Of a stretch of DNA of 64,000 bases, positions 1-64,000 are shown piece by piece. This stretch comes from a virus, in IMG/VR virus record IMGVR_UViG_3300002835_007718, positions 1-64,000 of that record; one strand, given 5' to 3'. Under the pieces are notes generated by a model. The model worked only from the letters and a program-made list of their open reading frames with translations. It was not told where the DNA came from and searched no databases. Each line of letters opens with the position of its first letter. Within the stretch, counting starts at the first letter, position 1. Made by a program: the position numbers and the translations under genes.

Positions 1-569
1 CATAACATTTTTTTAAAACAATCTTCTATATAATTTTCAATTAATTGTTTTGTTTCAGAGTGAGATAAGTGTTCTACCGCTAAAACTGATTTTATTTTGG
101 CCTCTGGATATTTTTGTTGTAAAGAACCTACAGCTTTTACATTTTTAATTGAATCATCCATAAATGCAATATCAGTATATCCTTTTTTGATATGTTGTTC
201 AATCCAATCCGATTTTGCTTTAGGGTCGTTATTACCTAACGCGACAACATATACATCCAATCCCAACTCTTTTTTAAACCAATAACGAATTGGAAATGCT
301 AACTTTCTTGCGGTTAAGATAGTTACCTTTTTTTCCGGATTAGTTAACATTCTTTGAAGAAGTTTAAAGTTTTTCTTAATCAATTCCGGCTTGTTCAACA
401 TTCTATTGAAATCCTTAAAGTCATACTCATCGCCAGGCTTAGGGTCGTATTTAGCATACTCTTCCGGAGATAAGGTGCTCTTTGTGCCATCTTTGTGTTT
501 TACATAGATGTATGATACACTTTTTGCTAATGTATCATCAAAATCAAATACTCTTAATACCTTACCCAT
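1..569 (-). CDS. HAD-superfamily phosphatase (3' end beyond window)
   Basis: Reading from the ATG at 569 gives an open frame to the window edge, at least 189 residues with no stop. Residues 9-14 are DFDDTL, HAD motif I with D9 as expected nucleophile and D11 as acid/base. TARK at 86-89 fits motif II, the lysines at 117-119 fit motif III, and FMDDS at 136-140 fits the acidic motif IV. The family removes phosphate from nucleotides, sugars, proteins or nucleic-acid ends; in T4 a HAD domain forms the phosphatase half of polynucleotide kinase. The start overlaps the stop of the LamG gene by 8 nt, so the two are probably co-translated. The substrate cannot be read from the sequence. Confidence 0.8.
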   Translation of the reverse strand, partial: MGKVLRVFDFDDTLAKSVSYIYVKHKDGTKSTLSPEEYAKYDPKPGDEYDFKDFNRMLNKPELIKKNFKLLQRMLTNPEKKVTILTARKLAFPIRYWFKKELGLDVYVVALGNNDPKAKSDWIEQHIKKGYTDIAFMDDSIKNVKAVGSLQQKYPEAKIKSVLAVEHLSHSETKQLIENYIEDCFKKML

Positions 570-1431
570 TGTAAACAAATCTCCTATGATGTGATGCATA
601 GTTCTGAATTATTTCAGCATCAGTTAATTTTTTACCATAAACTCTAATAATAGCCATTCTACCATCAAAATAAGTTCCATCACCTTGGCTTGTCGAATCA
701 AGGGCTCCAAATGCAATACGAAATTCTGAAGTTAAATTATCCATAGGTGAACTAAAATTTACATTTGCGGTTTGGCCTACTAAAACACCATCAACATAAC
801 CCCTTACAGGACTACCATGACCATCATATGTTAATACCACTTGATGCCATTCATTAAATGACAAAGCACCAGTTCCACCGGTACTTGTAATACCCGCACC
901 GGTCCATAATCCAAATTCAACTTGACCTGATACTAATTCGATAATACTATTATGATATCCAACCTCAATGTTGTTTTGCCCTAAATGAGAAGCTATAACC
1001 CCATTATTAGTTGGATAAATCCAAACTTCAACCGAATGAGCTTCATCTCCAATAGTTATCACTTGGTCTAAATCTGGAGTAATAATATAATCGTTTGAAA
1101 ATGTAAAATATCCAGCAGAATTCCAAGGCGGAGAACCTACAATTGTTCCGTTTCTATTGTTTCGTGCAATGTCAATAATTGATGTGCCGGTGCCAGTATA
1201 AGATGTTTCAAATCCAGCATCGTAATACAATAATAAATCATCAGTAATAATCGGTTCTATTGGAATTTCATAATTAGCCGCAAGTTGATTTCTCAAAAAA
1301 TTTTGATACTTTAACCAACTCTGGCGGTTTTGTTCTTCAATGATTTTATTTCGGTTAGCTTTTTTAGCTTCCAAAGCCATCTCTTTTTTACGGAGATAAT
1401 CTTTTAAATTTGAGTTATTACTAAAATCCAT
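562..1431 (-). CDS. LamG/concanavalin-like jelly-roll domain protein
   Basis: A 289-residue protein. Residues 8-55 are charged and helical, likely a coiled coil. From about residue 70 to the end it has the LamG/ConA-like beta-sandwich pattern: SVEVWIYPT, then NEWHQVVLTYDG followed by GYVDGVLVG, and a final RMAIIRVYGKKLTDAEI strand and helix that is typical of this fold in secreted and phage proteins. Such domains bind carbohydrate or decorate virions. With no signal peptide and a coiled-coil N-terminus, a virion role (fibre, head decoration) is more likely than secretion, but this is inference. It ends 8 nt inside the HAD gene and starts 4 nt after the zincin gene. Confidence 0.65.
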   Translation of the reverse strand: MDFSNNSNLKDYLRKKEMALEAKKANRNKIIEEQNRQSWLKYQNFLRNQLAANYEIPIEPIITDDLLLYYDAGFETSYTGTGTSIIDIARNNRNGTIVGSPPWNSAGYFTFSNDYIITPDLDQVITIGDEAHSVEVWIYPTNNGVIASHLGQNNIEVGYHNSIIELVSGQVEFGLWTGAGITSTGGTGALSFNEWHQVVLTYDGHGSPVRGYVDGVLVGQTANVNFSSPMDNLTSEFRIAFGALDSTSQGDGTYFDGRMAIIRVYGKKLTDAEIIQNYASHHRRFVYNG

Positions 1432-1435
1432 AATA

Positions 1436-2194
1436 TTACTTTAAATTAGGAATACCACCAATTTTTGGGATTCTGGCTTTCCAAGTTTTATAAATTAAAC
1501 TTCTATTGGGTAGTGTGATAATATTATCATCTACTAATGAATCTAAATAATCATCTACCACATTTTGATATGGTTTTTTGATTGTTTTTGCTTTTGAATA
1601 TAATCCATGAATGTTGGCATCCACTTCTTTTGGTAGTAAGAAATATTTGTAATATAGTTCGGAGTTTTGACGAATCCGCTTTCTCATTGCAATATCACCC
1701 TTCATCAATTTTGACTGCTTTAAATTAGCAGATTTGTTTCCATGGGTTTGATGTTCAATTTCATGTCTTACCAAGTCACGAAGAACTGGCTGAATTTTTG
1801 AGAAAATACTCTCACCATCATTTGGGTTGATTGCAATTTGAACTTCAATCATTGGAAAATCCTCATCAACTTCAGCAGAACCATCAATATAAAATTTACC
1901 CGGCGATACACCATCCTCGGTTACAGCAAACTTTAATTGAACTTCAACTTCCATACCACTTACCCTATCATTATACTCACCCACATAGAGTGACCTGGTT
2001 TCATAATTAAACATATCACCAATTTTCATCGTTGGTGCTGGGTCCTTACGAACCGCATAACCTTTATACTTCTTTGGCGTCTCTTGGGTTCCACTACCAA
2101 CCATAGCGGATTTGATGGTCTTAAAGATGTCTTTGTTTATCTCACCAACTAACTTGTCATACATTCCTTCTACTATAAGAGATATTAACTTCAT
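1436..2194 (-). CDS. Zincin-like putative metallopeptidase
   Basis: A 252-residue protein with HEIEH at residues 144-148, the HExxH zinc-binding motif, in a helix preceded by LVR. E190 in the PKEVDA segment is well placed as third ligand. No signal peptide or membrane segment is seen. The fold is inferred from the motif only; the target could be a virion protein or a cell-wall peptide. A perfect promoter (2196-2227) ends only 1 nt before this ATG, so a transcript from it would have almost no leader. The next Met (residue 11) is a less likely start, because AGAAGGA lies directly against it without spacing. Confidence 0.55.
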   Translation of the reverse strand: MKLISLIVEGMYDKLVGEINKDIFKTIKSAMVGSGTQETPKKYKGYAVRKDPAPTMKIGDMFNYETRSLYVGEYNDRVSGMEVEVQLKFAVTEDGVSPGKFYIDGSAEVDEDFPMIEVQIAINPNDGESIFSKIQPVLRDLVRHEIEHQTHGNKSANLKQSKLMKGDIAMRKRIRQNSELYYKYFLLPKEVDANIHGLYSKAKTIKKPYQNVVDDYLDSLVDDNIITLPNRSLIYKTWKARIPKIGGIPNLK

Positions 2195-2195
2195 A

Positions 2196-2227
2196 CAAAT
2201 ATACGAAATAAATTTTAATTATCCAAA
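2196..2227 (-). promoter_or_regulatory. Bacteroidota-type promoter, TTTG-N20-TATATTTG
   Basis: Minus-strand -33 box TTTG (2227-2224), 20-nt spacer, -7 box TATATTTG (2203-2196), a full match to the Bacteroidota consensus TAnnTTTG. The spacer starts GATAATTA and ends TTTCG, as in sister sites of this window. The -33 box overlaps the last codons (Leu-Asp-Asn-stop) of the upstream small membrane gene. It faces the zincin gene at 2194. Confidence 0.8.
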
Positions 2228-2427
2228 TTATTTTTGGAATTAAACCAATAATCTACGACTTTGCCAAAATTACCAATCAAAGCACCTAACAATAATAATA
2301 AAAGTTCTTTCCAATCACCATGAAGCTCCGCATTGTTATGCATAGCAACACTAATACCATGAATTGTAAGTAAAAAACTTATTACGATTACAATACTTAA
2401 AATAATTCTATGTTTCGATTCATTCAT
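2215..2427 (-). CDS. Small two-helix membrane protein, holin-like
   Basis: A 70-residue protein with two predicted transmembrane helices, about residues 8-28 and 41-56, joined by a short polar loop, and a charged tail. The second helix carries GALIGNFGKVVDYWF, a small-residue pattern seen in many phage holin-like proteins. Size and topology fit a small holin, but another holin-like gene lies beside the endolysin at 12112, so one of the two may serve a different membrane role. The stop codon sits inside the -33 region of the next promoter. It starts 1 nt after the stop of the 605-residue gene. Confidence 0.55.
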   Translation of the reverse strand: MNESKHRIILSIVIVISFLLTIHGISVAMHNNAELHGDWKELLLLLLGALIGNFGKVVDYWFNSKNNLDN

Positions 2428-2428
2428 T

Positions 2429-4246
2429 TTAAATATCCAACTTTGGAGTAGAAGATTTAAAATCTTTTTTTCTCATAATAGTTTTAGCGATTGCCTTGTT
2501 CGTTTGTTTCATAAATGGAATATTGATGTTTGTTCTGTCATCGACCGCTACTACTTCTTTATACTTGTCAAGGAAATCCAAGAATTGTTTTTTGTTTTTA
2601 CCCAATCGTTTAAAGAATCCAATTAGTTCTGCTTGTGAAATTTCTTTATCATTACGAGGGTCGTTAAGTCTATCAAAGAAATGTTTGTCAGTAAGAACCA
2701 CATCAATTGGATTTAATTGTTTATCTGCAAATTGGTCAATCTTTTGAAGGTCTCCCATTGGCATTTCTGACAAAGGTTCTCTCATTGTAGATGAAGGGTG
2801 GTATTTATCTAAACACCTTCCATCCAATGTTGTTGGATATTTACAAGGATTGCCTGAACTATCATAATAAATTTCATCAATAAACTTTGAGTTGTTTGAC
2901 CCTTCACTTGCGCCTGTCTTTGAGAATGTGGGTTTTTGACCCTTCTTTTGTTCACCACCTTTTTTAGCATCTCCGGCTTTCTTTTGGTCAGCTCTTTTTC
3001 TTCTTACAAAAGCGGCTCTACCTTTAGGCCCAAGTTTAGCAGCTTTCTCTTTAGATAGACAAGCGGCGTATGCATCGCCATCATCACCATCACCACACTT
3101 ACCTAACTTCTGACCATCGGAACCATATCTATCCCAACCACCACCGCCGGATGAACCTGTTTTACCTTTACCAAACCATTTACGAAGGTCTTCTTTTAAA
3201 AAGATATCTGAAAACTTTGAATACATATATTTTTCAATTAATCTATTTTGTAGTTTTCTAAATTTAGGGGATTGGTCTTGTTTGCCTAAATAAGCGTTTT
3301 GTTCGGTTTCTAATTTTATCTGATGGGTCAACTCATGTATAACTGCGTATTCTGGATCACTCATTCTATTTACATCAAATGAAATATAAAGTGGTTTCAT
3401 TGTTTTAGGATTGAATGTTAATACAGCTCCACCCTTACCAACATTACCAAATTTTACAGGTAATGGAGTTATGCCCTCACTCTTACATAAAGCTTCGTAA
3501 TAAGCCTTTATATTTGCAGGTTTGTATAATCCCTCACTTAATTCAAACTTAGCAGCAGTATCGGTTTTAAAAAATGAACCTCGTCTTACAGTTCTAAAAT
3601 CTAAATTCATTTCATTTCCAAAAATTTCTTTTGGTGCAATAATTTTTAATCTGATAGTTCCATTCTTATTGTCAATACCTAAAGTTTCAAAATGAATTTC
3701 AGAATATTTTTTACCTTTAAATCCTAAGTTTTTACCAGTAATAAATTTGTGAACTTTTCCACCACTAACCGCTTGTGCTTCCTCTAACTCATTTTCAATA
3801 TCAACTGGACTTCTAAATATTGTTGGAGACGCAGGCTTGGGATTAGCATCTTTGTATGTTGGATTTTGAAACATTTCATCAATTAAACGAAATTTTAAAA
3901 GTGGCTTCCCATTAATTGTAATATCACCTTTTTCGTTTTTACTAATTGACTTTACCACAATACGTTTGTTTTTAAACTTACCACCAAGTAAAGTGTCTCC
4001 TATTGAAATAGGAATGTTTATATTTTCAAATACCAATGTAACAAAATCGCCAGCAGATTCCGTAATCTTAGCATCCATATATTTTTTATATAGATAAATA
4101 ATAAACGGAGTTAGCTCTTTTACCATCTTATTCTTTTCCACCTGGTTGTATTTACTGGCCTTAACCGGGTCAGTAGCAGTCGGTGGATTATGAATAGCGT
4201 TAAAAGCTGTTCTAAATACTTGTCTTTGTGTTATTGATAATGCCAT
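2429..4246 (-). CDS. Large zincin-like protein with disordered middle
   Basis: A 605-residue, multi-domain protein. Residues 65-125 look like an all-beta small domain. HELTH at 304-308 is an HExxH zinc motif, with E315 in the following ETEQNAY as likely third ligand. Residues 360-460 are Gly/Lys/Asp-rich with a CGDGDDGDAYAAC segment and a basic stretch, probably disordered or a small Cys/metal module. Residues 500-605 form a separate domain ending in IAKTIMRKKDF, which I recall from other T4-like marine phage proteins of unknown function. No signal peptide. It may be a virion-associated protease or maturation factor; this is inferred only from the zinc motif and its neighbours. Confidence 0.5.
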   Translation of the reverse strand: MALSITQRQVFRTAFNAIHNPPTATDPVKASKYNQVEKNKMVKELTPFIIYLYKKYMDAKITESAGDFVTLVFENINIPISIGDTLLGGKFKNKRIVVKSISKNEKGDITINGKPLLKFRLIDEMFQNPTYKDANPKPASPTIFRSPVDIENELEEAQAVSGGKVHKFITGKNLGFKGKKYSEIHFETLGIDNKNGTIRLKIIAPKEIFGNEMNLDFRTVRRGSFFKTDTAAKFELSEGLYKPANIKAYYEALCKSEGITPLPVKFGNVGKGGAVLTFNPKTMKPLYISFDVNRMSDPEYAVIHELTHQIKLETEQNAYLGKQDQSPKFRKLQNRLIEKYMYSKFSDIFLKEDLRKWFGKGKTGSSGGGGWDRYGSDGQKLGKCGDGDDGDAYAACLSKEKAAKLGPKGRAAFVRRKRADQKKAGDAKKGGEQKKGQKPTFSKTGASEGSNNSKFIDEIYYDSSGNPCKYPTTLDGRCLDKYHPSSTMREPLSEMPMGDLQKIDQFADKQLNPIDVVLTDKHFFDRLNDPRNDKEISQAELIGFFKRLGKNKKQFLDFLDKYKEVVAVDDRTNINIPFMKQTNKAIAKTIMRKKDFKSSTPKLDI

Positions 4247-4253
4247 ATCTTAT

Positions 4254-4283
4254 AAATATAAAAGTATTAATATAAAAGTCAAA
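4254..4283 (-). promoter_or_regulatory. Possible promoter, TTTG-N18-TATATTTA
   Basis: -7 box TATATTTA (one mismatch to TAnnTTTG) lies 7 nt before the ATG at 4246, with TTTG 18 nt further upstream. Spacing is shorter than the 19-20 nt of the other sites in this window, so the call is weak. Confidence 0.35.
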
Positions 4284-4288
4284 GTAAA

Positions 4289-4432
4289 TTATTTACCTTG
4301 ACCTCTATATTTTTTTTTGTAATTCACCGAATTTTTTGAAGACGATGTTTTTGTTTTTGCGTGAACGCCGGGTCTTGATACTTTTGGCTTACCCTTAAAC
4401 GATGTAGCTGATTGTGTTTTAATTTTTGCCAT
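4289..4432 (-). CDS. Small basic protein, 47 residues
   Basis: A complete 47-codon frame from ATG 4432 to TAA 4289. It is very rich in Lys, Ser and Thr (MAKIKTQSATSFKGKPKVSR at the start, KKKYRGQGK at the end) with no hydrophobic core, so it is probably disordered and nucleic-acid or protein binding. The start lies 1 nt after the stop of the Ntn-hydrolase-like gene, the spacing used throughout this genome, which supports that it is a real gene. I recall similar short basic proteins in other large phages but can give no function. Confidence 0.7.
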   Translation of the reverse strand: MAKIKTQSATSFKGKPKVSRPGVHAKTKTSSSKNSVNYKKKYRGQGK

Positions 4433-4433
4433 T

Positions 4434-5246
4434 TTATAACTCCACTTCTTTAATATAAATTTTAATTTTGGGGGTTCTGCCCTCCGGTAGTCTATTTACA
4501 ATTCCATTAAAACTTTCCACTTTTGATTTAAAATAGTGAAGAGTTAGTTCTCGGTCGGTAAGATTCAACATTAATTGTGAAGAGGTAGACATTTTTTCAG
4601 TATCTCTTCTCATGTTTAAGTGAGAATTACTTTTGTAAAATTGTTTTTTTAGTCCATCAAGAATATCTATAGCGTTTTTTGATATATCAAGAATCTTTTC
4701 AGCAGAAGTTTTTCTAATTTTAGATGAAAGATAATCATCACCTTTTGTATATCCAGCATCATAATAATGATATCCATGATTTGTTCTAACAAAGTTGTTA
4801 GAAGAAAGGTCTCTAATATCTAATTTAGGATTATGCTTTGAGGTCATTTCCATAGAAACCATTTTTTGTGGGTCGGAAACAAATGTGTGTCCTTTTACTC
4901 CCATTTTAGCAACAAGTTCTACAACTTCTTTTAGAGTTTTTTTTGTTAGTGCGGTTCTGATACGATTACCATCTTTAGAAGGCTTGCCCCCTTTTTTTAC
5001 GATTTTCTTTTCGTTTTCATCATATCCAACCATTAGTGCCGTATTTAATACACCAATACCATATTCGTTCATACCCTCTGACCAATCCGTAACCATATCA
5101 CGGAGATACGCAATTTCTACACCATCCACGATTTCGTGAACAATTTCCAATTTAGGTTTGTAGGCCCTATCTCGGTTTTTAACCATAATAATAGCATCTC
5201 CCACCTTTTTGGCTACGATGATACATTCATTAATTAATTTATTCAT
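4434..5246 (-). CDS. Ntn-hydrolase-like protein (acyltransferase/C45-like)
   Basis: A 270-residue protein. Near the N-terminus it has Cys8 followed by a strand and KNRDRAY (residues 23-29), then DWSEGMNEYGIGVLN and RTNHGYHYYDAG. This order (N-terminal Cys, NxDR, a Trp-Ser-Glu-Gly-x-Asn-Glu segment, then TNH) resembles the Ntn-hydrolase families that include acyl-coenzyme A:6-APA acyltransferase and C45 peptidases, which cleave amide bonds after autoprocessing. Here the nucleophile would be Cys8, removed from the extreme N-terminus, so processing would have to cut after residue 7. It starts 33 nt after the stop of the 214-residue gene. Substrate unknown. Confidence 0.45.
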   Translation of the reverse strand: MNKLINECIIVAKKVGDAIIMVKNRDRAYKPKLEIVHEIVDGVEIAYLRDMVTDWSEGMNEYGIGVLNTALMVGYDENEKKIVKKGGKPSKDGNRIRTALTKKTLKEVVELVAKMGVKGHTFVSDPQKMVSMEMTSKHNPKLDIRDLSSNNFVRTNHGYHYYDAGYTKGDDYLSSKIRKTSAEKILDISKNAIDILDGLKKQFYKSNSHLNMRRDTEKMSTSSQLMLNLTDRELTLHYFKSKVESFNGIVNRLPEGRTPKIKIYIKEVEL

Positions 5247-5279
5247 TTATACCTTTATACAAATATGTAATAATAAATA

Positions 5280-5924
5280 TTACTTATTTTCGAATTCGTA
5301 AAAGAAAGAATCATCATTTCCAGCAGACCATTTGCTTCCTCTTTCACATAAAAATTCTTTTGTAGAAACTTTAAAATCAGGTTTGCAAATTCCAAGTGGT
5401 GTTAAAGATTGGTCGTGAAATAGAATACGATTATTTGGTTGAGCTGCAAATTGACCATTATCCAATTTTATTACATTAAATGACTTATGTTCATTTGGAG
5501 TTTGAGAAAGAGATACATTTAATTCATTAGGGTCGGAATGCGCTGAATCAATAGTAAACATATACTCACCCTTATAAAACTCTCTATCCTTCATATACAC
5601 CATTACATCTAACTTTGAAAGTGTAGATTTTTCAATCACCGAAATGTTATAAGAGAACGCATCCCATATTTCTAAAAAGTCCAATGGTAGAAGTTCATCT
5701 TCTTTAACATCAGTTTTCCAAACATATGCTGATATTGGGAGTTTGTCGTATAAAGCACCATAATTAGTAAGGAGTGATTCAAAGTATAAAGCCTTACCCT
5801 TAATAGATTTTACACTTATCCAATAACAAGGTTCAAATTCTCCAAATCCTTTTTGAAAATCATACAAGTATTCTTTACGAATATAACAATCTATTGGTGG
5901 TAAATTTGCAACTAAATAACTCAT
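5280..5924 (-). CDS. Conserved phage protein, unknown function
   Basis: A 214-residue soluble protein with mixed alpha/beta composition and no signal peptide or recognised catalytic motif. Its N-terminus (PPIDCYIRKEYLYD, then FEPCYWISVKSIKGKALYFE) has the look of a conserved core and I recall similar proteins in T4-like phages of marine bacteria, always without a known role. It follows the export cassette by 11 nt and may be co-transcribed with it, but nothing in its sequence suggests export. Confidence 0.6.
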   Translation of the reverse strand: MSYLVANLPPIDCYIRKEYLYDFQKGFGEFEPCYWISVKSIKGKALYFESLLTNYGALYDKLPISAYVWKTDVKEDELLPLDFLEIWDAFSYNISVIEKSTLSKLDVMVYMKDREFYKGEYMFTIDSAHSDPNELNVSLSQTPNEHKSFNVIKLDNGQFAAQPNNRILFHDQSLTPLGICKPDFKVSTKEFLCERGSKWSAGNDDSFFYEFENK

Positions 5925-5935
5925 ACTAATAAGTA

Positions 5936-6334
5936 TTAATCAAGCGCATTAATAATTGCTTTTTTCACAGCTATTGAAAATTCAGTTTGTTCAAATGGTA
6001 AATTTTCATCTTGAAGTTGTAAAAGAGTTGCTGCTACATTCATTTTAGCAACACCCACCCCAACTGATTCTTTACCATCTTTGGTTACGGTTACAGTTAC
6101 AAAAGTTTTCTTTTGTTTAAATTCAAACGGACCAACTCTAATTCCTTTAGTTGGTGCTTTGATTTCATTTACTACTACGTGAATTGGTGAACCATCAGGA
6201 CAAAGTGGTGCTTCTTGACCTACGATTTCTTCGGTGATTTGTCTTACACCAAAGGTGAATTTTTCTTCAGATACTCCAGCGATTGAAGTAAGCGATATTA
6301 CTGAAGATACGAAGTAACATAAAATTGAGCTCAT
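5936..6334 (-). CDS. Small exported protein at the end of the export cassette
   Basis: A 132-residue protein whose first 20 residues are hydrophobic (signal-peptide-like, possible cleavage near GVS). The mature part is mostly beta: TFGVRQITEEIVGQ, then HVVVNEIKAPTKGIRVGPFEF and KKTFVTVTVTKDGKESVGVG, ending in a helix. No family is recognised; it is too different from CsgE or CsgF for me to assign it to either. Its ATG overlaps the stop of the PA14 gene by 4 nt, so it is translationally coupled to a run of exported proteins and may be a periplasmic accessory of the CsgG-like pore. Confidence 0.55.
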   Translation of the reverse strand: MSSILCYFVSSVISLTSIAGVSEEKFTFGVRQITEEIVGQEAPLCPDGSPIHVVVNEIKAPTKGIRVGPFEFKQKKTFVTVTVTKDGKESVGVGVAKMNVAATLLQLQDENLPFEQTEFSIAVKKAIINALD

Positions 6335-7455
6335 TGTATTTTTCCTATATTAGAGTTGGGGGAAGCATTGTGAATTCCAGTTCCCATTATATAAAACTGA
6401 TTTTGATTTTGAATTGTTCTTACTTGAGTTGGAAAGTAAGTGTTATAATAATTAGTGTTTGCATTAGACTCTATTGTTGTTTTTTCTGCTTGTGTAAAAA
6501 CATATTTGTTGTGAAAAAATCCATTTGAATATAACATATAACAAAAATAAATATCTTCCCATTCAAAGGTAGAACTATTATTACAATCACAAGTGTAGAA
6601 GTCCCAATCTTGTAGTGGTCCTAATTCTGCTTTCATAAACATCATATAGTTCATACTAAAATCAGTAATCAAATGAAATTTATTTGATGTGTTAATAGTA
6701 ACTCTATAAGGTCTATTATTAACATTGGAAAATATTGCTTGTCCGTTTGAGTTTGTATTTAGAGTTCCTTGCGATACCCAATTAGTGGATGTTACTCCAA
6801 TTTCATTTAGTTGTAAAGTCCAATTAGATTGAGAAGGTCTTCTCCATACCAATACCAAACCATCCCCACCACTATATTCCTGCATTCTTGCAATAACATT
6901 ATATTGTTGACCAGCAACCATTGAATAGTTTCCATATTGGTAAACTCCAACCCCCTTACCCCCATAATATTCAATTACCGATGTTCCGTTGATTGATAAA
7001 TCAGAACCATCATCGGATGTCAATCCAAATGAATATGTGCCCGTTTCCGCAGCAACAAAAGTGAAGGTTACTTCAGTAGAATAGTAATCACCATTATTAG
7101 GCACGGAAGCACCTGCTGAAGTTAGTGTTCCAAAATTTAAAAAGTTTAAAGATGTAGTTGCGTTTAAATTACCAGTCCACCAAAGAGTTGTTGCACTCCA
7201 AGATGTGCTAAATAACCTATTCATTTCTGAACGAGTGGATGGGTAATTTTGATATTGAGATGTGCCTCCATTACCAAAGTGGGTTCTGAATATCCTTACT
7301 GATGTTGTTCCATTACCAGTTGTTATTTGATGTTCCATCGTAATTGGAATCCCACTTACATCCTGCGTTCCGATTGGGGTAAGCGTTACAGTTTGAGAAT
7401 ATCCCTCAATTGATACTGTAAGTATAAAAATAAGAGTAAAAATAAACTGTTTCAT
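6331..7455 (-). CDS. Secreted PA14-domain protein
   Basis: A 374-residue protein with a clear signal peptide (residues 1-20, cleavage after GYS). Residues 75-208 match a PA14 domain: TYSFGLTSDDGSDLSING at 140-157, then VAGQQYNVIARMQEYSGG and VLVWRRPS, the usual glycan-binding beta-barrel pattern. Residues 290-308 (CNNSSTFEWEDIYFCYML) resemble a dockerin-like calcium loop and helix, comparable with the repeat in the T9SS protein of the same cassette. It has no T9SS sorting domain of its own. A surface adhesin or glycan binder is likely. It overlaps both neighbours by 4 nt. Confidence 0.7.
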   Translation of the reverse strand: MKQFIFTLIFILTVSIEGYSQTVTLTPIGTQDVSGIPITMEHQITTGNGTTSVRIFRTHFGNGGTSQYQNYPSTRSEMNRLFSTSWSATTLWWTGNLNATTSLNFLNFGTLTSAGASVPNNGDYYSTEVTFTFVAAETGTYSFGLTSDDGSDLSINGTSVIEYYGGKGVGVYQYGNYSMVAGQQYNVIARMQEYSGGDGLVLVWRRPSQSNWTLQLNEIGVTSTNWVSQGTLNTNSNGQAIFSNVNNRPYRVTINTSNKFHLITDFSMNYMMFMKAELGPLQDWDFYTCDCNNSSTFEWEDIYFCYMLYSNGFFHNKYVFTQAEKTTIESNANTNYYNTYFPTQVRTIQNQNQFYIMGTGIHNASPNSNIGKIQ

Positions 7456-8924
7456 AATAACATTTTTGCACCTGTTGAAATTTGGAAGTTAAGAATATCT
7501 ACACCATATTGGTATGCCCCACCAAATGAAACACTTAATTTAAATTTATTAGTTAATTTCATATCTACATTTGCAAGTGGAACTAACAAAACTCCGCTAC
7601 TATACCATTGACCCCCATAATAAAATACATATGGTGAATAAACTCCTAATAACATAATATTTGATGTTAAAAATTTACCTCCTTTAAAGTTAGTAAACCC
7701 ACCAGCCACAACACTCCAATTTTGAAATCCACCATCACCAAGTTTACCAAATGTATAATTAGTTCCCAACATACCCGTAAATTTCCAAATTTTTTGTGCA
7801 CTTAATAAAGTTGTAGTATTAAATATATCGGATTTAAAGTTAGTCATTGTAGAGTTAGAAAATACTCCCATGAATCCCTTTTTTTTATATGAACCATATA
7901 AAGTTGTATTTAAAACATTTTCACCAGTAGTATAATTAAAATTTAAACCTTTAATAAAATTTTGTTTGGTGTTTACATGGGTTAATGATGTGTTGAATCT
8001 ATAATTATCATTTCCACCCTTTTCTATATTATTTCCGTTTCTGATTACTACCATATCACCAGACCCAATCAAAGAACCTCTACTTACTTTTTCTTGCTTA
8101 CTTTTAGGTTTATTACCCCCACCTCCACTTTTACCACCGCCACCTGAAGAACCACCTGATTCGGATTCACCACCACTTGCGGTAGTTGTATTTTCTTGTC
8201 CACCAACTGCTCCTTCGGTTGTTCCGCCACCTTCGGTTGTTCCGCCACCATCAGTTCCACCACCACTACTGGGTTGTTCACTACTGCTGCCTGAGCCACC
8301 GCCTGAGCCACCACTTCCGCCAGAACCACCCGAACCCCCACTTCCGCCTGAACCTCCACCAGAGCCTCCGGAACCACCGCCTGAGCCTCCACTACCTGAA
8401 CCCCCACTACCTGAGCCTCCACTACCTGAGCCTCCACTACCTGAGCCTCCACCACTTCCACTTGTGTTAGAACCACCACCACTTCCACCGCTAGTATTTG
8501 AACCACCTGAAGATGATGTATTGGTAGGTGGTGGTATGTTAAGTGAACCTGCTGCTTGGGAACCTATTCCTGCTGCGATACCAACTATATTACTTATATT
8601 ATTTACTAAATTAGTAGTATTGGATACATTAGCTGTAGTTGTAATTTGTGGGGCGTTTCCAGCACATGGATTATAGCCAGGTGGAAATTGCGCATTTATT
8701 GATTGAACCCATTGTTCATAGGCTCCGTTTAATAATTGTAATTGTGTAAAATTTTGATATTGGCCAGCGTAAAATAATGTTACTGAACCAGATGGTTGGG
8801 TTATTGTTATTGTATTGGGTAACCCGGTACAGGGGTCGGTATATGTATATTGAAACGATTGTCCATATACACTACCAGCCCCTAATATTAAAAGTAGAGT
8901 TAATATCCACTTCTTACCATCCAT
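7452..8924 (-). CDS. Exported Gly/Ser-rich protein with probable outer-membrane beta-barrel
   Basis: A 490-residue protein with a signal peptide (1-21, ending VYGQ). Residues 22-130 form a small N-terminal region with two cysteines. Residues 135-280 are almost pure Gly and Ser with GGSGGGS-type repeats, a long flexible linker. Residues 300-490 are alternating beta strands with aromatic girdles (FNTSLTHVNTK, GLNFNYTTG, TTLYGSYKKKG and so on to STGAKMLL), typical of a small outer-membrane barrel of about 10-12 strands. It resembles a porin-like surface or translocator protein, but no named family is recognised. It starts 11 nt inside the CsgG-like gene and overlaps the PA14 gene by 4 nt. Confidence 0.65.
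   Translation of the reverse strand: MDGKKWILTLLLILGAGSVYGQSFQYTYTDPCTGLPNTITITQPSGSVTLFYAGQYQNFTQLQLLNGAYEQWVQSINAQFPPGYNPCAGNAPQITTTANVSNTTNLVNNISNIVGIAAGIGSQAAGSLNIPPPTNTSSSGGSNTSGGSGGGSNTSGSGGGSGSGGSGSGGSGSGGSGSGGSGGGSGGSGGGSGGSGGSGGSGGSGGSGGGSGSSSEQPSSGGGTDGGGTTEGGGTTEGAVGGQENTTTASGGESESGGSSGGGGKSGGGGNKPKSKQEKVSRGSLIGSGDMVVIRNGNNIEKGGNDNYRFNTSLTHVNTKQNFIKGLNFNYTTGENVLNTTLYGSYKKKGFMGVFSNSTMTNFKSDIFNTTTLLSAQKIWKFTGMLGTNYTFGKLGDGGFQNWSVVAGGFTNFKGGKFLTSNIMLLGVYSPYVFYYGGQWYSSGVLLVPLANVDMKLTNKFKLSVSFGGAYQYGVDILNFQISTGAKMLL
8386..8450 (-). repeat. 15-bp tandem repeats inside the Gly/Ser-rich gene
   Basis: On the plus strand the unit cctccactacctgag is repeated about four times with few changes, the cleanest part of a longer degenerate array (about 8280-8520). 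On the coding strand it encodes repeated Gly-Ser-Gly-Gly units. Such arrays change length easily by slippage. Confidence 0.8.
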
Positions 8925-9654
8925 ATGCTTCCATGCGTTTAACGAGGTTCATTGTAGCAACCTCCAACGCACGTTGAGTAGCAATACCAACGGTTGAGTT
9001 ATCAAATCCCATTTGAGGATTTTTAAACATACCTTCACCTACTTGAGTAGCAGTTCCTTGCCCACTTGCAACAATGTATTGTGAGTTATCAACATTTACC
9101 ATACGAATTTGAACACCCATAATGGTAGTGTTTGTTTTTTCGATTTTACCTTTATTATAGTTTTCACCATATGAAACTGCAAAGTCATAAATTTCGGCGT
9201 ATACGATATATTTAGGAACTGCAACACCTTCCATTGATAATTTGGTTTTACCATTGGACATTCCTTCTAATTCAGTTTCCCACGCATCTAACATTTGAGA
9301 TACAATAGCTTCTTTTTCTTCAGCGTAAGAAAATCTACCTGTAACTTCAAAATTTTCTACAATACGATTAGAAACACCCAAACCAACCCTTTTATCTCTC
9401 AATTCAGGAAACATATCCCATAGGTCTTTGTTTACATTCAATTTAGAAAGTTGAACTACCTTTCGTTCGCCTGTATATACCGGAATAGTATTTAGTGGTT
9501 CTGCCTTTTCAAAATCTGCTTGATATTGTTGAACACCAATTGAAGATTTACAAGATGTAGCCATTGTTCCTACAAACAATAAACCACCAACTACCATCAA
9601 TACGCCAAGTGGAGCGAAGATACTTTCAAGGATAACATCTTTACGAGTTCTCAT
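8914..9654 (-). CDS. CsgG-like outer-membrane lipoprotein
   Basis: A 246-residue protein with a hydrophobic N-terminal segment (14-33) followed by Cys35 in MATSCKSS, a plausible lipobox. The mature part matches the CsgG layout: VGLGVSNRIVENFEVTGRFSY (fragile-subunit strand, helix and edge), a helix with EEKEAIVSQMLDAWE, VPKYIVYAEIYDF, VQIRMVNVDNSQYIVASGQG, and a C-terminal helix NSTVGIATQRALEVATMNL. CsgG forms a nonameric pore in the outer membrane that secretes curli subunits. No CsgA-like amyloid repeat protein is visible. CsgG-type genes are known from some marine phages, but their role there is unsettled. It overlaps the upstream gene by 1 nt and the barrel gene by 11 nt. Confidence 0.7.
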   Translation of the reverse strand: MRTRKDVILESIFAPLGVLMVVGGLLFVGTMATSCKSSIGVQQYQADFEKAEPLNTIPVYTGERKVVQLSKLNVNKDLWDMFPELRDKRVGLGVSNRIVENFEVTGRFSYAEEKEAIVSQMLDAWETELEGMSNGKTKLSMEGVAVPKYIVYAEIYDFAVSYGENYNKGKIEKTNTTIMGVQIRMVNVDNSQYIVASGQGTATQVGEGMFKNPQMGFDNSTVGIATQRALEVATMNLVKRMEAYGW

Positions 9655-10052
9655 TAGTTACCTCCACCAGCATTTTCAGCTCGTTTTGCTTTCAATCTCG
9701 CCATTCTTTCTGCGTTGGTTTCTTTTGGTTCTTCCACCGGCGCTGCAGCAGGTTGAGCTGCTGGTTGTTGTGCTGGAACTTCTCTTACAGTTTCTCTAAC
9801 AATTGTTTTAGTAGATGATGGTGCAGATTGTTGTTCTGGAATATTAATAATTACACTTTGATTTTGTTGTTGAGTGTTATTATTTTGAACATCAACTTGT
9901 TCTGTTTGTTCTTCCTCTTCAACACCAAACAATTTTTCAATATGTGTAGTCACATATACCCCAGCGGCTGTAACTGCGGTTGTTACAAGGCCAATAATGG
10001 TTTTCTTAACCGTTGACATTGTGCCTTCTTTTTCTTGTGTTTCTTCGCTCAT
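9654..10052 (-). CDS. One-TM protein with Gln/Pro/Ala-rich tail
   Basis: A 132-residue protein. Residues 15-36 (VKKTIIGLVTTAVTAAGVYVTT) form one membrane helix after an acidic N-terminus; the rest is low-complexity, Gln-, Ala-, Pro- and Glu-rich, and ends in a basic helix (AERMARLKAKRAENAGGGN). No family is recognised. A spanin- or stalk-like inner-membrane protein reaching into the periplasm is possible, in keeping with its place beside the CsgG-like gene. It lies 6 nt after the T9SS cargo gene and shares 1 nt with the CsgG-like gene. Confidence 0.55.
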   Translation of the reverse strand: MSEETQEKEGTMSTVKKTIIGLVTTAVTAAGVYVTTHIEKLFGVEEEEQTEQVDVQNNNTQQQNQSVIINIPEQQSAPSSTKTIVRETVREVPAQQPAAQPAAAPVEEPKETNAERMARLKAKRAENAGGGN

Positions 10053-10057
10053 GATGT

Positions 10058-11986
10058 TTAGTTTTTAATGATTCTATAAAATTTATCTCTATCTGATGTA
10101 ATTAATCTAACAATGTAGATTCCTTTAGGTAATTCATTCATTCTAATGCCATGATATTGGAATCCAGCATCGTATATTTTTTCAGTAGAATATTTTAACA
10201 TCCTACCATTTATGTCATAAACAAATGAGTTTAAGGTTGTATTTTCGTTTTCATTATAATGTTCTATGAAAACCCAGTTTCCAGTTAAATCTGAAGTTGG
10301 GTTTGGATACACTTTAAATGATTCCATCATTTCTACTAATGATGGGTCTAATCTTCTTTTATTTACAACCGAACCATCGTTTGGTGAAGGTTTAATAGAT
10401 AAATCTACTGCGTTATCATCACCGGCTGATTTGTTAAATATTTCTAAAGGAGATTGTGTCCATCCCAATGGGTCTAATATATCAAATACAAATGTAAATT
10501 GAGTTGTCATATCTTCAATCACCGATGGGTTCATTCTATCTTCGTGTCCTGCCCAAAATACTTTATCTTCTTCTACGGATACTAATGATGTCCACTTTGA
10601 TACTGAATTACCTACTTCTACTGATTTGAATCTAAAGATATTAGTATCAAACTTAATACCCATTTGAGCTGCTCCAATTTTATTTCCAAAAGTATACATG
10701 GTAACAGGCACTCTCATTTGATTATCAGTAGTGCTTACTAATTTTGGAATTCTAAATTGAACGGTATCGGGTTTGTTAACCATATAAACTGCTGGGTCTA
10801 ATATGTAATCAGTTCCACCACCAGGAGTTGCGATTCTAGCCATAATAACTGCTGGGTTATTATATCCAGTAGTAGTTGCATCACCTACTACATAAATGTA
10901 AGGGTTAATGGTAGCTAATCCATTTACAATTGTATCAATTGAATATCTACGTGGTAAGGTAGTCCAGTTTGGAACAGCGGTTGCGGTTACCGCGTTACCA
11001 TATTCGTTAGGCCAAAGAACTACTACGTTATTAACTCCACTAAATAATGAATTCCAAGTAGTGGTTTGTAAAGCCAATCGGTTAAATACTGCGAAGGCAT
11101 CTGATACTGTAATTGATTGTGATTGGTTAATATCACCTGCATACAATTCGGTTCCACTTAATGGGTCTTGTTGAGATGCTGCGTTTGCAAGTTTGTAAGC
11201 ATCGGTAATTGATATAGAACCACCATCTGTCATAGTATCCGTTTGAGCAAGAATACGTAAGTGCCAGAAGTTAGTATCAATTGGATGTTCAATATCAAGT
11301 TGACCTAATGAATTGGTAGAATCAGATGTGATTGGTTGCCACGTAGCAAGAGGAGTTGATTTTAATCTTTTTTGTGCCGTAAACCAAACACCTTGAGCAG
11401 GAGATGCATCTGCGTTATTGACTTGTATTGGAAAAATTAAAGGGGTCATTCGGAAATTACCACCATAATTAAACATTCCCAATGGTTCATCTACACCATT
11501 TCCGGTTGTAGCTAAGTTGTTATATGAAGTTGAACCAACAATAGCAATAGAGTCAGCAATACCATTGAATGCACTTGAGTGAGTTAACCTTAATCTAAAC
11601 ATCGCACCATCATTCCAATCAAATGAGGTGTTGTTACCAGTATAGGTTGCAATTACGTTAATGTAGTTTGATGAGTTAAAATACGAACCATACTTATCTG
11701 CTACCGAAAGTGCGGTTGGTCCCCAAAACATTTGTGCTGATGAGAATTTTACATTATCATAGAACAAACGAAACTGAACTGCTTTAATGTTATCCGCCGT
11801 TGGGTTAGCAAAGTGAATGTAAACATCAGTATGTGTTGCTGGAAAGTTGTCTAATGTAAAAAGGGTATCCACCAATATGTATGGTGAATTAGAGTTTGGC
11901 GGTGTTAAGATTTCGTTTGCACCATTTTGACCATATGTGGATAAAGTCGTAAGCATAGTTACGAACAATGCCATTAATTTTTTCAT
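10058..11986 (-). CDS. Secreted cohesin/dockerin-like protein with T9SS sorting domain
   Basis: A 642-residue protein. Residues 1-19 are a signal peptide. Residues 36-180 and about 400-530 are two cohesin-like beta-sandwiches (for example AVQFRLFYDNVKFSSAQMF and GAAQMGIKFDTNIFRFKSVEV). Between them, 255-270 and 284-303 are two dockerin-like repeats, the second reading GDINQSQSITVSDAFAVFNR. Residues 557-642 are a type A T9SS C-terminal sorting domain: YPNPT at 560-564, VYDINGRML, LPKGIYIVRL and a basic KFYRIIKN end. In Bacteroidota such a domain sends a protein through the type IX system to the cell surface. The start has a good SD (GGAG) 7 nt upstream. This is the first gene of the export cassette. 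Confidence 0.8.
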   Translation of the reverse strand: MKKLMALFVTMLTTLSTYGQNGANEILTPPNSNSPYILVDTLFTLDNFPATHTDVYIHFANPTADNIKAVQFRLFYDNVKFSSAQMFWGPTALSVADKYGSYFNSSNYINVIATYTGNNTSFDWNDGAMFRLRLTHSSAFNGIADSIAIVGSTSYNNLATTGNGVDEPLGMFNYGGNFRMTPLIFPIQVNNADASPAQGVWFTAQKRLKSTPLATWQPITSDSTNSLGQLDIEHPIDTNFWHLRILAQTDTMTDGGSISITDAYKLANAASQQDPLSGTELYAGDINQSQSITVSDAFAVFNRLALQTTTWNSLFSGVNNVVVLWPNEYGNAVTATAVPNWTTLPRRYSIDTIVNGLATINPYIYVVGDATTTGYNNPAVIMARIATPGGGTDYILDPAVYMVNKPDTVQFRIPKLVSTTDNQMRVPVTMYTFGNKIGAAQMGIKFDTNIFRFKSVEVGNSVSKWTSLVSVEEDKVFWAGHEDRMNPSVIEDMTTQFTFVFDILDPLGWTQSPLEIFNKSAGDDNAVDLSIKPSPNDGSVVNKRRLDPSLVEMMESFKVYPNPTSDLTGNWVFIEHYNENENTTLNSFVYDINGRMLKYSTEKIYDAGFQYHGIRMNELPKGIYIVRLITSDRDKFYRIIKN

Positions 11987-12020
11987 TATATTTCTCCATT
12001 AAATTCGTAACTTATTTAAA

Positions 12021-12096
12021 GTGGAAAGGGTCGCCTTTCACGATTGTTCAATACATAATCACCAAATACACTAAAAATATTAGGCGACCCTTCCAC
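12021..12096 (-). terminator. Long inverted repeat between lysis genes and export cassette
   Basis: GTGGAAAGGGTCGCC at 12021-12035 pairs with GGCGACCCTTCCAC at 12083-12096 with one bulged base; flanking ATTTA/TAAAT bases can extend the stem. The loop is 47 nt, too long for a classic intrinsic terminator, and there is no strong T-tract after it on the minus strand. It lies between the holin-like gene and the T9SS gene, so it may end or slow transcription, protect an mRNA end, or form a regulatory RNA. Confidence 0.5.
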
Positions 12097-12111
12097 TAAA
12101 TCTAAATATAG

Positions 12112-12363
12112 TTATCCCTCTTCTGAAGTATTATCTTTTTTGCTACCACCAAAAATCTTACCAGCTTCTGCAATACCAAATGAACCCAATGTAATAATTA
12201 CAAATGAATTAAAGATGGTGTCACTAATTTCTAATGTCTGACCCATGATGCCAGTTACGATATCCGCTCCGGCGAATATTGCCATTATTGCGAATGAAGC
12301 AAACCCAACAATTGATTTTTCGTTGTAATCGTTTTTATCTTTGAAAATGTCACTAAATGCCAT
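12112..12363 (-). CDS. Holin-like two-TM membrane protein
   Basis: The start is set at ATG 12363, because AAGGAG sits 7 nt upstream; a frame opening 9 codons earlier lacks an SD. The 83-residue product (MAFSDIFKDKND start) has two membrane helices, about residues 19-36 and 50-68, and a charged tail (GGSKKDNTSEEG). Size, topology and location right after the endolysin gene suggest a holin, which would let the endolysin reach the cell wall. Part of the sequence (IFNSFVIITLGSFGIAE) is familiar from phage proteins of unknown role, so holin remains inference. Confidence 0.6.
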   Translation of the reverse strand: MAFSDIFKDKNDYNEKSIVGFASFAIMAIFAGADIVTGIMGQTLEISDTIFNSFVIITLGSFGIAEAGKIFGGSKKDNTSEEG

Positions 12364-12441
12364 AAATTTTCTCCTTATATATGAAAACATAGCGTAACTC
12401 CTTTTTAATAAATATTATATCTAAATATAATACCTAAATAA

Positions 12442-13287
12442 CTATACAATATTTTTTGATTCAATTAACGTATAAGTAAAAGATTTATTGCCAGCAGATG
12501 CAGATTTTCTTGCAATTTTCATAAATTCTTCGAAATCAGCAGCTCTTTTAAATACCTGACATCCTTCAGACCAGTTTTCTACAAAAGTAGAGTCAGCACC
12601 GGCCTTATGGATGTTAATACCAAATACACCTTCTTGAATTTTTGTTTCATCGTAATTCATATCACGATTGGCATCACGGTATACTTTTACTTTACCAAAT
12701 TGCTTTAGTGCTTCGTATTTTCCTTGATGTAATCCTAATCCATGTGAATTAATATATTGACCAGGAACTAATCTAGCAACACCTGCTGCGTTATGGTATT
12801 CCTTAACACCTTTAGTACCAGGATCGGTGGTGTTCATCCACTCTTTGTAAACCCAAACGCCATTTTCTTTGTATGATACAGTAATTCTATCATCAAAAGC
12901 GTTGGTTACTTTTGTACCCGTATCTGAATTACGAACACCTACAATATTAAGTTCAAGGTCTTTACCTTCAAACCACTTGTATCCTTTTGCTTTTACTGCT
13001 TTTTCAATTGATTCTTTATTGTATTTTGCAGCAGCACTTGGCTTTGAGGTAGCCACAGCTGGTTTAGCAACAGGTTTAGCAGCGGTGGGAGCTGCTGGAG
13101 CTTTGAGACCTAATTTAACTAATGTAGATTCACCAACAATACCATCAGCGGTAAGTCCGTGCTTTGTTTGAAATGCTTTTACAGCATCTTCGGTTTTTGG
13201 TCCAAAATTACCAATTGGGTCAACACCCAATGCTTTTTGGATTTCTTTGATGAATTCGTTATTATCACCTCTTTTGTAAACAGCCAT
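12442..13287 (-). CDS. Endolysin candidate: PG-binding domain plus L,D-transpeptidase-like domain
   Basis: A 281-residue protein. Residues 1-55 are a PG_binding_1 domain (IKEIQKALG, FGPKTEDAVKAFQTKHGL, DGIVGESTLVKLG). Residues 56-85 are an Ala/Pro/Lys linker. The C-terminal part has GINIHKAG with H227 and WSEGCQVF with Cys243, the spacing and SxGC motif of the YkuD/L,D-transpeptidase fold. In that family the Cys forms an acyl-enzyme with peptidoglycan peptides; in a phage this domain most likely cleaves the wall. No signal peptide, so export would need the holin. AGGAG lies 7 nt before the ATG. Confidence 0.7.
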   Translation of the reverse strand: MAVYKRGDNNEFIKEIQKALGVDPIGNFGPKTEDAVKAFQTKHGLTADGIVGESTLVKLGLKAPAAPTAAKPVAKPAVATSKPSAAAKYNKESIEKAVKAKGYKWFEGKDLELNIVGVRNSDTGTKVTNAFDDRITVSYKENGVWVYKEWMNTTDPGTKGVKEYHNAAGVARLVPGQYINSHGLGLHQGKYEALKQFGKVKVYRDANRDMNYDETKIQEGVFGINIHKAGADSTFVENWSEGCQVFKRAADFEEFMKIARKSASAGNKSFTYTLIESKNIV

Positions 13288-13328
13288 TTTAAAACTCCTA
13301 TTTTAATATATAAATTTATAATAAATAG

Positions 13329-13345
13329 TGTATCTTACAAAGATA
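13329..13345 (-). promoter_or_regulatory. 7-bp palindrome with -7-like box
   Basis: GTATCTT and AAGATAC flank three bases, a perfect inverted repeat. On the minus strand it contains TATCTTTG, a full match to the Bacteroidota -7 box, 50 nt before the endolysin start, but no TTTG stands at the expected -33 position. It could be an operator, or a promoter that needs an activator. Confidence 0.35.
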
Positions 13346-13360
13346 CATACACACATAATA

Positions 13361-13666
13361 CTATTTTTTACGACCAGCACAATGTGCTTTTTGACTGAAA
13401 CCTTGGGGGTTGTTACAATCAATAGATTTTTTATATTTTTCAGACCATTTTTCATCAATTGATTTAATGAGTCTTTCCATAGCTTGTTCTAATTTGTTTG
13501 GAAGATTGGTATGTTTAGTTCCTGCAAAATCTTTGGTTTGTTTTTTAGTCATAGATTTAGCGGCGTCTCTTACATCTTGAGAGACATCCGATGGTTTTAT
13601 ATCACCTTTTTTTAAGGCGTATACTAACCCCATAAACTTTTGTTGTTGTTTAGATTTAGCTGGCAT
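13361..13666 (-). CDS. DUF3008-like small protein
   Basis: A 101-residue basic protein. MPAKSKQQQKFMGLVYALKKG at the start and later AAKSMTKKQTKDFAGTKHTNLP match the conserved pattern of DUF3008 proteins of phages and bacteria. The C-terminus (CNNPQGFSQKAHCAGRKK) adds a Cys/His pair. Function unknown. GGAG is present 9 nt before the ATG. It lies between the endolysin gene and the frameshifted gene. Confidence 0.7.
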   Translation of the reverse strand: MPAKSKQQQKFMGLVYALKKGDIKPSDVSQDVRDAAKSMTKKQTKDFAGTKHTNLPNKLEQAMERLIKSIDEKWSEKYKKSIDCNNPQGFSQKAHCAGRKK

Positions 13667-13690
13667 TTATATTTTCTCCAGTAATAAATA

Positions 13691-13928
13691 TTACTCAATA
13701 TAATAAAATGGTATAATCCAATCAATTCCAAACGGGTCTGTTACTTTAAGTTCTTGATTTTGTTCGTTGACTAATATAAGAGTCACCTTTTCGTTCTCTA
13801 ACAGACTTCCTTTGTGATTGGAAAATGTCTTCTTCATTTGAAGTTTTTTTCCTATTTGATTTTGTAAATTTTTCATAACCAGCTGATTCCTCTTCCCAAT
13901 TGATACTGTTAACATTAATTTTGGCCAT
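13691..13928 (-). pseudogene. Small gene split by frameshift at a 7-A run
   Basis: Two overlapping frames look like halves of one gene. The frame from ATG 13928 (MAKINVNSINWEEESAGYEK) is plausible up to the run of seven A (plus strand T 13844-13850) and then turns into low-quality, basic sequence. A second frame, plausible after the run, ends at 13691 in EKVTLILVNEQNQELKV and a hydrophobic IDWIIPFYYIE tail. Removing one A joins them into a 78-residue protein. This may be a real mutation, a homopolymer sequencing error or slippage during expression. Otherwise, two small overlapping genes. No function can be given. Confidence 0.5.
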
Positions 13929-14166
13929 TACGAATTACCTTTAAATTTTTTATTGCCTCCAAGAATTCGTCTATGGAATAAGATTTGTTTTTTTCGTCTT
14001 TGATTGTCACCTCGGTCAAGGTGTTTGGATAATTTTCTACCAATTTTATAAGAATATCGAATCCGCTATCGGCCCAAAAATTCTTAAATGATACTTCTCC
14101 TAATATGTTAGTGTCATAATTAACACTTTCTTCCGTATCACCTGGCAGTAATATAAAATATCTCAT
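13915..14166 (-). CDS. Small acidic protein, unknown
   Basis: An 83-residue protein, hydrophobic core pattern at both ends (MRYFILLPGD, SIDEFLEAIKNLKVI), acidic overall, no membrane segment or known motif. The start overlaps the glycosyltransferase at 14163 by 4 nt and its end overlaps the next small gene by 14 nt, as expected for a co-translated phage gene. Confidence 0.55.
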   Translation of the reverse strand: MRYFILLPGDTEESVNYDTNILGEVSFKNFWADSGFDILIKLVENYPNTLTEVTIKDEKNKSYSIDEFLEAIKNLKVIRNGQN

Positions 14167-15344
14167 AATTTAATTAACCCAGCTTCATAATGTTTTACTT
14201 GGTTGACCTTTACTTTAAATATGTCGAATTCATACTCACCACTATCAAAATTGTTAAAATCAAAAATTTCAGATAGACTTTGAATGAATTGAAATGAATG
14301 ATTACTCATTCGCTGTGCATCAAATTCAACAATAATGTCTGATTTCTCATTCGTATTGAACTTTTTAGACAAATCAAATTTGGTGTTGGGTTGTTCCGAT
14401 TGAATGTATTGATTGATTACATCTTGCGAACAATCTACACTCATTCTATCACACCAAGGTTCTAATGCTTCAATCATCTTGAGGTCGCAATTTGAGACTT
14501 CAAACTCAACATCATATTTGTGAGGAACTATTGGTTTCATCATTTTATCATGTTTAACAAAATGACCCCATTTACGAATAAAATTACGAGTAGACCTAAT
14601 GTTTTGTGCTTCCCACTCATTTGAGTTTTGACCTGGAGTTGTAAGAGTTGGATTAAATCGTGAACCTCTACAAGTCATATGGTATACAAACCCATCCCAA
14701 GTCTGAATAAAGTTATAACCATTCAACAAGAATCGGTTGAATATATCAGAATCCTCTTTTGATTGAGGCGCATACAATGGGTCGTGTCCGCCAATTGAAG
14801 TAAAATCTTCTTTAAATAAAAACCAAGGCGCAAAAATACCCTCTGTTGTTTTACCCTGCTTTAATGATGGGATTTGATGTAACAAATCATCTTCTAACTC
14901 TACAAATTGTTCGGGCTCAATACCAAAATCCATTAATAGTTTTTCCGGCCCATTGGGATGAAGTGGTGGTTCAATACGAGTTAATGATACAACAGTCAAT
15001 GGTTTGATATGTTCTAATACAGATTCCAAAGCACCAGGACAAAGATACATATCAGCGTGATAGATACCAACAATTGGTGTAGTTGCTACATCATTAATTA
15101 ACCTATCATATAAGATTGTATGCCCCAACCTAACGGGTCCTTCGTTTCGGATTGCTTTAAAGTTTGGGTCGGTTTGCATCATTTCTTGACACCATTCCCA
15201 AGTTCCATCATTACTGAAATCATCAGCTACACAAATTGTGGGCTCTGGTCCCGCGTTCTTTCTAATACCTTCGTAAGACCACTTGAGATATTTCAAGTTA
15301 TTACGACTTGGTTGTATAAAGGATATGTCTTTTTTTGTTAACAT
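14163..15344 (-). CDS. GT2-type glycosyltransferase with C-terminal extension
   Basis: A 393-residue protein. The N-terminal 240 residues have the GT-A pattern: DISFIQPSRNNLKYL start, CVADDFSNDGTWEW (nucleotide-binding Asp pair), HADMYLCPGAL in the DxD position, and GGHDPLYAPQSKEDSDIFNRF for the acceptor/metal region. Residues 280-393 form an added domain. It should move a sugar from a nucleotide-sugar to a glycan or protein in the cytoplasm. A promoter sits inside the upstream gene, 59 nt before this start. It is the last gene of the sugar island. Confidence 0.75.
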   Translation of the reverse strand: MLTKKDISFIQPSRNNLKYLKWSYEGIRKNAGPEPTICVADDFSNDGTWEWCQEMMQTDPNFKAIRNEGPVRLGHTILYDRLINDVATTPIVGIYHADMYLCPGALESVLEHIKPLTVVSLTRIEPPLHPNGPEKLLMDFGIEPEQFVELEDDLLHQIPSLKQGKTTEGIFAPWFLFKEDFTSIGGHDPLYAPQSKEDSDIFNRFLLNGYNFIQTWDGFVYHMTCRGSRFNPTLTTPGQNSNEWEAQNIRSTRNFIRKWGHFVKHDKMMKPIVPHKYDVEFEVSNCDLKMIEALEPWCDRMSVDCSQDVINQYIQSEQPNTKFDLSKKFNTNEKSDIIVEFDAQRMSNHSFQFIQSLSEIFDFNNFDSGEYEFDIFKVKVNQVKHYEAGLIKL

Positions 15345-16252
15345 AACTTAAATTTTAATTTAAATGCTTCTTCACTATAATAAGTATTATATAATTCTTG
15401 TGTTAATATACGATTTTCTTCGTAGAAATCCAAATCGTTCCATAAATTTTTTAATAATGACTTTGCTTTAACAAGGTCACCATCATCTACTGATAAATTT
15501 GGATGTAAAATTTGTTGAGTATCTAATCCGTTATATCCAATACATGGTATTCCTAAATACGAACAATTTAATGCAAATGTTCCTGCTGCATGAGTTCTCA
15601 TCATGTGAATACCAACTCGTCTTTTACTTAATTCAGAAATCCATTGATTCCATTCCAAGTATGGCAATTGAGTAATTCCAAGTGTCGACTCACCCTCTTG
15701 TCTCCTACCCATTTGTGGTGAATAGATTTCATCGGTAACTGAAGATGCTAACATAAATGAATCAAATCCACCATACCAACTTTTCATATTACCGCCAATC
15801 ATAATACCATTTCTATTTTCGTGTGGTGTTATGTTTTGAATGGGGTCTTCAATCATTAGTGATTGTAAAACTCTAACATCAGAATGATTTGTTAGTCCTT
15901 GATAATATTGTTTATCTTGGTGATTATGAACAAATATAATGTCAGCAGAAACAAGATTGTTGTAGTAGTGAATCTGATTTGTTAGATTATAATCTTGAAA
16001 ATACCAAAATGGCCCTTCTTGCATTACGCCTACTTTTTTACAAAATCGTTTGATATGCGTTAAGTCAACAAGTTCTGGATTATTTTTTGGAGTAATTACA
16101 ATACCTAAATCATATTCTTCCAATGGGTGATGTTTTAGGTTATAATGCGTAGCATCTAATGCAACTATCCAAGCAAACTCCGTTCTCATGTTGTTATGGG
16201 TTCTTGGTATTTTACCAACAAACTCCATTTCAGTAAAGAATGCTATTTTCAT
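15338..16252 (-). CDS. GT-B-fold glycosyltransferase-like protein
   Basis: The start is set at ATG 16252 (MKIAFFTEMEF), with GGA about 8 nt upstream and a 1-nt gap to the preceding gene; an ATG four codons earlier is also possible. About 304 residues in two Rossmann-like halves: GIVITPKNN and VGVMQEGPFWYF in the first, IMIGGNMKSWYGGFDSF and RVGIHMMRTHAAGTFALNCSYLG in the second, where the latter resembles the donor-binding region of GT-B enzymes. Substrate unknown. It ends 7 nt inside the next gene. Confidence 0.6.
   Translation of the reverse strand: MKIAFFTEMEFVGKIPRTHNNMRTEFAWIVALDATHYNLKHHPLEEYDLGIVITPKNNPELVDLTHIKRFCKKVGVMQEGPFWYFQDYNLTNQIHYYNNLVSADIIFVHNHQDKQYYQGLTNHSDVRVLQSLMIEDPIQNITPHENRNGIMIGGNMKSWYGGFDSFMLASSVTDEIYSPQMGRRQEGESTLGITQLPYLEWNQWISELSKRRVGIHMMRTHAAGTFALNCSYLGIPCIGYNGLDTQQILHPNLSVDDGDLVKAKSLLKNLWNDLDFYEENRILTQELYNTYYSEEAFKLKFKLC
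15403..15434 (-). promoter_or_regulatory. Intragenic promoter, TTTG-N20-TATATTAA
   Basis: Inside the 3' end of the GT-B-like gene: -33 TTTG (15434-15431), exactly 20 nt, then TATATTAA (15410-15403), with CG just before the -7 box as in sister sites. It would drive the GT2 gene beginning at 15344. Confidence 0.5.
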
Positions 16253-16253
16253 A

Positions 16254-16856
16254 TTATTTTCCATAACTCAATATTATACCCTCTTGGTGTATTGTGGTAA
16301 AAGAGCTACCATCTGTTCTATTTACTTTAAACCCAGCGGGCTCTCCTATATATTTTTCAATTACCAACCCAGCATCTATCGCTTCATTAACAGCTTTATA
16401 CACTCCAGTAGAATCAGGATGTCCGTAATCATCAAATACTAAATAAATACCAGTATCGTGATTCATTTTTGTTAGGGCTTGATTTATATCAAATATTACA
16501 TTTTCGTATAAATGTATACAATCAATTACGACTACATCATAATAGGTTCGTAAAGTATCGTATGTTTTAACATTATATGCATCGTTCAATATAAAATCAA
16601 TATTACCAATACCACTACAATATTCTCTAGCTTTAGCAAGTCGGTTTGGATTAAATTCAATAGTGTCTACATTATGAAATAACGAACTTAAAACTTTAGT
16701 AGTTACGCCATAACAGGTGCCAACTTCCAAACAAGATTCTAAATTTTTTCCATAAAAAAAATCTATAACATCATGTTTCCATTTTAATGATGTGGTATCT
16801 TTATGTTCTAAATTCTTTTCAGAAATTCCTTCTAATATTTTATATTTAATTTCCAT
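16254..16856 (-). CDS. Class I SAM-dependent methyltransferase
   Basis: The start is set at ATG 16856 (MEIKYKILEG); a frame opening further upstream is not supported by an SD. The product has about 200 residues. SCLEVGTCYGVTTKVL matches SAM motif I, followed by VDTIEFNPNRLAKA (acidic residue binding the ribose) and YDVVVIDCIHLYENV. Closest in style to small sugar- or O-methyltransferases encoded in glycan clusters. It overlaps the glycosyltransferase upstream by 11 nt and leaves 1 nt to the gene downstream. Confidence 0.7.
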   Translation of the reverse strand: MEIKYKILEGISEKNLEHKDTTSLKWKHDVIDFFYGKNLESCLEVGTCYGVTTKVLSSLFHNVDTIEFNPNRLAKAREYCSGIGNIDFILNDAYNVKTYDTLRTYYDVVVIDCIHLYENVIFDINQALTKMNHDTGIYLVFDDYGHPDSTGVYKAVNEAIDAGLVIEKYIGEPAGFKVNRTDGSSFTTIHQEGIILSYGK

Positions 16857-17613
16857 ATAATTCTTTATAAGTTCGTTCCATCCAATAAAAAACATTTCTT
16901 GGATTTGGTGGAATTGCGTTAAAATGATATATCCACCCCGCGTCTAAAAAGTGTAACTCATCACTAAACAAAGAATATTGTGGAATGTGTAATAGATTCT
17001 TTCTAAACAAATCTTGTAGATTATAACACTCATCCATATAAGTAACATCAATATTATGGAGTTGTGTTAAATAATTGATAATTGTTTGGTCGGTTCCAGC
17101 GCTTATTTTATCATTCCAAACATTGATAGTTTCTATATTATCTAAATAATATTTCTGAACTTCTTTGTAAAATGGTATGTGTGATTTATTGGTAATTTGA
17201 AACCCACCATTAAAATATTTCCAAGGTTTAATCTTGGGTTCATTTGGAAATAAAGCATTACCCCAATCTCGTATACTACGAGTTACCCATTCATAACATC
17301 CATTATTTACAACTACCCCCAACTTACCATCAGTTTCATTGAAAAAGTTTGGAGTTTCAGGATGTATAATTGTATCCGCATCAACAATTAAAACTTGGTC
17401 GTAATCAATATTATTATGCTGAAGAATTTCGTGAACCCAATATCTTTGTAAAGTTACTTTAAATTTATTTACATCAGTAATTGGTTCGGTCCATTCGACT
17501 AATTCAACATTGTGTTTATCACACCAACTTTTCCAACTTTTTATGGAATAGTGATATGAATTATTCCGACCATTACCTAAATCTACATTTGGTATAAAAA
17601 CTATATTTTTCAT
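16846..17613 (-). CDS. GT-A glycosyltransferase (GT8-like)
   Basis: A 255-residue protein with the nucleotide-diphospho-sugar transferase pattern: VFIPNVDLG at the N-terminus, QVLIVDADTIIHPETPNFF with the DxD metal motif, and KYFNGGFQITNKSHIPFYKEV for the acceptor loop. GT8 and related enzymes transfer hexoses with retention. It is one of about ten sugar transferases in this island. Start 4 nt overlap with the epimerase gene. Confidence 0.7.
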   Translation of the reverse strand: MKNIVFIPNVDLGNGRNNSYHYSIKSWKSWCDKHNVELVEWTEPITDVNKFKVTLQRYWVHEILQHNNIDYDQVLIVDADTIIHPETPNFFNETDGKLGVVVNNGCYEWVTRSIRDWGNALFPNEPKIKPWKYFNGGFQITNKSHIPFYKEVQKYYLDNIETINVWNDKISAGTDQTIINYLTQLHNIDVTYMDECYNLQDLFRKNLLHIPQYSLFSDELHFLDAGWIYHFNAIPPNPRNVFYWMERTYKELYGN

Positions 17614-18440
17614 AATTCGTTAATGTAATCTTTTAATTCACGAGTTGGATTCCATCCTAAAACTTTGTTGGCTGTAGAATCGGTATTTAATGTATCTCTT
17701 GCTTCACCCAATTTACCATCTTTGTAGATTGGGTCAATTCCAAACATTTTTGCAACTTCATTTACTGAATGGTTTTTACCCCTACCCAATTCTAACTCAT
17801 AACCATATGCTTGTTTTTCCATGATAAGAATTAAAGCATCTACAATATCATCAATATGCGTAAAATCTCTACGTTGTTCACCATCACCATAGATTTCAGA
17901 TTGAACTCCGTTTTGAATGTTGTTAATCCAACGACCAATTAAAGTGGTGTATCCACCCTCAAGGAGTTGATGTGGTCCATAAACATTGTAGAATCTTGCG
18001 ATAGAAGCCAACAATCCAAAATGAGTTTGATATAGCGTAATAATATCTTCACCCAAATCTTTTGAGAATGTGTATGGGTTTTTAAACCTACCACTATGTT
18101 TTGATGATGAACCTGCGTAGACTAAAGGAATATTGTTTTTAACACAAAACTTAACCACTTCATATGTTCCGTTAAAGTTTGTATCAATATACTCTTCAGG
18201 TCGTTGAAAAGATGGTCCAATTCTTGCAATAGCAGCCAAATGAAATATAATATTAAAATCTTTATCCATTGTGGATATGTTTTGAATATCACCCACCCAA
18301 TATCTACAACCATCTACTTCATTGGATTTTAAACCAGTTGAATAGTTGTCTAATGATTGAACTTCGTGTCCATCTTTTAATAATCTTTTGATGAGGTTTG
18401 TTCCTACAAAACCAGCACCGCCTGTAACTAATATTTTCAT
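17610..18440 (-). CDS. NAD-dependent epimerase/dehydratase (extended SDR)
   Basis: Start at ATG 18440 (MKILVTGGAGFVG), one base after the stop upstream. About 276 residues. TGGAGFVG is the dinucleotide-binding GxxGxxG motif; HLAAIARIGPSF and the YTFSK motif (Tyr and Lys of the SDR catalytic set) follow, then SIARFYNVYGPHQ and RRDFTHIDDIVDALIL, typical of UDP-glucose/GalNAc 4-epimerases and dTDP-glucose dehydratases. The exact sugar cannot be told from sequence. It supplies an activated sugar for the transferases around it. Confidence 0.85.
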   Translation of the reverse strand: MKILVTGGAGFVGTNLIKRLLKDGHEVQSLDNYSTGLKSNEVDGCRYWVGDIQNISTMDKDFNIIFHLAAIARIGPSFQRPEEYIDTNFNGTYEVVKFCVKNNIPLVYAGSSSKHSGRFKNPYTFSKDLGEDIITLYQTHFGLLASIARFYNVYGPHQLLEGGYTTLIGRWINNIQNGVQSEIYGDGEQRRDFTHIDDIVDALILIMEKQAYGYELELGRGKNHSVNEVAKMFGIDPIYKDGKLGEARDTLNTDSTANKVLGWNPTRELKDYINEL

Positions 18441-18441
18441 T

Positions 18442-19077
18442 TTATCCGATACCCTTCCACGTTGCTCCATTTGTGGTGTAGTAATGATTTACTTCTATGG
18501 TGGGTGTATATAAATAGTTTTTACCAGCTTTTATAATATCATCAGCCCAATACCTATCTTCCTTTCCAGGAAGGGTTTCATCAAATGGATATTTGGTTAA
18601 TACCTCTTTTGTATAAAAACAAAATGCGTTATGTAAAAATGCTCTACCTTCAAGTGGTGAGTTCATATTTTTTTCCTCAGCATCACCAAAATGAGACCAA
18701 ATATATCGTTTGCTAATTTTTTTACCACGATAAATAGGAGTTTGCTTTCCAAATACAGCTACATATTTTTTTAATTTACTATCAATATAATCCAAATCTA
18801 ATTTGGTTATTTGTGAATGTGCTGATAATATTAATATAGTATTGTATTTTGAGTTTTTAACCCCAAGATTTATTGCTTTGCCAGGACTATAATCATCTAT
18901 GGTGATTACTTTAATATCACCACGATTATTAAACAATTTTACAACAGCCAATGAATCATCGGTAGAATGGTCATCAATTACAATTATTTCAGCGTTTGGA
19001 ATAAAATCTAAAACCGATTGGATAGCAAACCCAATATACTGATGTTCATTGTGGTTTCTGATAATTACACTAACCAT
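18442..19077 (-). CDS. GT2 family glycosyltransferase
   Basis: A 211-residue, short GT-A enzyme: VSVIIRNHNEHQYIGFAIQSV at the start, IIVIDDHSTDDSLAVV (nucleotide-binding DD), GKAINLGVKNSKYNTILILSAHSQI, and GKEDRYWADDIIKAGKNYLY near the end for the catalytic base region. It uses SAHSQ in place of a DxD, which is seen in some GT2 members. It ends 1 nt before the epimerase and starts inside the NeuB-like gene. Confidence 0.8.
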   Translation of the reverse strand: MVSVIIRNHNEHQYIGFAIQSVLDFIPNAEIIVIDDHSTDDSLAVVKLFNNRGDIKVITIDDYSPGKAINLGVKNSKYNTILILSAHSQITKLDLDYIDSKLKKYVAVFGKQTPIYRGKKISKRYIWSHFGDAEEKNMNSPLEGRAFLHNAFCFYTKEVLTKYPFDETLPGKEDRYWADDIIKAGKNYLYTPTIEVNHYYTTNGATWKGIG

Positions 19078-19870
19078 TAAATCTTCCGGTATAATTGTTC
19101 CTTGAATCTAATTCACTTTGTTGAAAATCATCGCCATGAGAAATAAACATCTCTTCTCTCATTTTGATATAATCAGTCAAATCTTTCATCTCGTGAGGTA
19201 GAATGGCAAACTGATTATCACGACCTGGCAAACTTTTGTCGGTTGTAAAGTGTTTTTCAACAACCATAGCACCCTCACCAATAGCTACCTTTGCAGATTC
19301 CACACCTTCAATGTGGTCAGAGTATCCAACGGAAAATCCAATAGTCTTGAATAGGTTCATTCTTAATAGATTTGCCATAGATGGTTTACACGGATAAGTA
19401 GAAACACAATGTAGTATGTATAAATCGGCAATGTCTACAAAAGAAGTGCTTTCCTCAATCTCATCAAATGTAGATGTACCCGTTGACATAAAGATTGTCT
19501 TAAAGTTTTCATTACAATACTTAATGAGTTCGTGGTTTCGTGATTCAAAACTTGGAATCTTCACATCTTCCACACCAAGCTCCACCAATAACTCAGCGTC
19601 TTTGATACTAAACACACTTGACATAAATTTAATACCAACCTCATTACAATAGTTGATGAGTTCAATATGCCGTTCCCTCGTGAGTTCTGCTTTTTCATAG
19701 ATTTCTCTACGACCATCAACATCCCACACACCGGGCTTTAATCTGCTTACTGACCAACTTTGAAACTTAGCGTAAGTAGCACCAGCCTCTGCTGCTGCAC
19801 GAATCATTTCTTTGGCGAGTTCCATATCACCACCATGATTCCATCCAATTTCTGCAATTACTTTAACCAT
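19070..19870 (-). CDS. neuB: NeuB-like nonulosonic acid synthase lacking the SAF domain
   Basis: Start at ATG 19870 (MVKVIAEIGWNHGGD). About 266 residues. Matches the NeuB TIM-barrel: AEIGWNHGGDMELAKEMI, TYAKFQSWSV, GIKFMSSVFSIKDAELL, VKIPSFESRNHELI, IFMSTGTSTFDEI, HCVSTYPCKP, GFSVGYSDHIEG and EKHFTTDKSLPGRDNQFAILPHEM. NeuB joins phosphoenolpyruvate to an N-acetylated hexosamine to make a sialic-type acid. Cellular NeuB has a further C-terminal antifreeze-like (SAF) domain, missing here, so activity or subunit contacts may differ. With the NeuA-like gene at 21160 it points to a phage-encoded pathway. Confidence 0.85.
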   Translation of the reverse strand: MVKVIAEIGWNHGGDMELAKEMIRAAAEAGATYAKFQSWSVSRLKPGVWDVDGRREIYEKAELTRERHIELINYCNEVGIKFMSSVFSIKDAELLVELGVEDVKIPSFESRNHELIKYCNENFKTIFMSTGTSTFDEIEESTSFVDIADLYILHCVSTYPCKPSMANLLRMNLFKTIGFSVGYSDHIEGVESAKVAIGEGAMVVEKHFTTDKSLPGRDNQFAILPHEMKDLTDYIKMREEMFISHGDDFQQSELDSRNNYTGRFNG

Positions 19871-20454
19871 AGTTGGTCGTTTTTTCCTAAATGACATTTG
19901 TATCCAAATCCAAGTTTTTTAAGATTATCTTCGGTTTTTTTGTTCATATTAAATTCATTTGTGATGATTAGCTCAATTAAAATTGCTTGAGTTTCTGAAA
20001 AGAAATCCTCACATTCTAATATATTTGCTTCAGCACCTTCTACATCCATTTTAACAATGTGGGGTCTTATAGTTTCGTTGTTTGCGTTTTTAAATGGGAC
20101 ACTAATTGAATTTTCTTTGTTAAAAATACTATATGTTCCATTATTTGATTTACCATCGGAACGCATTCCTATTGTAAACTCGCCATCAGAATTAAACAAC
20201 CCATATTCGTGTATAGTAAATCGTGTATCTTCTAACTTTCGTAGTTCGTTCAAATTGTCTGGCTGTGGTTCGTATGCATGAAGTTCACATTCAGGATATA
20301 CTTCTAAAAAAGATTCGGAAAAATATCCAATATTAGCACCAATATCGGCTATAATAGGATTTGGTGGATTTACACCATACGTTTCCTTCAATTCTTTTAT
20401 TTGACGAAGTGCGCCAGGTTTAAGTTGTGATTTTAATTGTTTTGTTAATAACAT
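19858..20454 (-). CDS. FkbM-family methyltransferase
   Basis: Start at ATG 20454, overlapping the upstream stop by 1 nt. About 198 residues: IIADIGANIGYFSESFL (SAM motif I), ELHAYEPQPDNLNEL (acidic ribose-binding loop), HIVKMDVEGAEANILE (the DVEG motif typical of FkbM enzymes) and ILIELI. FkbM enzymes O-methylate sugars and polyketides, so in this island it probably caps or modifies a glycan. Good match over the whole length. Confidence 0.8.
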   Translation of the reverse strand: MLLTKQLKSQLKPGALRQIKELKETYGVNPPNPIIADIGANIGYFSESFLEVYPECELHAYEPQPDNLNELRKLEDTRFTIHEYGLFNSDGEFTIGMRSDGKSNNGTYSIFNKENSISVPFKNANNETIRPHIVKMDVEGAEANILECEDFFSETQAILIELIITNEFNMNKKTEDNLKKLGFGYKCHLGKNDQLWLK

Positions 20455-21152
20455 TATTTTCTTGTTTTTAAAATGTAATGTCCCCAAAGTTCAGGATTAT
20501 CAACTTCATAAGCATCACTTGTGTATTCGTATTCTACTTTTAAACCTAAAGATTCTAACATAGATTGTATATTATCAATAGAATCCATCTTACCACCTCT
20601 ATAATTTTCTACCTCAACATCCTTAACAACATTTAAAAATTTTTCTAAATTTGGTTCTGGTGAGTATAAAGAACGATATTGGTTATATTCCGTAGCACAT
20701 ATTAGTCTTTCAGTTATATTAGAAAAAGTTTTAAAGAAATAATCTATACTAAATATAACTCCAGAATCTTTAGTTAAATTTTGACATTTTGTAAAAAAAT
20801 CTTTCTTATTATTTGTAGTAAGATGATGCAAAAACCAACGATTTAAAATAATATCAAATTTCACATCCGTTTCAAATTTAAATATATTTGCGCTTATAAA
20901 TTTTGCACTCTTAAAACCATAAGTAGAATTTTTAAACTCATTTTCAAATACCTTTGATAAGTCTATGCAAACTAAATTTATTTTTGATTTTGTATTAATA
21001 TCAACATCTTGTATTTCCCAAGCGTTTGGAGAACCTACTATTAAAATATTATACTCAATTTCTAAATTACAATATGATTCTATAAAATTTTTAATATCTG
21101 TTCTAGTACATTTATCAAAAAATTTATTGTGCATCATTGGATTTCCAGCCAT
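20454..21152 (-). CDS. SAM-dependent methyltransferase
   Basis: A 232-residue protein with a Rossmann-type methyltransferase core: YNILIVGSPNAWEI in the SAM motif I position (atypical, lacking GxGxG), NLVCIDLSKVFENEF, FDIILNRWFLHHLTTNNKKDF (motif typical of class I enzymes with NRW-HH) and GVIFSIDYFF. The target is not clear; the setting suggests a sugar or lipid. It starts 7 nt after the NeuA-like gene. Confidence 0.65.
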   Translation of the reverse strand: MAGNPMMHNKFFDKCTRTDIKNFIESYCNLEIEYNILIVGSPNAWEIQDVDINTKSKINLVCIDLSKVFENEFKNSTYGFKSAKFISANIFKFETDVKFDIILNRWFLHHLTTNNKKDFFTKCQNLTKDSGVIFSIDYFFKTFSNITERLICATEYNQYRSLYSPEPNLEKFLNVVKDVEVENYRGGKMDSIDNIQSMLESLGLKVEYEYTSDAYEVDNPELWGHYILKTRK

Positions 21153-21159
21153 ATATTTC

Positions 21160-21702
21160 CTATTTTAAATTATTTTTTGCTAATTCTAAATCAGATTCAT
21201 AGTGAACATCCACCGCATTATCTTTAATACATCCCAATCTTTTACTAACTTGACCTGATTTTAGATATGCATACTTAAATATACGAACTGAACCACTGCG
21301 TTTATAACTTGGATTAACCGTAATCAAATCATCATATTTATTTTCAATCATATAGTCAATACACTCATCAAGAGTATGCGACCTATTTGGGTTGTCTGGC
21401 TGAAGACCTATTACAAGGTCGTAATCATGTAATGTTTTATTAACTATATCTAAATATACGTCCACCACTTCGGTATCACCACATAATTCTTTAGAGCGTT
21501 CATCAAAATAAACACCATATTGTTCACAAATTGATTTAACTTCAGCACTCTCCGATGAAACTAATATGGTTACCTCATGTTTACTTTGGTTTGCATAATC
21601 TACTGAATGTAGGAACATAGGTTTACCATTCAACTCACGAATGTTTTTCTTTTCCAATCGTGTTGAGTCAAGTTTGGTTGGGATAATTACTAATACTTTC
21701 AT
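21160..21702 (-). CDS. neuA: NeuA-like acylneuraminate cytidylyltransferase
   Basis: A 180-residue protein. MKVLVIIPTKLDSTRLEKKN at the start matches the nucleotide-binding loop IPARxxSxRxxxKN of CMP-sialic acid and CMP-KDO synthetases; NGKPMFLHSVDYA, ESAEVKSICEQYGV and DLVIGLQPDNPNRS follow in the usual order. The activity is CTP plus sugar acid to CMP-sugar. It is shorter than most NeuA proteins (about 220 residues). Start overlaps the dehydrogenase by 4 nt, and an embedded promoter lies 67 nt upstream. Confidence 0.8.
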   Translation of the reverse strand: MKVLVIIPTKLDSTRLEKKNIRELNGKPMFLHSVDYANQSKHEVTILVSSESAEVKSICEQYGVYFDERSKELCGDTEVVDVYLDIVNKTLHDYDLVIGLQPDNPNRSHTLDECIDYMIENKYDDLITVNPSYKRSGSVRIFKYAYLKSGQVSKRLGCIKDNAVDVHYESDLELAKNNLK

Positions 21703-22616
21703 AATTTATTTATAGCCCATTTGTAGGCTTTTTCTTGTCCTTGAATTGTCATACCACCAATATGAGGTGTAAATATACAATTTAATTTTGAATTATCCAA
21801 ATTAAAAAATGCAGATTTTGAAATATCACCAAATTCATCCTCAATCACATCAGCTGCATATCCGTAAAGTTTACACTCTTTAAGTGCTTTGATTACATCT
21901 GATTCATTCACAATCTCACCACGAGATGTATTTACTAAAAACTTAACATTACGAGAAAGTAAATCGTAGTCAATCATATATTTTGTTTCATCACTAACAT
22001 GAACGTGAAGTGATACTGCATCGCATATTTGGAATAAATCCTGTAATGTTTTTACATTAGATTCATCTGAATATGGGTCATAAATATAAACTTGAGCATC
22101 AAAGGCTCTACAATATTTTACCATCATCTTACCCAATCTACCATATCCAACAATACCAACTTTGAAGTCTTTCATTTGTTGACCTACAAAAGGTAGATAA
22201 TCCCAACTTTTTTCTTCTTTGGTTTTGTTGTTTGAAATTGTAATGTTTCTCATCAAATCAAGAAGAAGTCCAAATGCAAGTTCTGAAGTAGATGGTAGTT
22301 GATTGATTAGTTCATAGTCTTTGGTTAAAGAATATATCTTGATTCCAACCGATTCACAATAATCAATATCAATATGATTCATACCCGTAGAGCAGGTGTT
22401 GATTAGAGATACATTTGTTCCGTTTAATAATTCCTCATCAATTTTATAAGTTTGTTGATTTGGATTACACAGTATTGTATCTATGCTTTTGTTCAATAAC
22501 AAATCCCTAACTTCCGACTTTGAACCTTCTTCTAAAAGATGTATTTCACCCTTTGTAGCCAATAAATTTAAAACACCATTTAGATGTTTGATAGGAGTTA
22601 CCACAGCTATTTTCAT
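21699..22616 (-). CDS. D-2-hydroxyacid dehydrogenase
   Basis: A 305-residue NAD-dependent enzyme: GIVGYGRLGKMMVKYCRAF (Rossmann motif), VYIYDPYS for the ribose hydroxyls, ISLHV-type VSLHVHVSDETKYMI, NTSRGEIVNESDVIKAL with the catalytic Arg, DVIED with Glu and TPHIGGMT with the catalytic His. The family includes phosphoglycerate and glyoxylate/formate dehydrogenases. In this cluster it may reduce or oxidise a sugar-derived acid; the substrate is unknown. Confidence 0.85.
   Translation of the reverse strand: MKIAVVTPIKHLNGVLNLLATKGEIHLLEEGSKSEVRDLLLNKSIDTILCNPNQQTYKIDEELLNGTNVSLINTCSTGMNHIDIDYCESVGIKIYSLTKDYELINQLPSTSELAFGLLLDLMRNITISNNKTKEEKSWDYLPFVGQQMKDFKVGIVGYGRLGKMMVKYCRAFDAQVYIYDPYSDESNVKTLQDLFQICDAVSLHVHVSDETKYMIDYDLLSRNVKFLVNTSRGEIVNESDVIKALKECKLYGYAADVIEDEFGDISKSAFFNLDNSKLNCIFTPHIGGMTIQGQEKAYKWAINKL
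21770..21801 (-). promoter_or_regulatory. Intragenic promoter, TTTG-N20-TATATTTA
   Basis: Inside the 3' end of the dehydrogenase gene: -33 TTTG (21801-21798), 20-nt spacer beginning GATAATTCAAAA as in the intergenic sites, -7 box TATATTTA (21777-21770). It encodes Leu-Asp-Asn-Ser-Lys in the dehydrogenase. It would drive the NeuA-like gene. Confidence 0.55.
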
Positions 22617-23605
22617 AAAAACTTTTTAATTTCATTTACCATTAAGAATGTGCTGTTGAATTCAAGTCCGCCTGTAATGGTATTTTGTATAAAATCTTTT
22701 TTTAAAGTATACTCTCTTAAATATGATTTGAAATCATTATTAATATCAAAAAGACCATCGTAATCATAAAAGTTTGATACTTGACCACTTTTATCAATTA
22801 ACACCGTAGGTATACCAAATTGAATGGGTTTAAACGCCAGAGTTGATGGTGCTGATATAACTATTTTACTTTCAGATATTAATTGATTATCGTTTTTAAC
22901 ATCTACTAATATACGATAATTTAAGTTATCAGGCAATATCCCTTTTAAATATTTTACATTGTGTTCAAACCCATTTTCATCAGCTCTACTTTTGAGCTTA
23001 AAAATTATCGGTAAATTATATTCTTTTTGTAAAGATACCAAATCTAATTTTTCAAAAAGTTCTTTTCCAAAGTTTACCTTAAACGGAGATGGTCTATTAT
23101 TTAAAAAGTTTATGATGACAAGTATGTGTTTTTTTTCCAAACCTTTATAATTTATTAACCCATCATTCGCAGGTATTCCAATTGGTATACAATAATCAAA
23201 CTGCTTTTCTTTATTTCCAAAAACAAAACAGTTATCAAAGACTTTTTTATACCCTTCTATCAAATAAGGATTGTCACCATTTCCGTGGGTGCAAGCCAAC
23301 ATTGGACCTTTTTTATTTTCGTATATTCTATCAAGCTTCGTTTTCGGTGTCAGCCGATTGTCATCTGAAATAATGAGGTCGTATTTTGAACTATCACAAT
23401 AGTCGTAAAATACTTCATTAAAATACGCATCATATTTTAAATCAAATACCAACCTTAAATCATCATCACCAACCCATTTATGAGATTTGCTCATTTGATA
23501 AACTTTGAGTAAATCTAATTCGTACTCTTTTGCAAGATGTGGTATGATTGGATAAATTCGTTCACCAACCCTATATTGTGAAGTTATGAATAGTATTTTT
23601 TTCAA
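22613..23605 (-). CDS. GT-B-like or glycerophosphotransferase-like protein
   Basis: A 330-residue protein with two Rossmann-like halves: KKILFITSQYRVGERIYPIIP, YDLIISDDNRLTPKTKL, MLACTHGNGDNPYL in the first; KHILVIINFLNNRPSPFKVNF and SKIVISAPSTLAFKPIQFGIPTVLID in the second. The last segment resembles the donor-site loop of CDP-glycerol glycerophosphotransferases and some GT-B enzymes. It is probably a transferase of the sugar island. It overlaps neighbours by 4 nt at both ends. Confidence 0.55.
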   Translation of the reverse strand: MKKILFITSQYRVGERIYPIIPHLAKEYELDLLKVYQMSKSHKWVGDDDLRLVFDLKYDAYFNEVFYDYCDSSKYDLIISDDNRLTPKTKLDRIYENKKGPMLACTHGNGDNPYLIEGYKKVFDNCFVFGNKEKQFDYCIPIGIPANDGLINYKGLEKKHILVIINFLNNRPSPFKVNFGKELFEKLDLVSLQKEYNLPIIFKLKSRADENGFEHNVKYLKGILPDNLNYRILVDVKNDNQLISESKIVISAPSTLAFKPIQFGIPTVLIDKSGQVSNFYDYDGLFDINNDFKSYLREYTLKKDFIQNTITGGLEFNSTFLMVNEIKKFL

Positions 23606-24228
23606 TGGTATAACCTATGAACTTTAAATGTTTCAACATACTTGATTCCCCTACGAGCACATTGGTAATTTGTATGGAAATCTTCTACAACCTCATCGGT
23701 AAAATAAAGGTGTTTTCTTTGACTTTCAAAATTATCAAATTGTTTGATTTTTTCGCTCAAGAATGGAGTCACATCAACAAATACGTTGGGAACCCAAGTA
23801 TCCAAAGTTGATGGAGTTCTATAATCTACCACACTTATAGCGTGTCTTCTACAAACCGCCATACCCACATTGTTTATTTTTTTGTGGTCGTGGTGAGTAT
23901 CTTCTTCAGGTGGAAGTAAAATCAAATCATACGAAGATATATCGTGTGTTGTTTCAATCTTATTAACCAAAAAATCATATGGAATGTTAATAGTATGGTC
24001 TTCTGATAGGAATGAACCTTTTACGTTTGGTAGAGAACTCCAAATGTTCATACACTCTTGGTGGCGATTTCTACTTGAAGATGTATCAAATTTACCACCA
24101 ATTGAAATTGTTATAATATCAAATTGAGTGTCTTGGAACTTATACATACTTGCCAAAGCCCCATATTCAATATCATCCGGATGTGGTGATAGACACAATA
24201 CTCTATCTGCGTTTAAAAACTTACCCAT
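23602..24228 (-). CDS. PIG-L/LmbE family N-acetylsugar deacetylase
   Basis: Start at ATG 24228 (MGKFLNADRV). About 208 residues. LSPHPDDIEYG is the PHPDD zinc motif, TISIGGKFDTSSSRNRHQE follows with the Arg/His pair, and PEEDTHHDHKKIN carries the second HxxH set. The family uses zinc to remove N-acetyl groups from sugars such as GlcNAc-PI or mycothiol precursors. In this cluster it could create a free amine on an aminosugar before further decoration. Confidence 0.85.
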   Translation of the reverse strand: MGKFLNADRVLCLSPHPDDIEYGALASMYKFQDTQFDIITISIGGKFDTSSSRNRHQECMNIWSSLPNVKGSFLSEDHTINIPYDFLVNKIETTHDISSYDLILLPPEEDTHHDHKKINNVGMAVCRRHAISVVDYRTPSTLDTWVPNVFVDVTPFLSEKIKQFDNFESQRKHLYFTDEVVEDFHTNYQCARRGIKYVETFKVHRLYH

Positions 24229-24229
24229 A

Positions 24230-24934
24230 TTATTTTTTTCCGTTATGTCCACTAATCATTTTAAAATATTCGTTATTTCTAACATCACCCTCAAGATAAT
24301 CAATCTTAAAGTTATTCTTCCATTCTACATAGTTTAAACTCATTTGGTCTCTACGAGAATGATACTTCATTTCAGTCCACCAACCCTCATTTAATTTTAC
24401 ACAAGATGGGTCATTATGCTTTCTAATAACAACACTTGTTTCTGCTAATCCAAAATCTTTTGGAAATCCTTCGGATTTGTATTTTTCAATTTGTTGTTTA
24501 ATAATGTTTGGATTATCCTTAAAGTTTTTGGTTCCACGCTCAGGCGTTCTATCCATATTCTGCTGACCCAACTGAAATATAGCATCAGCCTCTTGGTAGA
24601 TACAATTTCTTTTATCAAAACATTTCATATGGTCATATGTTTGAAAAATTTTACCATCAAGCAATGGATTCAAATCTTTTAACATTAACATATTACCATC
24701 CATCCAAATGGAATACTCATACTCCGAAACATATCGGTGTGGTAGGGCTTTATACTTTCTAGCGTTTCTCGTTGGGTCTTCGTAGATTTGATTTACCTTA
24801 ACAACCTTCCAAAAATCAGATTGAAACTCGTGGTCTGAAAAGCAGATATAGTCAATCCCTTCAGATTTGTATTGTCCTTGTGGTAAGTCATCATACTTAC
24901 CAAATATAGCGGTGTAAACTACTCCCTTTTTCAT
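24230..24934 (-). CDS. TOD1/MUCI70 (DUF616)-like glycosyltransferase
   Basis: A 234-residue protein: VVYTAIFGKYDDLPQGQY at the start, IDYICFSDHEF, RNARKYKALPHRY and EYSIWMDGNMLML (the DGN motif used in place of DxD), then GLAETSVVIRKHND and SRRDQMSLNYV. This order matches the TOD1/MUCI70 or DUF616 glycosyltransferase-like family. Its donor is unknown. Overlaps the upstream gene by 4 nt. Confidence 0.75.
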   Translation of the reverse strand: MKKGVVYTAIFGKYDDLPQGQYKSEGIDYICFSDHEFQSDFWKVVKVNQIYEDPTRNARKYKALPHRYVSEYEYSIWMDGNMLMLKDLNPLLDGKIFQTYDHMKCFDKRNCIYQEADAIFQLGQQNMDRTPERGTKNFKDNPNIIKQQIEKYKSEGFPKDFGLAETSVVIRKHNDPSCVKLNEGWWTEMKYHSRRDQMSLNYVEWKNNFKIDYLEGDVRNNEYFKMISGHNGKK

Positions 24935-25770
24935 AGATAAAATTGACTACGGATTATGTTAGAACCAAGGTTTGGTCTTGCGACGGTGTAAGTGGGTGAG
25001 TAATTTGAAATGGTGTCGTTCATACCTGTTTGATTACCCACATTGAACTTGGATTTAGTTTTGATATACAACTGAACTCGTGTGTTGATGTGTCTCATAT
25101 CCAAAGCCGGTTTGAACACCAAACCCACATCCTGCGATTTAGTCCAATAAAACATAGGTAGGTCATACTCATCAATTTTTTGTTGGATTTTCTCAATACC
25201 AACACCATCAAATCTATTTGAAATCAGTAGAGTTCCAAAATCATCATCACAATGGTCTTTGATTACATTATCACCAAATTCCTTTTCTTCATCAGAAAAA
25301 TACAACTCTGGCTCAATATCTTCAAAAGAATCAAACTGCCAGAATCGTAGGATTTCTTCCATCAACGGAGCATCTTCATTTCCATATATTCGGTAGTGGT
25401 CATTAAACACATCACCCTCAAATGAATCTACAAATCCATCCACATATGGGTTATTGTCAAAGATGGTGTGAACTACATCAAATGGGTCGTCCCAAGAGGA
25501 CCAGTTTTTTTCCATCTGACCAAACATCTTTCTCAACAATTCCGGCGAGGGAATCCACACTTTACAATCCGGATACTTCTCTTTGAGTTTTCGTGGGAAC
25601 GAAGAAATAATTCCCCAATCACCAACACCAAAACAAGTTCGTAGAATTACAAAGTTTTTAGTTTCAAGATACTCATCTGGAATGTAGGATGGGTCTTCCA
25701 TAGGAAATCCCAACTTGTCAACTTCTCCGATAGGATATAGTTCGTTATTGTATGTTCTCCAAAAAATCAT
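24931..25770 (-). CDS. GT9-like (heptosyltransferase-type) protein
   Basis: The start is set at ATG 25770 (MIFWRTYNNEL), overlapping the upstream stop in an ATGA. About 279 residues. NFVILRTCFGVGDWGIISSFPRKLKEKYPDCKVW resembles the N-terminal half of GT9 heptosyltransferases (GDxxxxxPxxxxLKxxxP), and SKFNVGNQTGMNDTISNYSPT may stand in the GT9 donor loop. The match is weak in the middle. Likely a sugar transferase of this island; family call is tentative. Confidence 0.45.
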   Translation of the reverse strand: MIFWRTYNNELYPIGEVDKLGFPMEDPSYIPDEYLETKNFVILRTCFGVGDWGIISSFPRKLKEKYPDCKVWIPSPELLRKMFGQMEKNWSSWDDPFDVVHTIFDNNPYVDGFVDSFEGDVFNDHYRIYGNEDAPLMEEILRFWQFDSFEDIEPELYFSDEEKEFGDNVIKDHCDDDFGTLLISNRFDGVGIEKIQQKIDEYDLPMFYWTKSQDVGLVFKPALDMRHINTRVQLYIKTKSKFNVGNQTGMNDTISNYSPTYTVARPNLGSNIIRSQFYL

Positions 25771-26591
25771 TCCGAAACAGCCCTTCCTTTCATTTTTTCC
25801 CAATCTCGTTCAGGTCTAACTTCAAGGTTTGTTTTCCAACCACCTTCGATGGTGTTCATATTCACACCTACCTCTTTAGCAAATGTAATCAATGCGTTCA
25901 CATCTTTTGGGAAACAGGTTCCACCATATCCCATTTTACCATCCGGTCCGGGAACGTGAAGGTGAGAATCCCCAATACGACCATCAGAGGCAAATCCGTA
26001 AAGAGCATCATCCCAATTCACACCAATTTCTAATGCAAGTCGGTAGAACTCGTTCATCACCGCAACTTTGGTGGCGAAGAATGTATTGTTCATATACTTG
26101 ATGTATTCCGCAGTGGTAGAGTCGGTATGAATGATGTGTCGGTTTTTAAATCTATCCGTAAACAATTCTTCAACTCGTTTGGTAAGTTGTGGGTCTCCGC
26201 CCAAAATGATTCGGGCTTGAGTTAACATATCCAACTTTGCGGTTCGTTCAGTCAAGAACTCCGGTGAGAATACTACGTTGTATCCGTAGCGTTGTATTAA
26301 AACTTTGGTTGTACCCGGCAACACCGTGGACTTAATAATAAAGATTGTATCTTTTTTAGGAGTGATTGATTCAAAGAATTTTTCAATGTATGAAATGTCT
26401 TGTGAACCATCCAACTTCATAGGGGTTGGTAGTGATACAAAGACGAATTCTTGTTCGAGGGCTTCTTCAAGGGTATGGGTAGCCTTCAAAGGGTCAATGT
26501 CGTAAACACGCACATCTGCGGTTGGGGAAAAGGCAAACGCTTGGGACTCACCCACAAAACCATTTCCAATAATTGCAACTGTTTTTTTCAT
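25767..26591 (-). CDS. UDP-sugar dehydrogenase, short form
   Basis: Start at ATG 26591 (MKKTVAIIGNGFVG); the frame is open further upstream but without similarity. About 274 residues. GNGFVGE binds NAD, VFVSLPTPM and FIIKSTVLPGTT follow, then SPEFLTERTA, EYIKYMNNTFFATKVAVMNEF and GMGYGGTCFPKDVNAL with the catalytic Cys. This is the UDP-glucose/GDP-mannose dehydrogenase family, which makes uronic acids. It is much shorter than the usual 390-440 residues: the C-terminal UDP-binding domain is missing. Activity therefore needs testing. Confidence 0.8.
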   Translation of the reverse strand: MKKTVAIIGNGFVGESQAFAFSPTADVRVYDIDPLKATHTLEEALEQEFVFVSLPTPMKLDGSQDISYIEKFFESITPKKDTIFIIKSTVLPGTTKVLIQRYGYNVVFSPEFLTERTAKLDMLTQARIILGGDPQLTKRVEELFTDRFKNRHIIHTDSTTAEYIKYMNNTFFATKVAVMNEFYRLALEIGVNWDDALYGFASDGRIGDSHLHVPGPDGKMGYGGTCFPKDVNALITFAKEVGVNMNTIEGGWKTNLEVRPERDWEKMKGRAVSE

Positions 26592-26643
26592 AGATAATTG
26601 TAAAATTTTCTTTATGACACACGATTCGTTTCCAAAACACCCA

Positions 26644-27261
26644 TCACGATAGGGTTTCGTAATAATCGTTTTGTCGTTCTTGTCGTTCGATTTGCTTTGG
26701 ATGATATAGAGAAAATTCTTCTGCCCAAGGTAAGTTTGAAATAGTGTTGTATCCAACGAGTTTCTCGTGAACCTTGTTTTCCCAACGAATGGACTCTTTG
26801 TTTTTATAGATTCTCCATTGTGGGTCTGGAAAGTTTACCCATCCCTTTTCATCTACGTTCCAACCCCACTTTTGAATGTGGTCTTGAGTCAATCCCTCTA
26901 CTGTATTTACTCGTGGGACAAGAATTACATCCACATCATTTGATTGTAAAATTTCATGAATGTTATCCATAAGAACTTCATTGGGTATTTCATCTGCGTC
27001 AATCTGAAAGATATAATTACCCAAACAAGCTTCGGTTAATGAGTTTTTCATATGTCCAAAGTGACCATCAAAGTGATACCCAATTTTTCTGATACTATCA
27101 CCTAATATAGTTAGATATCGTTCTACTTCGGGTGTTCCATTATTTGTATCGTAGAACACCACAATTTCATCTTGTGGTTGTTTTCGGTCAATAAGGAATG
27201 TAAGTAATCGTTGTATTTCAACAAACTCGTTACAAACCGTCACTGCGTAACTAATTTTCAT
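26644..27261 (-). CDS. GT2 glycosyltransferase
   Basis: Start at ATG 27261 (MKISYAVTVCNEF). About 205 residues: the GT2 entry strand, DEIVVFYDTNNGTPEVERYL, GHMKNSLTEACLGNYIFQIDADEIPNE (DxD as DAD) and WENKVHEKLVGY. This is close to the beta-glycosyltransferase pattern of the WaaE/KdtX type, which moves a sugar onto an LPS core, though the exact acceptor is unknown. A 52-nt gap separates it from the dehydrogenase downstream. Confidence 0.8.
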   Translation of the reverse strand: MKISYAVTVCNEFVEIQRLLTFLIDRKQPQDEIVVFYDTNNGTPEVERYLTILGDSIRKIGYHFDGHFGHMKNSLTEACLGNYIFQIDADEIPNEVLMDNIHEILQSNDVDVILVPRVNTVEGLTQDHIQKWGWNVDEKGWVNFPDPQWRIYKNKESIRWENKVHEKLVGYNTISNLPWAEEFSLYHPKQIERQERQNDYYETLS

Positions 27262-27263
27262 AA

Positions 27264-27737
27264 TCAATCTTCTTTTTGAACTTGTTCTTCTTGTCTTCTT
27301 TTAGCTACGGAGGCTATTTTATCATTTAACCCATAATTGTAATTATAAACTACTATCTGACTTACATTCGTGTAAATCAGAGTTCGGTATCCTTCTTGAA
27401 GTTTTTTCTTACGAATCTCACCCATATAGAATGCTTTAGATGCTTCATCAATTCGTAGTTTAGTTAAATCTAATTTACGAACACGGGTAGATTCCGCCAT
27501 AATCTCTGGATAATCTGCTGCTAATTTTGAAAACAAAATTGGACTAACCTTATCAAGGTCTATACAATGAAGATATTCTTTAAATCTTGGTTGTAAAACA
27601 AACACGAAATACTCACTTTTTTCACCATTAACTTTAGTGTAGTTAATCTTAGCAACCATACCACGTTCCAATCGTTCTTTTTGTAAACGAGTTGGGTCGG
27701 TCATTTTATTTCGGTGTTGAGTTTTAAAATCAGGCAT
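27264..27737 (-). CDS. Conserved phage protein, unknown
   Basis: A 157-residue charged protein with YTKVNGEKSEYFVFVLQPRFKEYLHCIDLDKV, then long helices (PEIMAESTRVRKLDLTKLRIDEASKAFYM) and a basic tail. No catalytic motif, no membrane segment. Similar proteins occur in large T4-like phages as I recall, without function. It lies between sugar transferases and is overlapped 8 nt by the upstream GT4. Confidence 0.55.
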   Translation of the reverse strand: MPDFKTQHRNKMTDPTRLQKERLERGMVAKINYTKVNGEKSEYFVFVLQPRFKEYLHCIDLDKVSPILFSKLAADYPEIMAESTRVRKLDLTKLRIDEASKAFYMGEIRKKKLQEGYRTLIYTNVSQIVVYNYNYGLNDKIASVAKRRQEEQVQKED

Positions 27738-29004
27738 CTAATTTCTTCAATTTAGGTAGTTGAAGTGTAACTTGTTGAGGTCCTTTTCCCGCGTTATGTT
27801 TTTGTAGAATGTCACCAAGTAATTGAGTCATTTTTCCAATCGTAAAGTTATCCTTTACATACTTGCGGTTTTTACGAGACCTTTCTTCTGCTTTTTTATA
27901 ATTATCGTAAATCCATTTTAAATGGCCACCCGCGTCTGAATAATCTATATTAAACCAACTAGCTTCTTTCATAATCCAATCATTAGCTGATGATGGATGA
28001 ACTTGTTTAACCTCACCACCAATTAAGAAGTTGTAGTCATTATGTAGAAAATCCAAGTGACCACTCCAATTTGATGCAAGGATTGGTTTACCACTTACAC
28101 ACGCTTCTAATAGTGGTCTACCAAACCCCTCCCCCTTTGTAAACGATACGTGTGCTTTTACCTTTGGGTGATTATACAATGAGTTCATTTCCTCATCTGA
28201 AAGGTCACCATCGAGAATGTAAATGTTTGGTATATTTTTAGAATCAATATTACTTTTAAGCATCTCAATTCGTTCTCGTATTTCATGAACATTTGTAATG
28301 CCAGGTGATACAAGTGATGTCTTGAGGATAAGTGCTGGCTTCTTTACTTTGTTTTTAAAAACTTCAAGAAATGTATAAACCAATCCACTAACATTTTTTC
28401 GGTCTTCACCAGAGTTTCCTTGTAACCAATGACCTACAAATAAAAATGCAAAATCTTCTTTGATGTTTGACATTACTTCGTTTACCGAAGGATGGACTGG
28501 CGTTTTGTTATCGTAGATATTTTCGTGGAATCCTTCAAACAAAACTTCAACAGGTTTGGTAAGTTTTAATTCACCAATTTTTTGTTTAGTCTTTTCATCA
28601 ATTTTATCATAAATAACATTTAGTGTAGATGCAGAGTGATTCGATGAAACAATATTTAAATCCATACGATTACATCCTTCAATAAATGCAGGACTGGCTT
28701 GGTTGGTTTCAATTACAGCAGAAACCCCAATATTAAAATGACCAGCAGGTTGAAATTCATTTGGAATTGTAATCTGAATCCAAATATCCGGCTTTTGGTT
28801 TAGATTGGATATAAAACGAGATGTTAAATCAGAATCGGATTCACTTAAAGCATTTTGAGGTGTATTACCCCATCGCTGTGGTAGGATACGAATATCCCAC
28901 TCTTCATTTTTTACTTCGATAAGAGACCTAACAAAATCTCTTGAACGAGAACCATACCCACTTCTTGTTGCAATAGGGCAACTAACTACACATAACTTTT
29001 TCAT
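27730..29004 (-). CDS. GT4-type (GT-B) glycosyltransferase
   Basis: A 424-residue GT-B enzyme: GSRSRDFVRSLIE at the acceptor side, AFLFVGHWLQGNSGEDRKNVSGLV (domain interface), and KAHVSFTKGEGFGRPLLEACVSGKPILAS (the EGFGRPLLEA donor site with E for EX7E) near residue 300. Family GT4 uses nucleotide-sugars with retention. The C-terminus ends in QLPKLKKLDA, a motif also present at the start of the next gene. Substrate not known. Confidence 0.85.
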   Translation of the reverse strand: MKKLCVVSCPIATRSGYGSRSRDFVRSLIEVKNEEWDIRILPQRWGNTPQNALSESDSDLTSRFISNLNQKPDIWIQITIPNEFQPAGHFNIGVSAVIETNQASPAFIEGCNRMDLNIVSSNHSASTLNVIYDKIDEKTKQKIGELKLTKPVEVLFEGFHENIYDNKTPVHPSVNEVMSNIKEDFAFLFVGHWLQGNSGEDRKNVSGLVYTFLEVFKNKVKKPALILKTSLVSPGITNVHEIRERIEMLKSNIDSKNIPNIYILDGDLSDEEMNSLYNHPKVKAHVSFTKGEGFGRPLLEACVSGKPILASNWSGHLDFLHNDYNFLIGGEVKQVHPSSANDWIMKEASWFNIDYSDAGGHLKWIYDNYKKAEERSRKNRKYVKDNFTIGKMTQLLGDILQKHNAGKGPQQVTLQLPKLKKLDA

Positions 29005-30416
29005 GCTTTATAAATATCAAATCGTTTACGAGGAGCCCAATTTTGGAAACATCCTTCAATAGCTTCAACAAACTTTTCACCCATAGATTCAGATGCCATT
29101 TCTGCTTCTGATACAATCCATTCATGTCCTAATTGACCACACTTGATTAACGAACTTCTACCTTTTTTCAAAGCTTCGTCAAGTTGGTCTGCAATTTCAA
29201 TATAATCGGCTCGGTCATCAAAAATATACGGAGTCGCAGGAGACCCTTGAAGAGAAAGATTGGATGGCCACACAGGAAAAGCCCAAACCCCCCAACTCAA
29301 TGATTCATTAGATTTCCATTCTCTATGATTGTGAAGAGACCCGATTTTAATGTAATCCTCTTCAGTTAGTTGTTTACCATCTAATTCAAACCCACATTGG
29401 TCTTGAAGGCCACCGGTAACATTCACAATAATTGGTGTGCCGGCTCGTAGAGCTTCACATGATGCAAGACCAAATCCTTCATTTGATGCAATGTTTAAAA
29501 TTACATCGCCTGAATTGTAAAATAAGTTAAGTTCCTCAACCGACATTATGGTATTAGTAAATTTATAATCACCAAATTTACCATTCCATTTAATTACTTC
29601 TGGAATATTTGTTCCGTTTTCATCAATTGGTTGAGTATGCATAAACAACAACATTTTTTTATCGGGATGTCGTTTAGCAAATTCATTAAAAGCAATAACT
29701 AAATCACCTGGTTGTTTTCTACGAATATTTCTATTGGCCCAAACTGCAATAAAATCGTATTTTTCTAAATCATGTTTCTTTTTAAACTCAATCAAGTTTA
29801 AATCGTCAGATGGTAGTGGTTTAAAATGTTTTGAAACTCCATGTGGAATGTATTTATAAGCCCAATCTTCTTTTGGCATTTTATAAGTTTCCAAAGTCCG
29901 TTTATTAATACCATAAGTTTGTTTTGAGATAGACATCAACAAATCACAACTTGCGTAAAACGGAGCGTTCCACATTGGGTCTGGCAAAGAGTCCCAAATG
30001 TTATAATACATAATAGGAACAAACTGACGAACTTCTAATTCCATATCATACAACCACTTCCAAAAGCGAGGGTCGGTAAAGTGTAAGATTGCATCAGGCT
30101 TTTCAATATTGATTAATTCACGAAGAATGCCAGGATTCCCATATCCCGTATGAGCATAAATTTTAACACTAGCATCTTCTACGCCAGTTTCTTTAGCTAC
30201 ATCAGATGATACATCAAATATTTTTAGATGGTCTGGATGATTTAAAGCTGCCCCCAATTGAACCCAATCATATTTATGAACAGTAGATAATACTATTTCT
30301 TTAGATTGAGTTGCGATTCCACTATGAAGTCGTAGGTCATCCGATAACAAAAGAATTTTCTTTTTCTTTGGTTTATTCGGGTCTATTTTTTTTAATTTAG
30401 GTAAGTTTACTTCCAT
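29001..30416 (-). CDS. GT4-type (GT-B) glycosyltransferase
   Basis: A 471-residue GT-B enzyme: KKILLLSDDLRLHSGIATQSK at the N-terminus (acceptor-side Gly loop), PDAILHFTDPRFWKW, PHGVSKHFKPLP, DFIAVWANRNIRRKQPGDLVIAF and GDVILNIASNEGFGLASCEALRAGTPII with the EGFGLASCEA donor motif. The first residues (LPKLKKID) match the C-terminal motif of the neighbouring GT4. A promoter with a 27-nt leader lies upstream (30444-30475), so this gene heads the sugar island operon. Confidence 0.85.
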   Translation of the reverse strand: MEVNLPKLKKIDPNKPKKKKILLLSDDLRLHSGIATQSKEIVLSTVHKYDWVQLGAALNHPDHLKIFDVSSDVAKETGVEDASVKIYAHTGYGNPGILRELINIEKPDAILHFTDPRFWKWLYDMELEVRQFVPIMYYNIWDSLPDPMWNAPFYASCDLLMSISKQTYGINKRTLETYKMPKEDWAYKYIPHGVSKHFKPLPSDDLNLIEFKKKHDLEKYDFIAVWANRNIRRKQPGDLVIAFNEFAKRHPDKKMLLFMHTQPIDENGTNIPEVIKWNGKFGDYKFTNTIMSVEELNLFYNSGDVILNIASNEGFGLASCEALRAGTPIIVNVTGGLQDQCGFELDGKQLTEEDYIKIGSLHNHREWKSNESLSWGVWAFPVWPSNLSLQGSPATPYIFDDRADYIEIADQLDEALKKGRSSLIKCGQLGHEWIVSEAEMASESMGEKFVEAIEGCFQNWAPRKRFDIYKA

Positions 30417-30443
30417 TCGTAACTTTGTTGTTTTTATATTATA

Positions 30444-30475
30444 TAAATATACGAAAAAATTTACTAATTTACAAA
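30444..30475 (-). promoter_or_regulatory. Promoter, TTTG-N20-TATATTTA
   Basis: -33 TTTG (30475-30472), 20-nt spacer ending TTTCG, -7 TATATTTA (30451-30444). The -33 box lies within the last codons of the SLOG-like gene. It faces the first GT4 gene of the sugar island. Confidence 0.7.
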
Positions 30476-30859
30476 TTTAGCACTTTTTCCGTATCGACCT
30501 AACACTCTATTAAAATGATTGTATTCATTTTGTGGAATATCTCCAAAGTATATAAGTTTATCTGCATTTTCTACAACACAATTGTATTGATGTAGAGGTT
30601 GAGTTGGATGAAATGGTTTTTCATAATACTCTTCATTCATACCACTATAAAGATTCATAGGTGTAGATGCTGAATTATATTCAATATATTTACATCCCAT
30701 TTCTAAAGAAAACTTTCGAACCCACCGCTCAACCCCATTCTTACATCCTCTGGTGATTAAAATTAAATCTTCACCATATTTTTGTTTTAACTTAAATATA
30801 AGGTCTTTGATTTCGTTTCGATTTTCATATTTTTCACTTCCAATCAAAGCCACTCTCAT
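30464..30859 (-). CDS. SLOG/DUF2493-like nucleotide-binding protein
   Basis: Start at ATG 30859 (MRVALIGSEKY), supported by AAAGGA 7 nt upstream; an earlier in-frame start lacks it. About 131 residues. RVALIGSEKYENRNEIKDLIF and LILITRGCKNGVERWVRKFS match the SLOG-type Rossmann fold (strand, GS loop, then GGA/GaD-type loop), which binds nucleotides or nucleotide-derived ligands. The rest (LHQYNCVVENADKLIYFGD) is consistent. Role unknown; SLOG domains occur in anti-phage signalling and in nucleotide metabolism, so a counter-signalling role is possible but not shown. Confidence 0.6.
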   Translation of the reverse strand: MRVALIGSEKYENRNEIKDLIFKLKQKYGEDLILITRGCKNGVERWVRKFSLEMGCKYIEYNSASTPMNLYSGMNEEYYEKPFHPTQPLHQYNCVVENADKLIYFGDIPQNEYNHFNRVLGRYGKSAKFVN

Positions 30860-30896
30860 ATGTTTGTCCTTTTTAAATCGGTAATTTACTTTCACC

Positions 30897-31469
30897 CTAT
30901 TGGAATTTTTTGTGTAATTGTTCTTTTTCAATAACATCTTTTAATCTTTTAATGTAATTTGGGTCTTCCGCATAACTTTTTGATAAATACTGAAAATAAT
31001 CATCTTCATTTGTAATCCCACTTAAATATCTACATTGATAAAATGCGTAATCGTATACGGATTCTTCCCAACTTTCATAAAACGCATGATTGTGTTGAGT
31101 TCCTTTTGCGGTATTAACCCTTCGATATGCTTGTTTCATACCAAACAAATTATTATTTTTTTTAAAAATATTAGATGTCCAATGTCCAGTTTCAATTATA
31201 GATTGAGCCATTACAATGTGGGGAAATTTAACATTTAAATTATTTAATAAATTAACTAATTGCTCAGGTTCAAATGCTTTACGACCTTGATTAATTATAA
31301 TTAATCGTTCCTCCGGACTTAACTCACTAATAACCTTATGTCTAGCAATTTGTGTTGTGTATTGATAAGTTAGTATAGAAGTTATACCTAATACTATGAA
31401 AACTAATAGTATAAATTTATTAGTTACTTTTTCAAATTTCACTTGATTTTTTGAGTAAATATATAGCAT
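30897..31469 (-). CDS. Membrane-anchored GH73-like glucosaminidase
   Basis: A 190-residue protein with an N-terminal membrane helix (18-36) and a glucosaminidase domain: FPHIVMAQSIIETGHWTSNIF with catalytic Glu93, NNNLFGMKQAYRR and HAFYESWEESVYDYAFY, the order of GH73/Bax-type enzymes that cut GlcNAc-MurNAc glycan strands. The anchor would hold it in the periplasm facing the wall. It could be a second lysis enzyme or act in entry. It stops 14 nt before the promoter-fronted nuclease gene downstream. Confidence 0.8.
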   Translation of the reverse strand: MLYIYSKNQVKFEKVTNKFILLVFIVLGITSILTYQYTTQIARHKVISELSPEERLIIINQGRKAFEPEQLVNLLNNLNVKFPHIVMAQSIIETGHWTSNIFKKNNNLFGMKQAYRRVNTAKGTQHNHAFYESWEESVYDYAFYQCRYLSGITNEDDYFQYLSKSYAEDPNYIKRLKDVIEKEQLHKKFQ

Positions 31470-31482
31470 ATTAATTAATTAA

Positions 31483-32430
31483 TTATTCTTTAATTCGGTC
31501 TTTTTTAGAACACAATTCACTATCTTTGAATGGACACCATTTACAATTTTTACTATTTTTACCAGCGATAGCTTGAAAATCCCCATCAACTTTATATGTC
31601 CCATCTTCATTAAAACCTTCATCAATAAATCGATTAAATTCCTTTAAGATTTTTCTCATTGTAGGAACTCCATGGGCTGGAACAAACTCTTGAACTCGTT
31701 TTTGAGCAAACATAGCCTCTTCCCATAATTTTCGTTTTACAATAAAATAACGAACTTGAATCTTTTCAAGAGGATATCCATATTGGTCAGCGAAGAATTT
31801 TTTGTAAAGTATCAGTTGAGCAGTTTTGGTTTTGTCATCTTTTTGATACTTGTTCCAACCATTAGTAGATGTTTTTATATCCCAAATTTCAATTGTGCCA
31901 TCTTCTATGATTTCAAATACTAAGTCAAGAAATCCCTTCATCATGATATGTTCATTGGATTCGGATGCTGGGTAGTAGATAGGTAATTCCACACCTAATA
32001 ACCTCATCTTTCGAGTTGAAAAATATTCAGAACGATTCTTTTTTAAAAAATCTAATATTTCTACACCATCGAAGTAAAATTCGTTCATCTCACTTTTAGA
32101 GGTGAACTTTATATTATAGATAGCCATTGACTTTTTATACTCCCGTGTCATGTTGTCTAACAACATTTGGTTGAGGTCCATGGTATCGGCTGATGCTGGA
32201 CTTTCGCTATATATAACTTTTAACCAATCTTGGATAACTTCATGCATTGCAGTTCCAAAGATTAGGTGAATAGATGGGTCATCGGTTTTGTTACCATCTA
32301 CGTAGGTTAGTTTCCATTGTTTAGGGCAGTTAGCCCACATTGTATATTGAGAATAGGAAATTTTAACATCACCCTTTTTCTCTTCATATACGGGAAAGTT
32401 AAATATATTGGAAACTACTGACTTTTTCAT
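31483..32430 (-). CDS. PD-(D/E)XK nuclease with probable Fe-S cluster (Cas4/AddB-like)
   Basis: A 315-residue protein. SYSQYTMWANCPKQWKLTYV has the first Cys (position 34) typical of RecB-like nucleases; HEVIQ follows for the His/Glu motif, KGFLDLVFEI and IEIWDIKTSTNGWN give the D..DxK catalytic residues, and KNCKWCPFKDSELC at the C-terminus gives three more cysteines, a 4Fe-4S pattern. The fold is that of Cas4/AddB exonucleases. In a phage it may process DNA ends for recombination. A strong promoter ends only 5 nt before the ATG. Confidence 0.8.
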   Translation of the reverse strand: MKKSVVSNIFNFPVYEEKKGDVKISYSQYTMWANCPKQWKLTYVDGNKTDDPSIHLIFGTAMHEVIQDWLKVIYSESPASADTMDLNQMLLDNMTREYKKSMAIYNIKFTSKSEMNEFYFDGVEILDFLKKNRSEYFSTRKMRLLGVELPIYYPASESNEHIMMKGFLDLVFEIIEDGTIEIWDIKTSTNGWNKYQKDDKTKTAQLILYKKFFADQYGYPLEKIQVRYFIVKRKLWEEAMFAQKRVQEFVPAHGVPTMRKILKEFNRFIDEGFNEDGTYKVDGDFQAIAGKNSKNCKWCPFKDSELCSKKDRIKE

Positions 32431-32435
32431 CTATA

Positions 32436-32467
32436 CAAATATACGAAATTATTTTGAATTATCCAAA
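32436..32467 (-). promoter_or_regulatory. Promoter, TTTG-N20-TATATTTG
   Basis: -33 TTTG (32467-32464), spacer GATAATTCAAAATAATTTCG, -7 TATATTTG (32443-32436), full consensus. Only 5 nt separate the -7 box from the ATG of the nuclease gene, so a transcript from it would be leaderless or nearly so. Confidence 0.8.
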
Positions 32468-32842
32468 TTATACCATTGGAAATCCACTTACTGAATTGTT
32501 TGTTGTTGAACGATATTGTGGTGCGTTTGAGCTCCAACCCTTTGAATGGTTGTTGAAATGCGGTTTTGAATATCGTGAAGTAGCTGTGCCAATCAAGTCC
32601 CAACCGCTTTCCCATTTTTCAAATGAAGCACCATTTTTGAAAGTTACACTAAACTCATCAAAAAAGTCCAACATTTTTATTGAAACCTTACGAAAAATGT
32701 TCTTTCGTTCGGGCTTAATAACCTCAATAAAAAGGATTGACCTAGCCTTAACTCGACAAATTTTCAAATCCATCGAAAACAACTGCCCCTTAACAGGAAC
32801 ATTTACTTTTACAATTTTACCTTGAAGCTCTGATAATTCCAT
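32468..32842 (-). CDS. Conserved phage protein, unknown
   Basis: A 124-residue protein starting MELSELQGKIVKVNVPVKG, with beta strands in the first half (KVSIKMLDFFDEFSVTF) and a Ser/Asn/Trp-rich tail. No recognised family. GAGG lies 7 nt before its ATG, and a promoter (32864-32895) follows upstream; the stop is inside the next promoter. The opposite strand also has an open frame of similar length here, but with no SD or promoter. Confidence 0.6.
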   Translation of the reverse strand: MELSELQGKIVKVNVPVKGQLFSMDLKICRVKARSILFIEVIKPERKNIFRKVSIKMLDFFDEFSVTFKNGASFEKWESGWDLIGTATSRYSKPHFNNHSKGWSSNAPQYRSTTNNSVSGFPMV

Positions 32843-32863
32843 AAATTTCCTCTTTTTACATAC

Positions 32864-32895
32864 TAAAGATACGAAATTTATTCAAATATACCAAA
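32864..32895 (-). promoter_or_regulatory. Promoter, TTTG-N20-TATCTTTA
   Basis: -33 TTTG (32895-32892), 20-nt spacer, -7 TATCTTTA (32871-32864, one mismatch). Just upstream of the -33 box is TTAACATTAAAA (minus strand), also seen at two other promoters. A 21-nt leader with GAGG precedes the ATG at 32842. Confidence 0.7.
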
Positions 32896-32917
32896 TTTTA
32901 ATGTTAAGAAATTGTTA

Positions 32918-33334
32918 TCATTTTCCCCATTTTCCGTTCTGAACAATTTGAGCAATGATACCATACACCGAAAGGTCAGCGAATGTATCTTGAACTGACT
33001 CACCAACCTCATCAGGTTGACCCAAAATAATCATTTGTTTCAATCTCTGAATTTTGTCGTTGATTCTGAACCAGAGTCCGGTAAGTGACAATTTGATGTC
33101 ATCGTTGGTTTGTAGAGTTGTTCCTACGGAGATGTTACCAGGTCCGTAATTTCTTTGTTTTTTACAAAAAGTTTCGTACTGTTCATACATAATCCTTTTG
33201 TATTCCGCCATCATTTGGGGATAGTTTTCTTCACAATATATAACAGCTGATTGTTCAGCACCACCATAAACATTTCGTTCTTCTTCACCAATCCACTCTA
33301 TTTTGGTTTTTGCGTCTTTAATCATTTTAACCAT
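32918..33334 (-). CDS. DUF1599 (nucleotide-modification-associated) protein
   Basis: A 138-residue protein. RNYGPGNISVGTT and LSLTGLWFRINDKIQRLKQMI followed by ESVQDTFADLSVYGIIAQI match DUF1599, a small helical family named for its links to nucleotide modification and related to MazG-type nucleotide pyrophosphatases. It may trim or bind modified nucleotides made for the phage DNA. Two ATG starts are possible (33334 or 33325); both overlap the clamp loader gene. Confidence 0.75.
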   Translation of the reverse strand: MVKMIKDAKTKIEWIGEEERNVYGGAEQSAVIYCEENYPQMMAEYKRIMYEQYETFCKKQRNYGPGNISVGTTLQTNDDIKLSLTGLWFRINDKIQRLKQMIILGQPDEVGESVQDTFADLSVYGIIAQIVQNGKWGK

Positions 33335-33777
33335 TTATCTATTTCTTTTTTATCTACTCCGAACTTTTGAATAATCAATTTTACTTCATCTATTGTAAGA
33401 ATTTCAAGATAATCTTCTATTTCACGAGAGGATAGTTTGAAATATTTACAAAGATACGTTACCACGTGTTTGTCCCACTTAGATTCTGATTTGCTTTTGA
33501 TATATTTGTCAAAAGACTTTTTCTTTGGTAGAACATCCGAATACACTTTATATAGCTCACGAGATTTTAACTGACCATTAGTGTATTGTTGAATCTCGTT
33601 TACAAATTCAATGTAGTCTAGGTTCATAGATAGAAATCGGTTGACCATATACATATCAAACGATTTTCTATCTACCTCGGAGAGGGATTCCCACTTATCT
33701 TTTTTGTAGGTAATCCCCCCCAAGTGGTCAAAAAGTGACTTTGCTTTTACAACAATTTCATCACTTTTTTTCATCAT
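33322..33777 (-). CDS. Clamp loader small subunit (T4 gp62-like)
   Basis: Start at ATG 33777 (MMKKSDE), overlapping the zinc-ribbon gene; an earlier in-frame start is unsupported. About 151 residues. SLFDHLGGITYKKDKWESLSEVDRKS then MYMVNRFLSMNLDYIEFVNEIQQYT and ELYKVYSDVLPKKKSFDKYIK match the T4-like clamp loader A subunit. It works with the gp44-like ATPase to load the gp45-like clamp on DNA. The C-terminus is shorter than in T4 gp62 (187 residues). Confidence 0.8.
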   Translation of the reverse strand: MMKKSDEIVVKAKSLFDHLGGITYKKDKWESLSEVDRKSFDMYMVNRFLSMNLDYIEFVNEIQQYTNGQLKSRELYKVYSDVLPKKKSFDKYIKSKSESKWDKHVVTYLCKYFKLSSREIEDYLEILTIDEVKLIIQKFGVDKKEIDKWLK

Positions 33778-34036
33778 TTTCAAAAAATTCGCGTGGAGTG
33801 AACTTTGGATGCACTGTTCCACAATCATTACAAACTACCACCGGAATAGGCAACATTGATGCTTGACCATTTGGAGATTGAATTGCGGGAACTTCTTTAA
33901 ACATCGTCAACTCGGTGAAAAAAATACCATCACAATTAGGGCAAGCCACTGTGGGTAATTTAAATGGGTCGATTTGCATTTGCGGTGCTTGAGTCTTCTG
34001 ACCCATAGGAATCACCTTGGTTTGTTTTTTTGTCAT
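33761..34036 (-). CDS. Zinc-ribbon protein between clamp loader genes
   Basis: A 91-residue protein with CPNCDGIFF at 32-40 and VVCNDCG at 68-74, a four-cysteine zinc-ribbon pair separated by about 33 residues, joined by a hydrophobic core (AIQSPNGQASMLPIPVV). No known T4 gene stands between gp44 and gp62. It may be a regulator of late transcription or a structural add-on to the loader; neither is shown. Confidence 0.7.
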   Translation of the reverse strand: MTKKQTKVIPMGQKTQAPQMQIDPFKLPTVACPNCDGIFFTELTMFKEVPAIQSPNGQASMLPIPVVVCNDCGTVHPKFTPREFFENDEKK

Positions 34037-34037
34037 A

Positions 34038-34955
34038 TTAATTAATTGTCATAATAATGTTAATCATCATCGCCATAGTGTTGATTTCTTTATCAACCAC
34101 CATTGAGTCCTTATATTGACCATCTGCGATGTTTAAGATGGTCTGACCTACTTTTCCATTAGCATACTCATCCACTCTATCATAAAGTGTTTTGTATAAA
34201 GGTGTGAAATCACGAACTTTTGAGTCAGCAATAATTTGTCGGATTGTAGTGAATTTTGTTTTCACATCAGCCGATTTAATTAATTCTTCTACTACATTAT
34301 CTGCATAATTTGCTTGAATGTTTGAAGTTGAATCAATTACCAATTTACCATTGATAACTTGTCGTTGTGCTGCATTTAAAACTCTACGAATGTCAGGATA
34401 TCCACTATTTACAAGAATAGCAAGTTCATCCGTTTGAAATTCCACACCTTCTTCATTTAGAATATCAAACAATCGTTTAGCAACTTCTTTCTTTGATGGC
34501 GGGGTGATAGCAAACGCCTGACAACGAGACTGAATCGGGTCAATTACTTTTTCAACATAATTGCAAGTCAAAATAAATCGTGTTGACTTTGAAAATGTTT
34601 CCATTAAATTACGAAGAGCTGCTTGAGCATTAGGAGTCAAATAGTCGGCTTCATCTAAAATAACAACCTTCCATTTTTTGAAACCCATAGATGATGCAAA
34701 CCCACGAATTTTATCACGAACCGCGTCAACAGAGTTTTCATCTGAAGCGTTTATATACATCAAATCACAATCAATCTGATTGGTAATAATTTTAGCAAGT
34801 GTGGTTTTGCCCGTTCCAGCTTGACCATATAATAAGAGGTGGGGAACATCCTCGTTTTGAATATAAATCTTTACTTTTTCAAGAATATGTTGGTTTCCAA
34901 CATAACCTTCTAATGTATCTGGTCGATATTTTTCGACCCATAGTGAATTACTCAT
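34038..34955 (-). CDS. Clamp loader large subunit ATPase (T4 gp44-like)
   Basis: A 305-residue AAA+ protein. RFC-box WVEKYRP at 6-12, Walker A GQAGTGKT at 44-51, Walker B VVILDEAD at 97-104, sensor I FILTCNY, and SRC (143-145) with arginine finger position. The C-terminal helical domain follows. ATP drives opening of the gp45-like clamp. The gene order gp45, DruA-like, gp44, zinc ribbon, gp62 keeps the T4 group with two insertions. Confidence 0.9.
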   Translation of the reverse strand: MSNSLWVEKYRPDTLEGYVGNQHILEKVKIYIQNEDVPHLLLYGQAGTGKTTLAKIITNQIDCDLMYINASDENSVDAVRDKIRGFASSMGFKKWKVVILDEADYLTPNAQAALRNLMETFSKSTRFILTCNYVEKVIDPIQSRCQAFAITPPSKKEVAKRLFDILNEEGVEFQTDELAILVNSGYPDIRRVLNAAQRQVINGKLVIDSTSNIQANYADNVVEELIKSADVKTKFTTIRQIIADSKVRDFTPLYKTLYDRVDEYANGKVGQTILNIADGQYKDSMVVDKEINTMAMMINIIMTIN

Positions 34956-36139
34956 CTTCCTACTTCTTTTAAATATTTTTCTTTACAATCTTCCCACGAC
35001 ATACCAATGATGTCAATATAAAAGAGAGACTCTGGTTTGATACGACCCTCCTCATGAAGTTTTATGTATCTATTAATTGCTTTTGGTTTCCACCACTTCA
35101 TCGTGTATTCATCACCTTGAACAAACTTATCCTTCATTACAAGTTGGTCTTCAGTAATTTCATTGCGTAAAAACTCATTACCATTATCATACATTTGAGC
35201 GAAATATACCCCTCTTTTAAATCCATGTTGATAGTGAGACGCTCTAATACCAACTTCTTTAAAAATCAGATTAATAATTTTTTGTTTCACTCCGGTAGCA
35301 GGCCCATCAACACCTTCTTTTTCAGCAGTTTGTTTAGCGTATTCTTCAGGCTTATTTTCCTTTATCCAATGATGCCATCCCTCATATACTGAATCATCTG
35401 GCTTTGTAGCTACCTTACCTGCGGATTCACCCAAAGTTTTAAAATGTGGAATTCCGTTATATTGAGAGTGAATACCATATAAAGATGTTGTTCCAACAGC
35501 AATCAGAGTTTGTCCGTATTTTTCTTTCCAATGGTTACGAACTTCTGCAGAGGTAGCCATACAAGCTACCAACTTACCACCCAAGAAGTTATATCCCAAA
35601 GGCTGTGTGCATACAATCGTGGTAGCAATCGTAGTATGATTCAACCTACCATCTTTGTATTTATTATCTTGTGTCCATCCAATATAGTTATCTCTAACCC
35701 CCAATGATGTCACATCCGACCCCAATGATACCAATCCAAGAATTTTACCACTAACTCGGTCTTTAATATAAATTTTGACATTACGACCTGGATTGGCGTC
35801 AAATGACATTGTATGGATTAGTTTTCGGATTTCAGTCCAACGAGTGGACTCTTTGGGGTCATCAACAATTTCCACATAAGGTTCAAGCAATTCAATTTCT
35901 TTAATCGTTTGTTCTTTGTTATAGATGTCAATAGGCATCCAAAGAGCATCGTAATGAAGCGCCAGACCTGCTTTTCTCTTCATAGAGGTAGCCAAGTCAT
36001 AGTTCCATTCTTGCCACTTTTTGTAAAGTGTTTGTTCCTCTACTGACATAGAAGAAAGGTAGTTCATATTTTCAATGAACTTACCCTTTTCTACATCATA
36101 GTTAAACTTAGGCTTTGCTGGCTCGGTATCCCAAAACAT
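34952..36139 (-). CDS. DruA/DUF4338-like protein, large form
   Basis: A 395-residue protein. About residues 122-290 carry the DUF4338 pattern: IYIKDRVSGKILGLVSLGSD, LGVRDNYIGWTQDNKYKDGR, LNHTTIATTIVCTQPLGYNF, NHWKEKYGQTLIAVGTTSLYG and HFKTLGESAGK. DruA is a core part of the Druantia anti-phage system, of unknown biochemistry. Here an N-terminal region (1-115) and a C-terminal helical region (290-395) are added. It sits between the clamp and clamp loader genes, overlapping both by 1-4 nt, so it is co-expressed with the replisome. A DNA-modifying or anti-defence role is inferred. Confidence 0.6.
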   Translation of the reverse strand: MFWDTEPAKPKFNYDVEKGKFIENMNYLSSMSVEEQTLYKKWQEWNYDLATSMKRKAGLALHYDALWMPIDIYNKEQTIKEIELLEPYVEIVDDPKESTRWTEIRKLIHTMSFDANPGRNVKIYIKDRVSGKILGLVSLGSDVTSLGVRDNYIGWTQDNKYKDGRLNHTTIATTIVCTQPLGYNFLGGKLVACMATSAEVRNHWKEKYGQTLIAVGTTSLYGIHSQYNGIPHFKTLGESAGKVATKPDDSVYEGWHHWIKENKPEEYAKQTAEKEGVDGPATGVKQKIINLIFKEVGIRASHYQHGFKRGVYFAQMYDNGNEFLRNEITEDQLVMKDKFVQGDEYTMKWWKPKAINRYIKLHEEGRIKPESLFYIDIIGMSWEDCKEKYLKEVGR

Positions 36140-36834
36140 TACTTAATCTCTACTAAATAATAGTTTGATTTATACCCATCATGTTCAAAAGAAACATGAG
36201 CAAGACCTTGTGATGAGACCTTCATAGAAGATGCTTTAGCACCACGATTTGCGTTCAAGATTTCTTTCAAGTATTTAGCAGAGAATGAAATAGGTTCAAC
36301 ATCACTTTCACAAGTGCATTGAACATTAATTGAAATTCGGTTTGAGTTGATTTTAGAATAACCTAAAATTATCTCACCTTTATTATTCTTACACTTGAAT
36401 GTAAAAGTGTCAGAATCACTTAAAGCACCTTTAGATTTGATAAACTTACTTACGAAGTCTTCATCTAAAGTAATAGTAGAACCAAAATTAGGGAGCGCCT
36501 TGAGTTCTGGAACTACGGGAATAACTGATAAATCAGCTAACATATAGTTTACTGATGTACCTGTGTCGGAGAACGCCAAACTGGCGGCACCTTCTTCAAT
36601 ATTGATGTTTGAATCTAAAACACCAAGTAAACCTTTGAGTTGGGAAGTCGTGTATACACCAAATTCTCCGTTAGGGAACTCTTTGTCTTCACTTTCAACA
36701 GTACCCAAAAGGGTTTTGTCATCAGAAATGAATTTTACAAACAATCCTTCATCGGTAGAGTTAATTTTTACAGATTCAACCTCACCACCCAAATTGTAAC
36801 GGGCTACAAACCCTTCAAATGAACTTTTTTTCAT
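36139..36834 (-). CDS. Sliding clamp (T4 gp45-like)
   Basis: A 231-residue protein of the size of T4 gp45 (228). Beta-rich with two similar halves (GVYTTSQLKGLLGVLDSN, then EPISFSAKYLKEILNANRGAK), ending in HVSFEHDGYKSNYYLVEI, which matches the conserved tail of phage clamps. It acts as a trimer ring holding polymerase on DNA. A 22-nt leader without SD follows the promoter at 36857. Confidence 0.8.
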   Translation of the reverse strand: MKKSSFEGFVARYNLGGEVESVKINSTDEGLFVKFISDDKTLLGTVESEDKEFPNGEFGVYTTSQLKGLLGVLDSNINIEEGAASLAFSDTGTSVNYMLADLSVIPVVPELKALPNFGSTITLDEDFVSKFIKSKGALSDSDTFTFKCKNNKGEIILGYSKINSNRISINVQCTCESDVEPISFSAKYLKEILNANRGAKASSMKVSSQGLAHVSFEHDGYKSNYYLVEIK

Positions 36835-36856
36835 GTTTTTTTATTTTTTATTTATA

Positions 36857-36888
36857 CTAATATACGAAATAATTTTGAATTATACAAA
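36857..36888 (-). promoter_or_regulatory. Promoter, TTTG-N20-TATATTAG
   Basis: -33 TTTG (36888-36885), 20-nt spacer with ATAATTCAAAA, -7 TATATTAG (36864-36857). The -33 box is inside the last codons of the Mom-like gene (Trp-Phe-Val-stop). Drives the clamp and the replication genes after it. Confidence 0.75.
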
Positions 36889-37491
36889 CCATTGGTGGAT
36901 TTTTTGTTTTCTTTTTTTAAATCTATAAATGTAAATGTTTTTTGTTAATGTTTCCACATATTCAGCACTTCCATTATCCAATGCGTTTTTTAATTCAATA
37001 GCAACGGGTTTTAATTTCCCATTGTGTTTGTTTCTTAAAGTTTTGCCGTGATACCTACGACCATTCCACATAATAACTCTTCCCGCTGATGTTTCACCCA
37101 TATACTCAAAGTTTGTAGCTTTATAAACCACACCTTCGTGTCCAAATGTTTTATCAGCGTATGAGATTATCATTTCTAAATCAGTATTTCGTTGTAACCA
37201 CCGAAGCGTCCAACCTATAAAATACGATTCGGTATTTTTTGGAGTATCATCAATACACACCAATCTTTTTAGTTCTAAAATCTTGGATGGATTGGGGTTA
37301 TACTTTTCAGCAACTCCAAGCATACCCAAAGACCCATAAACCATAGCACCAATCATAGTATCACCATCCATCAATTTAAAGCAATATGAAATGTGCAATC
37401 CATTCATATTTTTTGAATAGTGATGGGTTTCCACGAAATCTACAATTTCACTCCGTGGACATTGTTCTACTATGTAATTGGTTACACTCAT
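36880..37491 (-). CDS. Mom-like GNAT-fold DNA-modification protein
   Basis: A 203-residue protein with the Mom signature: HHYS at 23-26, TMIGAMVYGS, ELKRL at 73-77, NTESYFIGWTLRWLQRN, IISYADKTFGHEG (108-120) and YKATNFEYMG (123-132). Phage Mu Mom, a GNAT-fold enzyme, converts adenine in phage DNA to N6-carbamoylmethyladenine, blocking restriction enzymes. This copy differs from the two at 42927 and 43708. It ends 46 nt before the clamp gene, and its last codons hold the clamp promoter. Confidence 0.75.
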   Translation of the reverse strand: MSVTNYIVEQCPRSEIVDFVETHHYSKNMNGLHISYCFKLMDGDTMIGAMVYGSLGMLGVAEKYNPNPSKILELKRLVCIDDTPKNTESYFIGWTLRWLQRNTDLEMIISYADKTFGHEGVVYKATNFEYMGETSAGRVIMWNGRRYHGKTLRNKHNGKLKPVAIELKNALDNGSAEYVETLTKNIYIYRFKKRKQKIHQWFV

Positions 37492-37694
37492 TAATTTGTT
37501 CGCTCGTTGAACTTGTCCTCCAGCATTTCATTAATATTTCCAATAGTATACGCATTTTGTAAAACTGAATCTAATACATCATATGCGTCATCCTCTGAAA
37601 TGTCACCAAATCGGTGAACATCATCGGTGTGCCAGAGATTATCTACATAGTAACCATGTTCTTTTAATACTTGTTTTGCTTGTTTGGTAGTCAT
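37491..37694 (-). CDS. Small acidic protein, unknown
   Basis: The start is set at ATG 37694 (MTTKQAKQVLKEHGYYVDNL), since the frame's earlier start would be a TTG. About 67 residues, acidic, helical, with no motif. The stop overlaps the Mom-like start by 1 nt, so the two are likely co-translated, and the start lies 10 nt after the polymerase stop. Confidence 0.6.
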   Translation of the reverse strand: MTTKQAKQVLKEHGYYVDNLWHTDDVHRFGDISEDDAYDVLDSVLQNAYTIGNINEMLEDKFNERTN

Positions 37695-37704
37695 ATCATT
37701 TAAA

Positions 37705-40224
37705 TTAAAATCCAAAAAATTGTGATGCTTTCTGAAGATTGGGATTTGGTTTATCCCAATTCATTGCATCGTAAAAATCATCAAGTTTGTTTTCTAAATC
37801 TTGTTTCCATATTTTATTATAGTCAATGTATTGTTGAACAAACTGATTGATTTGGGGTGGGTCGTTATGACCTGTAAATGCGGTGGTTTCCAAACCAAGT
37901 GGATTCTTTTTAAGATATACCCATTTAATTTTATCACCATCTTTCATAGGTTCATATTTGTAAGGAGCTTTATAGTATTTTAATAATCTATTATAAGTTA
38001 TAGCAGCTTTAACGTGTGCTGGTGTTCCTTTTTCAAACTCACCTAATGCGTATTCTTTACGAGCGTTTACATACTTAGACATATCCTTTACGGCAGAGTT
38101 TTTAGCGATGTCTTTAAATGTCTGATTTTCCATATTGGATTTATAGTCAATCAGTTTAGCATCAATTTCGGACTTGTCAACACCTTTTAGAATATCCAAC
38201 AAAACAGTTTCCATCACCTTTTTAAAGTAAGTTGGGAATGATGACCTACGAACATCAAGTCCCTTTACATCCATTTTGTCACAAGGAACCGTATTGTCGT
38301 TAATAATCCATTGTGCGTATCTCTTTTTTGATACCCAAAATCCACCCTTTGCAATGGTTTCTTGTTTAATATCAAATCGGTGAGAATTTACATTAAATAA
38401 CTTTTTGGACATTGTGTCGTAGACCTTGTTGATGTGGGCTTGAACCTCTTGAGCTACGGACAAAATCGCAGGAACCATTTGTTCATCCGAAGTGGGGTCA
38501 ATATTTGGGTTTCGGGCTTGAACCAAGGGAAGTGCTTGATAAAACACGGAGTCCGTATCGGTATAAACATTATAATCACCCTCTTCACCAATAATACTTT
38601 TGTAGTATTGATTAGCAATCATTTCAGTAGTTTTGATTACCGTCTGACCTGTAATTGTAGTAGCCTCCGCATTGTCTATATCATAAAATCTAAACGATGG
38701 TAATCCTAATACACCATAAAGTGAATTCAACATAATTTTCTGAACCAATTGACGTTGGGAATAAAACTTATAAAGTTCATCATTACCTACATTACCATAT
38801 TTTTTCATTAAATCTTTATACTCGACTCGTTTATCAAACCAAACATTTAAGATTTCAGGTATTACACCTACCCTATCTTGCGTATATAATACACCATTTG
38901 ATGATAGTGAATAGTTTGATTCCGTAATAAGTTTTTGAAATTCACTACGAGTCAATGGTGGAAACTCAGCGCCAGAATCATCTACAATTGAATAAGATTC
39001 AATTTTGTCTTTCATATAATCTTCCGATGAAAATGATTTTAATTTACCAATTTTCGTTTCGGGTGATACATTTAAAGTCATAATGATGGATGGATACAGC
39101 GATGTTAAGTCCAAGTCGTATACCCATTTGTAAAGACCTGGTTTGGGTTCTTTAACATATGCGCCTGTAAATTTACCTTCACTATCAGAACCATCTTCAT
39201 TTTTTTCGGCTCTCTTTGATTTATCTGGCGCTACACGATTACTTCTACGAAGAAATGTTAAGATAGCACCTTCCAACCACTTTGATGAGAATAGAAAGTC
39301 TTCGTAAAAAACGTGACCTGCGTGACAAATCGCTTGAGCGAGTTCAATGAACTGAAGTTTTCTATCCATTTCAACAACCAACTCCACATCCACCAAGTTA
39401 TACTCAATGAATTTTTCCAAGTCATCTCGAAATAATTGGTCAAGATTACCTTGATAATCAATCTTACCTCTACCCAATACAATATTAGCAATAGTATCTA
39501 ATCGGTAATTTGGAAATTCTTGATAGGTAAAGTTTTTGTAAAGAGCAAGATAGTCCAAACAAGAAACTCCCGCGATAATATAACGATTACGATATTTGTT
39601 GTATCCAATCTTACCAATTGGAGATAACTTGTTAGCCATTCTTTCACCCAACACATTTTTCAAACGATTGTATAGATAGGTGACATCAAAGTAGTCAATG
39701 TTCCAACCGGTAACAATTGTGGGATTGATTTCTTGCCATTTGTTTAGGAATGATTCAAGCAGGTCAGCTTCAGTTTTGAATGACCTAACTTGAGCACCCT
39801 TAATAGTTTTATCTACATAATTGTCTGATACAACATACACAAAATAGTCATTGGTCACCGAATCATGACCTGCAATTGAAGTAATTGCATTGCCTGCTTT
39901 ATCAATGTCAGGTAAGCCAGTATTCATCTCAACCTCAATATCAAAAGTCAGTATGGTATGACCTTTTGACACCTCATCTGAATCTCCATATTGGTCAATA
40001 AGAAACCGAGTTACTTCGTTTACATCACTTTCATAGAGTTTAAGATTATCTTCTTGTTTCCAAAAATTTATCTTTTTAAGACGCTCTCCATGAATAGAAG
40101 TAAAAGCACCATTCCCATCTCTAACATAAGCATATCTACGGTATTTGCTTGTAAAATAACCCTTTTGGTCATCCCAACAATGAATGATACTTTGTTCTTT
40201 ATCGTAGTAAACATTTTGATACAT
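37705..40224 (-). CDS. DNA polymerase, family B (T4 gp43-like)
   Basis: An 839-residue polymerase. Exo I DIE at 95-97, Exo II GWNIDYFDVTYL at 173-184, Exo III YNLVDVELV near 275; motif A DLTSLYPSI with D372, motif B KIMLNSLYG at 496-504, motif C YTDTDSV at 554-560, then KKRYAQ. All catalytic residues are present, so 5'-3' synthesis and proofreading are both expected. Shorter than T4 gp43 (898). Its ATG overlaps the glycosyltransferase by 1 nt. Confidence 0.95.
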   Translation of the reverse strand: MYQNVYYDKEQSIIHCWDDQKGYFTSKYRRYAYVRDGNGAFTSIHGERLKKINFWKQEDNLKLYESDVNEVTRFLIDQYGDSDEVSKGHTILTFDIEVEMNTGLPDIDKAGNAITSIAGHDSVTNDYFVYVVSDNYVDKTIKGAQVRSFKTEADLLESFLNKWQEINPTIVTGWNIDYFDVTYLYNRLKNVLGERMANKLSPIGKIGYNKYRNRYIIAGVSCLDYLALYKNFTYQEFPNYRLDTIANIVLGRGKIDYQGNLDQLFRDDLEKFIEYNLVDVELVVEMDRKLQFIELAQAICHAGHVFYEDFLFSSKWLEGAILTFLRRSNRVAPDKSKRAEKNEDGSDSEGKFTGAYVKEPKPGLYKWVYDLDLTSLYPSIIMTLNVSPETKIGKLKSFSSEDYMKDKIESYSIVDDSGAEFPPLTRSEFQKLITESNYSLSSNGVLYTQDRVGVIPEILNVWFDKRVEYKDLMKKYGNVGNDELYKFYSQRQLVQKIMLNSLYGVLGLPSFRFYDIDNAEATTITGQTVIKTTEMIANQYYKSIIGEEGDYNVYTDTDSVFYQALPLVQARNPNIDPTSDEQMVPAILSVAQEVQAHINKVYDTMSKKLFNVNSHRFDIKQETIAKGGFWVSKKRYAQWIINDNTVPCDKMDVKGLDVRRSSFPTYFKKVMETVLLDILKGVDKSEIDAKLIDYKSNMENQTFKDIAKNSAVKDMSKYVNARKEYALGEFEKGTPAHVKAAITYNRLLKYYKAPYKYEPMKDGDKIKWVYLKKNPLGLETTAFTGHNDPPQINQFVQQYIDYNKIWKQDLENKLDDFYDAMNWDKPNPNLQKASQFFGF

Positions 40225-41354
40225 TAATTTAGTTGTTTATGTAGTTCTTGAATCATTTTATCTTCATTCAAAGATAGTTCCATTGCTCGTTGAAGTGACA
40301 AATTGTCTTGTTTTTTTCTGAAAGTGTCATCATCCAACATCTTGTCTAAATACCCAAAGAATTCCTTTTTTGTTTTGAAGAACATTCCGTTGGGGTCAAT
40401 TTCGTGATAACAATCGGATTCTTGCCAAATCATCGCAGTTCCATTCATCATACAATCAGTTCCACTTACCGACCAACCATAATTAGTTTGTCTCATCTGA
40501 ACACCAACCTTACATTTTTGAAGTTGTTGATAGTATTCGTTTTTTGCTAACTTTGTATTGTCAATCCAACCAAATGGAACTTTACCAGTTAATTGTGGAA
40601 TCCACACTATAAAATCTTGTCGTTGGGTATGATACTCTTCCATCAACTCAATAAACTTTGGATATCCTTTGTAAGCTGCTGGTCGGTGGTTAAATACGAT
40701 AATGTTTTCTTTTGTATCTTTTATTTGAGTTACAACTTTATTTTGTGGTAATCCTAAATTCCATACTTTTAGAATATCATCCAATTTGTTAGTAAATTCT
40801 TCATTGAATACTTCCTTTGCCTCTAATAATACCCTATTTTTTTGGTCTTGCGTGTTAAGATAGCAAGTATCCATTTGAGATACTCCCATCAATTCAATAG
40901 GTAACCACAACCACTTTGCCTTACCTTCTCTATTGTCAGGTCCGTTACACGATTTCATTTCCCACCAATGACAATAACCCACAATTTTCATGTCCATTGA
41001 TTTTTTGTATCTACCGACTTGAGGCCAATCCGGCAAATGTGAATAGATTACATCATAATCAATATCCTTCAGAACTTTTATGAGGTCACTTGATGGAAAT
41101 GCTCTTTGATTCATCATATCGCCTGGAATGTGAATCTCAACTTGTTTTACATTTGGTAGGTTCAACTTTTTAGTAACACTACCCTTTGGAACTAATACAT
41201 TCCAATAGTATTCACCATAGTTTTCTAACGCTTTGATGTGATTATGGATTACATCAATGAATGAATCCTTTTCAATGTTAGATGAATTTGTTATGTTCGG
41301 AATTACCAACACCTTTCTGGCGTTTTTGTAATCTACTGATTCCCAAAAGTTCAT
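40224..41354 (-). CDS. GT-B glycosyltransferase next to DNA polymerase
   Basis: A 376-residue GT-B enzyme: KVLVIPNITNSS and VIYSHLPDWPQVG in the N-terminal half, NIIVFNHRPAAYKGYPKFIELM and CKVGVQMRQTNYGWSVSGTDCMMNGTAMIW in the C-terminal half, the last like the donor site of GT-B enzymes. Unlike the transferases of the sugar island, this one lies in the replication region between DNA polymerase and a DruA-like gene. T4 alpha-glucosyltransferase is also GT-B, so glucosylation of modified phage DNA is possible, but a surface-glycan role is equally open. Confidence 0.6.
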   Translation of the reverse strand: MNFWESVDYKNARKVLVIPNITNSSNIEKDSFIDVIHNHIKALENYGEYYWNVLVPKGSVTKKLNLPNVKQVEIHIPGDMMNQRAFPSSDLIKVLKDIDYDVIYSHLPDWPQVGRYKKSMDMKIVGYCHWWEMKSCNGPDNREGKAKWLWLPIELMGVSQMDTCYLNTQDQKNRVLLEAKEVFNEEFTNKLDDILKVWNLGLPQNKVVTQIKDTKENIIVFNHRPAAYKGYPKFIELMEEYHTQRQDFIVWIPQLTGKVPFGWIDNTKLAKNEYYQQLQKCKVGVQMRQTNYGWSVSGTDCMMNGTAMIWQESDCYHEIDPNGMFFKTKKEFFGYLDKMLDDDTFRKKQDNLSLQRAMELSLNEDKMIQELHKQLN

Positions 41355-41360
41355 TTACGT

Positions 41361-42080
41361 TTATTTATTTTTTACTAAAAAAGTTTTCCAATTTTTAACC
41401 AATGGTTTTAGGAATACCTTTTTAATAGGTGACTCCGTTATTACATAGTGTTCTCTACCCACAGCGTATCTCTTAATAGCTTCTTTAGGATGGTTTCTAG
41501 CCATTTCACCTCTCGTAGAGTTTTCACGCTGCCATAATAGTAATGGTGCTTTTTTAATAGAGTTACCTAATGTTTCACCGACCGCTATCCAATTATCTGC
41601 TAAGTATACTGCGCCATTTCTTTTGTTGTCGGACCCATCTATTAAGGGTTGAACGAATGTTTCTAACATTATTAGGTCATCACCATACTTTTCTTTCCAT
41701 CGTTTAGAACCAATCTCTCTTAATAATTTAAGAGCCATCGTTCCTGCATTTGGTATACCATTATCAGGAATCAAACAAAATCTATAATTGTTAGCTACTT
41801 TGTTTGAATTCTTTAATCGAGTATCTTTGTCCCAACCTATCCAATTATCTCTTGCGCCAATAGCTAATACACAAGATGAAATGCCAATAGCCCCAATGGG
41901 TTTACTATCTAATGTTCTATAAATAATGTAGTTTATTCTTCGCTGTGGAACATCCTTATACTTAACATACGAATGGTATGTATTTATAATATCTCTAAAT
42001 ATTTTGGTTTGATTTGAATTCAAACATTCTTGTAGAAATATGGGATAATCATAATTATTTGTATAATCAAAAAATGACAT
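41361..42080 (-). CDS. DruA/DUF4338-like protein, compact form
   Basis: A 239-residue protein with a clear DUF4338 pattern: PIGAIGISSCVLAIGARDNWIGWDKDTRLKNSNKVANNYRF across about 74-115 in several blocks, RWKEKYGDDLIMLETFVQP, and RNGAVYLADNWIAVGETLG. This is the core of the Druantia protein DruA. No other Druantia component (DruE helicase, DruB-D) is seen. It resembles a stand-alone family member used by phages; function unknown. It lies 6 nt from the GT-B gene. Confidence 0.7.
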   Translation of the reverse strand: MSFFDYTNNYDYPIFLQECLNSNQTKIFRDIINTYHSYVKYKDVPQRRINYIIYRTLDSKPIGAIGISSCVLAIGARDNWIGWDKDTRLKNSNKVANNYRFCLIPDNGIPNAGTMALKLLREIGSKRWKEKYGDDLIMLETFVQPLIDGSDNKRNGAVYLADNWIAVGETLGNSIKKAPLLLWQRENSTRGEMARNHPKEAIKRYAVGREHYVITESPIKKVFLKPLVKNWKTFLVKNK

Positions 42081-42091
42081 ATAATCGGTTA

Positions 42092-42565
42092 CTACTTATT
42101 TTTAGAGTTTAAAAAGTTAAAGAATTTTTTAAATCCAACTGATTTGTTTTTTCGTAATATGCCGGCGCTTTCCATTTCTTTAACATCCTCTTTTCCAATT
42201 TCAATAAATCGGAGATTTGACATTTCTCGGAAATCAATACCAACAAAGAAATCCAAAGAATTCATTTTTTCATTAAAACCATTTTCGGTTACCTTTCTAC
42301 CATACCCAACTTCTTTAGAAGAAGCAAATGAAATTTTTTCGGTGATTGAACGAACTTCAATTCGTTCACCATTTACACCATCAACATCATAAGAAGAACC
42401 TTCAGATTTTGCTCGTTGAGCTCCTATTTTATTAGCGTAAATAAACTCACCTAAACGACCAACAATTCGACCATCATTTAAAAATGCAATAACTTCAGAT
42501 TCACTAAGTCCTAATCCTTCAGCTACTTTTTTCAAATTCAATTTGTGTGAAAATCGTTCTTTCAT
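42092..42565 (-). CDS. Possible PD-(D/E)XK-fold protein
   Basis: The start is set at ATG 42565 (MKERFSHKLN), 22 nt after a promoter and with GAGAG upstream. About 157 residues. A short N-terminal helical part (VAEGLGLSESEVIAFLNDG) looks like a small DNA-binding head; GRLGEFIYANKIGAQRAKSEG then SYDVDGVNGERIEVRSIT gives an E...D...ExR pattern like restriction-type nucleases in which the usual Lys is replaced. Alternatively a DNA-binding protein without cleavage. Weak family call. Confidence 0.45.
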   Translation of the reverse strand: MKERFSHKLNLKKVAEGLGLSESEVIAFLNDGRIVGRLGEFIYANKIGAQRAKSEGSSYDVDGVNGERIEVRSITEKISFASSKEVGYGRKVTENGFNEKMNSLDFFVGIDFREMSNLRFIEIGKEDVKEMESAGILRKNKSVGFKKFFNFLNSKNK

Positions 42566-42587
42566 ATCGTGTCTCTCAATTACAAGT

Positions 42588-42618
42588 CTAATATACAAAA
42601 AAGATGTGATACACACAA
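42588..42618 (-). promoter_or_regulatory. Promoter, TTG-N20-TATATTAG
   Basis: -33 TTG (42618-42616), 20-nt spacer, -7 TATATTAG (42595-42588). Sits 22 nt before ATG 42565. The spacer differs from the conserved type, so it may be a different class. Confidence 0.6.
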
Positions 42619-42630
42619 GCTTTTTTTAAT

Positions 42631-42846
42631 TTATTTTTCTAATATCATATAAGTTACACAATCACATTCCATCTCCTGAAATACATCATCATAGATAACC
42701 TTTCGGATATCATCAGTATCATAATACTCACCCAACTTACCGGAGTGTGTAGGTAGTGGATTTAAAGATTCAACATACGATTGAAAATGTGTTCCGATGA
42801 ATTCATTCACCTTACTTACCAACATATAATTTCCTGTCTTCAACAT
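42631..42846 (-). CDS. Small protein, unknown
   Basis: A 71-residue acidic protein (ECDCVTYMILEK tail, two cysteines), start either at 42846 or at ATG 42825. No motif. It has its own promoter (42870-42900) with a 23-nt leader, so it is probably expressed as a separate small transcription unit. Confidence 0.55.
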   Translation of the reverse strand: MLKTGNYMLVSKVNEFIGTHFQSYVESLNPLPTHSGKLGEYYDTDDIRKVIYDDVFQEMECDCVTYMILEK

Positions 42847-42869
42847 AACTTATCTTTTTTATTACATAG

Positions 42870-42900
42870 TAAAGATACGAATAAATTACGAATTGCCAAA
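42870..42900 (-). promoter_or_regulatory. Promoter, TTTG-N19-TATCTTTA
   Basis: -33 TTTG (42900-42897), 19-nt spacer, -7 TATCTTTA (42877-42870). Upstream of -33 is TTAACATTAAAA as at 32864 and 61760. It serves the small gene at 42846. Confidence 0.7.
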
Positions 42901-42926
42901 ATTTTAATGTTAAGTTTATGTTAAAT

Positions 42927-43721
42927 TTACCAAAAATTTACTTTATTTTCTGGCTCGTAGGTTTCATACCGCTCTCCTTTAGGTAAAATATCATTTACGT
43001 TCTTTGGTGGAGTTTCACAAGGGTGTTTGAGTGAGTTCATCAACTTCTTTTTTTCCGATTTGTTAGTTGGTAGAATTTGAATGTATCTTAATTTAGACAT
43101 TTCTTTTCTCCGCCAGAACTCTTTATATCCATCTTTACCAATTTCGGTTTTGAGGTGTTCCAAGTTATGCGAACCCCATCTTGAGAATACAGTTCTTGAG
43201 TGAATATATTGACCATTTTCACCTTCCAAACAAATACCATAGTTTGGCATCAATTGAATTTTGTTGGTGTCTTGAAACAACCAATTTGTAGCACGATAAA
43301 TACCACCCAAATGACCTTGGAATGGGTCTGAATAGGATAGTAACATCTTAATGTTGGGAGCGTGTTCTCTCATCCATTTAAATGTTTGACCCAAAGCATA
43401 TGATTCAATATTAGAACCATACCCATCGTGAATAAAGAGCCGTGTTAACTCCAAACATTGGTCGTTACCCAATCCATCAATGATTGAGGTTACAGCGGAC
43501 CTACCAACAGGAAAACCATATACAGCGACACCAATCAATTGTTCATCATTACCAAGAATATCCAACTCATCAGTTTTGTAAAATATTCCCAATGAATATC
43601 TACACATAGTCCACGCGTGGGAATAATGATGAGTTATAATCATATCCTTTGCAATGGCTTTATTTATTTCACGAATTGATACCCGTGAGGTGTCTACATA
43701 TATCTTATTATCCTCTTTCAA
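42927..43721 (-). CDS. Mom-like GNAT-fold protein (paralogue 2)
   Basis: A 264-residue protein with HHYS at 31-34, QLIGVAVYG, ELTRLFIHDGYG (91-102), ESYALGQTFKWMREH, LLSYSDPFQGHLGGIYRATNW (128-147). This fits the Mom pattern more closely than it fits general acetyltransferases. The C-terminal 80 residues (LKTEIGKDGYKEFWRRKEMSK) form an extension not seen in the paralogue at 36880. It overlaps the third Mom-like gene by 14 nt and may have its own embedded promoter at 43800. Confidence 0.7.
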   Translation of the reverse strand: MKEDNKIYVDTSRVSIREINKAIAKDMIITHHYSHAWTMCRYSLGIFYKTDELDILGNDEQLIGVAVYGFPVGRSAVTSIIDGLGNDQCLELTRLFIHDGYGSNIESYALGQTFKWMREHAPNIKMLLSYSDPFQGHLGGIYRATNWLFQDTNKIQLMPNYGICLEGENGQYIHSRTVFSRWGSHNLEHLKTEIGKDGYKEFWRRKEMSKLRYIQILPTNKSEKKKLMNSLKHPCETPPKNVNDILPKGERYETYEPENKVNFW

Positions 43722-44466
43722 TTGGGTCTAATTTGTAGATTTCTTCTATAAACTCTTCGTTTTCCGTTGGATATGGTAGCGATGGGTATTTTAATGATTT
43801 TAATATACGACTTTTTTTTGAATTATCCAAAATATAAACATATCGGTGTTTTCTCAACTCTTTTTTTATCCAAAAAGGTTGATTTGTCATTTCTTGGATT
43901 TTTGTTGGATTATTAGTTCCAAACTTTACAAATGATGTGCGTGAGTGAGTCCAGTCACCCCCCTCTTCCCACTTAAATAACCATGAATCGTTGGGTCTGA
44001 TACGATTACCTTGATAAATCCAATTTGTAGACATATAAACAGTTCCCTTATGACCCACCTTTGGGTCGGAGTAAGAGATAAGTGCTCGGATGTGAGAAGC
44101 GTTTTCTCTTAACCATTTAAAGGTTTGACCTACAAACCAACTTTCTACATTACACCCATACCCATCAAAAACAAATAATCGTGTAAGTTCAAGAACTTCA
44201 GTTCGGTCAAGAAGTGGTGAAATAGACTGACCCGAATGTCTACCTATGGGGTCTCCATATGTAGCAACTCCAACTAACTCTTCATTTACACCACTAAAAA
44301 ATTGATGCTCTTCTTCTGATTTGTAGAAAAGTCCTAATGCATATGATACCTTTGTCCAAATATGAGCATAGTGGTGATTTACCACGATTTCTTTAGCTAC
44401 CGATTTTGAAATAGGTCTAACTGAAAATTTAGATGGGTCGAAATATACCTTACCTTCTACTTTCAT
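43708..44466 (-). CDS. Mom-like GNAT-fold protein (paralogue 3)
   Basis: A 252-residue protein with HHYA at 31-34, ELVGVATYG, ELTRLFVFDGYG (93-104), ESWFVGQTFKWLREN, ISYSDPKVGHKG (130-141) and TNW at 147-149. Clearly a paralogue of the 264-residue gene that follows; similarity runs along most of the length. Ser or Tyr in the place of some core residues (YMSTNW in place of YRATNW) may change specificity. It ends 14 nt inside the next gene. Confidence 0.7.
   Translation of the reverse strand: MKVEGKVYFDPSKFSVRPISKSVAKEIVVNHHYAHIWTKVSYALGLFYKSEEEHQFFSGVNEELVGVATYGDPIGRHSGQSISPLLDRTEVLELTRLFVFDGYGCNVESWFVGQTFKWLRENASHIRALISYSDPKVGHKGTVYMSTNWIYQGNRIRPNDSWLFKWEEGGDWTHSRTSFVKFGTNNPTKIQEMTNQPFWIKKELRKHRYVYILDNSKKSRILKSLKYPSLPYPTENEEFIEEIYKLDPIERG
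43800..43831 (-). promoter_or_regulatory. Intragenic promoter, TTTG-N20-TATATTAA
   Basis: Inside the 3' part of the Mom-like paralogue 3: -33 TTTG (43831-43828), spacer beginning GATAATTCAAAA, -7 TATATTAA (43807-43800). The DNA encodes Leu-Asp-Asn-Ser-Lys. It lies 79 nt before the start of paralogue 2. Confidence 0.5.
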
Positions 44467-44666
44467 TGATAATCATTAAATTCTCCAAAAAGTATATGAG
44501 TCCAAGTTTCACCTTTTACAATTTTACGGATGTTCGTAGGAGATACCCCATTATTATGAGCAAGAACACGAATATTTCGGTGTCCGATAGCCCATAGTTT
44601 TCGGATTGCCTTTACTTGGGTTTCCGTGAGTTTATGTTGTGGGTGTGATTCTCCTCTTAACGACAT
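44463..44666 (-). CDS. Small HTH protein
   Basis: Start at ATG 44666 (MSLRGESHPQHKLTE), 1 nt after the stop upstream and with AGAG 8 nt before. About 67 residues. TETQVKAIRKLWAIGHRNIRVLAHNNGVSPTNIRKIVKG is a resolvase-type helix-turn-helix with recognition helix in VSPTNIRKIV; the HKLTE start is common in phage HNH-linked HTH parts. A small DNA-binding regulator. It overlaps the Mom-like gene by 4 nt. Confidence 0.6.
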   Translation of the reverse strand: MSLRGESHPQHKLTETQVKAIRKLWAIGHRNIRVLAHNNGVSPTNIRKIVKGETWTHILFGEFNDYQ

Positions 44667-44667
44667 C

Positions 44668-45102
44668 TTAAATCTCTTCATTAAATTCTATTTTCAACTG
44701 ACTAGCATCATTATTCCATGCGTTGTATACAATCTTACCCAAATCAGGTTTGATATAGTTTGGACCTTTTAATATTTTACCATCTTCACGATAGACTGGC
44801 TTACCATCTAACCCCAACTTTGACATATTAGAACGATGAACCTCATCAAAACATTCTTCAATAATATCTTGCATCCCATGGGCTACAATCGTGCCTAAAA
44901 GAATATAAAGTTGGTCGGTTAAGGCGTCAGCAATTTCAATTGGGTCATCCATTTCATTAGCATGAATATATTCATCTAATTCTTCTTTACCAAGGTTATA
45001 TCGTAAGTATCCCATGGTATCACTTTGACTACAAGGTGAAGTTTCGATAGTGTGTCCAAATGTGCTATGGAATTCAACAAGCTTTTTTAATTGGTCTTTC
45101 AT
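44668..45102 (-). CDS. MazG/PRA-PH-type nucleotide pyrophosphohydrolase
   Basis: A 144-residue protein. KEELDEYI then EIADALTDQLYILLGTIVAHGM gives the ExxE..ExxD metal motifs of the all-alpha NTP pyrophosphohydrolases; SNMSKLGLDGKPVYREDGKILKGPNY is typical of the phage PRA-PH-like clade. The reaction is NTP to NMP plus pyrophosphate. It could trim host nucleotides or lower alarmone levels to favour phage replication. Confidence 0.8.
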   Translation of the reverse strand: MKDQLKKLVEFHSTFGHTIETSPCSQSDTMGYLRYNLGKEELDEYIHANEMDDPIEIADALTDQLYILLGTIVAHGMQDIIEECFDEVHRSNMSKLGLDGKPVYREDGKILKGPNYIKPDLGKIVYNAWNNDASQLKIEFNEEI

Positions 45103-45422
45103 TTTGTCTTTATCATTTTTGCTTCAGCTGAAGTGTATCGGTCGTGTTTATGAATTGGGGTTTTAATTTTATTTTTATATGATTTTTCAATTGCTTTAAT
45201 ACACTTTTTAAGTGCATCCCATTGTCCCCAAGTAATATGAAATTTCTTTTCACCACTAACATCATCAATGTGAATATCATATCCTTCACCATTACTCCAT
45301 TCGGTTACTTCTAAGAAATCGCCTTTATCTTTTCTTTCAGCCATTGAGAATAGACAAAAATCTTTTAATTCTACAAACGCTGCGTTTCTTTTATTAATTT
45401 CTATTTTTGGTTTGTTTTCCAT
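45099..45422 (-). CDS. Small protein, unknown
   Basis: A 107-residue, charged protein with FHITWGQWDALKKCIKAIEKSY in the second half and a basic tail. No family is recognised. It has a promoter (45446) with a 23-nt leader and heads the operon that runs into the MazG-type, HTH and Mom-like genes. Confidence 0.6.
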   Translation of the reverse strand: MENKPKIEINKRNAAFVELKDFCLFSMAERKDKGDFLEVTEWSNGEGYDIHIDDVSGEKKFHITWGQWDALKKCIKAIEKSYKNKIKTPIHKHDRYTSAEAKMIKTK

Positions 45423-45445
45423 AACTTTTATTTTTTATTAGAAGT

Positions 45446-45476
45446 CTAATATACGAAATAATTTTGGATTATACAA
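45446..45476 (-). promoter_or_regulatory. Promoter, TTG-N20-TATATTAG
   Basis: -33 TTG (45476-45474), spacer with ATAATCCAAAA and ending TTTCG, -7 TATATTAG (45453-45446). Close relative of the clamp promoter. Faces ATG 45422. Confidence 0.75.
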
Positions 45477-45506
45477 CACTTTTTTAAACTTTATTATCAA
45501 TACCAA

Positions 45507-46601
45507 TCATAAATCACTTATTTTTTTAAGAGCCGATGCAACAACTTGATGCATATCATAGTATTTGTATTCTGCTAATCTACCACCAAAAATAACTTTG
45601 TCATTGTCAGCCAGTTCTTTGTATTTTTTATACTTCGTGTTGTTATTTTCATCATTAACAGGATAAAATGGTTCTACACCTCGTGTATATTCTTGTGGAA
45701 ATTCCATACTAACCCAAGTTGTTTTTTGATTTTGATTATCAAAATATTTGTGTTCAATAATTCTTGTGAATGAATTATCACTATCAGTATAGTTCATTAC
45801 AGCACACCCTTGATAATTGTCAGTATTAATTTTCATGGTATCCCAACGAACGGATTTATATTCTAAATCACCAAATTGATAATTAAAATACTTGTCAATA
45901 GGGCCTGTATAAATTACTTTAATAGCTAGGTCATCCCAATACTCTTTGTTTTCCAAATAGTCACAATTTGTATAGACCTTAATACCCTTTAACATTTTTT
46001 CAAATATTTGAGTATATCCTCCAATAGGAATACCTTGATATTTGTCGTTAAAATAGTTGTTATCATATGTAAATCTTACTGGCAATCTTTTTATGATTGA
46101 GGCTGGTAGTTCCGTAGCAGACTTTCGCCATTGTTTTTCAGTATACCCTTTAATTAACTTTTCATAGATGTCTTTACCTACCAATGAAAGAGCTTGTTCT
46201 TCAAGATTGGTAATTTTACCATTAAATCGTTGCTCTTCAATCTTTTGCCGTGCTTCATTAGGAGTCGTAACCCCCCACATCTGATTAAAAGTCCACATAT
46301 TGAATGGTAAAGAGTAAATTTCACCTTTATAGTTAGCAACAGGATTTAACTGAAATTGATTAAATTCAGCAAATTGATTAATATACTCCCAAATCCCTTT
46401 ATCGTTAGTATGGAAAATGTGAGGTCCATATTTGTGAATATGAACCCCATCTTGATTTTCCGTGTAACAATTACCACCAATGTGGTCTCTTTTTTCAAGA
46501 ACCAACACCGATTTTCCTTGTTTATTTAACTCGTGGGCGCATATTGAACCAAACAATCCAGAACCTACAATAATATAATCGTATTTAGAGGTTATTGACA
46601 T
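45507..46601 (-). CDS. glf: UDP-galactopyranose mutase
   Basis: A 364-residue flavoprotein: YIIVGSGLFGSICAHELN (FAD Rossmann motif), VLEKRDHIGGNCYT, HKYGPHIFHTND (His of the active site region), GYTEKQWRKSATELPASIIKRLPVRF, GGYTQIFEKML, and IFGGRLAEYKYYDMHQVVASAL at the end, all standard in Glf proteins. It makes UDP-galactofuranose from UDP-galactopyranose. Galactofuranose is found in bacterial surface glycans. With the neighbouring GT2 it forms a second small sugar unit next to nrdA. Confidence 0.95.
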   Translation of the reverse strand: MSITSKYDYIIVGSGLFGSICAHELNKQGKSVLVLEKRDHIGGNCYTENQDGVHIHKYGPHIFHTNDKGIWEYINQFAEFNQFQLNPVANYKGEIYSLPFNMWTFNQMWGVTTPNEARQKIEEQRFNGKITNLEEQALSLVGKDIYEKLIKGYTEKQWRKSATELPASIIKRLPVRFTYDNNYFNDKYQGIPIGGYTQIFEKMLKGIKVYTNCDYLENKEYWDDLAIKVIYTGPIDKYFNYQFGDLEYKSVRWDTMKINTDNYQGCAVMNYTDSDNSFTRIIEHKYFDNQNQKTTWVSMEFPQEYTRGVEPFYPVNDENNNTKYKKYKELADNDKVIFGGRLAEYKYYDMHQVVASALKKISDL

Positions 46602-47700
46602 AGTTTAGTGCTTTAGCGTGTAATTCATTACACAAATTTCCAGTATCACAATATGCGTTATTTTCAATTAAAAATGAATAATCAGGAAAAGGGTTTTTAC
46701 GAGATGGGTTTACTAAAATAGATGTAATATTTAACATATTTCTATACTGACCTAGTTGTTCGTAGTAATTAACCAATGATAAGTAATGTTCATTTCTATA
46801 TGGATTAAATTCAGTAGCTTTTGTGTAATAAAATAAAGCGTTGTCAACCTCACCTAAAAATTGATATGCATTTGCTACAAGCATCATAGCATAGTATCCC
46901 ATATCATCCATTTTTTTTGGATGATGTTGTTTGAACCAATCGTGATTTTGATTTAAATACATTTCATAATAAAAAATACATCTACGGGCGTATTCTCTAG
47001 CGTGATGTTCTCCAAATGGTAGATTTTTAACATCATTGTAACCATCATTATATGACTTCGCGATATACCATAAATGATATGAATCCTCAAGCACTTTATT
47101 ACTTGGAACTTTATCCAATTCTAATGTTAAAGCATCAGTAATAAATTTCATAGGGGCAAACCAAGTTTCACCATCGTTTGTAATAATTTGCCTAAATGAT
47201 TTCGGTAATGGTAATCTCTGAAAATCTTCGCCAACATCAGGTAACCAAATTGTTTCATGTCGCTTATCATGTTGAAAATACCATGGAAGTTTTGCATTCC
47301 ACATCCAAGTTCGGAAATATAATGAGTTACCAGGATCAGCTACAATATTCCATGATTGAACCGATGTATCATTTAGAATAGACCAATCAAAATTAACATC
47401 AACTTGTAATTGTTCATCAGCATCCATACGAAGAATCCAATCACACCCATGATTTGCTTTTAAACAAGTTTGTAAAGTGTGGTCACGATTCCAACCTGGA
47501 TATTCCCATTTAGTTTCGTAAGTAAAGCCAGAAATACCACGACTCTGAAAAAACTCGTCAATGATATTTCTGGTATTATCGTTACCATTACATTGAATTA
47601 CATAGTAATCAATATAATCTACAACTGATTGTAACATTCGTGTAATTGTTGCTTCTTCGTTTCCGACCATTGCATTTACACATATTTTTGTTTGTTTCAT
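46585..47700 (-). CDS. GT2 glycosyltransferase with helical repeats
   Basis: A 371-residue protein. Residues 1-120 are a GT-A core: ICVNAMVGNEEATITRMLQSV, DYYVIQCNGNDNTRNI, CDWILRMDADEQLQ (DxD as DAD). Residues 240-360 are TPR-like helices (VANAYQFLGEVDNALFYYTKATEFNP, LVNYYEQLGQYRNML). This layout is typical of SPBc2-like or tail-sheath-linked transferases that modify proteins or glycans. It starts 16 nt before the NrdA stop and ends inside glf by 17 nt. Confidence 0.8.
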   Translation of the reverse strand: MKQTKICVNAMVGNEEATITRMLQSVVDYIDYYVIQCNGNDNTRNIIDEFFQSRGISGFTYETKWEYPGWNRDHTLQTCLKANHGCDWILRMDADEQLQVDVNFDWSILNDTSVQSWNIVADPGNSLYFRTWMWNAKLPWYFQHDKRHETIWLPDVGEDFQRLPLPKSFRQIITNDGETWFAPMKFITDALTLELDKVPSNKVLEDSYHLWYIAKSYNDGYNDVKNLPFGEHHAREYARRCIFYYEMYLNQNHDWFKQHHPKKMDDMGYYAMMLVANAYQFLGEVDNALFYYTKATEFNPYRNEHYLSLVNYYEQLGQYRNMLNITSILVNPSRKNPFPDYSFLIENNAYCDTGNLCNELHAKALNYVNNL

Positions 47701-47716
47701 AACTTTTTATTTTTGT

Positions 47717-49504
47717 TTATCCATCACAACTTAAACAATCAGGATCAGTAGCTTTTGTAGCAATATCACCACGAAGAACTGATTCTGTTCTCATATAATA
47801 AAGGGTTTTAATACCCAACTTCCATGCTTCCATGTGAACTTGATTAATCCACTTTGGAGTTGCTTGAGTTGGAAACGCCAAGTTTAACGAAACTGATTGG
47901 TCAACATATTGTTGTCTAATACCAGCTTGTCTTACCAACTCCAACTGATTGATTTCTTTAAAGGTTTTGTAAATATTCTTAACCCAATCAATTTCATTGT
48001 TTTTAAAATTAGATTCAGTCATCTCCGAACGATTGGTTAATTTACCATTTAAATACCCCCAATTATCCAACTCATCAATACCTTGAACCGACCCACCATC
48101 TGCCAGAATTTGTTCCCAAGTATCTTTGTTGTTAATTCCAAGTTTACGAAGCACTCGTTCCAATTCATTATTTTTACGAATAAATGTTCCTTTGGCAGTT
48201 TGTTCCGTAAATATGTTCGCAGCCCATGGTTCAATGCCTGGACTAATATTACCACTTAACTTTGAGTTTGATACCGTTGGAGCAATAGCCATTAAGTGTG
48301 TGTTTCTCATACCGGTTCCAACACACCATAGCGGTTCACCATATTCTTCAGCCATAGCGCGAGATGCTCTTTCAGCTTCAATTTTCATTTGAGAAAAAAT
48401 CTTACGAGTTTCAAATTGAGCAGGAAGACCTTCAAATGACATACCTTTTTGTTGTAAATAAGTGTGCCATCCAAGAACTCCAAGTCCAAGTGCTCTACCC
48501 TTTTCAGCAGAACGAACTGAATTTTCAAATCCTCTCATATTCTTGGCTCTTTGAATAAATTCTTCTAATACACCATCTAAAAACCAAGTTGCAGTATAGA
48601 TAAGGTCGGTATCTTTCCACTCGTCATATTTAGATAAGTTAATTGAAGACAAACAACATACAAATGAGTGTGATTCATCCGTATGAAGAGTGATTTCAGA
48701 ACAAATATTGGTCATAAAGACTTTTAATCCGTTTTGTTTGTAAGCTTCAGGATTAGTCTTGTTTACATTACCCTTAAACATAATATAAGGTTCGCCCGTA
48801 GCTTTTCTTTTTTGAAGAACCTTACCCCACTTCCGCCTTGCTTCAGCGTCACCTTCTTCAAGTTTTCTCATAAATTTATCACCAATAACAACACATTGGT
48901 GAAGATTAAGTGATTGTCGGTTTACATCACCCTTTGGTTCACGAATTTCAATCCATTGGTCAAAATCACCATGGTCAATGTTTAAATTTACTGAAGCAGC
49001 CCCTCTACGAACCGAACCTTGGTTTGTGGCAAGAATAGTTGAATCATAAATTTTAGCAAATGGAACCACACCATCAGATGTGCCATTGCCAGTAATTTTA
49101 CTACCAGCCGCTCTAATCATATTGATGCCAATACCAACACCACCACCATGTTTGGCAAGTAGCATCATTTCAAGGTTTTTTGTTCCAATCTCTTGAATAG
49201 AATCACCAACATCAATACCAAAACATGATATTGGTAAACCTCTATCAGTACCCGTGTTTGATAATACAGGAGTAGCAAGGTTAAGCCAACCTCTCCATAT
49301 ATAATCAAAAAACTTACTAGCAAGATGTGGTTTTCCTAATCTCCTAGCGACTGCGGTTGAAACTCTCCAATAAGCATCTTTAGGCGTTTCTCCTGCCAAA
49401 AGGTATCCTTTAGAAATAGTTTTAGTATAAATTTCCGTGTTGCCCCAAACTGGAAAATCGACTCCGATTTCCCACCCAAGGTCTTCTCCATAATTTTTTG
49501 CCAT
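47717..49504 (-). CDS. nrdA: Ribonucleotide reductase class I alpha subunit
   Basis: A 595-residue protein: PISCFGIDVGDS with C94, MTNICSE with C268 (thiyl-radical Cys in the NxCxE motif), FVCCLSSINL with C283/C284, APTVSNSKLSGNISPGIEPW, and a C-terminal CLSCDG with redox-active C590 and C593. It makes dNDPs from NDPs together with the beta subunit. It lacks the N-terminal ATP-cone, so it should lack overall activity control by dATP, typical of phage enzymes. It starts 6 nt after nrdB. Confidence 0.95.
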   Translation of the reverse strand: MAKNYGEDLGWEIGVDFPVWGNTEIYTKTISKGYLLAGETPKDAYWRVSTAVARRLGKPHLASKFFDYIWRGWLNLATPVLSNTGTDRGLPISCFGIDVGDSIQEIGTKNLEMMLLAKHGGGVGIGINMIRAAGSKITGNGTSDGVVPFAKIYDSTILATNQGSVRRGAASVNLNIDHGDFDQWIEIREPKGDVNRQSLNLHQCVVIGDKFMRKLEEGDAEARRKWGKVLQKRKATGEPYIMFKGNVNKTNPEAYKQNGLKVFMTNICSEITLHTDESHSFVCCLSSINLSKYDEWKDTDLIYTATWFLDGVLEEFIQRAKNMRGFENSVRSAEKGRALGLGVLGWHTYLQQKGMSFEGLPAQFETRKIFSQMKIEAERASRAMAEEYGEPLWCVGTGMRNTHLMAIAPTVSNSKLSGNISPGIEPWAANIFTEQTAKGTFIRKNNELERVLRKLGINNKDTWEQILADGGSVQGIDELDNWGYLNGKLTNRSEMTESNFKNNEIDWVKNIYKTFKEINQLELVRQAGIRQQYVDQSVSLNLAFPTQATPKWINQVHMEAWKLGIKTLYYMRTESVLRGDIATKATDPDCLSCDG

Positions 49505-49510
49505 AATTTA

Positions 49511-50506
49511 TTAAAATATATTTTCCCAATCTTCACCTTCGCCAGCCTTACTATAATCAGTAGGTCTAACTGCGAAAAAATCAGTATGTGTTGTTCCACC
49601 GGTTAAATGATAGAACCAACCCAATTCGTTAGCTGATTCTACATCAAAATCAAATAATTTTCCATCATACCCCAATTCGTTATACTTTTCATTAACTCTT
49701 CGTTTGATGAAGTTTTTAAGGTCGTCTTTTTTTAAGTTTTCAAGGTCACCCATTTCAAACATTTTATCAATGTAATTGAGTTCCAAGTCCAACATAATTT
49801 GTGCTGCTTCTTCAACAGCTGATTTAGCTTTTACTTTTAAATCTGGATATTCGTCACACATATGTCTGAAAAGTTGACATCCCATTTTTGAGTGTAGAGA
49901 TTCATCACGAACAGACCATTTCATTTGTTGGCCAATACCTTTTAAAAGATTTCTCATTTGAAAAGAATAGAGAACTGCAAACGATGAATACAAAGCAACA
50001 CCTTCTGCGAATGCGGAAAAAATAGCGAGTGAACGAGCCACTTCGGTTCGAGCTTCATCACTCCATGTTAAGTCTTCGTATGTGTAATTGTTAGATACAC
50101 CTGCTAGGTGTTCGAATCTTTCTGCGGTCGCAGGTTCATGTAAAAATGCGTTAAAATCATCTAAACCCAATGACTCGTTTAGATATGAATACGCTGTAGC
50201 GTGAATAGTTTCTTGTGAACCAAACATCATAGCCATGTGTTTGATTTCGTGTTTAGGAAACCAATTTGTAACCATTGTAGTCCAATAGTCTGAAACTGCA
50301 CATTCAGTTTGAGCAAATCCCAAAAGAATATTACCAACTAAGTTTTTTTCAGATATTGACAAATTTTCATTCCAATCTTTAATATCCCCTTGCATTGGTA
50401 TTTCAGTATGGAGCCAGAATGCTTGAGCTTGTTTTAACCAACCTTCGGTATAGTATTCTGGGTATTCAAAAGGTTTAAATGGGATGCGATTATCAAATAG
50501 GGACAT
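49511..50506 (-). CDS. nrdB: Ribonucleotide reductase class I beta subunit
   Basis: A 331-residue protein. D41 (QGDIKDW) fits the first iron ligand; SQETIHATAYSYL holds E99, H102 and Y106, the expected radical Tyr; FAEGVALYSSF and RDESLHSKMG give the remaining Glu and Glu/His ligands. It forms the diiron-tyrosyl radical used by NrdA. AGGAAAAACTAT precedes the ATG, a good SD. Complete, with no sign of inteins or introns. Confidence 0.95.
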   Translation of the reverse strand: MSLFDNRIPFKPFEYPEYYTEGWLKQAQAFWLHTEIPMQGDIKDWNENLSISEKNLVGNILLGFAQTECAVSDYWTTMVTNWFPKHEIKHMAMMFGSQETIHATAYSYLNESLGLDDFNAFLHEPATAERFEHLAGVSNNYTYEDLTWSDEARTEVARSLAIFSAFAEGVALYSSFAVLYSFQMRNLLKGIGQQMKWSVRDESLHSKMGCQLFRHMCDEYPDLKVKAKSAVEEAAQIMLDLELNYIDKMFEMGDLENLKKDDLKNFIKRRVNEKYNELGYDGKLFDFDVESANELGWFYHLTGGTTHTDFFAVRPTDYSKAGEGEDWENIF

Positions 50507-50573
50507 ATAGTTTTTCCTGTAAATTGTTAGACATAAATTGAAAATAGGTGATTATAGATATTGTAAATTTAAA

Positions 50574-51932
50574 TTAAAATCCAATGTCCCCCTTCATTTC
50601 TTTATATTTTTGAGCAAGTTCTTTTCTTACTAAACTCTCCCCACTTTTCATGTCTTTTTTCGTTTGTATACCATTAATGGAATCATCGTTATATATGTGA
50701 ATTTGACCAGTTGAAAAGTTTGCTTTAGATGGAAATGTCATACCATCGGGGCCAAACCGATTTTTTATAACGTGCCATCGGCCAGTTCCAGCAAGTTTAT
50801 CTTCAATTTTACGAGAAAGTGATACAACAAAGTCAGCGGTCATCATTTTAGAAAATGAACCTGCAATCTTTACACCTGTAATAACATCATCTTCTGCGCC
50901 ACTACGATTAATTTGAGATGCGGTATAAACAGGTACTTCGTATTCACCAGCCATACCACGAAGGTCTTCAATAATTTCTTCTAACTCTTCGTGTCTTTTT
51001 TCTTTTGCAGGTCCTCGTAACAAATCAGCATAATCAACAATTACAACATCCGGCTTTTTACCTTGTAAAATCATTTTGTCCATATGCGCTTTTAAAGAAG
51101 TAACACCTGCGGTTTTCGTTGGATAGTGTTTTATAATAAGGTCACCTTTTACTCCTTGAATTGACTTTTTAACATCATCCATATTGTATTTTAAATTAGC
51201 GACCGCGATACCACTTAAAACAGCATCATAACGTTGACCCACATATCCATCATTTAATTCTAAAGTGTAATGAGCTACAATTTTACCTTGTTTCATCGCG
51301 GCAACTCCAATATTGATTAAAGACCATGATTTACCAATACCCGGTGGAGCTGCAAACAAAACTAATTCACCTTTACCAAACCCACCCTGCGTTGCTTCAT
51401 CAATAACATCCCAACCAGTTGAAACTACATTACGAACTGAATCTTCATATCGCTCGGTAATCATGGTTTTGTATTCATGCCCTAAATCCGAATCTTGGCC
51501 AGATTTCATAGCAGCATCAATCTTCTTTTTAATTACATCATACTTACCATCCTCTAAAAGTGTTACCGAATCAAGAATTGCGTTTTTAATTGATTGATTT
51601 TTACAAAAGTCAAGAACTTGTTCTTTTACATATTGTAAATCGTCACTTTCAAGGTGATTCCACGCGTATTTAAGAGTGTCAATTACGGAAGTTTTAAGAA
51701 CATCACGGTCAATACTATTAATTTTAACTTTGAGGACATCTAATGTCGGCATTTTTTCATATTGGTCAAAATACTGAAGAACTGATTTAACCAACCACTC
51801 CGATGCTTCGGAGTCAAAATATTCTGGCTTAATAATATCATAGACTTGCCGTGTAAATGGCTTATCTGATATTAACGCAGATATTACTTTGTGTTGAAAT
51901 GTGGTATTGAATTTACTTCCGAACTTTTCCAT
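50574..51932 (-). CDS. Replicative DNA helicase (DnaB/T4 gp41-like)
   Basis: Start at ATG 51932 (MEKFGSKFNTT), 7 nt after the -7 box of its promoter. About 452 residues. N-terminal helical domain (1-150), then RecA-like motor: FAAPPGIGKSW (Walker A 195-202), VVIVDYADLLRG (Walker B), YTASQINRSGAED (H3 motif). It unwinds DNA as a hexamer ahead of the polymerase. A primase partner is not seen in this window. Confidence 0.9.
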   Translation of the reverse strand: MEKFGSKFNTTFQHKVISALISDKPFTRQVYDIIKPEYFDSEASEWLVKSVLQYFDQYEKMPTLDVLKVKINSIDRDVLKTSVIDTLKYAWNHLESDDLQYVKEQVLDFCKNQSIKNAILDSVTLLEDGKYDVIKKKIDAAMKSGQDSDLGHEYKTMITERYEDSVRNVVSTGWDVIDEATQGGFGKGELVLFAAPPGIGKSWSLINIGVAAMKQGKIVAHYTLELNDGYVGQRYDAVLSGIAVANLKYNMDDVKKSIQGVKGDLIIKHYPTKTAGVTSLKAHMDKMILQGKKPDVVIVDYADLLRGPAKEKRHEELEEIIEDLRGMAGEYEVPVYTASQINRSGAEDDVITGVKIAGSFSKMMTADFVVSLSRKIEDKLAGTGRWHVIKNRFGPDGMTFPSKANFSTGQIHIYNDDSINGIQTKKDMKSGESLVRKELAQKYKEMKGDIGF

Positions 51933-51939
51933 ATGACTA

Positions 51940-51970
51940 CAAATATACAACTTTATTTTAAGATATCAAA
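51940..51970 (-). promoter_or_regulatory. Promoter, TTTG-N19-TATATTTG
   Basis: -33 TTTG (51970-51967), 19-nt spacer, -7 TATATTTG (51947-51940). It lies inside the 3' end of the RNase H gene and 7 nt before the helicase ATG. Confidence 0.7.
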
Positions 51971-53008
51971 ATGCGTTTTTAAATTATTTTCTAAAGATGT
52001 AAATGAGTTTCGTAGCCACGAATCAACATTAGCAAACGTAGTATAAAGTTTGTCATACATGAACATTTTTTTAAATTCTACCAAATCCAATTGAGGTCGG
52101 TGAGAATCCATAAGAGTTCTTATATTTGAAGTAATGGATGATGATATTTCGGGATTTTTTAATTGCATCAATCTATAATTTATTTCAATAGTTTTAGAAT
52201 TTTCAATTAACTTTTGAGACAATTTAGAATCACATTCTGTTTTAATTTTAGACATAAACGTATCTAAATCAAACTCACCTTCATTCAAAAATGACATTTT
52301 ACTATGAATTGTTTTTTCTCCAATACCACGAACCCCATCAATATTATCAGACTTATCGCCTGTAATAACACGATAGAAAACAAGATTTTGTGGGATTACA
52401 CCATATTCTTCTTTTACAAGCGATTCATCATACATTTTCTTTTTTGTAGTTGCCCACACTTTAATACGAGGGTTTACCAACTGAAGAAAGTCTTTATCAG
52501 ATGAAACAATTGTAACTTCTTTTTTAAAATAATGATTAGCAAGATATGCAATAATATCGTCAGCCTCTACATAATCAATATAAGTAAGAGATATTGGTAA
52601 CACTTTAAGATATTCAATTAATCTAGCAAATTGCTTTTTCATTGATTCTTGTTGGTCTTCTAAATCCTCATAACCAGCTAATCGGTTAATTTTAGTTAAA
52701 CCAGTTCTACCTTCTTTATATTCCTTATAATAACTTTTTCTACGATTAGACCCACCCTTACCATCAAATACTATAATAACACGAGTTGGTTTTAATGTTC
52801 TGATAGTTGCGGCGGTGGACAGTAAAAATCCTGTCACACCACCACAATGTTCACCATCATCATTTAAGGCTGGAACTGCCCCAAAAACACGAATGAATTG
52901 ATTTAATCCATCTACAATTAGAACATGGTCATTAAGTTCTTCATTTCGAATTTCGGTATGTTCTTTTTTTACCTCTTTAAGGAGTTCCTTATACCTATTA
53001 ATCATCAA
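51953..53008 (-). CDS. RNase H/5'-3' exonuclease (T4 Rnh-like, FEN family)
   Basis: A 351-residue FEN nuclease: VLIVDGLNQFIRVFG with D33, RVIIVFDGKGGSNRRK, YIDYVEADDIIAYLANHYF (acidic pair) and SSDKDFLQLV, then GDKSDNIDGVRGIGEKT (helix-hairpin-helix). It removes RNA primers and flap DNA. Complete. Its end contains the helicase promoter, and its start overlaps the UvsX stop by 11 nt. Confidence 0.9.
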   Translation of the reverse strand: MMINRYKELLKEVKKEHTEIRNEELNDHVLIVDGLNQFIRVFGAVPALNDDGEHCGGVTGFLLSTAATIRTLKPTRVIIVFDGKGGSNRRKSYYKEYKEGRTGLTKINRLAGYEDLEDQQESMKKQFARLIEYLKVLPISLTYIDYVEADDIIAYLANHYFKKEVTIVSSDKDFLQLVNPRIKVWATTKKKMYDESLVKEEYGVIPQNLVFYRVITGDKSDNIDGVRGIGEKTIHSKMSFLNEGEFDLDTFMSKIKTECDSKLSQKLIENSKTIEINYRLMQLKNPEISSSITSNIRTLMDSHRPQLDLVEFKKMFMYDKLYTTFANVDSWLRNSFTSLENNLKTHFDILK

Positions 53009-54134
53009 AATCAGTTAATTCAACATTATCAATGTTTGATTCAGCACTTGATTCTTTATAAGACATAATATATGTTTTACAAATGTCGTTATAGATAGTT
53101 TCTTTCATTTCGGGTCGATTTAATAAAATCTCTTCAAAATTTTTGGCTTGAAATTTAATTTCTTCACCAGTTTCAACATCTACATAAGTATACCAAGCCC
53201 CACTCTGACTTACAAGTTTGTAGGTCTTCATCATTTCCAACCAAGAACCATAATTATCAATACCACTATCAAAATAGATATCATAATCAATAGAACGGAG
53301 CGGCGGCCCCATACGATTTTTAATAACTTGAGCACGCGTCTTAATACCTACTACTTGCTCTACACCACCAATTTTTGATTTTAATTGACCCATTTGTTTC
53401 AATCGAATACGACATGATGAGTGGAATGCAATTGCTTTACCGCCACTTGTAGTCCACGGGTCTCCAAAAGATACACCCATACGGGTACGAAGTTGGTTTG
53501 TAAAGATAAGACAAATTCGTTCGCGGCCAATTAAGTTTGTAACTTTCCGCATTGCCTTAGAGATAATAATTGCTTTTTGAGTAGCATAACCAGCTTGGTC
53601 ATAATCAGCAGAAATCTCAACTTTTGTAGATGCGCCCGCAACGGAATCAACCACAATAGTAACTAATTTCTTTTTATCACCTTCAGCGGTGCGGATTGAC
53701 TCAATAATAGAGTCAATTGCTTCAAAGATGTCTTCCACAGTTTCCAATGGAACATATAACATCTTTTTAATGTCAACGCCGATGGCCATCAGAAAGTCCT
53801 GATTCATTGCGTTTTCGGTGTCAATGTAAACTCCAAAGCCACCTTTCTTTTGCGTGTCAGCAATAGCGTGAGCTGCGAGTAATGATTTACCACTTCCTTC
53901 TAAGCCTGTAATCTCCGTGATACGACCCACAGGCAAACCGCCATTGGGGCGGTTTGCAATTGCGAGGTCTAACATTGGGGAGCCGGTAGATACCCATTCA
54001 TCCAAATCGGTGGGTGTTTGTTCCGACCCATCCAAGAAAAACGCTACCTTATGGGCAGTTTTGAATTTCTTGTTGAGATTATTAGCCAGAATGGAAGATA
54101 GTTCATCGCGAGATGATTCTACTTTCTTAGCCAT
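52998..54134 (-). CDS. uvsX: UvsX/RecA-like recombinase
   Basis: A 378-residue protein with Walker A GLEGSGKS at 77-84, GFGVYIDTENAMNQDF, VTIVVDSVAGAS (Walker B) and LIFTNQLRTRMG (DNA loop 2 region), followed by TSGGKAIAFHSSCRIRL. It pairs ssDNA with duplex DNA for recombination-dependent replication, working with the gp32-like protein whose gene is next. Confidence 0.9.
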   Translation of the reverse strand: MAKKVESSRDELSSILANNLNKKFKTAHKVAFFLDGSEQTPTDLDEWVSTGSPMLDLAIANRPNGGLPVGRITEITGLEGSGKSLLAAHAIADTQKKGGFGVYIDTENAMNQDFLMAIGVDIKKMLYVPLETVEDIFEAIDSIIESIRTAEGDKKKLVTIVVDSVAGASTKVEISADYDQAGYATQKAIIISKAMRKVTNLIGRERICLIFTNQLRTRMGVSFGDPWTTSGGKAIAFHSSCRIRLKQMGQLKSKIGGVEQVVGIKTRAQVIKNRMGPPLRSIDYDIYFDSGIDNYGSWLEMMKTYKLVSQSGAWYTYVDVETGEEIKFQAKNFEEILLNRPEMKETIYNDICKTYIMSYKESSAESNIDNVELTDFDD

Positions 54135-54139
54135 AAATT

Positions 54140-54904
54140 TTAATTATCGTTGAAAAGGTCTTCGAACGCGTCTTTCACACTTGCGCCAGGAGATGAGGTG
54201 GTTGTAACAGCGGTGGTGTCGGCGGTAGATACTTCTTTAGAATCTTCTACTTTACCAGTTTCCAACCATTGCTCTAACATACCTTGCATTTCATCATAGG
54301 AAGCACGTTTAAACATTGTAGACAAATCAATTTGTTCCTTTGTCAAGTTCAAAATATTTTTGTCCTCTGAAATAGAGGTTTGACTTGGTTTTACACGAAT
54401 GTAAGTTTCAGGATAAGATTTGCCAACTTCAGCAGCAGTTTTAAATTCTACTGTGATGTCACGACCACCTACTGGGTCAGTTAAATCACCATAATCAGGA
54501 TCAGCAAAAAACCCAAGAAGTTCTTGATAAACATTTTTACCAAACCCCCAAAATTTAACACCTTCAGATTCTTCACCACGAACCAAGATAGGAACATAGG
54601 TGCGCATTTTTGGTGTCAATTGACGAGATAGTTGGTAATCATCACGATTACCAGTTGCCTTCAACTTTTCAGCAAACTCCACAAGTGGGTCAGCCTCACC
54701 AAAAGATATTGGAGAGATGATGTTTTTACCACCAAAGTCAAAATGGAAGTAAAGTTCAATAAATGGGTTGTTGGGATTGTGGACATAAGGAATAATCCTT
54801 ACTTGCTGCTTACCCGGAGTGGGTTTCCACAAATTGTCAGTCTTTGTTACTTTTGTCTGAAGAGTATTCAGACGATTGCGAATTGCGTTTAAGTCAATAG
54901 CCAT
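54140..54904 (-). CDS. Single-stranded DNA-binding protein (T4 gp32-like)
   Basis: A 254-residue protein. The core (KPTPGKQQVRIIPYVHNPNNPFIELYFHFDF, FWGFGKNVYQELLGFFADPDYGDLTDP, RDITVEFKT) fits the gp32 OB-fold, but the usual zinc-binding His/Cys set is not evident. The C-terminal DAFEDLFNDN acidic tail is the partner-binding end of gp32. It has a promoter with about 40 nt of leader. It starts the replication-recombination run gp32, uvsX, rnh, helicase. Confidence 0.85.
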   Translation of the reverse strand: MAIDLNAIRNRLNTLQTKVTKTDNLWKPTPGKQQVRIIPYVHNPNNPFIELYFHFDFGGKNIISPISFGEADPLVEFAEKLKATGNRDDYQLSRQLTPKMRTYVPILVRGEESEGVKFWGFGKNVYQELLGFFADPDYGDLTDPVGGRDITVEFKTAAEVGKSYPETYIRVKPSQTSISEDKNILNLTKEQIDLSTMFKRASYDEMQGMLEQWLETGKVEDSKEVSTADTTAVTTTSSPGASVKDAFEDLFNDN

Positions 54905-54943
54905 AGTTTTCTTTTTTTTAATTGTTAATTGTTAAACTTGTCA

Positions 54944-54975
54944 CTAATATACAACATCTGGGTGACAATTCCAAA
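54944..54975 (-). promoter_or_regulatory. Promoter, TTTG-N20-TATATTAG
   Basis: -33 TTTG (54975-54972), 20-nt spacer, -7 TATATTAG (54951-54944). Leader of about 40 nt to ATG 54904. No conserved spacer block, so it is a variant of the main family. Confidence 0.65.
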
Positions 54976-55039
54976 TGTATTTCAAAAATTTTTTAATTTT
55001 TAGTTTTGTGGTATTACCCACTTGTATAAATATGTAAAA

Positions 55040-55429
55040 TTATTTATTGACATCAACAATTTTAAATAAAGATGTTTTCATAATTTTATATCCGTTTCCA
55101 TTGGTTAGAATAAGCGTATTTTGATACTGGTTCCAATTTATCTGATATTCTTTATCCACAATCCCACCATTTAATGAACTAATCAAAGAATTTAAAGCGT
55201 TGATTGTATACATGGTGTTTGATTCTTTTTTTCTATGAACCATAATAGTTTCAGGAAGAAATTGATGACTATTATTAGCAACAATATTATAACTCACAAC
55301 CAATTCGTTAGAAGGTTCTAATTTTAAAATAAAAATTTTACGACTAAAAAGTTCGTATTTAAATACCTTTTCAATAATTGATTCAAATGATTCTTCATTT
55401 GTAAAGGTGCATAACAATTGTGTTTTCAC
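55040..55429 (-). CDS. Conserved phage protein with GTG start, unknown function
   Basis: A 129-residue protein. The start codon is GTG at 55427-55429, supported by GGAG 6 nt before it; the nearby ATG in another frame stops soon. Beta-rich N-terminus (LLCTFTNEESFESIIEKVFKYEL) and MVHRKKESNTMYTINALNSLI resemble a core I recall from other T4-like phages. No function is known to me. It lies upstream of the gp32-like gene. Confidence 0.6.
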   Translation of the reverse strand: MKTQLLCTFTNEESFESIIEKVFKYELFSRKIFILKLEPSNELVVSYNIVANNSHQFLPETIMVHRKKESNTMYTINALNSLISSLNGGIVDKEYQINWNQYQNTLILTNGNGYKIMKTSLFKIVDVNK

Positions 55430-55443
55430 TCATTTCTCCGTAA

Positions 55444-57078
55444 TTATTTTGTTCTATGTCTAAATAGTATTTTGGGCGAACCCTTATCTTCAGTTTTCAT
55501 ATCTACTTGTAAGAATGATTTATCTTTACCACCCATATTGATTACAAGTTTTACACCATCGAATTTTACTCCAAATGGTGGTGTTGGATTACAATAATGG
55601 TCAGGTGATTTCATTTGGACATCGCCTGTTTTTTTATTAATTACCTGCGTGTGAACATTCTGACCACATCCGTGAACATCCTTCCACATATCAGTTAATT
55701 TTTGCTGACCTTCTTTACTCTTTGATAGTTCTTCCATTTTGGATGAGAACTCACCAAGGTATGCTTGTTTTAAGTTTTTCTTTTGTTCAGCCTTTTCTTG
55801 GTCTGACATACTATCATTCCAAGCATACTTCTTTCTTAACTCACCAACTTTAGCATCAAGGTCTTTACCAATTTCACCCAAGTATGTAGCCCCAGCGTTA
55901 TTAACGCCTGCGTTTTTCATTGTGATGTTTTTAGGGTCAGTATATGTTTTTGCGGAAATCTTCATAATTTGGTCGTTTCCATCTTTGTCTTTATACTGAA
56001 TAATCAAATCCGTTGGGTCTACTTTTGGGTCAATACCCAATTTAGCCAATGCAGTTTTACCCACACCACCCACTTGTTGAGCACCTGTAATTTGTGAGCC
56101 CTCTGGTAATGACGCTTTCATTATATCAGCAGCCTTTTTGTTGATTGCGTCAAATTTAGCCTCATCACCACCCAAATCTTTTAGAGTTTTTTGAGTAGAC
56201 TCATATGCAGCTTTGTTTTCATCCGATGGGAACAAATATGATACAACACCTGACTCGTTGTGTTTACCACTCATATCAGCCAGAGCTCGGTCTTTGGCGC
56301 CACCTCTCATAGGGACATCAATACCTTCTTCTTGAATGATTTTGTTCATTTCTTCACTTACGGATGTTCCACTTGCACCTGTGAGGTGCTTGTAAGGTAA
56401 AGCGCTGTTTGGTGATAGATAAATCTTCTTACCACCAGCGTGTCCTTCAATTAAATTATTGTCAGCCAACTCACGAACAGCTTGAACTCGTTCTTCACGA
56501 GTTTTTGCATTTACAAATTGGTCCCAATTTTGTTTTAAAACTTCAGCTCTTTGTAAAGTGTTTTCATCTTGACCAGCCAATAACTCATCTACTTTATTCA
56601 ATTTAGCTTGTTCCGACTTTACAGTTGCTGATGGAAATTGTTTTACTTCACCTTCCGGCTTATCTTGTTTTTCTTTTTGGGCCTTTTCAATTTCATCTTT
56701 ACTTGGTGCAACGTGGGTTTCAGGATTTGGTTTTTTAACCGTGTATATGTTACCCGACTTTTTGTTTTTTACCCAACTATCCTCATCAAGGTTTTTTTCT
56801 TTGTTATGTAACTTATCTTTTTCAAGTTGAGTCATCATTCCCATCATGTCGTCTTCAAGTTCTTTTTCGGCAGGAGCTTCTTCTTTTTTAGAATCAGTTG
56901 GACTACCACCTTCTAAAATAGCCAATGCTATTTCTTTAGCTTGCTTTTCATCAAATTCTTCTAATAAAATTGAATATAACCCAGCAATTGACCTTTCGCT
57001 CAACGGATTGCTGTAAAGTTCGTATCCGACTTCATTCCACCATTTTTTTGAAATACGTTCAATGAGGAGTTTTTTCAT
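55444..57078 (-). CDS. Large protein with possible PD-(D/E)XK domain
   Basis: A 544-residue protein. Residues 1-55 are a compact helical part. Residues 60-160 are charged, low complexity. The middle (about 340-385) reads VDPTDLIIQYKDKDGNDQIMK followed by ISAKTYTDPKNITMKNAGVNN, a PD...(x)AK layout like restriction-type nucleases, and a C-terminal CGQNVHTQVINKKTGDVQMKSP segment with a beta region. A nuclease or nucleic-acid-linked enzyme is possible, but catalysis is not proven. It is the second largest protein here without a certain name. Confidence 0.4.
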   Translation of the reverse strand: MKKLLIERISKKWWNEVGYELYSNPLSERSIAGLYSILLEEFDEKQAKEIALAILEGGSPTDSKKEEAPAEKELEDDMMGMMTQLEKDKLHNKEKNLDEDSWVKNKKSGNIYTVKKPNPETHVAPSKDEIEKAQKEKQDKPEGEVKQFPSATVKSEQAKLNKVDELLAGQDENTLQRAEVLKQNWDQFVNAKTREERVQAVRELADNNLIEGHAGGKKIYLSPNSALPYKHLTGASGTSVSEEMNKIIQEEGIDVPMRGGAKDRALADMSGKHNESGVVSYLFPSDENKAAYESTQKTLKDLGGDEAKFDAINKKAADIMKASLPEGSQITGAQQVGGVGKTALAKLGIDPKVDPTDLIIQYKDKDGNDQIMKISAKTYTDPKNITMKNAGVNNAGATYLGEIGKDLDAKVGELRKKYAWNDSMSDQEKAEQKKNLKQAYLGEFSSKMEELSKSKEGQQKLTDMWKDVHGCGQNVHTQVINKKTGDVQMKSPDHYCNPTPPFGVKFDGVKLVINMGGKDKSFLQVDMKTEDKGSPKILFRHRTK

Positions 57079-57090
57079 AAATATAAATAG

Positions 57091-58320
57091 TTAAATTACA
57101 AGCTTTACCATATTGCCATAATTGTCACCAACCTCCACTTCGGTGGGAAACCCATCCGACTCCATAACTGCCTTTATCTTTTTGATATAGTCAATACCAT
57201 CATCTTCATGGACATCAAATAAAATTGAGTCATAAGTATAAAGAATTGGTAACGAGTTTTGAGTCAATTTTAGTTGAAACAATTTTTCTAATATAAGTAT
57301 GTTTCTTTCAGTCTCAACGGATTGAAGAATGTAGTTAAATAACTTGTTTTTGTTTAAATCTTGGTTAAAAACGAGAGTTCTTTGTAAAATTGGGGTGTTT
57401 ACGGACTTTTGCATTAAAAACATACTCCATAACGAGTCAATATACTCCGATGTTTTACTAAAAAATGGGATGTGTTTGTAATCATCTTGAACACCCCCAT
57501 ATAATTGTCTAAATGTTATTGCTTTTGCATCTTTGATGTCCGCGCCATATTGATTAGCTAACCATTGGTGTGCTTTAATGTTTAATGGTATGTCTATACC
57601 AATTAGTTTACCAATCAACCGAATGTGGTATCCATCAAAGTCGAGTTGATATAACTTACCATTTTTAAATCTTGATATAAATCGGTTACGAACCTCACCA
57701 TCTTTTGGAAGTGCTGCATAGTTTACACCACCAAAAGTGTTTGATGGTCTTGATGTAGTAGTCAACATATTATATTGAGTGTATTCTATACCCGCTTGGG
57801 TGTAAAGTCCACTCTTTTCTATCCAATTATACCCCTTTGGGTATAGTTGACTAAACTTATTGGAAATCACATTTTGTGATGTCCATTTATCTTTCCAATC
57901 TTGGAATTGTTCATAGTGTTTCCATATTGGAATAAGGTCATTTCCTCTTGGAGCTTTTCTCCTGCGGAACACTGTATAAATTGGTCGCTCATTAACCTCA
58001 AAATCTGACGCCTGATGGAATAATCCCATCTCAAGGTCATACATATTAGGTAGGAAGTCATAGTGGTGTAAGAACTCTTTTAAACCCACTACCCACACCT
58101 CTTTGAATGACCCAAACTCTATCTTATCCGTTACACCGCTTGCGTCTATATTATGGTAGTTTACAAATAAATCCAATTTACCATCTGAAATTATAATAGA
58201 TGATATACGAGACATTCGTGGGTGTTTTTCTAAACTTGATAGAATAGGAAACACCACAACTTTTTCGGAAAGTTGGGAGAGATGTTTATGTAATTCTCCT
58301 TGCGTGTCTACTATTTTCAC
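57091..58320 (-). CDS. Family A-like DNA polymerase, short form
   Basis: A 409-residue protein. TTTSRPSNTFGGVNYAALP resembles the TGRLSSxxPNLQNIP segment of PolA enzymes; QLDFDGYHIRLIG (225-237) is motif A with D227; DAKAITFRQLYGG (264-276) is motif B with K266 and the YG pair; YTYDSILFDV (361-370) is motif C with D364. No 3'-5' exonuclease domain is recognised in the first 150 residues. It is a second polymerase besides the family B enzyme. It may be a repair or lesion polymerase, or be inactive. Confidence 0.75.
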   Translation of the reverse strand: MKIVDTQGELHKHLSQLSEKVVVFPILSSLEKHPRMSRISSIIISDGKLDLFVNYHNIDASGVTDKIEFGSFKEVWVVGLKEFLHHYDFLPNMYDLEMGLFHQASDFEVNERPIYTVFRRRKAPRGNDLIPIWKHYEQFQDWKDKWTSQNVISNKFSQLYPKGYNWIEKSGLYTQAGIEYTQYNMLTTTSRPSNTFGGVNYAALPKDGEVRNRFISRFKNGKLYQLDFDGYHIRLIGKLIGIDIPLNIKAHQWLANQYGADIKDAKAITFRQLYGGVQDDYKHIPFFSKTSEYIDSLWSMFLMQKSVNTPILQRTLVFNQDLNKNKLFNYILQSVETERNILILEKLFQLKLTQNSLPILYTYDSILFDVHEDDGIDYIKKIKAVMESDGFPTEVEVGDNYGNMVKLVI

Positions 58321-58332
58321 AAATTTTTATAC

Positions 58333-58752
58333 TTATATAAGTTTTACTTCAAAACGATTACGCATTTGTTCTAACTTATCTGATGGAACACCATGCTGAT
58401 TTACTCCACCATGTCGGTTTTCTACTACAATAGTGAATACCATATATCCATACTTCTCTGCTAATTTAAAATACTCTTCCATTTCCCACTCTTGGGTAAA
58501 TGTATTGGATACCACAATTTCAGGATAAAATTGTGGATTTACTTCATTATCCTTCATACGGGTTTCCACCTCATCTCTACACCACTTATGAGCTTCCCTT
58601 AATTTACTTGCATCAAAGTTATAATTTCCTTCCGAATCATAAAAAAACTTATCAGCTTCACATACAGCATACTCATTCCAAATAAAATTTGAAAATGTTG
58701 ATTTACCACTTCCTGGCAATCCTCTTACTAACGTTAATATTTTTGGTATCAT
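58333..58752 (-). CDS. P-loop kinase (polynucleotide-kinase-like)
   Basis: A 139-residue protein with Walker A GLPGSGKST at 11-19, FNFDASKLREAHKWCRDEVETRM, IVVSNTFTQEWEMEEYF (acidic motif) and GYMVFTIVVEN, then RNRFE. This is the small AAA_33/PNK-like P-loop kinase family that adds phosphate to 5'-OH ends of nucleic acids or to nucleosides. It lies next to a phosphoesterase and an RNA ligase, which suggests RNA end repair. Confidence 0.8.
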   Translation of the reverse strand: MIPKILTLVRGLPGSGKSTFSNFIWNEYAVCEADKFFYDSEGNYNFDASKLREAHKWCRDEVETRMKDNEVNPQFYPEIVVSNTFTQEWEMEEYFKLAEKYGYMVFTIVVENRHGGVNQHGVPSDKLEQMRNRFEVKLI

Positions 58753-58756
58753 AATT

Positions 58757-59413
58757 TTATATTCTTTTTTCGTGATGGTCTTTAGGTAAAGATAGTTTCC
58801 TTACATCTCGACCTTTCATTATATTTAATACTTCATCCAATGAGATTGGTTTTAATTCGTTACCATCTACACCCACATCCATTGCTTTACCTTCGGCAAC
58901 TCTAAGGTGTGGTGGTAAGTGAACGTGTCCATGTAAGTGAACTACCCTATCAGCCATCCCATCCCAACTTGCAATTGGATAGTGCATACAAACAAATGTG
59001 AATTTATCCATCATACCTTTACCAATTGTAGATGGTCTACGAACATCCAAATGTAGATAATCGTGAGTAGAACTGAATAGGTCTTGAATCCCTTCTTTGT
59101 TGTTTCGAATGTGGTGGTCATGGTTTCCAAACGTAAGGTGAATGTTTTTACAAACCAAGCGTGAACGGAATTCTTCAATCTTTTCAAATCCACCAAAAGA
59201 CCAATCACCCAAGTGAATCAATACATCATCCTCACCAACTACCTCGTTGATGTTGTTAACCAACGTTGCGTTCATATGGTCTAAGGAGTTAAACTTACGA
59301 GTTAGATTCTCAGCACCCTTCCATTGAGTTGTAGCGGAACAAATGTTCGCGTGTGAGTAATGGGTATCACTCGTAAAATATAACCTTTGACCTTTTTCTA
59401 AAACAAGTTTCAT
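58757..59413 (-). CDS. Calcineurin-like metallophosphoesterase
   Basis: Start at ATG 59413 (MKLVLEKGQRL), with GAGG just upstream. About 218 residues. FTSDTHYSHANI, VLIHLGDWSFGG, LTFGNHDHH, FVCMHYPIASW and HLHGHVHLPP are the five metal-binding motifs of the calcineurin-like fold. It could hydrolyse 2',3'-cyclic phosphate or cyclic nucleotides. Located between the kinase and RNA ligase genes, 4 nt after the kinase's neighbour start. Confidence 0.9.
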   Translation of the reverse strand: MKLVLEKGQRLYFTSDTHYSHANICSATTQWKGAENLTRKFNSLDHMNATLVNNINEVVGEDDVLIHLGDWSFGGFEKIEEFRSRLVCKNIHLTFGNHDHHIRNNKEGIQDLFSSTHDYLHLDVRRPSTIGKGMMDKFTFVCMHYPIASWDGMADRVVHLHGHVHLPPHLRVAEGKAMDVGVDGNELKPISLDEVLNIMKGRDVRKLSLPKDHHEKRI

Positions 59414-59431
59414 ATCCTCAACTTTATATAA

Positions 59432-59463
59432 CAAATATACTAATTCTATTTGAGATAGCCAAA
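59432..59463 (-). promoter_or_regulatory. Promoter, TTTG-N20-TATATTTG
   Basis: -33 TTTG (59463-59460), 20-nt spacer ending TTAG, -7 TATATTTG (59439-59432), full consensus. Leader of 18 nt to the phosphoesterase start. Confidence 0.75.
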
Positions 59464-59469
59464 TTTTAT

Positions 59470-60549
59470 TTACAATTTTTCAAATTTAGGTTTGATTAGT
59501 TTCCAAATAGTTGGTAAAATAGGCTTCCCATTATACATAGAAAATAAAACAGAGTTGTATTTGTGCGATTTAACTTCTTCCGCGTATTCTTTTTTTTGTA
59601 GATGCTTCAATTCATTAAATCTATTGATACAAACAGTTTCAATTTTATTGTAGTTTGTTTTTAGCTCGGTTTCGTATTCTTTGATTTTATCGTAGAACTC
59701 GTCTGGAACATCCTTTAACAAATCTTCCATATCATTACCATTGGAAAGTATTTCCCAAATTGATTTGGTAGATACTTCGGTCATAATTTTGTGCAACCTG
59801 ACATACTCTTCAAACTTAATTTTCATTCTAAAGTTGCCAGGAAAATATCTTAAAACAAAACCCTCTTTGTTAACTTCATTCTTTTCTTTTAATGAATTGT
59901 AAAGGTCATCTGAAAAATTAAAATGTTGTTCGGTTTTAACAATATCAGATTTGTTGATTCCGTTTGCTGAGAAAATAGAACAAGCCGTTGTCCAATGAAG
60001 TTCAGTTTCATCAGTTGGTTTCCAACCTGAAAATCCTTCGTTTAAAACCACAGATAAAAAAGTGATTTTTTCTTCACCATAGTTCACAACAATACGATTT
60101 TCAGGATAAATAATTTCTACAAGATAAGCATATTCTTTCATCCAAACTTTATCAAAGACTGAATAATTTCTTTTAAGAATTTCCATACCTTTGATTGATT
60201 GGTCTGAAGTAAATGAACCACGAGTCGCCATAATCCACTCACCTTCGTAGTTGAATAGAATACCCAATGACCCATCCATTTTTTCTTGGATGTAGACATA
60301 ATCGCCTTTGGTTGGTATCATACCTTTACCTGCGACCTCTTCATAGTTAAAGAATTTTGGGAATGGTCGAACCAATATCTTACCGGTATTATTATCGGTG
60401 ATAAGTCCTCTACACATCATCGTAATCTCATCCCACTTACTTTCGTATTGAGTAGTTTGGGAGTAGTTCCAAATAGTCAAAGGTAAGGTTGGGTGGGTTT
60501 GTTTAATCAACCAACCATCTTCGTAGTATTTGTTTAAGATTTCTAACAT
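59470..60549 (-). CDS. RNA ligase, T4 Rnl1-like
   Basis: A 359-residue protein, close to T4 RnlA in length (374). Motif I EKMDGS with adenylated K90, LVEIIYPENRIVV (motif III region), KEGFVLRYF (motif IV, 228-236) and KIKFEEYVRLHK (motif V, 243-254). The family joins 5'-phosphate and 3'-OH RNA ends and in T4 repairs tRNA cut by host anticodon nuclease. A kinase and phosphoesterase are encoded next to it. Confidence 0.9.
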   Translation of the reverse strand: MLEILNKYYEDGWLIKQTHPTLPLTIWNYSQTTQYESKWDEITMMCRGLITDNNTGKILVRPFPKFFNYEEVAGKGMIPTKGDYVYIQEKMDGSLGILFNYEGEWIMATRGSFTSDQSIKGMEILKRNYSVFDKVWMKEYAYLVEIIYPENRIVVNYGEEKITFLSVVLNEGFSGWKPTDETELHWTTACSIFSANGINKSDIVKTEQHFNFSDDLYNSLKEKNEVNKEGFVLRYFPGNFRMKIKFEEYVRLHKIMTEVSTKSIWEILSNGNDMEDLLKDVPDEFYDKIKEYETELKTNYNKIETVCINRFNELKHLQKKEYAEEVKSHKYNSVLFSMYNGKPILPTIWKLIKPKFEKL

Positions 60550-60550
60550 T

Positions 60551-61165
60551 TTAATTTAAGCTATTTGGGTAGTATAAAAGGGTTGGGTTTTTCTTTTGGA
60601 TATCAGGCAATTCACCTTCTACTGACATAAGCCGATTAAACTCCATTACATCAAAACGACTGGTGATTAAGTGGTAACCATTTTTAGTTGGGATAATCGC
60701 CTCAATCTTATTACCCTTCGGTTTACAACATTCATTAATTACTGTTTTAGTTTTAAGGAGATATAATCCACCACGTGTATCAACATCCACAATCCAACGT
60801 TTCTCATAGGTTTTCAACTGACCAACAACCGAATCAAATAAGTTCTTTTGGTTATGTTGACCATTACGAATCTTTTCAGCCAAAGTAACCATCATTTCCA
60901 ACGAAACATCTTTATGGTTTTGTTTCTGAATGTGGATATAAGCTCTTGCTTTAAACGTTTCACATAACTTCTGAATCTCATCCATTCGGTTTTCCAAATA
61001 CTGAATACTATCAACACAATAGGTTTTGATAGTTCGGACCGATTGGTGGTTATCTCGTTCACCTTCCGGCTGGTCTTTCTTTCGTTTGAAGATGTAAAGC
61101 ATATAGAAGTCACCTTCATTGTCAAAGTTTAAAAGTGGTTTGATGGGGTCTAAATTGTTAATCAT
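60551..61165 (-). CDS. Conserved phage protein, unknown
   Basis: A 204-residue protein. RWIVDVDTRG followed later by IIPTKNGYHLITSRFDVMEF recalls the D.D and GxH strands of archaeo-eukaryotic-type primases, but the match is too short to name it. No primase gene is otherwise seen in the window, so a priming role is tempting but unproven. It starts next to RNA ligase, 1 nt apart. Confidence 0.5.
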   Translation of the reverse strand: MINNLDPIKPLLNFDNEGDFYMLYIFKRKKDQPEGERDNHQSVRTIKTYCVDSIQYLENRMDEIQKLCETFKARAYIHIQKQNHKDVSLEMMVTLAEKIRNGQHNQKNLFDSVVGQLKTYEKRWIVDVDTRGGLYLLKTKTVINECCKPKGNKIEAIIPTKNGYHLITSRFDVMEFNRLMSVEGELPDIQKKNPTLLYYPNSLN

Positions 61166-61170
61166 AACTT

Positions 61171-61338
61171 TTATTTATAATACATTTTAATAGTTTCCTC
61201 AATTTCTTCAGGTGTTAAACTATCACCTATTTCTTCAAGCATTTCTATGGTTGATGTACTAGTTTCTCCATAAGTGTCGATTTCACGATTAGCTCTTTCT
61301 TGCAACTCAATAAATCTTTTAACTTTTTGAATATTCAT
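61171..61338 (-). CDS. Small acidic protein, 55 residues
   Basis: A complete 56-codon frame from ATG 61338 to TAA 61171 filling the gap between genes. It is acidic and helical (MNIQKVKRFIELQERANREI start, LTPEEIEETIKMYYK end), with no known motif. It fits the tight gene packing of this region, 5 nt from the next gene, which supports its being real. Confidence 0.6.
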   Translation of the reverse strand: MNIQKVKRFIELQERANREIDTYGETSTSTIEMLEEIGDSLTPEEIEETIKMYYK

Positions 61339-61362
61339 AACTTTTATTTTTATAGTTTATAA

Positions 61363-61752
61363 TTAGATACCTTGCTCTCTGCGCAAATCATATTCTTCTT
61401 TCTCAAACTCCGAATATTCAACCACCTTTAAATAAGGGTCAAACTTTGTTTCGTAATAACCATTCAGATTAGCCATACGAATCATTGAATCAATGAATGA
61501 TTTACGAACAAACGTCATATCAGATGAACCAAACCCTTGGTCTTCCGGCCAGTCTTGGTAATCTTCAGCCACATCGTTAAGGGCTTCGTAAACTGCATCA
61601 GCGTAAGTAATCACGCGTTTTGTGTATTTTCCTTCCACCGGAAATGTGTTTCGGATTACATCAAATCCTTCGATTAACGAAGAAGAGGCAAGAACTGAAT
61701 TAAGGTTAAATGGTAAGCTCATAGTATAAAGGGGTTTAAGTGTCTCAATCAT
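61363..61752 (-). CDS. Small protein, unknown
   Basis: A 129-residue acidic protein with aromatic residues (DYQDWPEDQGFGSSDMTFVRKSF). Start at ATG 61752, 7 nt after the -7 box of its promoter; the next Met at codon 11 is also possible. No family is recognised. Confidence 0.6.
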   Translation of the reverse strand: MIETLKPLYTMSLPFNLNSVLASSSLIEGFDVIRNTFPVEGKYTKRVITYADAVYEALNDVAEDYQDWPEDQGFGSSDMTFVRKSFIDSMIRMANLNGYYETKFDPYLKVVEYSEFEKEEYDLRREQGI

Positions 61753-61759
61753 TACTATA

Positions 61760-61791
61760 CAAATATAACAAAAAAGTTTGGATTGCCCAAA
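61760..61791 (-). promoter_or_regulatory. Promoter, TTTG-N20-TATATTTG, overlapping a terminator
   Basis: -33 TTTG (61791-61788), 20-nt spacer, -7 TATATTTG (61767-61760). The -33 box is in the right arm of the terminator hairpin at 61770-61795. TTAACATTGAAA lies just upstream. Confidence 0.75.
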
Positions 61792-61795
61792 CTTT
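61770..61795 (-). terminator. Intrinsic terminator
   Basis: On the minus strand AAAGTTTGG, five-base loop GCAAT, CCAAACTTT, then a T run of at least six: a 9-bp hairpin with T-tract. It follows the stop of the gene at 61822 by 27 nt. Good match to a Rho-independent terminator. Confidence 0.75.
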
Positions 61796-61821
61796 CAATG
61801 TTAAATTTATGTTAAATAATA

Positions 61822-62394
61822 TTATTGTGACACTCTTGCATACTCAATGTAATCCGTAACATAGTTACGAATACCCTCCATATTTGCTTCTGCAAGAAGA
61901 ACTAATCGCCGATTTGTATCAAATATACCGGTATCCATGCCAGAGTCATTTAATTTACCAGTTAGCTTCCATGGTAGTGTTAATTTTAAGTAAAAAATTT
62001 CATTTGCTTTTTCAAATGAATCCGAGTCCACCTCTGTAATGATTGATTGAAAATGTCTTTTTAAAAAAAACCTATTGTAAAACCCGTTTGTGTAATCATT
62101 TTCAGTTGGTATTGGTTTACCATAATTTATAAAATTAATTTTTACTACTTCCGATTGTTTAATCAAATCGTATTCAAATTTTTTATTTACAACATCCAAA
62201 TTAAGGTCTAAATATGGAATAAGTTTTTTAGACAATCCTAAAATGTATGATGAAAGTGTAAACACCTCATTTGTGATGTATCTATGGTAGTCACCAATAT
62301 ATTCGGTGCCATCTTCCAACATCCACTCTTTACCTTCGGTATAAAGCCCTCGTTGAATTTCGCCTTCAGGATAATATATTTTTTTTCTAGCCAT
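61822..62394 (-). CDS. Probable virion or assembly protein, unknown
   Basis: A 190-residue protein with a tyrosine-rich N-terminus (GEIQRGLYTEGKEWMLEDGTEYIGDYHRY) that resembles small structural proteins of T4-like marine phages. No enzyme motif or signal peptide. The start overlaps the downstream-coded gene at 62394 by 1 nt (ATGA-type), so it is translated together with the large structural-like gene, and it is followed by a terminator. Confidence 0.5.
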   Translation of the reverse strand: MARKKIYYPEGEIQRGLYTEGKEWMLEDGTEYIGDYHRYITNEVFTLSSYILGLSKKLIPYLDLNLDVVNKKFEYDLIKQSEVVKINFINYGKPIPTENDYTNGFYNRFFLKRHFQSIITEVDSDSFEKANEIFYLKLTLPWKLTGKLNDSGMDTGIFDTNRRLVLLAEANMEGIRNYVTDYIEYARVSQ

Positions 62395-64000
62395 TATGTC
62401 GTTACCATCATATATCCAACAACAGTAGTTTCGAATATTGCGCCATCTACTTTATGTTCAATTTCACCCACTACAAAAGTTATGTTACCAGTTCCAACGG
62501 AGGCCGGTATTGGGTCAACTGAAAATGATTGTCCAAATTTTGGATTAAATCCATCTACAGTTACACTTAAATCAATATTATATCTAATAGATATTTTTTT
62601 ACCAGGTAATTTTGAATTTATATATTCGCGAAGTATTTTTTTAAAATCAGTAGAAGTTGAGGTATCATATTTATTACCCATTTCTATAATTTTTTGTTTT
62701 AATTTTTCTTCAGATTCACTACTATCTATCGGAACTTTTGGAGAACACCCCCCAAATACATTAGATGCCATATTGTTTGGATATTTGCCACTTCCACCTG
62801 AAAATGCAATAGCTGCCATATCAGGATCCATATTAGATGACATATTAACTGATTTTACAGGACTATTAGGGCTTCTTAATGAAAGTATTGAGTTTCCGCT
62901 ATATGCTATGTCGTATTTTTTATTTACAATTTGAAATATATTTTTATTGTCAGGATCCGTTGTTATAACTAACTCAACAACTCCACCACTTAAATTTGAA
63001 ATTTCTCCAAATAATTTTGATAGATAGGTGTTTACTGAATATTCACCTTTTTTATCTTTATTAGATTGTTTATTTAATAAATCATCTTCTATTTTTTTTA
63101 AAAATTGTGTAGATATCCATAAATCGTTAGCGTCACCCATGTTACCTGCTAAGTCTGAAAAATTATTTTTATTTTCTCCGGCAGCGACATAAGCTCCGCC
63201 AGACGATGGAAAACATACCATAAGTGGGTCTGCTGACTTTAAAAATGGGAAGCTATGATATTTACCAGATAAAAATTGATATTGTTTTCCATTAGCAGAT
63301 TTTGCTATTGCCGTATTGATTTCTGAAATTACTCTACGTAGTTTAACCACAGTTGCGTAATTTGAAGTATCACTAAAAAATCCGGATTCTACAAACGCAT
63401 TAATAATTCCAAAATCACCCTTTGCTTTAGCTGAACCATCTTTTGATGGAATTCCTGCGCCAACTAATTCACCATCTTCGTTACGACTAACCCCTAATTC
63501 AGATTGGGCTTTAATATCTAATGCAGCAAACAAACTATATCCATTTTTTTCACCAACAGAATCTTTTACAGAACTACCACCATCTCCCGTTGGTAAAGTA
63601 ATACCCCCAGCCGTTCCAGCAGCACTACCTATTGCTTTTCCTGTGCAACTCCAAGACCCATCCTCCACATTGTAATTCCAACTAAAATCAAATATTGCAG
63701 CTTCAGATATACTAACAGAGTTTCCTGTATTATATCCAAAATTTACATTTATTAACGCGCCAGGTATCATAAACGAAGTTGCGCAAGCATCAAGTGTTGC
63801 TTTATCATAAACATTGTATTGAAATTCAATTTCCCACAATGCAGCTTCTGACAAATCACCACCACCATGGTTTTTAGTAGTAATGGATGTTAAATATGGG
63901 CCTGGAGCATACCTGCCACCACGTTTTACATCAGGCGGAGCTCCATTAAAAAAACTTAATGTTTGACTACCAGCGCACGTAAATTGGTTATTGCCTACAG
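62394..64000 (-). CDS. Large probable virion protein (5' end beyond window)
   Basis: The frame is open from the stop at 62394 to the window end, at least 535 residues; apparent starts inside (TTG 63854) are not needed. SEAALWEIEFQYNVYDKATLDACATSF and SFMIPGALINVNFGYNTGN are followed by SVKDSVGEKNGYSLFAALD and a long middle, ending SVGTGNITFVVGEIEHKVDGAIFETTVVGYMMV. The repeated beta pattern suggests a baseplate, hub or tail structure protein. No enzyme motif. Confidence 0.55.
   Translation of the reverse strand, partial: VGNNQFTCAGSQTLSFFNGAPPDVKRGGRYAPGPYLTSITTKNHGGGDLSEAALWEIEFQYNVYDKATLDACATSFMIPGALINVNFGYNTGNSVSISEAAIFDFSWNYNVEDGSWSCTGKAIGSAAGTAGGITLPTGDGGSSVKDSVGEKNGYSLFAALDIKAQSELGVSRNEDGELVGAGIPSKDGSAKAKGDFGIINAFVESGFFSDTSNYATVVKLRRVISEINTAIAKSANGKQYQFLSGKYHSFPFLKSADPLMVCFPSSGGAYVAAGENKNNFSDLAGNMGDANDLWISTQFLKKIEDDLLNKQSNKDKKGEYSVNTYLSKLFGEISNLSGGVVELVITTDPDNKNIFQIVNKKYDIAYSGNSILSLRSPNSPVKSVNMSSNMDPDMAAIAFSGGSGKYPNNMASNVFGGCSPKVPIDSSESEEKLKQKIIEMGNKYDTSTSTDFKKILREYINSKLPGKKISIRYNIDLSVTVDGFNPKFGQSFSVDPIPASVGTGNITFVVGEIEHKVDGAIFETTVVGYMMVTT

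What the first reader, a model, noticed from the sequence alone, without database searches (positions are those of the whole stretch)
5936..11986. Phage export cassette: CsgG-like pore with a T9SS-sorted surface protein
Six genes with overlaps of 1-11 nt all carry signal peptides or membrane anchors. In order they are the T9SS/cohesin protein, a one-TM protein, a CsgG-like lipoprotein, a Gly/Ser-rich barrel, a PA14 protein and a small exported protein. Phages rarely encode a set of dedicated surface proteins. The cassette may remodel the host envelope during infection for superinfection exclusion, adhesion, pore formation before lysis, or release. CsgG in some marine phages is known; its pairing with a T9SS cargo appears new to me.
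Basis: partly seen in the sequence, partly recalled or inferred. Interest (0 to 1): 0.9.

Follow-up and report, generated by a model that had tools for sequence, protein, structure and literature searches.

The report
Lysis-linked phage cell-surface lectin scaffold
A block of six genes, kept in the same order in many viruses of Bacteroidota bacteria and sitting beside the genes that burst the cell, appears to dress the dying host's surface with interchangeable sugar-binding proteins held on a cellulosome-like scaffold; what this does for the virus is not yet known.

Summary
The six genes are real and exported. T9SS sorting domain, cohesin and PA14 pass curated cut-offs. The "CsgG" protein has the CsgG fold (Foldseek E 1.5e-8) but misses Pfam CsgG and is about 10 residues short at each pore-forming hairpin, so a pore is unlikely; the fourth protein is the outer-membrane barrel. 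Relatives in the cultured Flavobacterium phage immuto and IMG/VR keep the order P1-P2-P3-P4 with P6 in 43/43 dereplicated loci. The family is phage-restricted: of 85,000 species genomes only three metagenome-derived bins match, all in phage contigs. The PA14 gene is one allele of a slot that swaps C-type lectin, PA14, LamG or GEVED domains onto a constant dockerin-like tail. P1 carries cohesins, the same dockerin-like loop and the T9SS anchor; in immuto these are separate secreted proteins, as in a cellulosome. Verified endolysin/holin genes lie inside or within 2 kb 63 times, farther away once; a late-promoter-like motif precedes cassette and structural genes. Best reading: a late, T9SS-anchored glycan-binding surface scaffold; purpose inferred, not shown.

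The parts
12442..13287 (-). endolysin (peptidoglycan-binding domain + hydrolase-like region), directly upstream
   Evidence: PF01471 3e-13, several PHROG endolysin families; late-type motif TATTTATT 40 nt before the start
12112..12390 (-). small membrane protein, holin-like by position and hydropathy only (family 'holinA')
   Evidence: no library hit; same family next to the cassette in many loci; late-type motif 24 nt before the start
12020..12097 (-). long G+C-rich stem-loop in the leader of P1
   Evidence: fold z = -3.3, 0 of 200 shuffles as stable; similar stems upstream of P1 in L008 and L011; no Rfam match
10058..11986 (-). P1: signal peptide, cohesin-like domain, Ig-like + dockerin-like module, second cohesin, T9SS type A sorting domain
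   Evidence: 14/14 family members have PF18962, 11/14 PF00963
10061..10312 (-). T9SS C-terminal sorting domain of P1 (aa 559-642)
   Evidence: TIGR04183 36.7 bits (cut-off 23), PF18962 33.3 bits (cut-off 27)
10574..10759 (-). cohesin match of P1 (aa 410-471)
   Evidence: PF00963 28.4 bits, cut-off 24.1
11099..11134 (-). dockerin-like calcium loop of P1 (DINQSQSITVSD)
   Evidence: same pattern in 13/14 P1
9654..10052 (-). P2: N-terminal membrane segment then about 90 aa Gln/Pro/Ala/Glu-rich tail, likely N-in/C-periplasm
   Evidence: N-in inferred from KK before the segment
8914..9654 (-). P3: CsgG-fold protein with lipobox (ATSC) in this phage; no pore-length hairpins
7452..8924 (-). P4: signal peptide, small N-domain with two conserved Cys, helix, disordered Gly/Ser linker, C-terminal 12-strand outer-membrane barrel
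7461..8075 (-). 12-strand beta-barrel of P4 (aa 284-488)
   Evidence: AlphaFold2 pLDDT mostly 80-90; Foldseek to NanC, KdgM, TamA, intimin, NalP
6331..7455 (-). P5: exchangeable ligand-binding protein, here with PA14 (about aa 54-220), on a constant Ig/dockerin-like tail
6553..6588 (-). dockerin-like calcium loop of P5 (DCNNSSTFEWED)
   Evidence: pattern in 24/30 P5
5936..6334 (-). P6: small exported protein, truncated relative of P3
   Evidence: hhalign of P6 family with P3 family: probability 91.7, E 7.7e-7

Best explanation
The cassette is a late-expressed, lysis-linked device that changes the surface of the infected Bacteroidota cell. P1 is exported by Sec, passed through the host's own type IX secretion system and fixed on the cell surface, where its cohesins act as sockets. 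P5 (PA14 here; C-type lectin, LamG or GEVED in relatives) plugs into them through a dockerin-like tail, so the lysing cell and its debris carry the phage's glycan-binding proteins. P2 (inner membrane), P3/P6 (CsgG-fold, periplasmic or outer-membrane side) and P4 (outer-membrane barrel) form an envelope-spanning support that places, exports or triggers the surface parts. Most likely purpose: to occupy host surface glycans at the end of infection, so that progeny do not re-adsorb to debris and late superinfection is blocked. Shown by computation: domain content, conserved order, slot swapping, phage restriction, linkage to lysis genes, late-type motif. Inferred: surface placement, cohesin-dockerin binding, the role of P2/P3/P4/P6, and the purpose.
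For: T9SS domain and cohesin over cut-offs, in 14/14 and 11/14 P1 relatives; T9SS domain over cut-off in 29/31 phage records, mostly one copy. P5 swaps lectin types on a constant tail homologous to P1's middle (hhalign 99.5%, E 8e-23), with a calcium loop in 24/30 P5 and 13/14 P1. In immuto-type phages P1 is split into cohesin-like+dockerin-like and cohesin+T9SS-domain proteins, each with its own signal peptide, beside a lectin+dockerin-like protein: anchor, adaptor and effector, which need non-covalent joining. Lysis linkage: 63 genes near or inside against 1 far. Late-type motif upstream of structural and cassette genes, seen independently in immuto; 15/32 P1 leaders against 4.5% in shuffles. 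This phage's collagen-like fibre carries a PA14 domain 44% identical to that of P5.
Against: No experiment; no proteomics found. P5 domain type does not track fibre domain type across phages, which weakens exact receptor mimicry. P5 has no T9SS domain, so its route across the outer membrane is unexplained. The dockerin-like module shows one clear calcium loop, not two, and seldom passes Pfam Dockerin_1. P1 of the L051 group lacks the T9SS domain; a small lipoprotein stands there instead. Six of 43 loci lack a recognised P5.
Confidence: 0.42

Rival explanations
1. Outer-membrane breach machine: P2 (inner-membrane protein with periplasmic tail), P3/P6 and the P4 barrel bridge the two membranes and disrupt the outer membrane once the endolysin has removed peptidoglycan, in place of Rz/Rz1 spanins; the surface lectins are an accessory.
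For: Cassette sits in or beside the lysis genes. No Rz-family spanin in 31 phage records. Kongari et al. (PMC6139136) list Bacteroidota phages (B124-14, P2559S/Y) as spanin-less and suggest that an outer-membrane protein could act as o-spanin. P2 and P3 overlap by 1 nt, with inner-membrane and lipoprotein signals.
Against: Does not explain the T9SS scaffold or swapped lectins. P3 has a lipobox-like motif in only 48/88 members. Only one spanin Pfam family was searched; unimolecular or diverged spanins were not.
Confidence: 0.22
2. Cell adhesion or 'sibling capture': the surface lectins glue infected cells to neighbours or particles so that progeny meet hosts at once, as proposed for pelagiphage curli.
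For: Ligand-binding domains swapped between relatives; surface scaffold architecture; sibling capture argued for phage curli (PMC9599517).
Against: A late motif next to lysis genes leaves little time to aggregate. In cultures infected by Melnitz, a phage with curli genes, no clumping was seen (PMC9004378).
Confidence: 0.17
3. Dedicated secretion apparatus: P3/P6 ring and P4 barrel export P5 in a PelB/PelC- or curli-like way; lysis linkage is only a timing device.
For: P3 matches CsgG and PelC folds; P5 needs a route across the outer membrane; P4 lies between P3 and P5.
Against: P3 hairpins are too short for a CsgG barrel. A 12-strand barrel is narrow; P4's best fold matches include small porins as well as translocators. 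No CsgF found.
Confidence: 0.12
4. Virion accessory proteins (decoration or fibres).
For: PA14 and LamG domains also occur in fibres of these phages.
Against: Sec-type N-terminal signals conserved across the families, T9SS domain and outer-membrane barrel; tailed-phage virion proteins assemble in the cytoplasm (general knowledge).
Confidence: 0.05

Closest known systems
Phage-encoded curli (type VIII secretion) genes of pelagiphages and Melnitz (PMC9599517, PMC9004378; HTVC008M L088, Melnitz L089)
   Same: CsgG-fold outer-membrane-side protein in a gene cluster of a lytic aquatic phage
   Different: Their protein is a true CsgG (37-40% identical to E. coli CsgG) with CsgF and curlin; here no Pfam hit in the window protein, short hairpins, no CsgF or curlin, T9SS scaffold instead
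Cryophage T9SS cargo proteins (PMC7468147)
   Same: Bacteroidota phage genes with T9SS type A sorting domains, variable between variants, one with PA14
   Different: Described as separate variable cargo genes; no cohesin/dockerin scaffold, CsgG-fold protein or lysis linkage described there; in the phage collection P3 matched only immuto isolates
Cellulosome (anchoring scaffoldin, adaptor, dockerin-bearing modules)
   Same: Cohesin plus surface anchor, cohesin-like plus dockerin-like, and dockerin-like plus binding module, as separate secreted proteins in immuto
   Different: Phage-encoded; lectins not enzymes; anchor is the T9SS domain; single clear calcium loop
Two-component spanins Rz/Rz1
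   Same: Inner-membrane protein gene overlapping a lipoprotein gene, next to endolysin and holin
   Different: P3 is a large CsgG-fold protein, often not lipidated by sequence; more partners; no sequence similarity found
PelC / TraT / CsgG-fold lipoproteins
   Same: Fold
   Different: Different operon partners; P3 about 10 residues shorter than CsgG at each transmembrane hairpin
T5 Llp receptor-blocking lipoprotein (PMC9586334, listing only; rest from general knowledge)
   Same: Proposed outcome: phage product on the host surface that blocks the phage's receptor
   Different: Llp is a single protein acting on FhuA; here a multi-protein glycan-binding scaffold, and the action is inferred

Membership tests
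CsgG / curli secretion (T8SS) | Pfam CsgG profile match | tested here: not met
   none in the window protein; 2 of 24 family members, best E 0.0016
CsgG / curli secretion (T8SS) | CsgG fold | tested here: met
   Foldseek top hits are CsgG, E 1.5e-8, probability 1.0; model mean pLDDT 66.6, TM about 0.5
CsgG / curli secretion (T8SS) | two transmembrane beta-hairpins per subunit of CsgG length | tested here: not met
   profile alignment collinear but with 10- and 11-residue deletions at the two hairpins; alignment weak, E 0.02
CsgG / curli secretion (T8SS) | CsgF, CsgE, curlin partners | tested here: inconclusive
   P4 N-terminus vs CsgF: 31 columns, mostly signal peptide, E 2e-4, prob 48; P6 vs CsgF negative; CsgE and curlin not aligned
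T9SS cargo | signal peptide plus type A C-terminal sorting domain | tested here: met
T9SS cargo | host with a functional T9SS; cleavage and surface attachment | not testable with these tools
   host of this record unknown; relative infects Flavobacterium sp. LMO8
Cohesin-dockerin scaffold | cohesin domain in an anchored scaffold protein | tested here: met
   PF00963 in 11/14 P1; cohesin + PF18962 in immuto gp015
Cohesin-dockerin scaffold | dockerin with duplicated calcium loops | tested here: inconclusive
   one clear loop in 24/30 P5 and 13/14 P1; Pfam Dockerin_1 in 1 of 30 and 1 of 14
Cohesin-dockerin scaffold | cohesin binds dockerin | not testable with these tools
   needs binding assay
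Two-component spanin | inner-membrane protein plus outer-membrane lipoprotein, adjacent, in lysis cassette | tested here: inconclusive
   P2/P3 overlap and lysis linkage met; lipobox-like motif in 48/88 P3
Two-component spanin | membership of Rz family | tested here: not met
   PF03245 absent in 31 phage records
Two-component spanin | required for outer-membrane disruption | not testable with these tools
   needs lysis assay

The most novel reading that the evidence does not exclude
Bacteroidota phages build, through the host's own type IX secretion system, a cellulosome-like surface organelle of interchangeable lectins and couple it to lysis through an inner membrane-periplasm-outer membrane bridge that takes the place of spanins, so that one cassette both opens the outer membrane and disarms the debris.
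Probability: 0.18. Interest if true: 0.95.

Novelty: categorically new. Interest (0 to 1): 0.78.

Why it matters
How Bacteroidota phages get through the outer membrane at lysis is open (several are listed as spanin-less in PMC6139136), and few phage systems are known that rebuild the host surface with several secreted parts. This cassette is widespread (at least 401 matching IMG/VR stretches), phage-restricted in the collections searched, and present in a cultured Flavobacterium phage, so both questions become testable by deletion, proteomics and binding assays. It would also be, to my knowledge, the first cohesin/dockerin-type scaffold of a phage and the first conserved use of a host T9SS shared by a whole phage group; the literature check covered only an open-access library.

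Tried and rejected
Direct profile searches for P3, P4, P6 in Pfam, NCBIfam and PHROGs: nothing convincing. P3 and P6 against PDB sequences: nothing meaningful. P6 as CsgF: rejected. P4 as CsgF: 31-column match dominated by the signal peptide, not accepted. Receptor mimicry as strict matching of P5 domain to the same phage's fibres: one good case in this phage, but PA14, Lectin_C and LamG elsewhere in the genomes do not track the P5 type across 32 records. T4 late promoter TATAAATA in the window: at chance level; sigma-70 scan at chance level. Rfam: no match. Cellular origin: first genome scan empty, second gave three contigs that are phage contigs in metagenome bins; plasmids empty. Paper search for phage + cohesin + T9SS gave none. 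The late/early motifs were found on the window's own genome, so only the immuto and cross-locus counts are independent; the cross-locus contrast with other genes is weak (p 0.04).
Full report
Observation. The window is 64 kb of an 84 kb IMG/VR virus record. Its structural genes resemble those of a T4-like contractile-tailed phage, and its replication genes follow the order found in the cultured Flavobacterium phage vB_FspM_immuto (by reading and annotation, no tree made). Junctions from P1 to P6: 5-nt gap, then overlaps of 1, 11, 4 and 4 nt. P1 has a T9SS type A sorting domain and a cohesin, and P5 a PA14 domain, all over curated cut-offs. P3, P4 and P6 have no convincing library match; P2 has only weak low-complexity ones.

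What the proteins are. P3: an AlphaFold2 model from 24 relatives (mean pLDDT 66.6) finds E. coli CsgG as its best solved structures (E 1.5e-8, probability 1.0), then PelC, GNA1162, TraT and other CsgG-fold lipoproteins. Sequence similarity is very weak (Pfam CsgG in 2 of 24 relatives, best 0.0016; profile-profile E 0.02 with CsgG). That alignment is collinear but lacks 10 and 11 residues where CsgG's two transmembrane hairpins lie, so P3 probably does not make a pore; this rests on one weak alignment and on the hairpin positions of E. coli CsgG from my own knowledge. P6 is a shortened relative of P3 (hhalign 91.7%, E 7.7e-7). P4 has a small N-terminal domain, a disordered Gly/Ser linker and a 12-strand C-terminal barrel at pLDDT mostly 80-90, matching NanC, KdgM, TamA, intimin and NalP barrels. 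P2 has one N-terminal membrane segment and a Gln/Pro/Ala/Glu-rich tail.

The cassette is conserved and belongs to phages. In 43 dereplicated loci with enough flank, P1, P2, P3, P4 and P6 are all present and P1-P2-P3-P4 are in order 43 times; 35 have the full order with P5 before P6. Loci were chosen by P3, so phages that lack P3 are not measured. Of about 85,000 bacterial and archaeal species genomes the two scans gave three matches, all on contigs that carry phage endolysins, holin-like genes and other genes of these viral loci, in metagenome-assembled bins. Plasmids gave none. In public phage records only the immuto isolates match, annotated 'hypothetical' apart from a 'cohesin' and a 'lectin C-type' protein.

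P5 is a swap slot. Relatives of P5 keep the signal peptide and the last 150 residues or so but exchange the middle: C-type lectin in 10 of 30 representatives, PA14 in 5, LamG in 3, GEVED in 2; seven of 43 loci have two copies. L002, whose P3 is 90% and P6 89% identical to the window's, has a P5 that matches only in its tail at 36%. The tail is homologous to the middle of P1 (hhalign 99.5%, E 8e-23) and holds a D-x-N-x-D/S-x-x-hydrophobic-x-x-x-D loop about 84 residues from the C-terminus in 24 of 30 P5 and at the equivalent place in 13 of 14 P1.

A natural experiment in immuto. There P1 is two genes. gp014 starts with its own signal peptide and has the cohesin-like domain (PF00963 2e-4 in its L066 homologue), the Ig-like part and the dockerin-like region; gp015, also with its own signal peptide, is cohesin (6e-9) plus T9SS domain (2e-8); the neighbouring gp013 is C-type lectin (3e-15) plus the dockerin-like tail. 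Anchor, adaptor and effector are thus separate secreted proteins, as in a cellulosome. Non-covalent joining through cohesin and dockerin-like parts is the simplest way to hold them together; binding itself is inferred.

Link to lysis. Families of endolysins (two) and a Phage_holin_4_1 holin, verified on representatives by Pfam/PHROGs, occur 63 times inside the cassette or within 2 kb of it, and once in the remaining 493 kb of flank. Counting also two unverified holin-like families, 124 against 3. In the window the endolysin and a holin-like gene lie directly upstream of P1. No Rz-family spanin was found in 31 of these phage records; Kongari et al. list Bacteroidota phages among the spanin-less ones and note that an outer-membrane protein could serve as o-spanin (PMC6139136).

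Timing. In the window's genome a TATTTAT[AT] motif lies 12-45 nt before 6 of 9 structural and 4 of 5 lysis/cassette gene starts that follow a gap, and a TcGTATaTT-type motif before 7 of 10 replication gene starts. The motifs came from this genome; in immuto the first is found before 17 of 26 starts in the structural region and before gp013 and gp014 of the cassette. Across loci 15 of 32 P1 leaders have it, 4.5% expected from shuffles; against other genes the contrast is weak. This points to late expression but is not a measurement.

Mechanism. I commit to a late surface scaffold: P1 by Sec and the host T9SS to the surface, P5 docked on it, P2/P3/P6/P4 as an envelope-spanning support, and glycan occupancy of the dying cell and its debris as the most likely benefit. 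In favour of binding the phage's own receptor sugar, this phage's collagen-like fibre carries a PA14 domain 44% identical over 172 residues to that of P5; against strict matching, P5 and fibre domain types do not go together across phages. The strongest rival is that the envelope-spanning part is the missing outer-membrane breach system. The two are not exclusive.

Known relatives. Pelagiphage and Melnitz curli are true CsgG/CsgF/curlin clusters (PMC9599517, PMC9004378). Cryophage has variable T9SS cargo, one with PA14, and its authors suggested superinfection exclusion (PMC7468147). I found no account of the present cassette, within an open-access library only. I therefore call the system new as a whole, built from known kinds of domains.

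Noticed in passing
window 12020-12097: A strong stem-loop (z -3.3) between the holin-like gene and P1; L008 and L011, which also have that gene upstream, keep similar stems with changed sequence.
   Followed up: partly
L001 9935-10513; L054, L062, L064, L069, L078 next to P6: Exported DNA/RNA non-specific endonuclease (PF01223 1e-25 in immuto gp012) beside or inside the cassette; it could destroy incoming or released DNA.
   Followed up: partly
record position 80558-84022 (L097 16536-20000, minus strand): Collagen-like fibre of at least 1,154 aa, cut by the contig end, with an embedded PA14 domain 44% identical to that of P5.
   Followed up: yes
L057 1325-1693; L051 6104-7897: In the L051 group the C-terminal part of P1 is a separate small lipoprotein without a T9SS profile hit, so the surface anchor seems to have been exchanged.
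   Followed up: partly
records behind L018, L019, L020, L033, L047: A second large ORF (519-542 aa) with a T9SS sorting domain away from the cassette; weak in three of the five records.
   Followed up: no
window 4434-5246: C45/Ntn-hydrolase-like protein (NF040521 2e-9, below cut-off) directly after the cassette, also in seven related loci.
   Followed up: no
window 562-1431: LamG (concanavalin-like) protein without signal peptide, similar to virion proteins of PHROG 8510; probably a fibre part.
   Followed up: no
window 13915-30416: Long run of glycosyltransferase-, methyltransferase- and sugar-nucleotide-like genes (by reading only), suggesting that the phage also remodels glycans.
   Followed up: no
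window 5280-5924: P7, strong member of PHROG 3704 ('ferredoxin', 1e-90); immuto gp081 is annotated ferredoxin too, but the sequence has no obvious ferredoxin pattern to my eye.
   Followed up: no
L100, L101, L102: Phage contigs with this cassette sit in metagenome-assembled bacterial genomes, one in a Sphingomonadaceae bin where the T9SS domain makes that host unlikely.
   Followed up: yes
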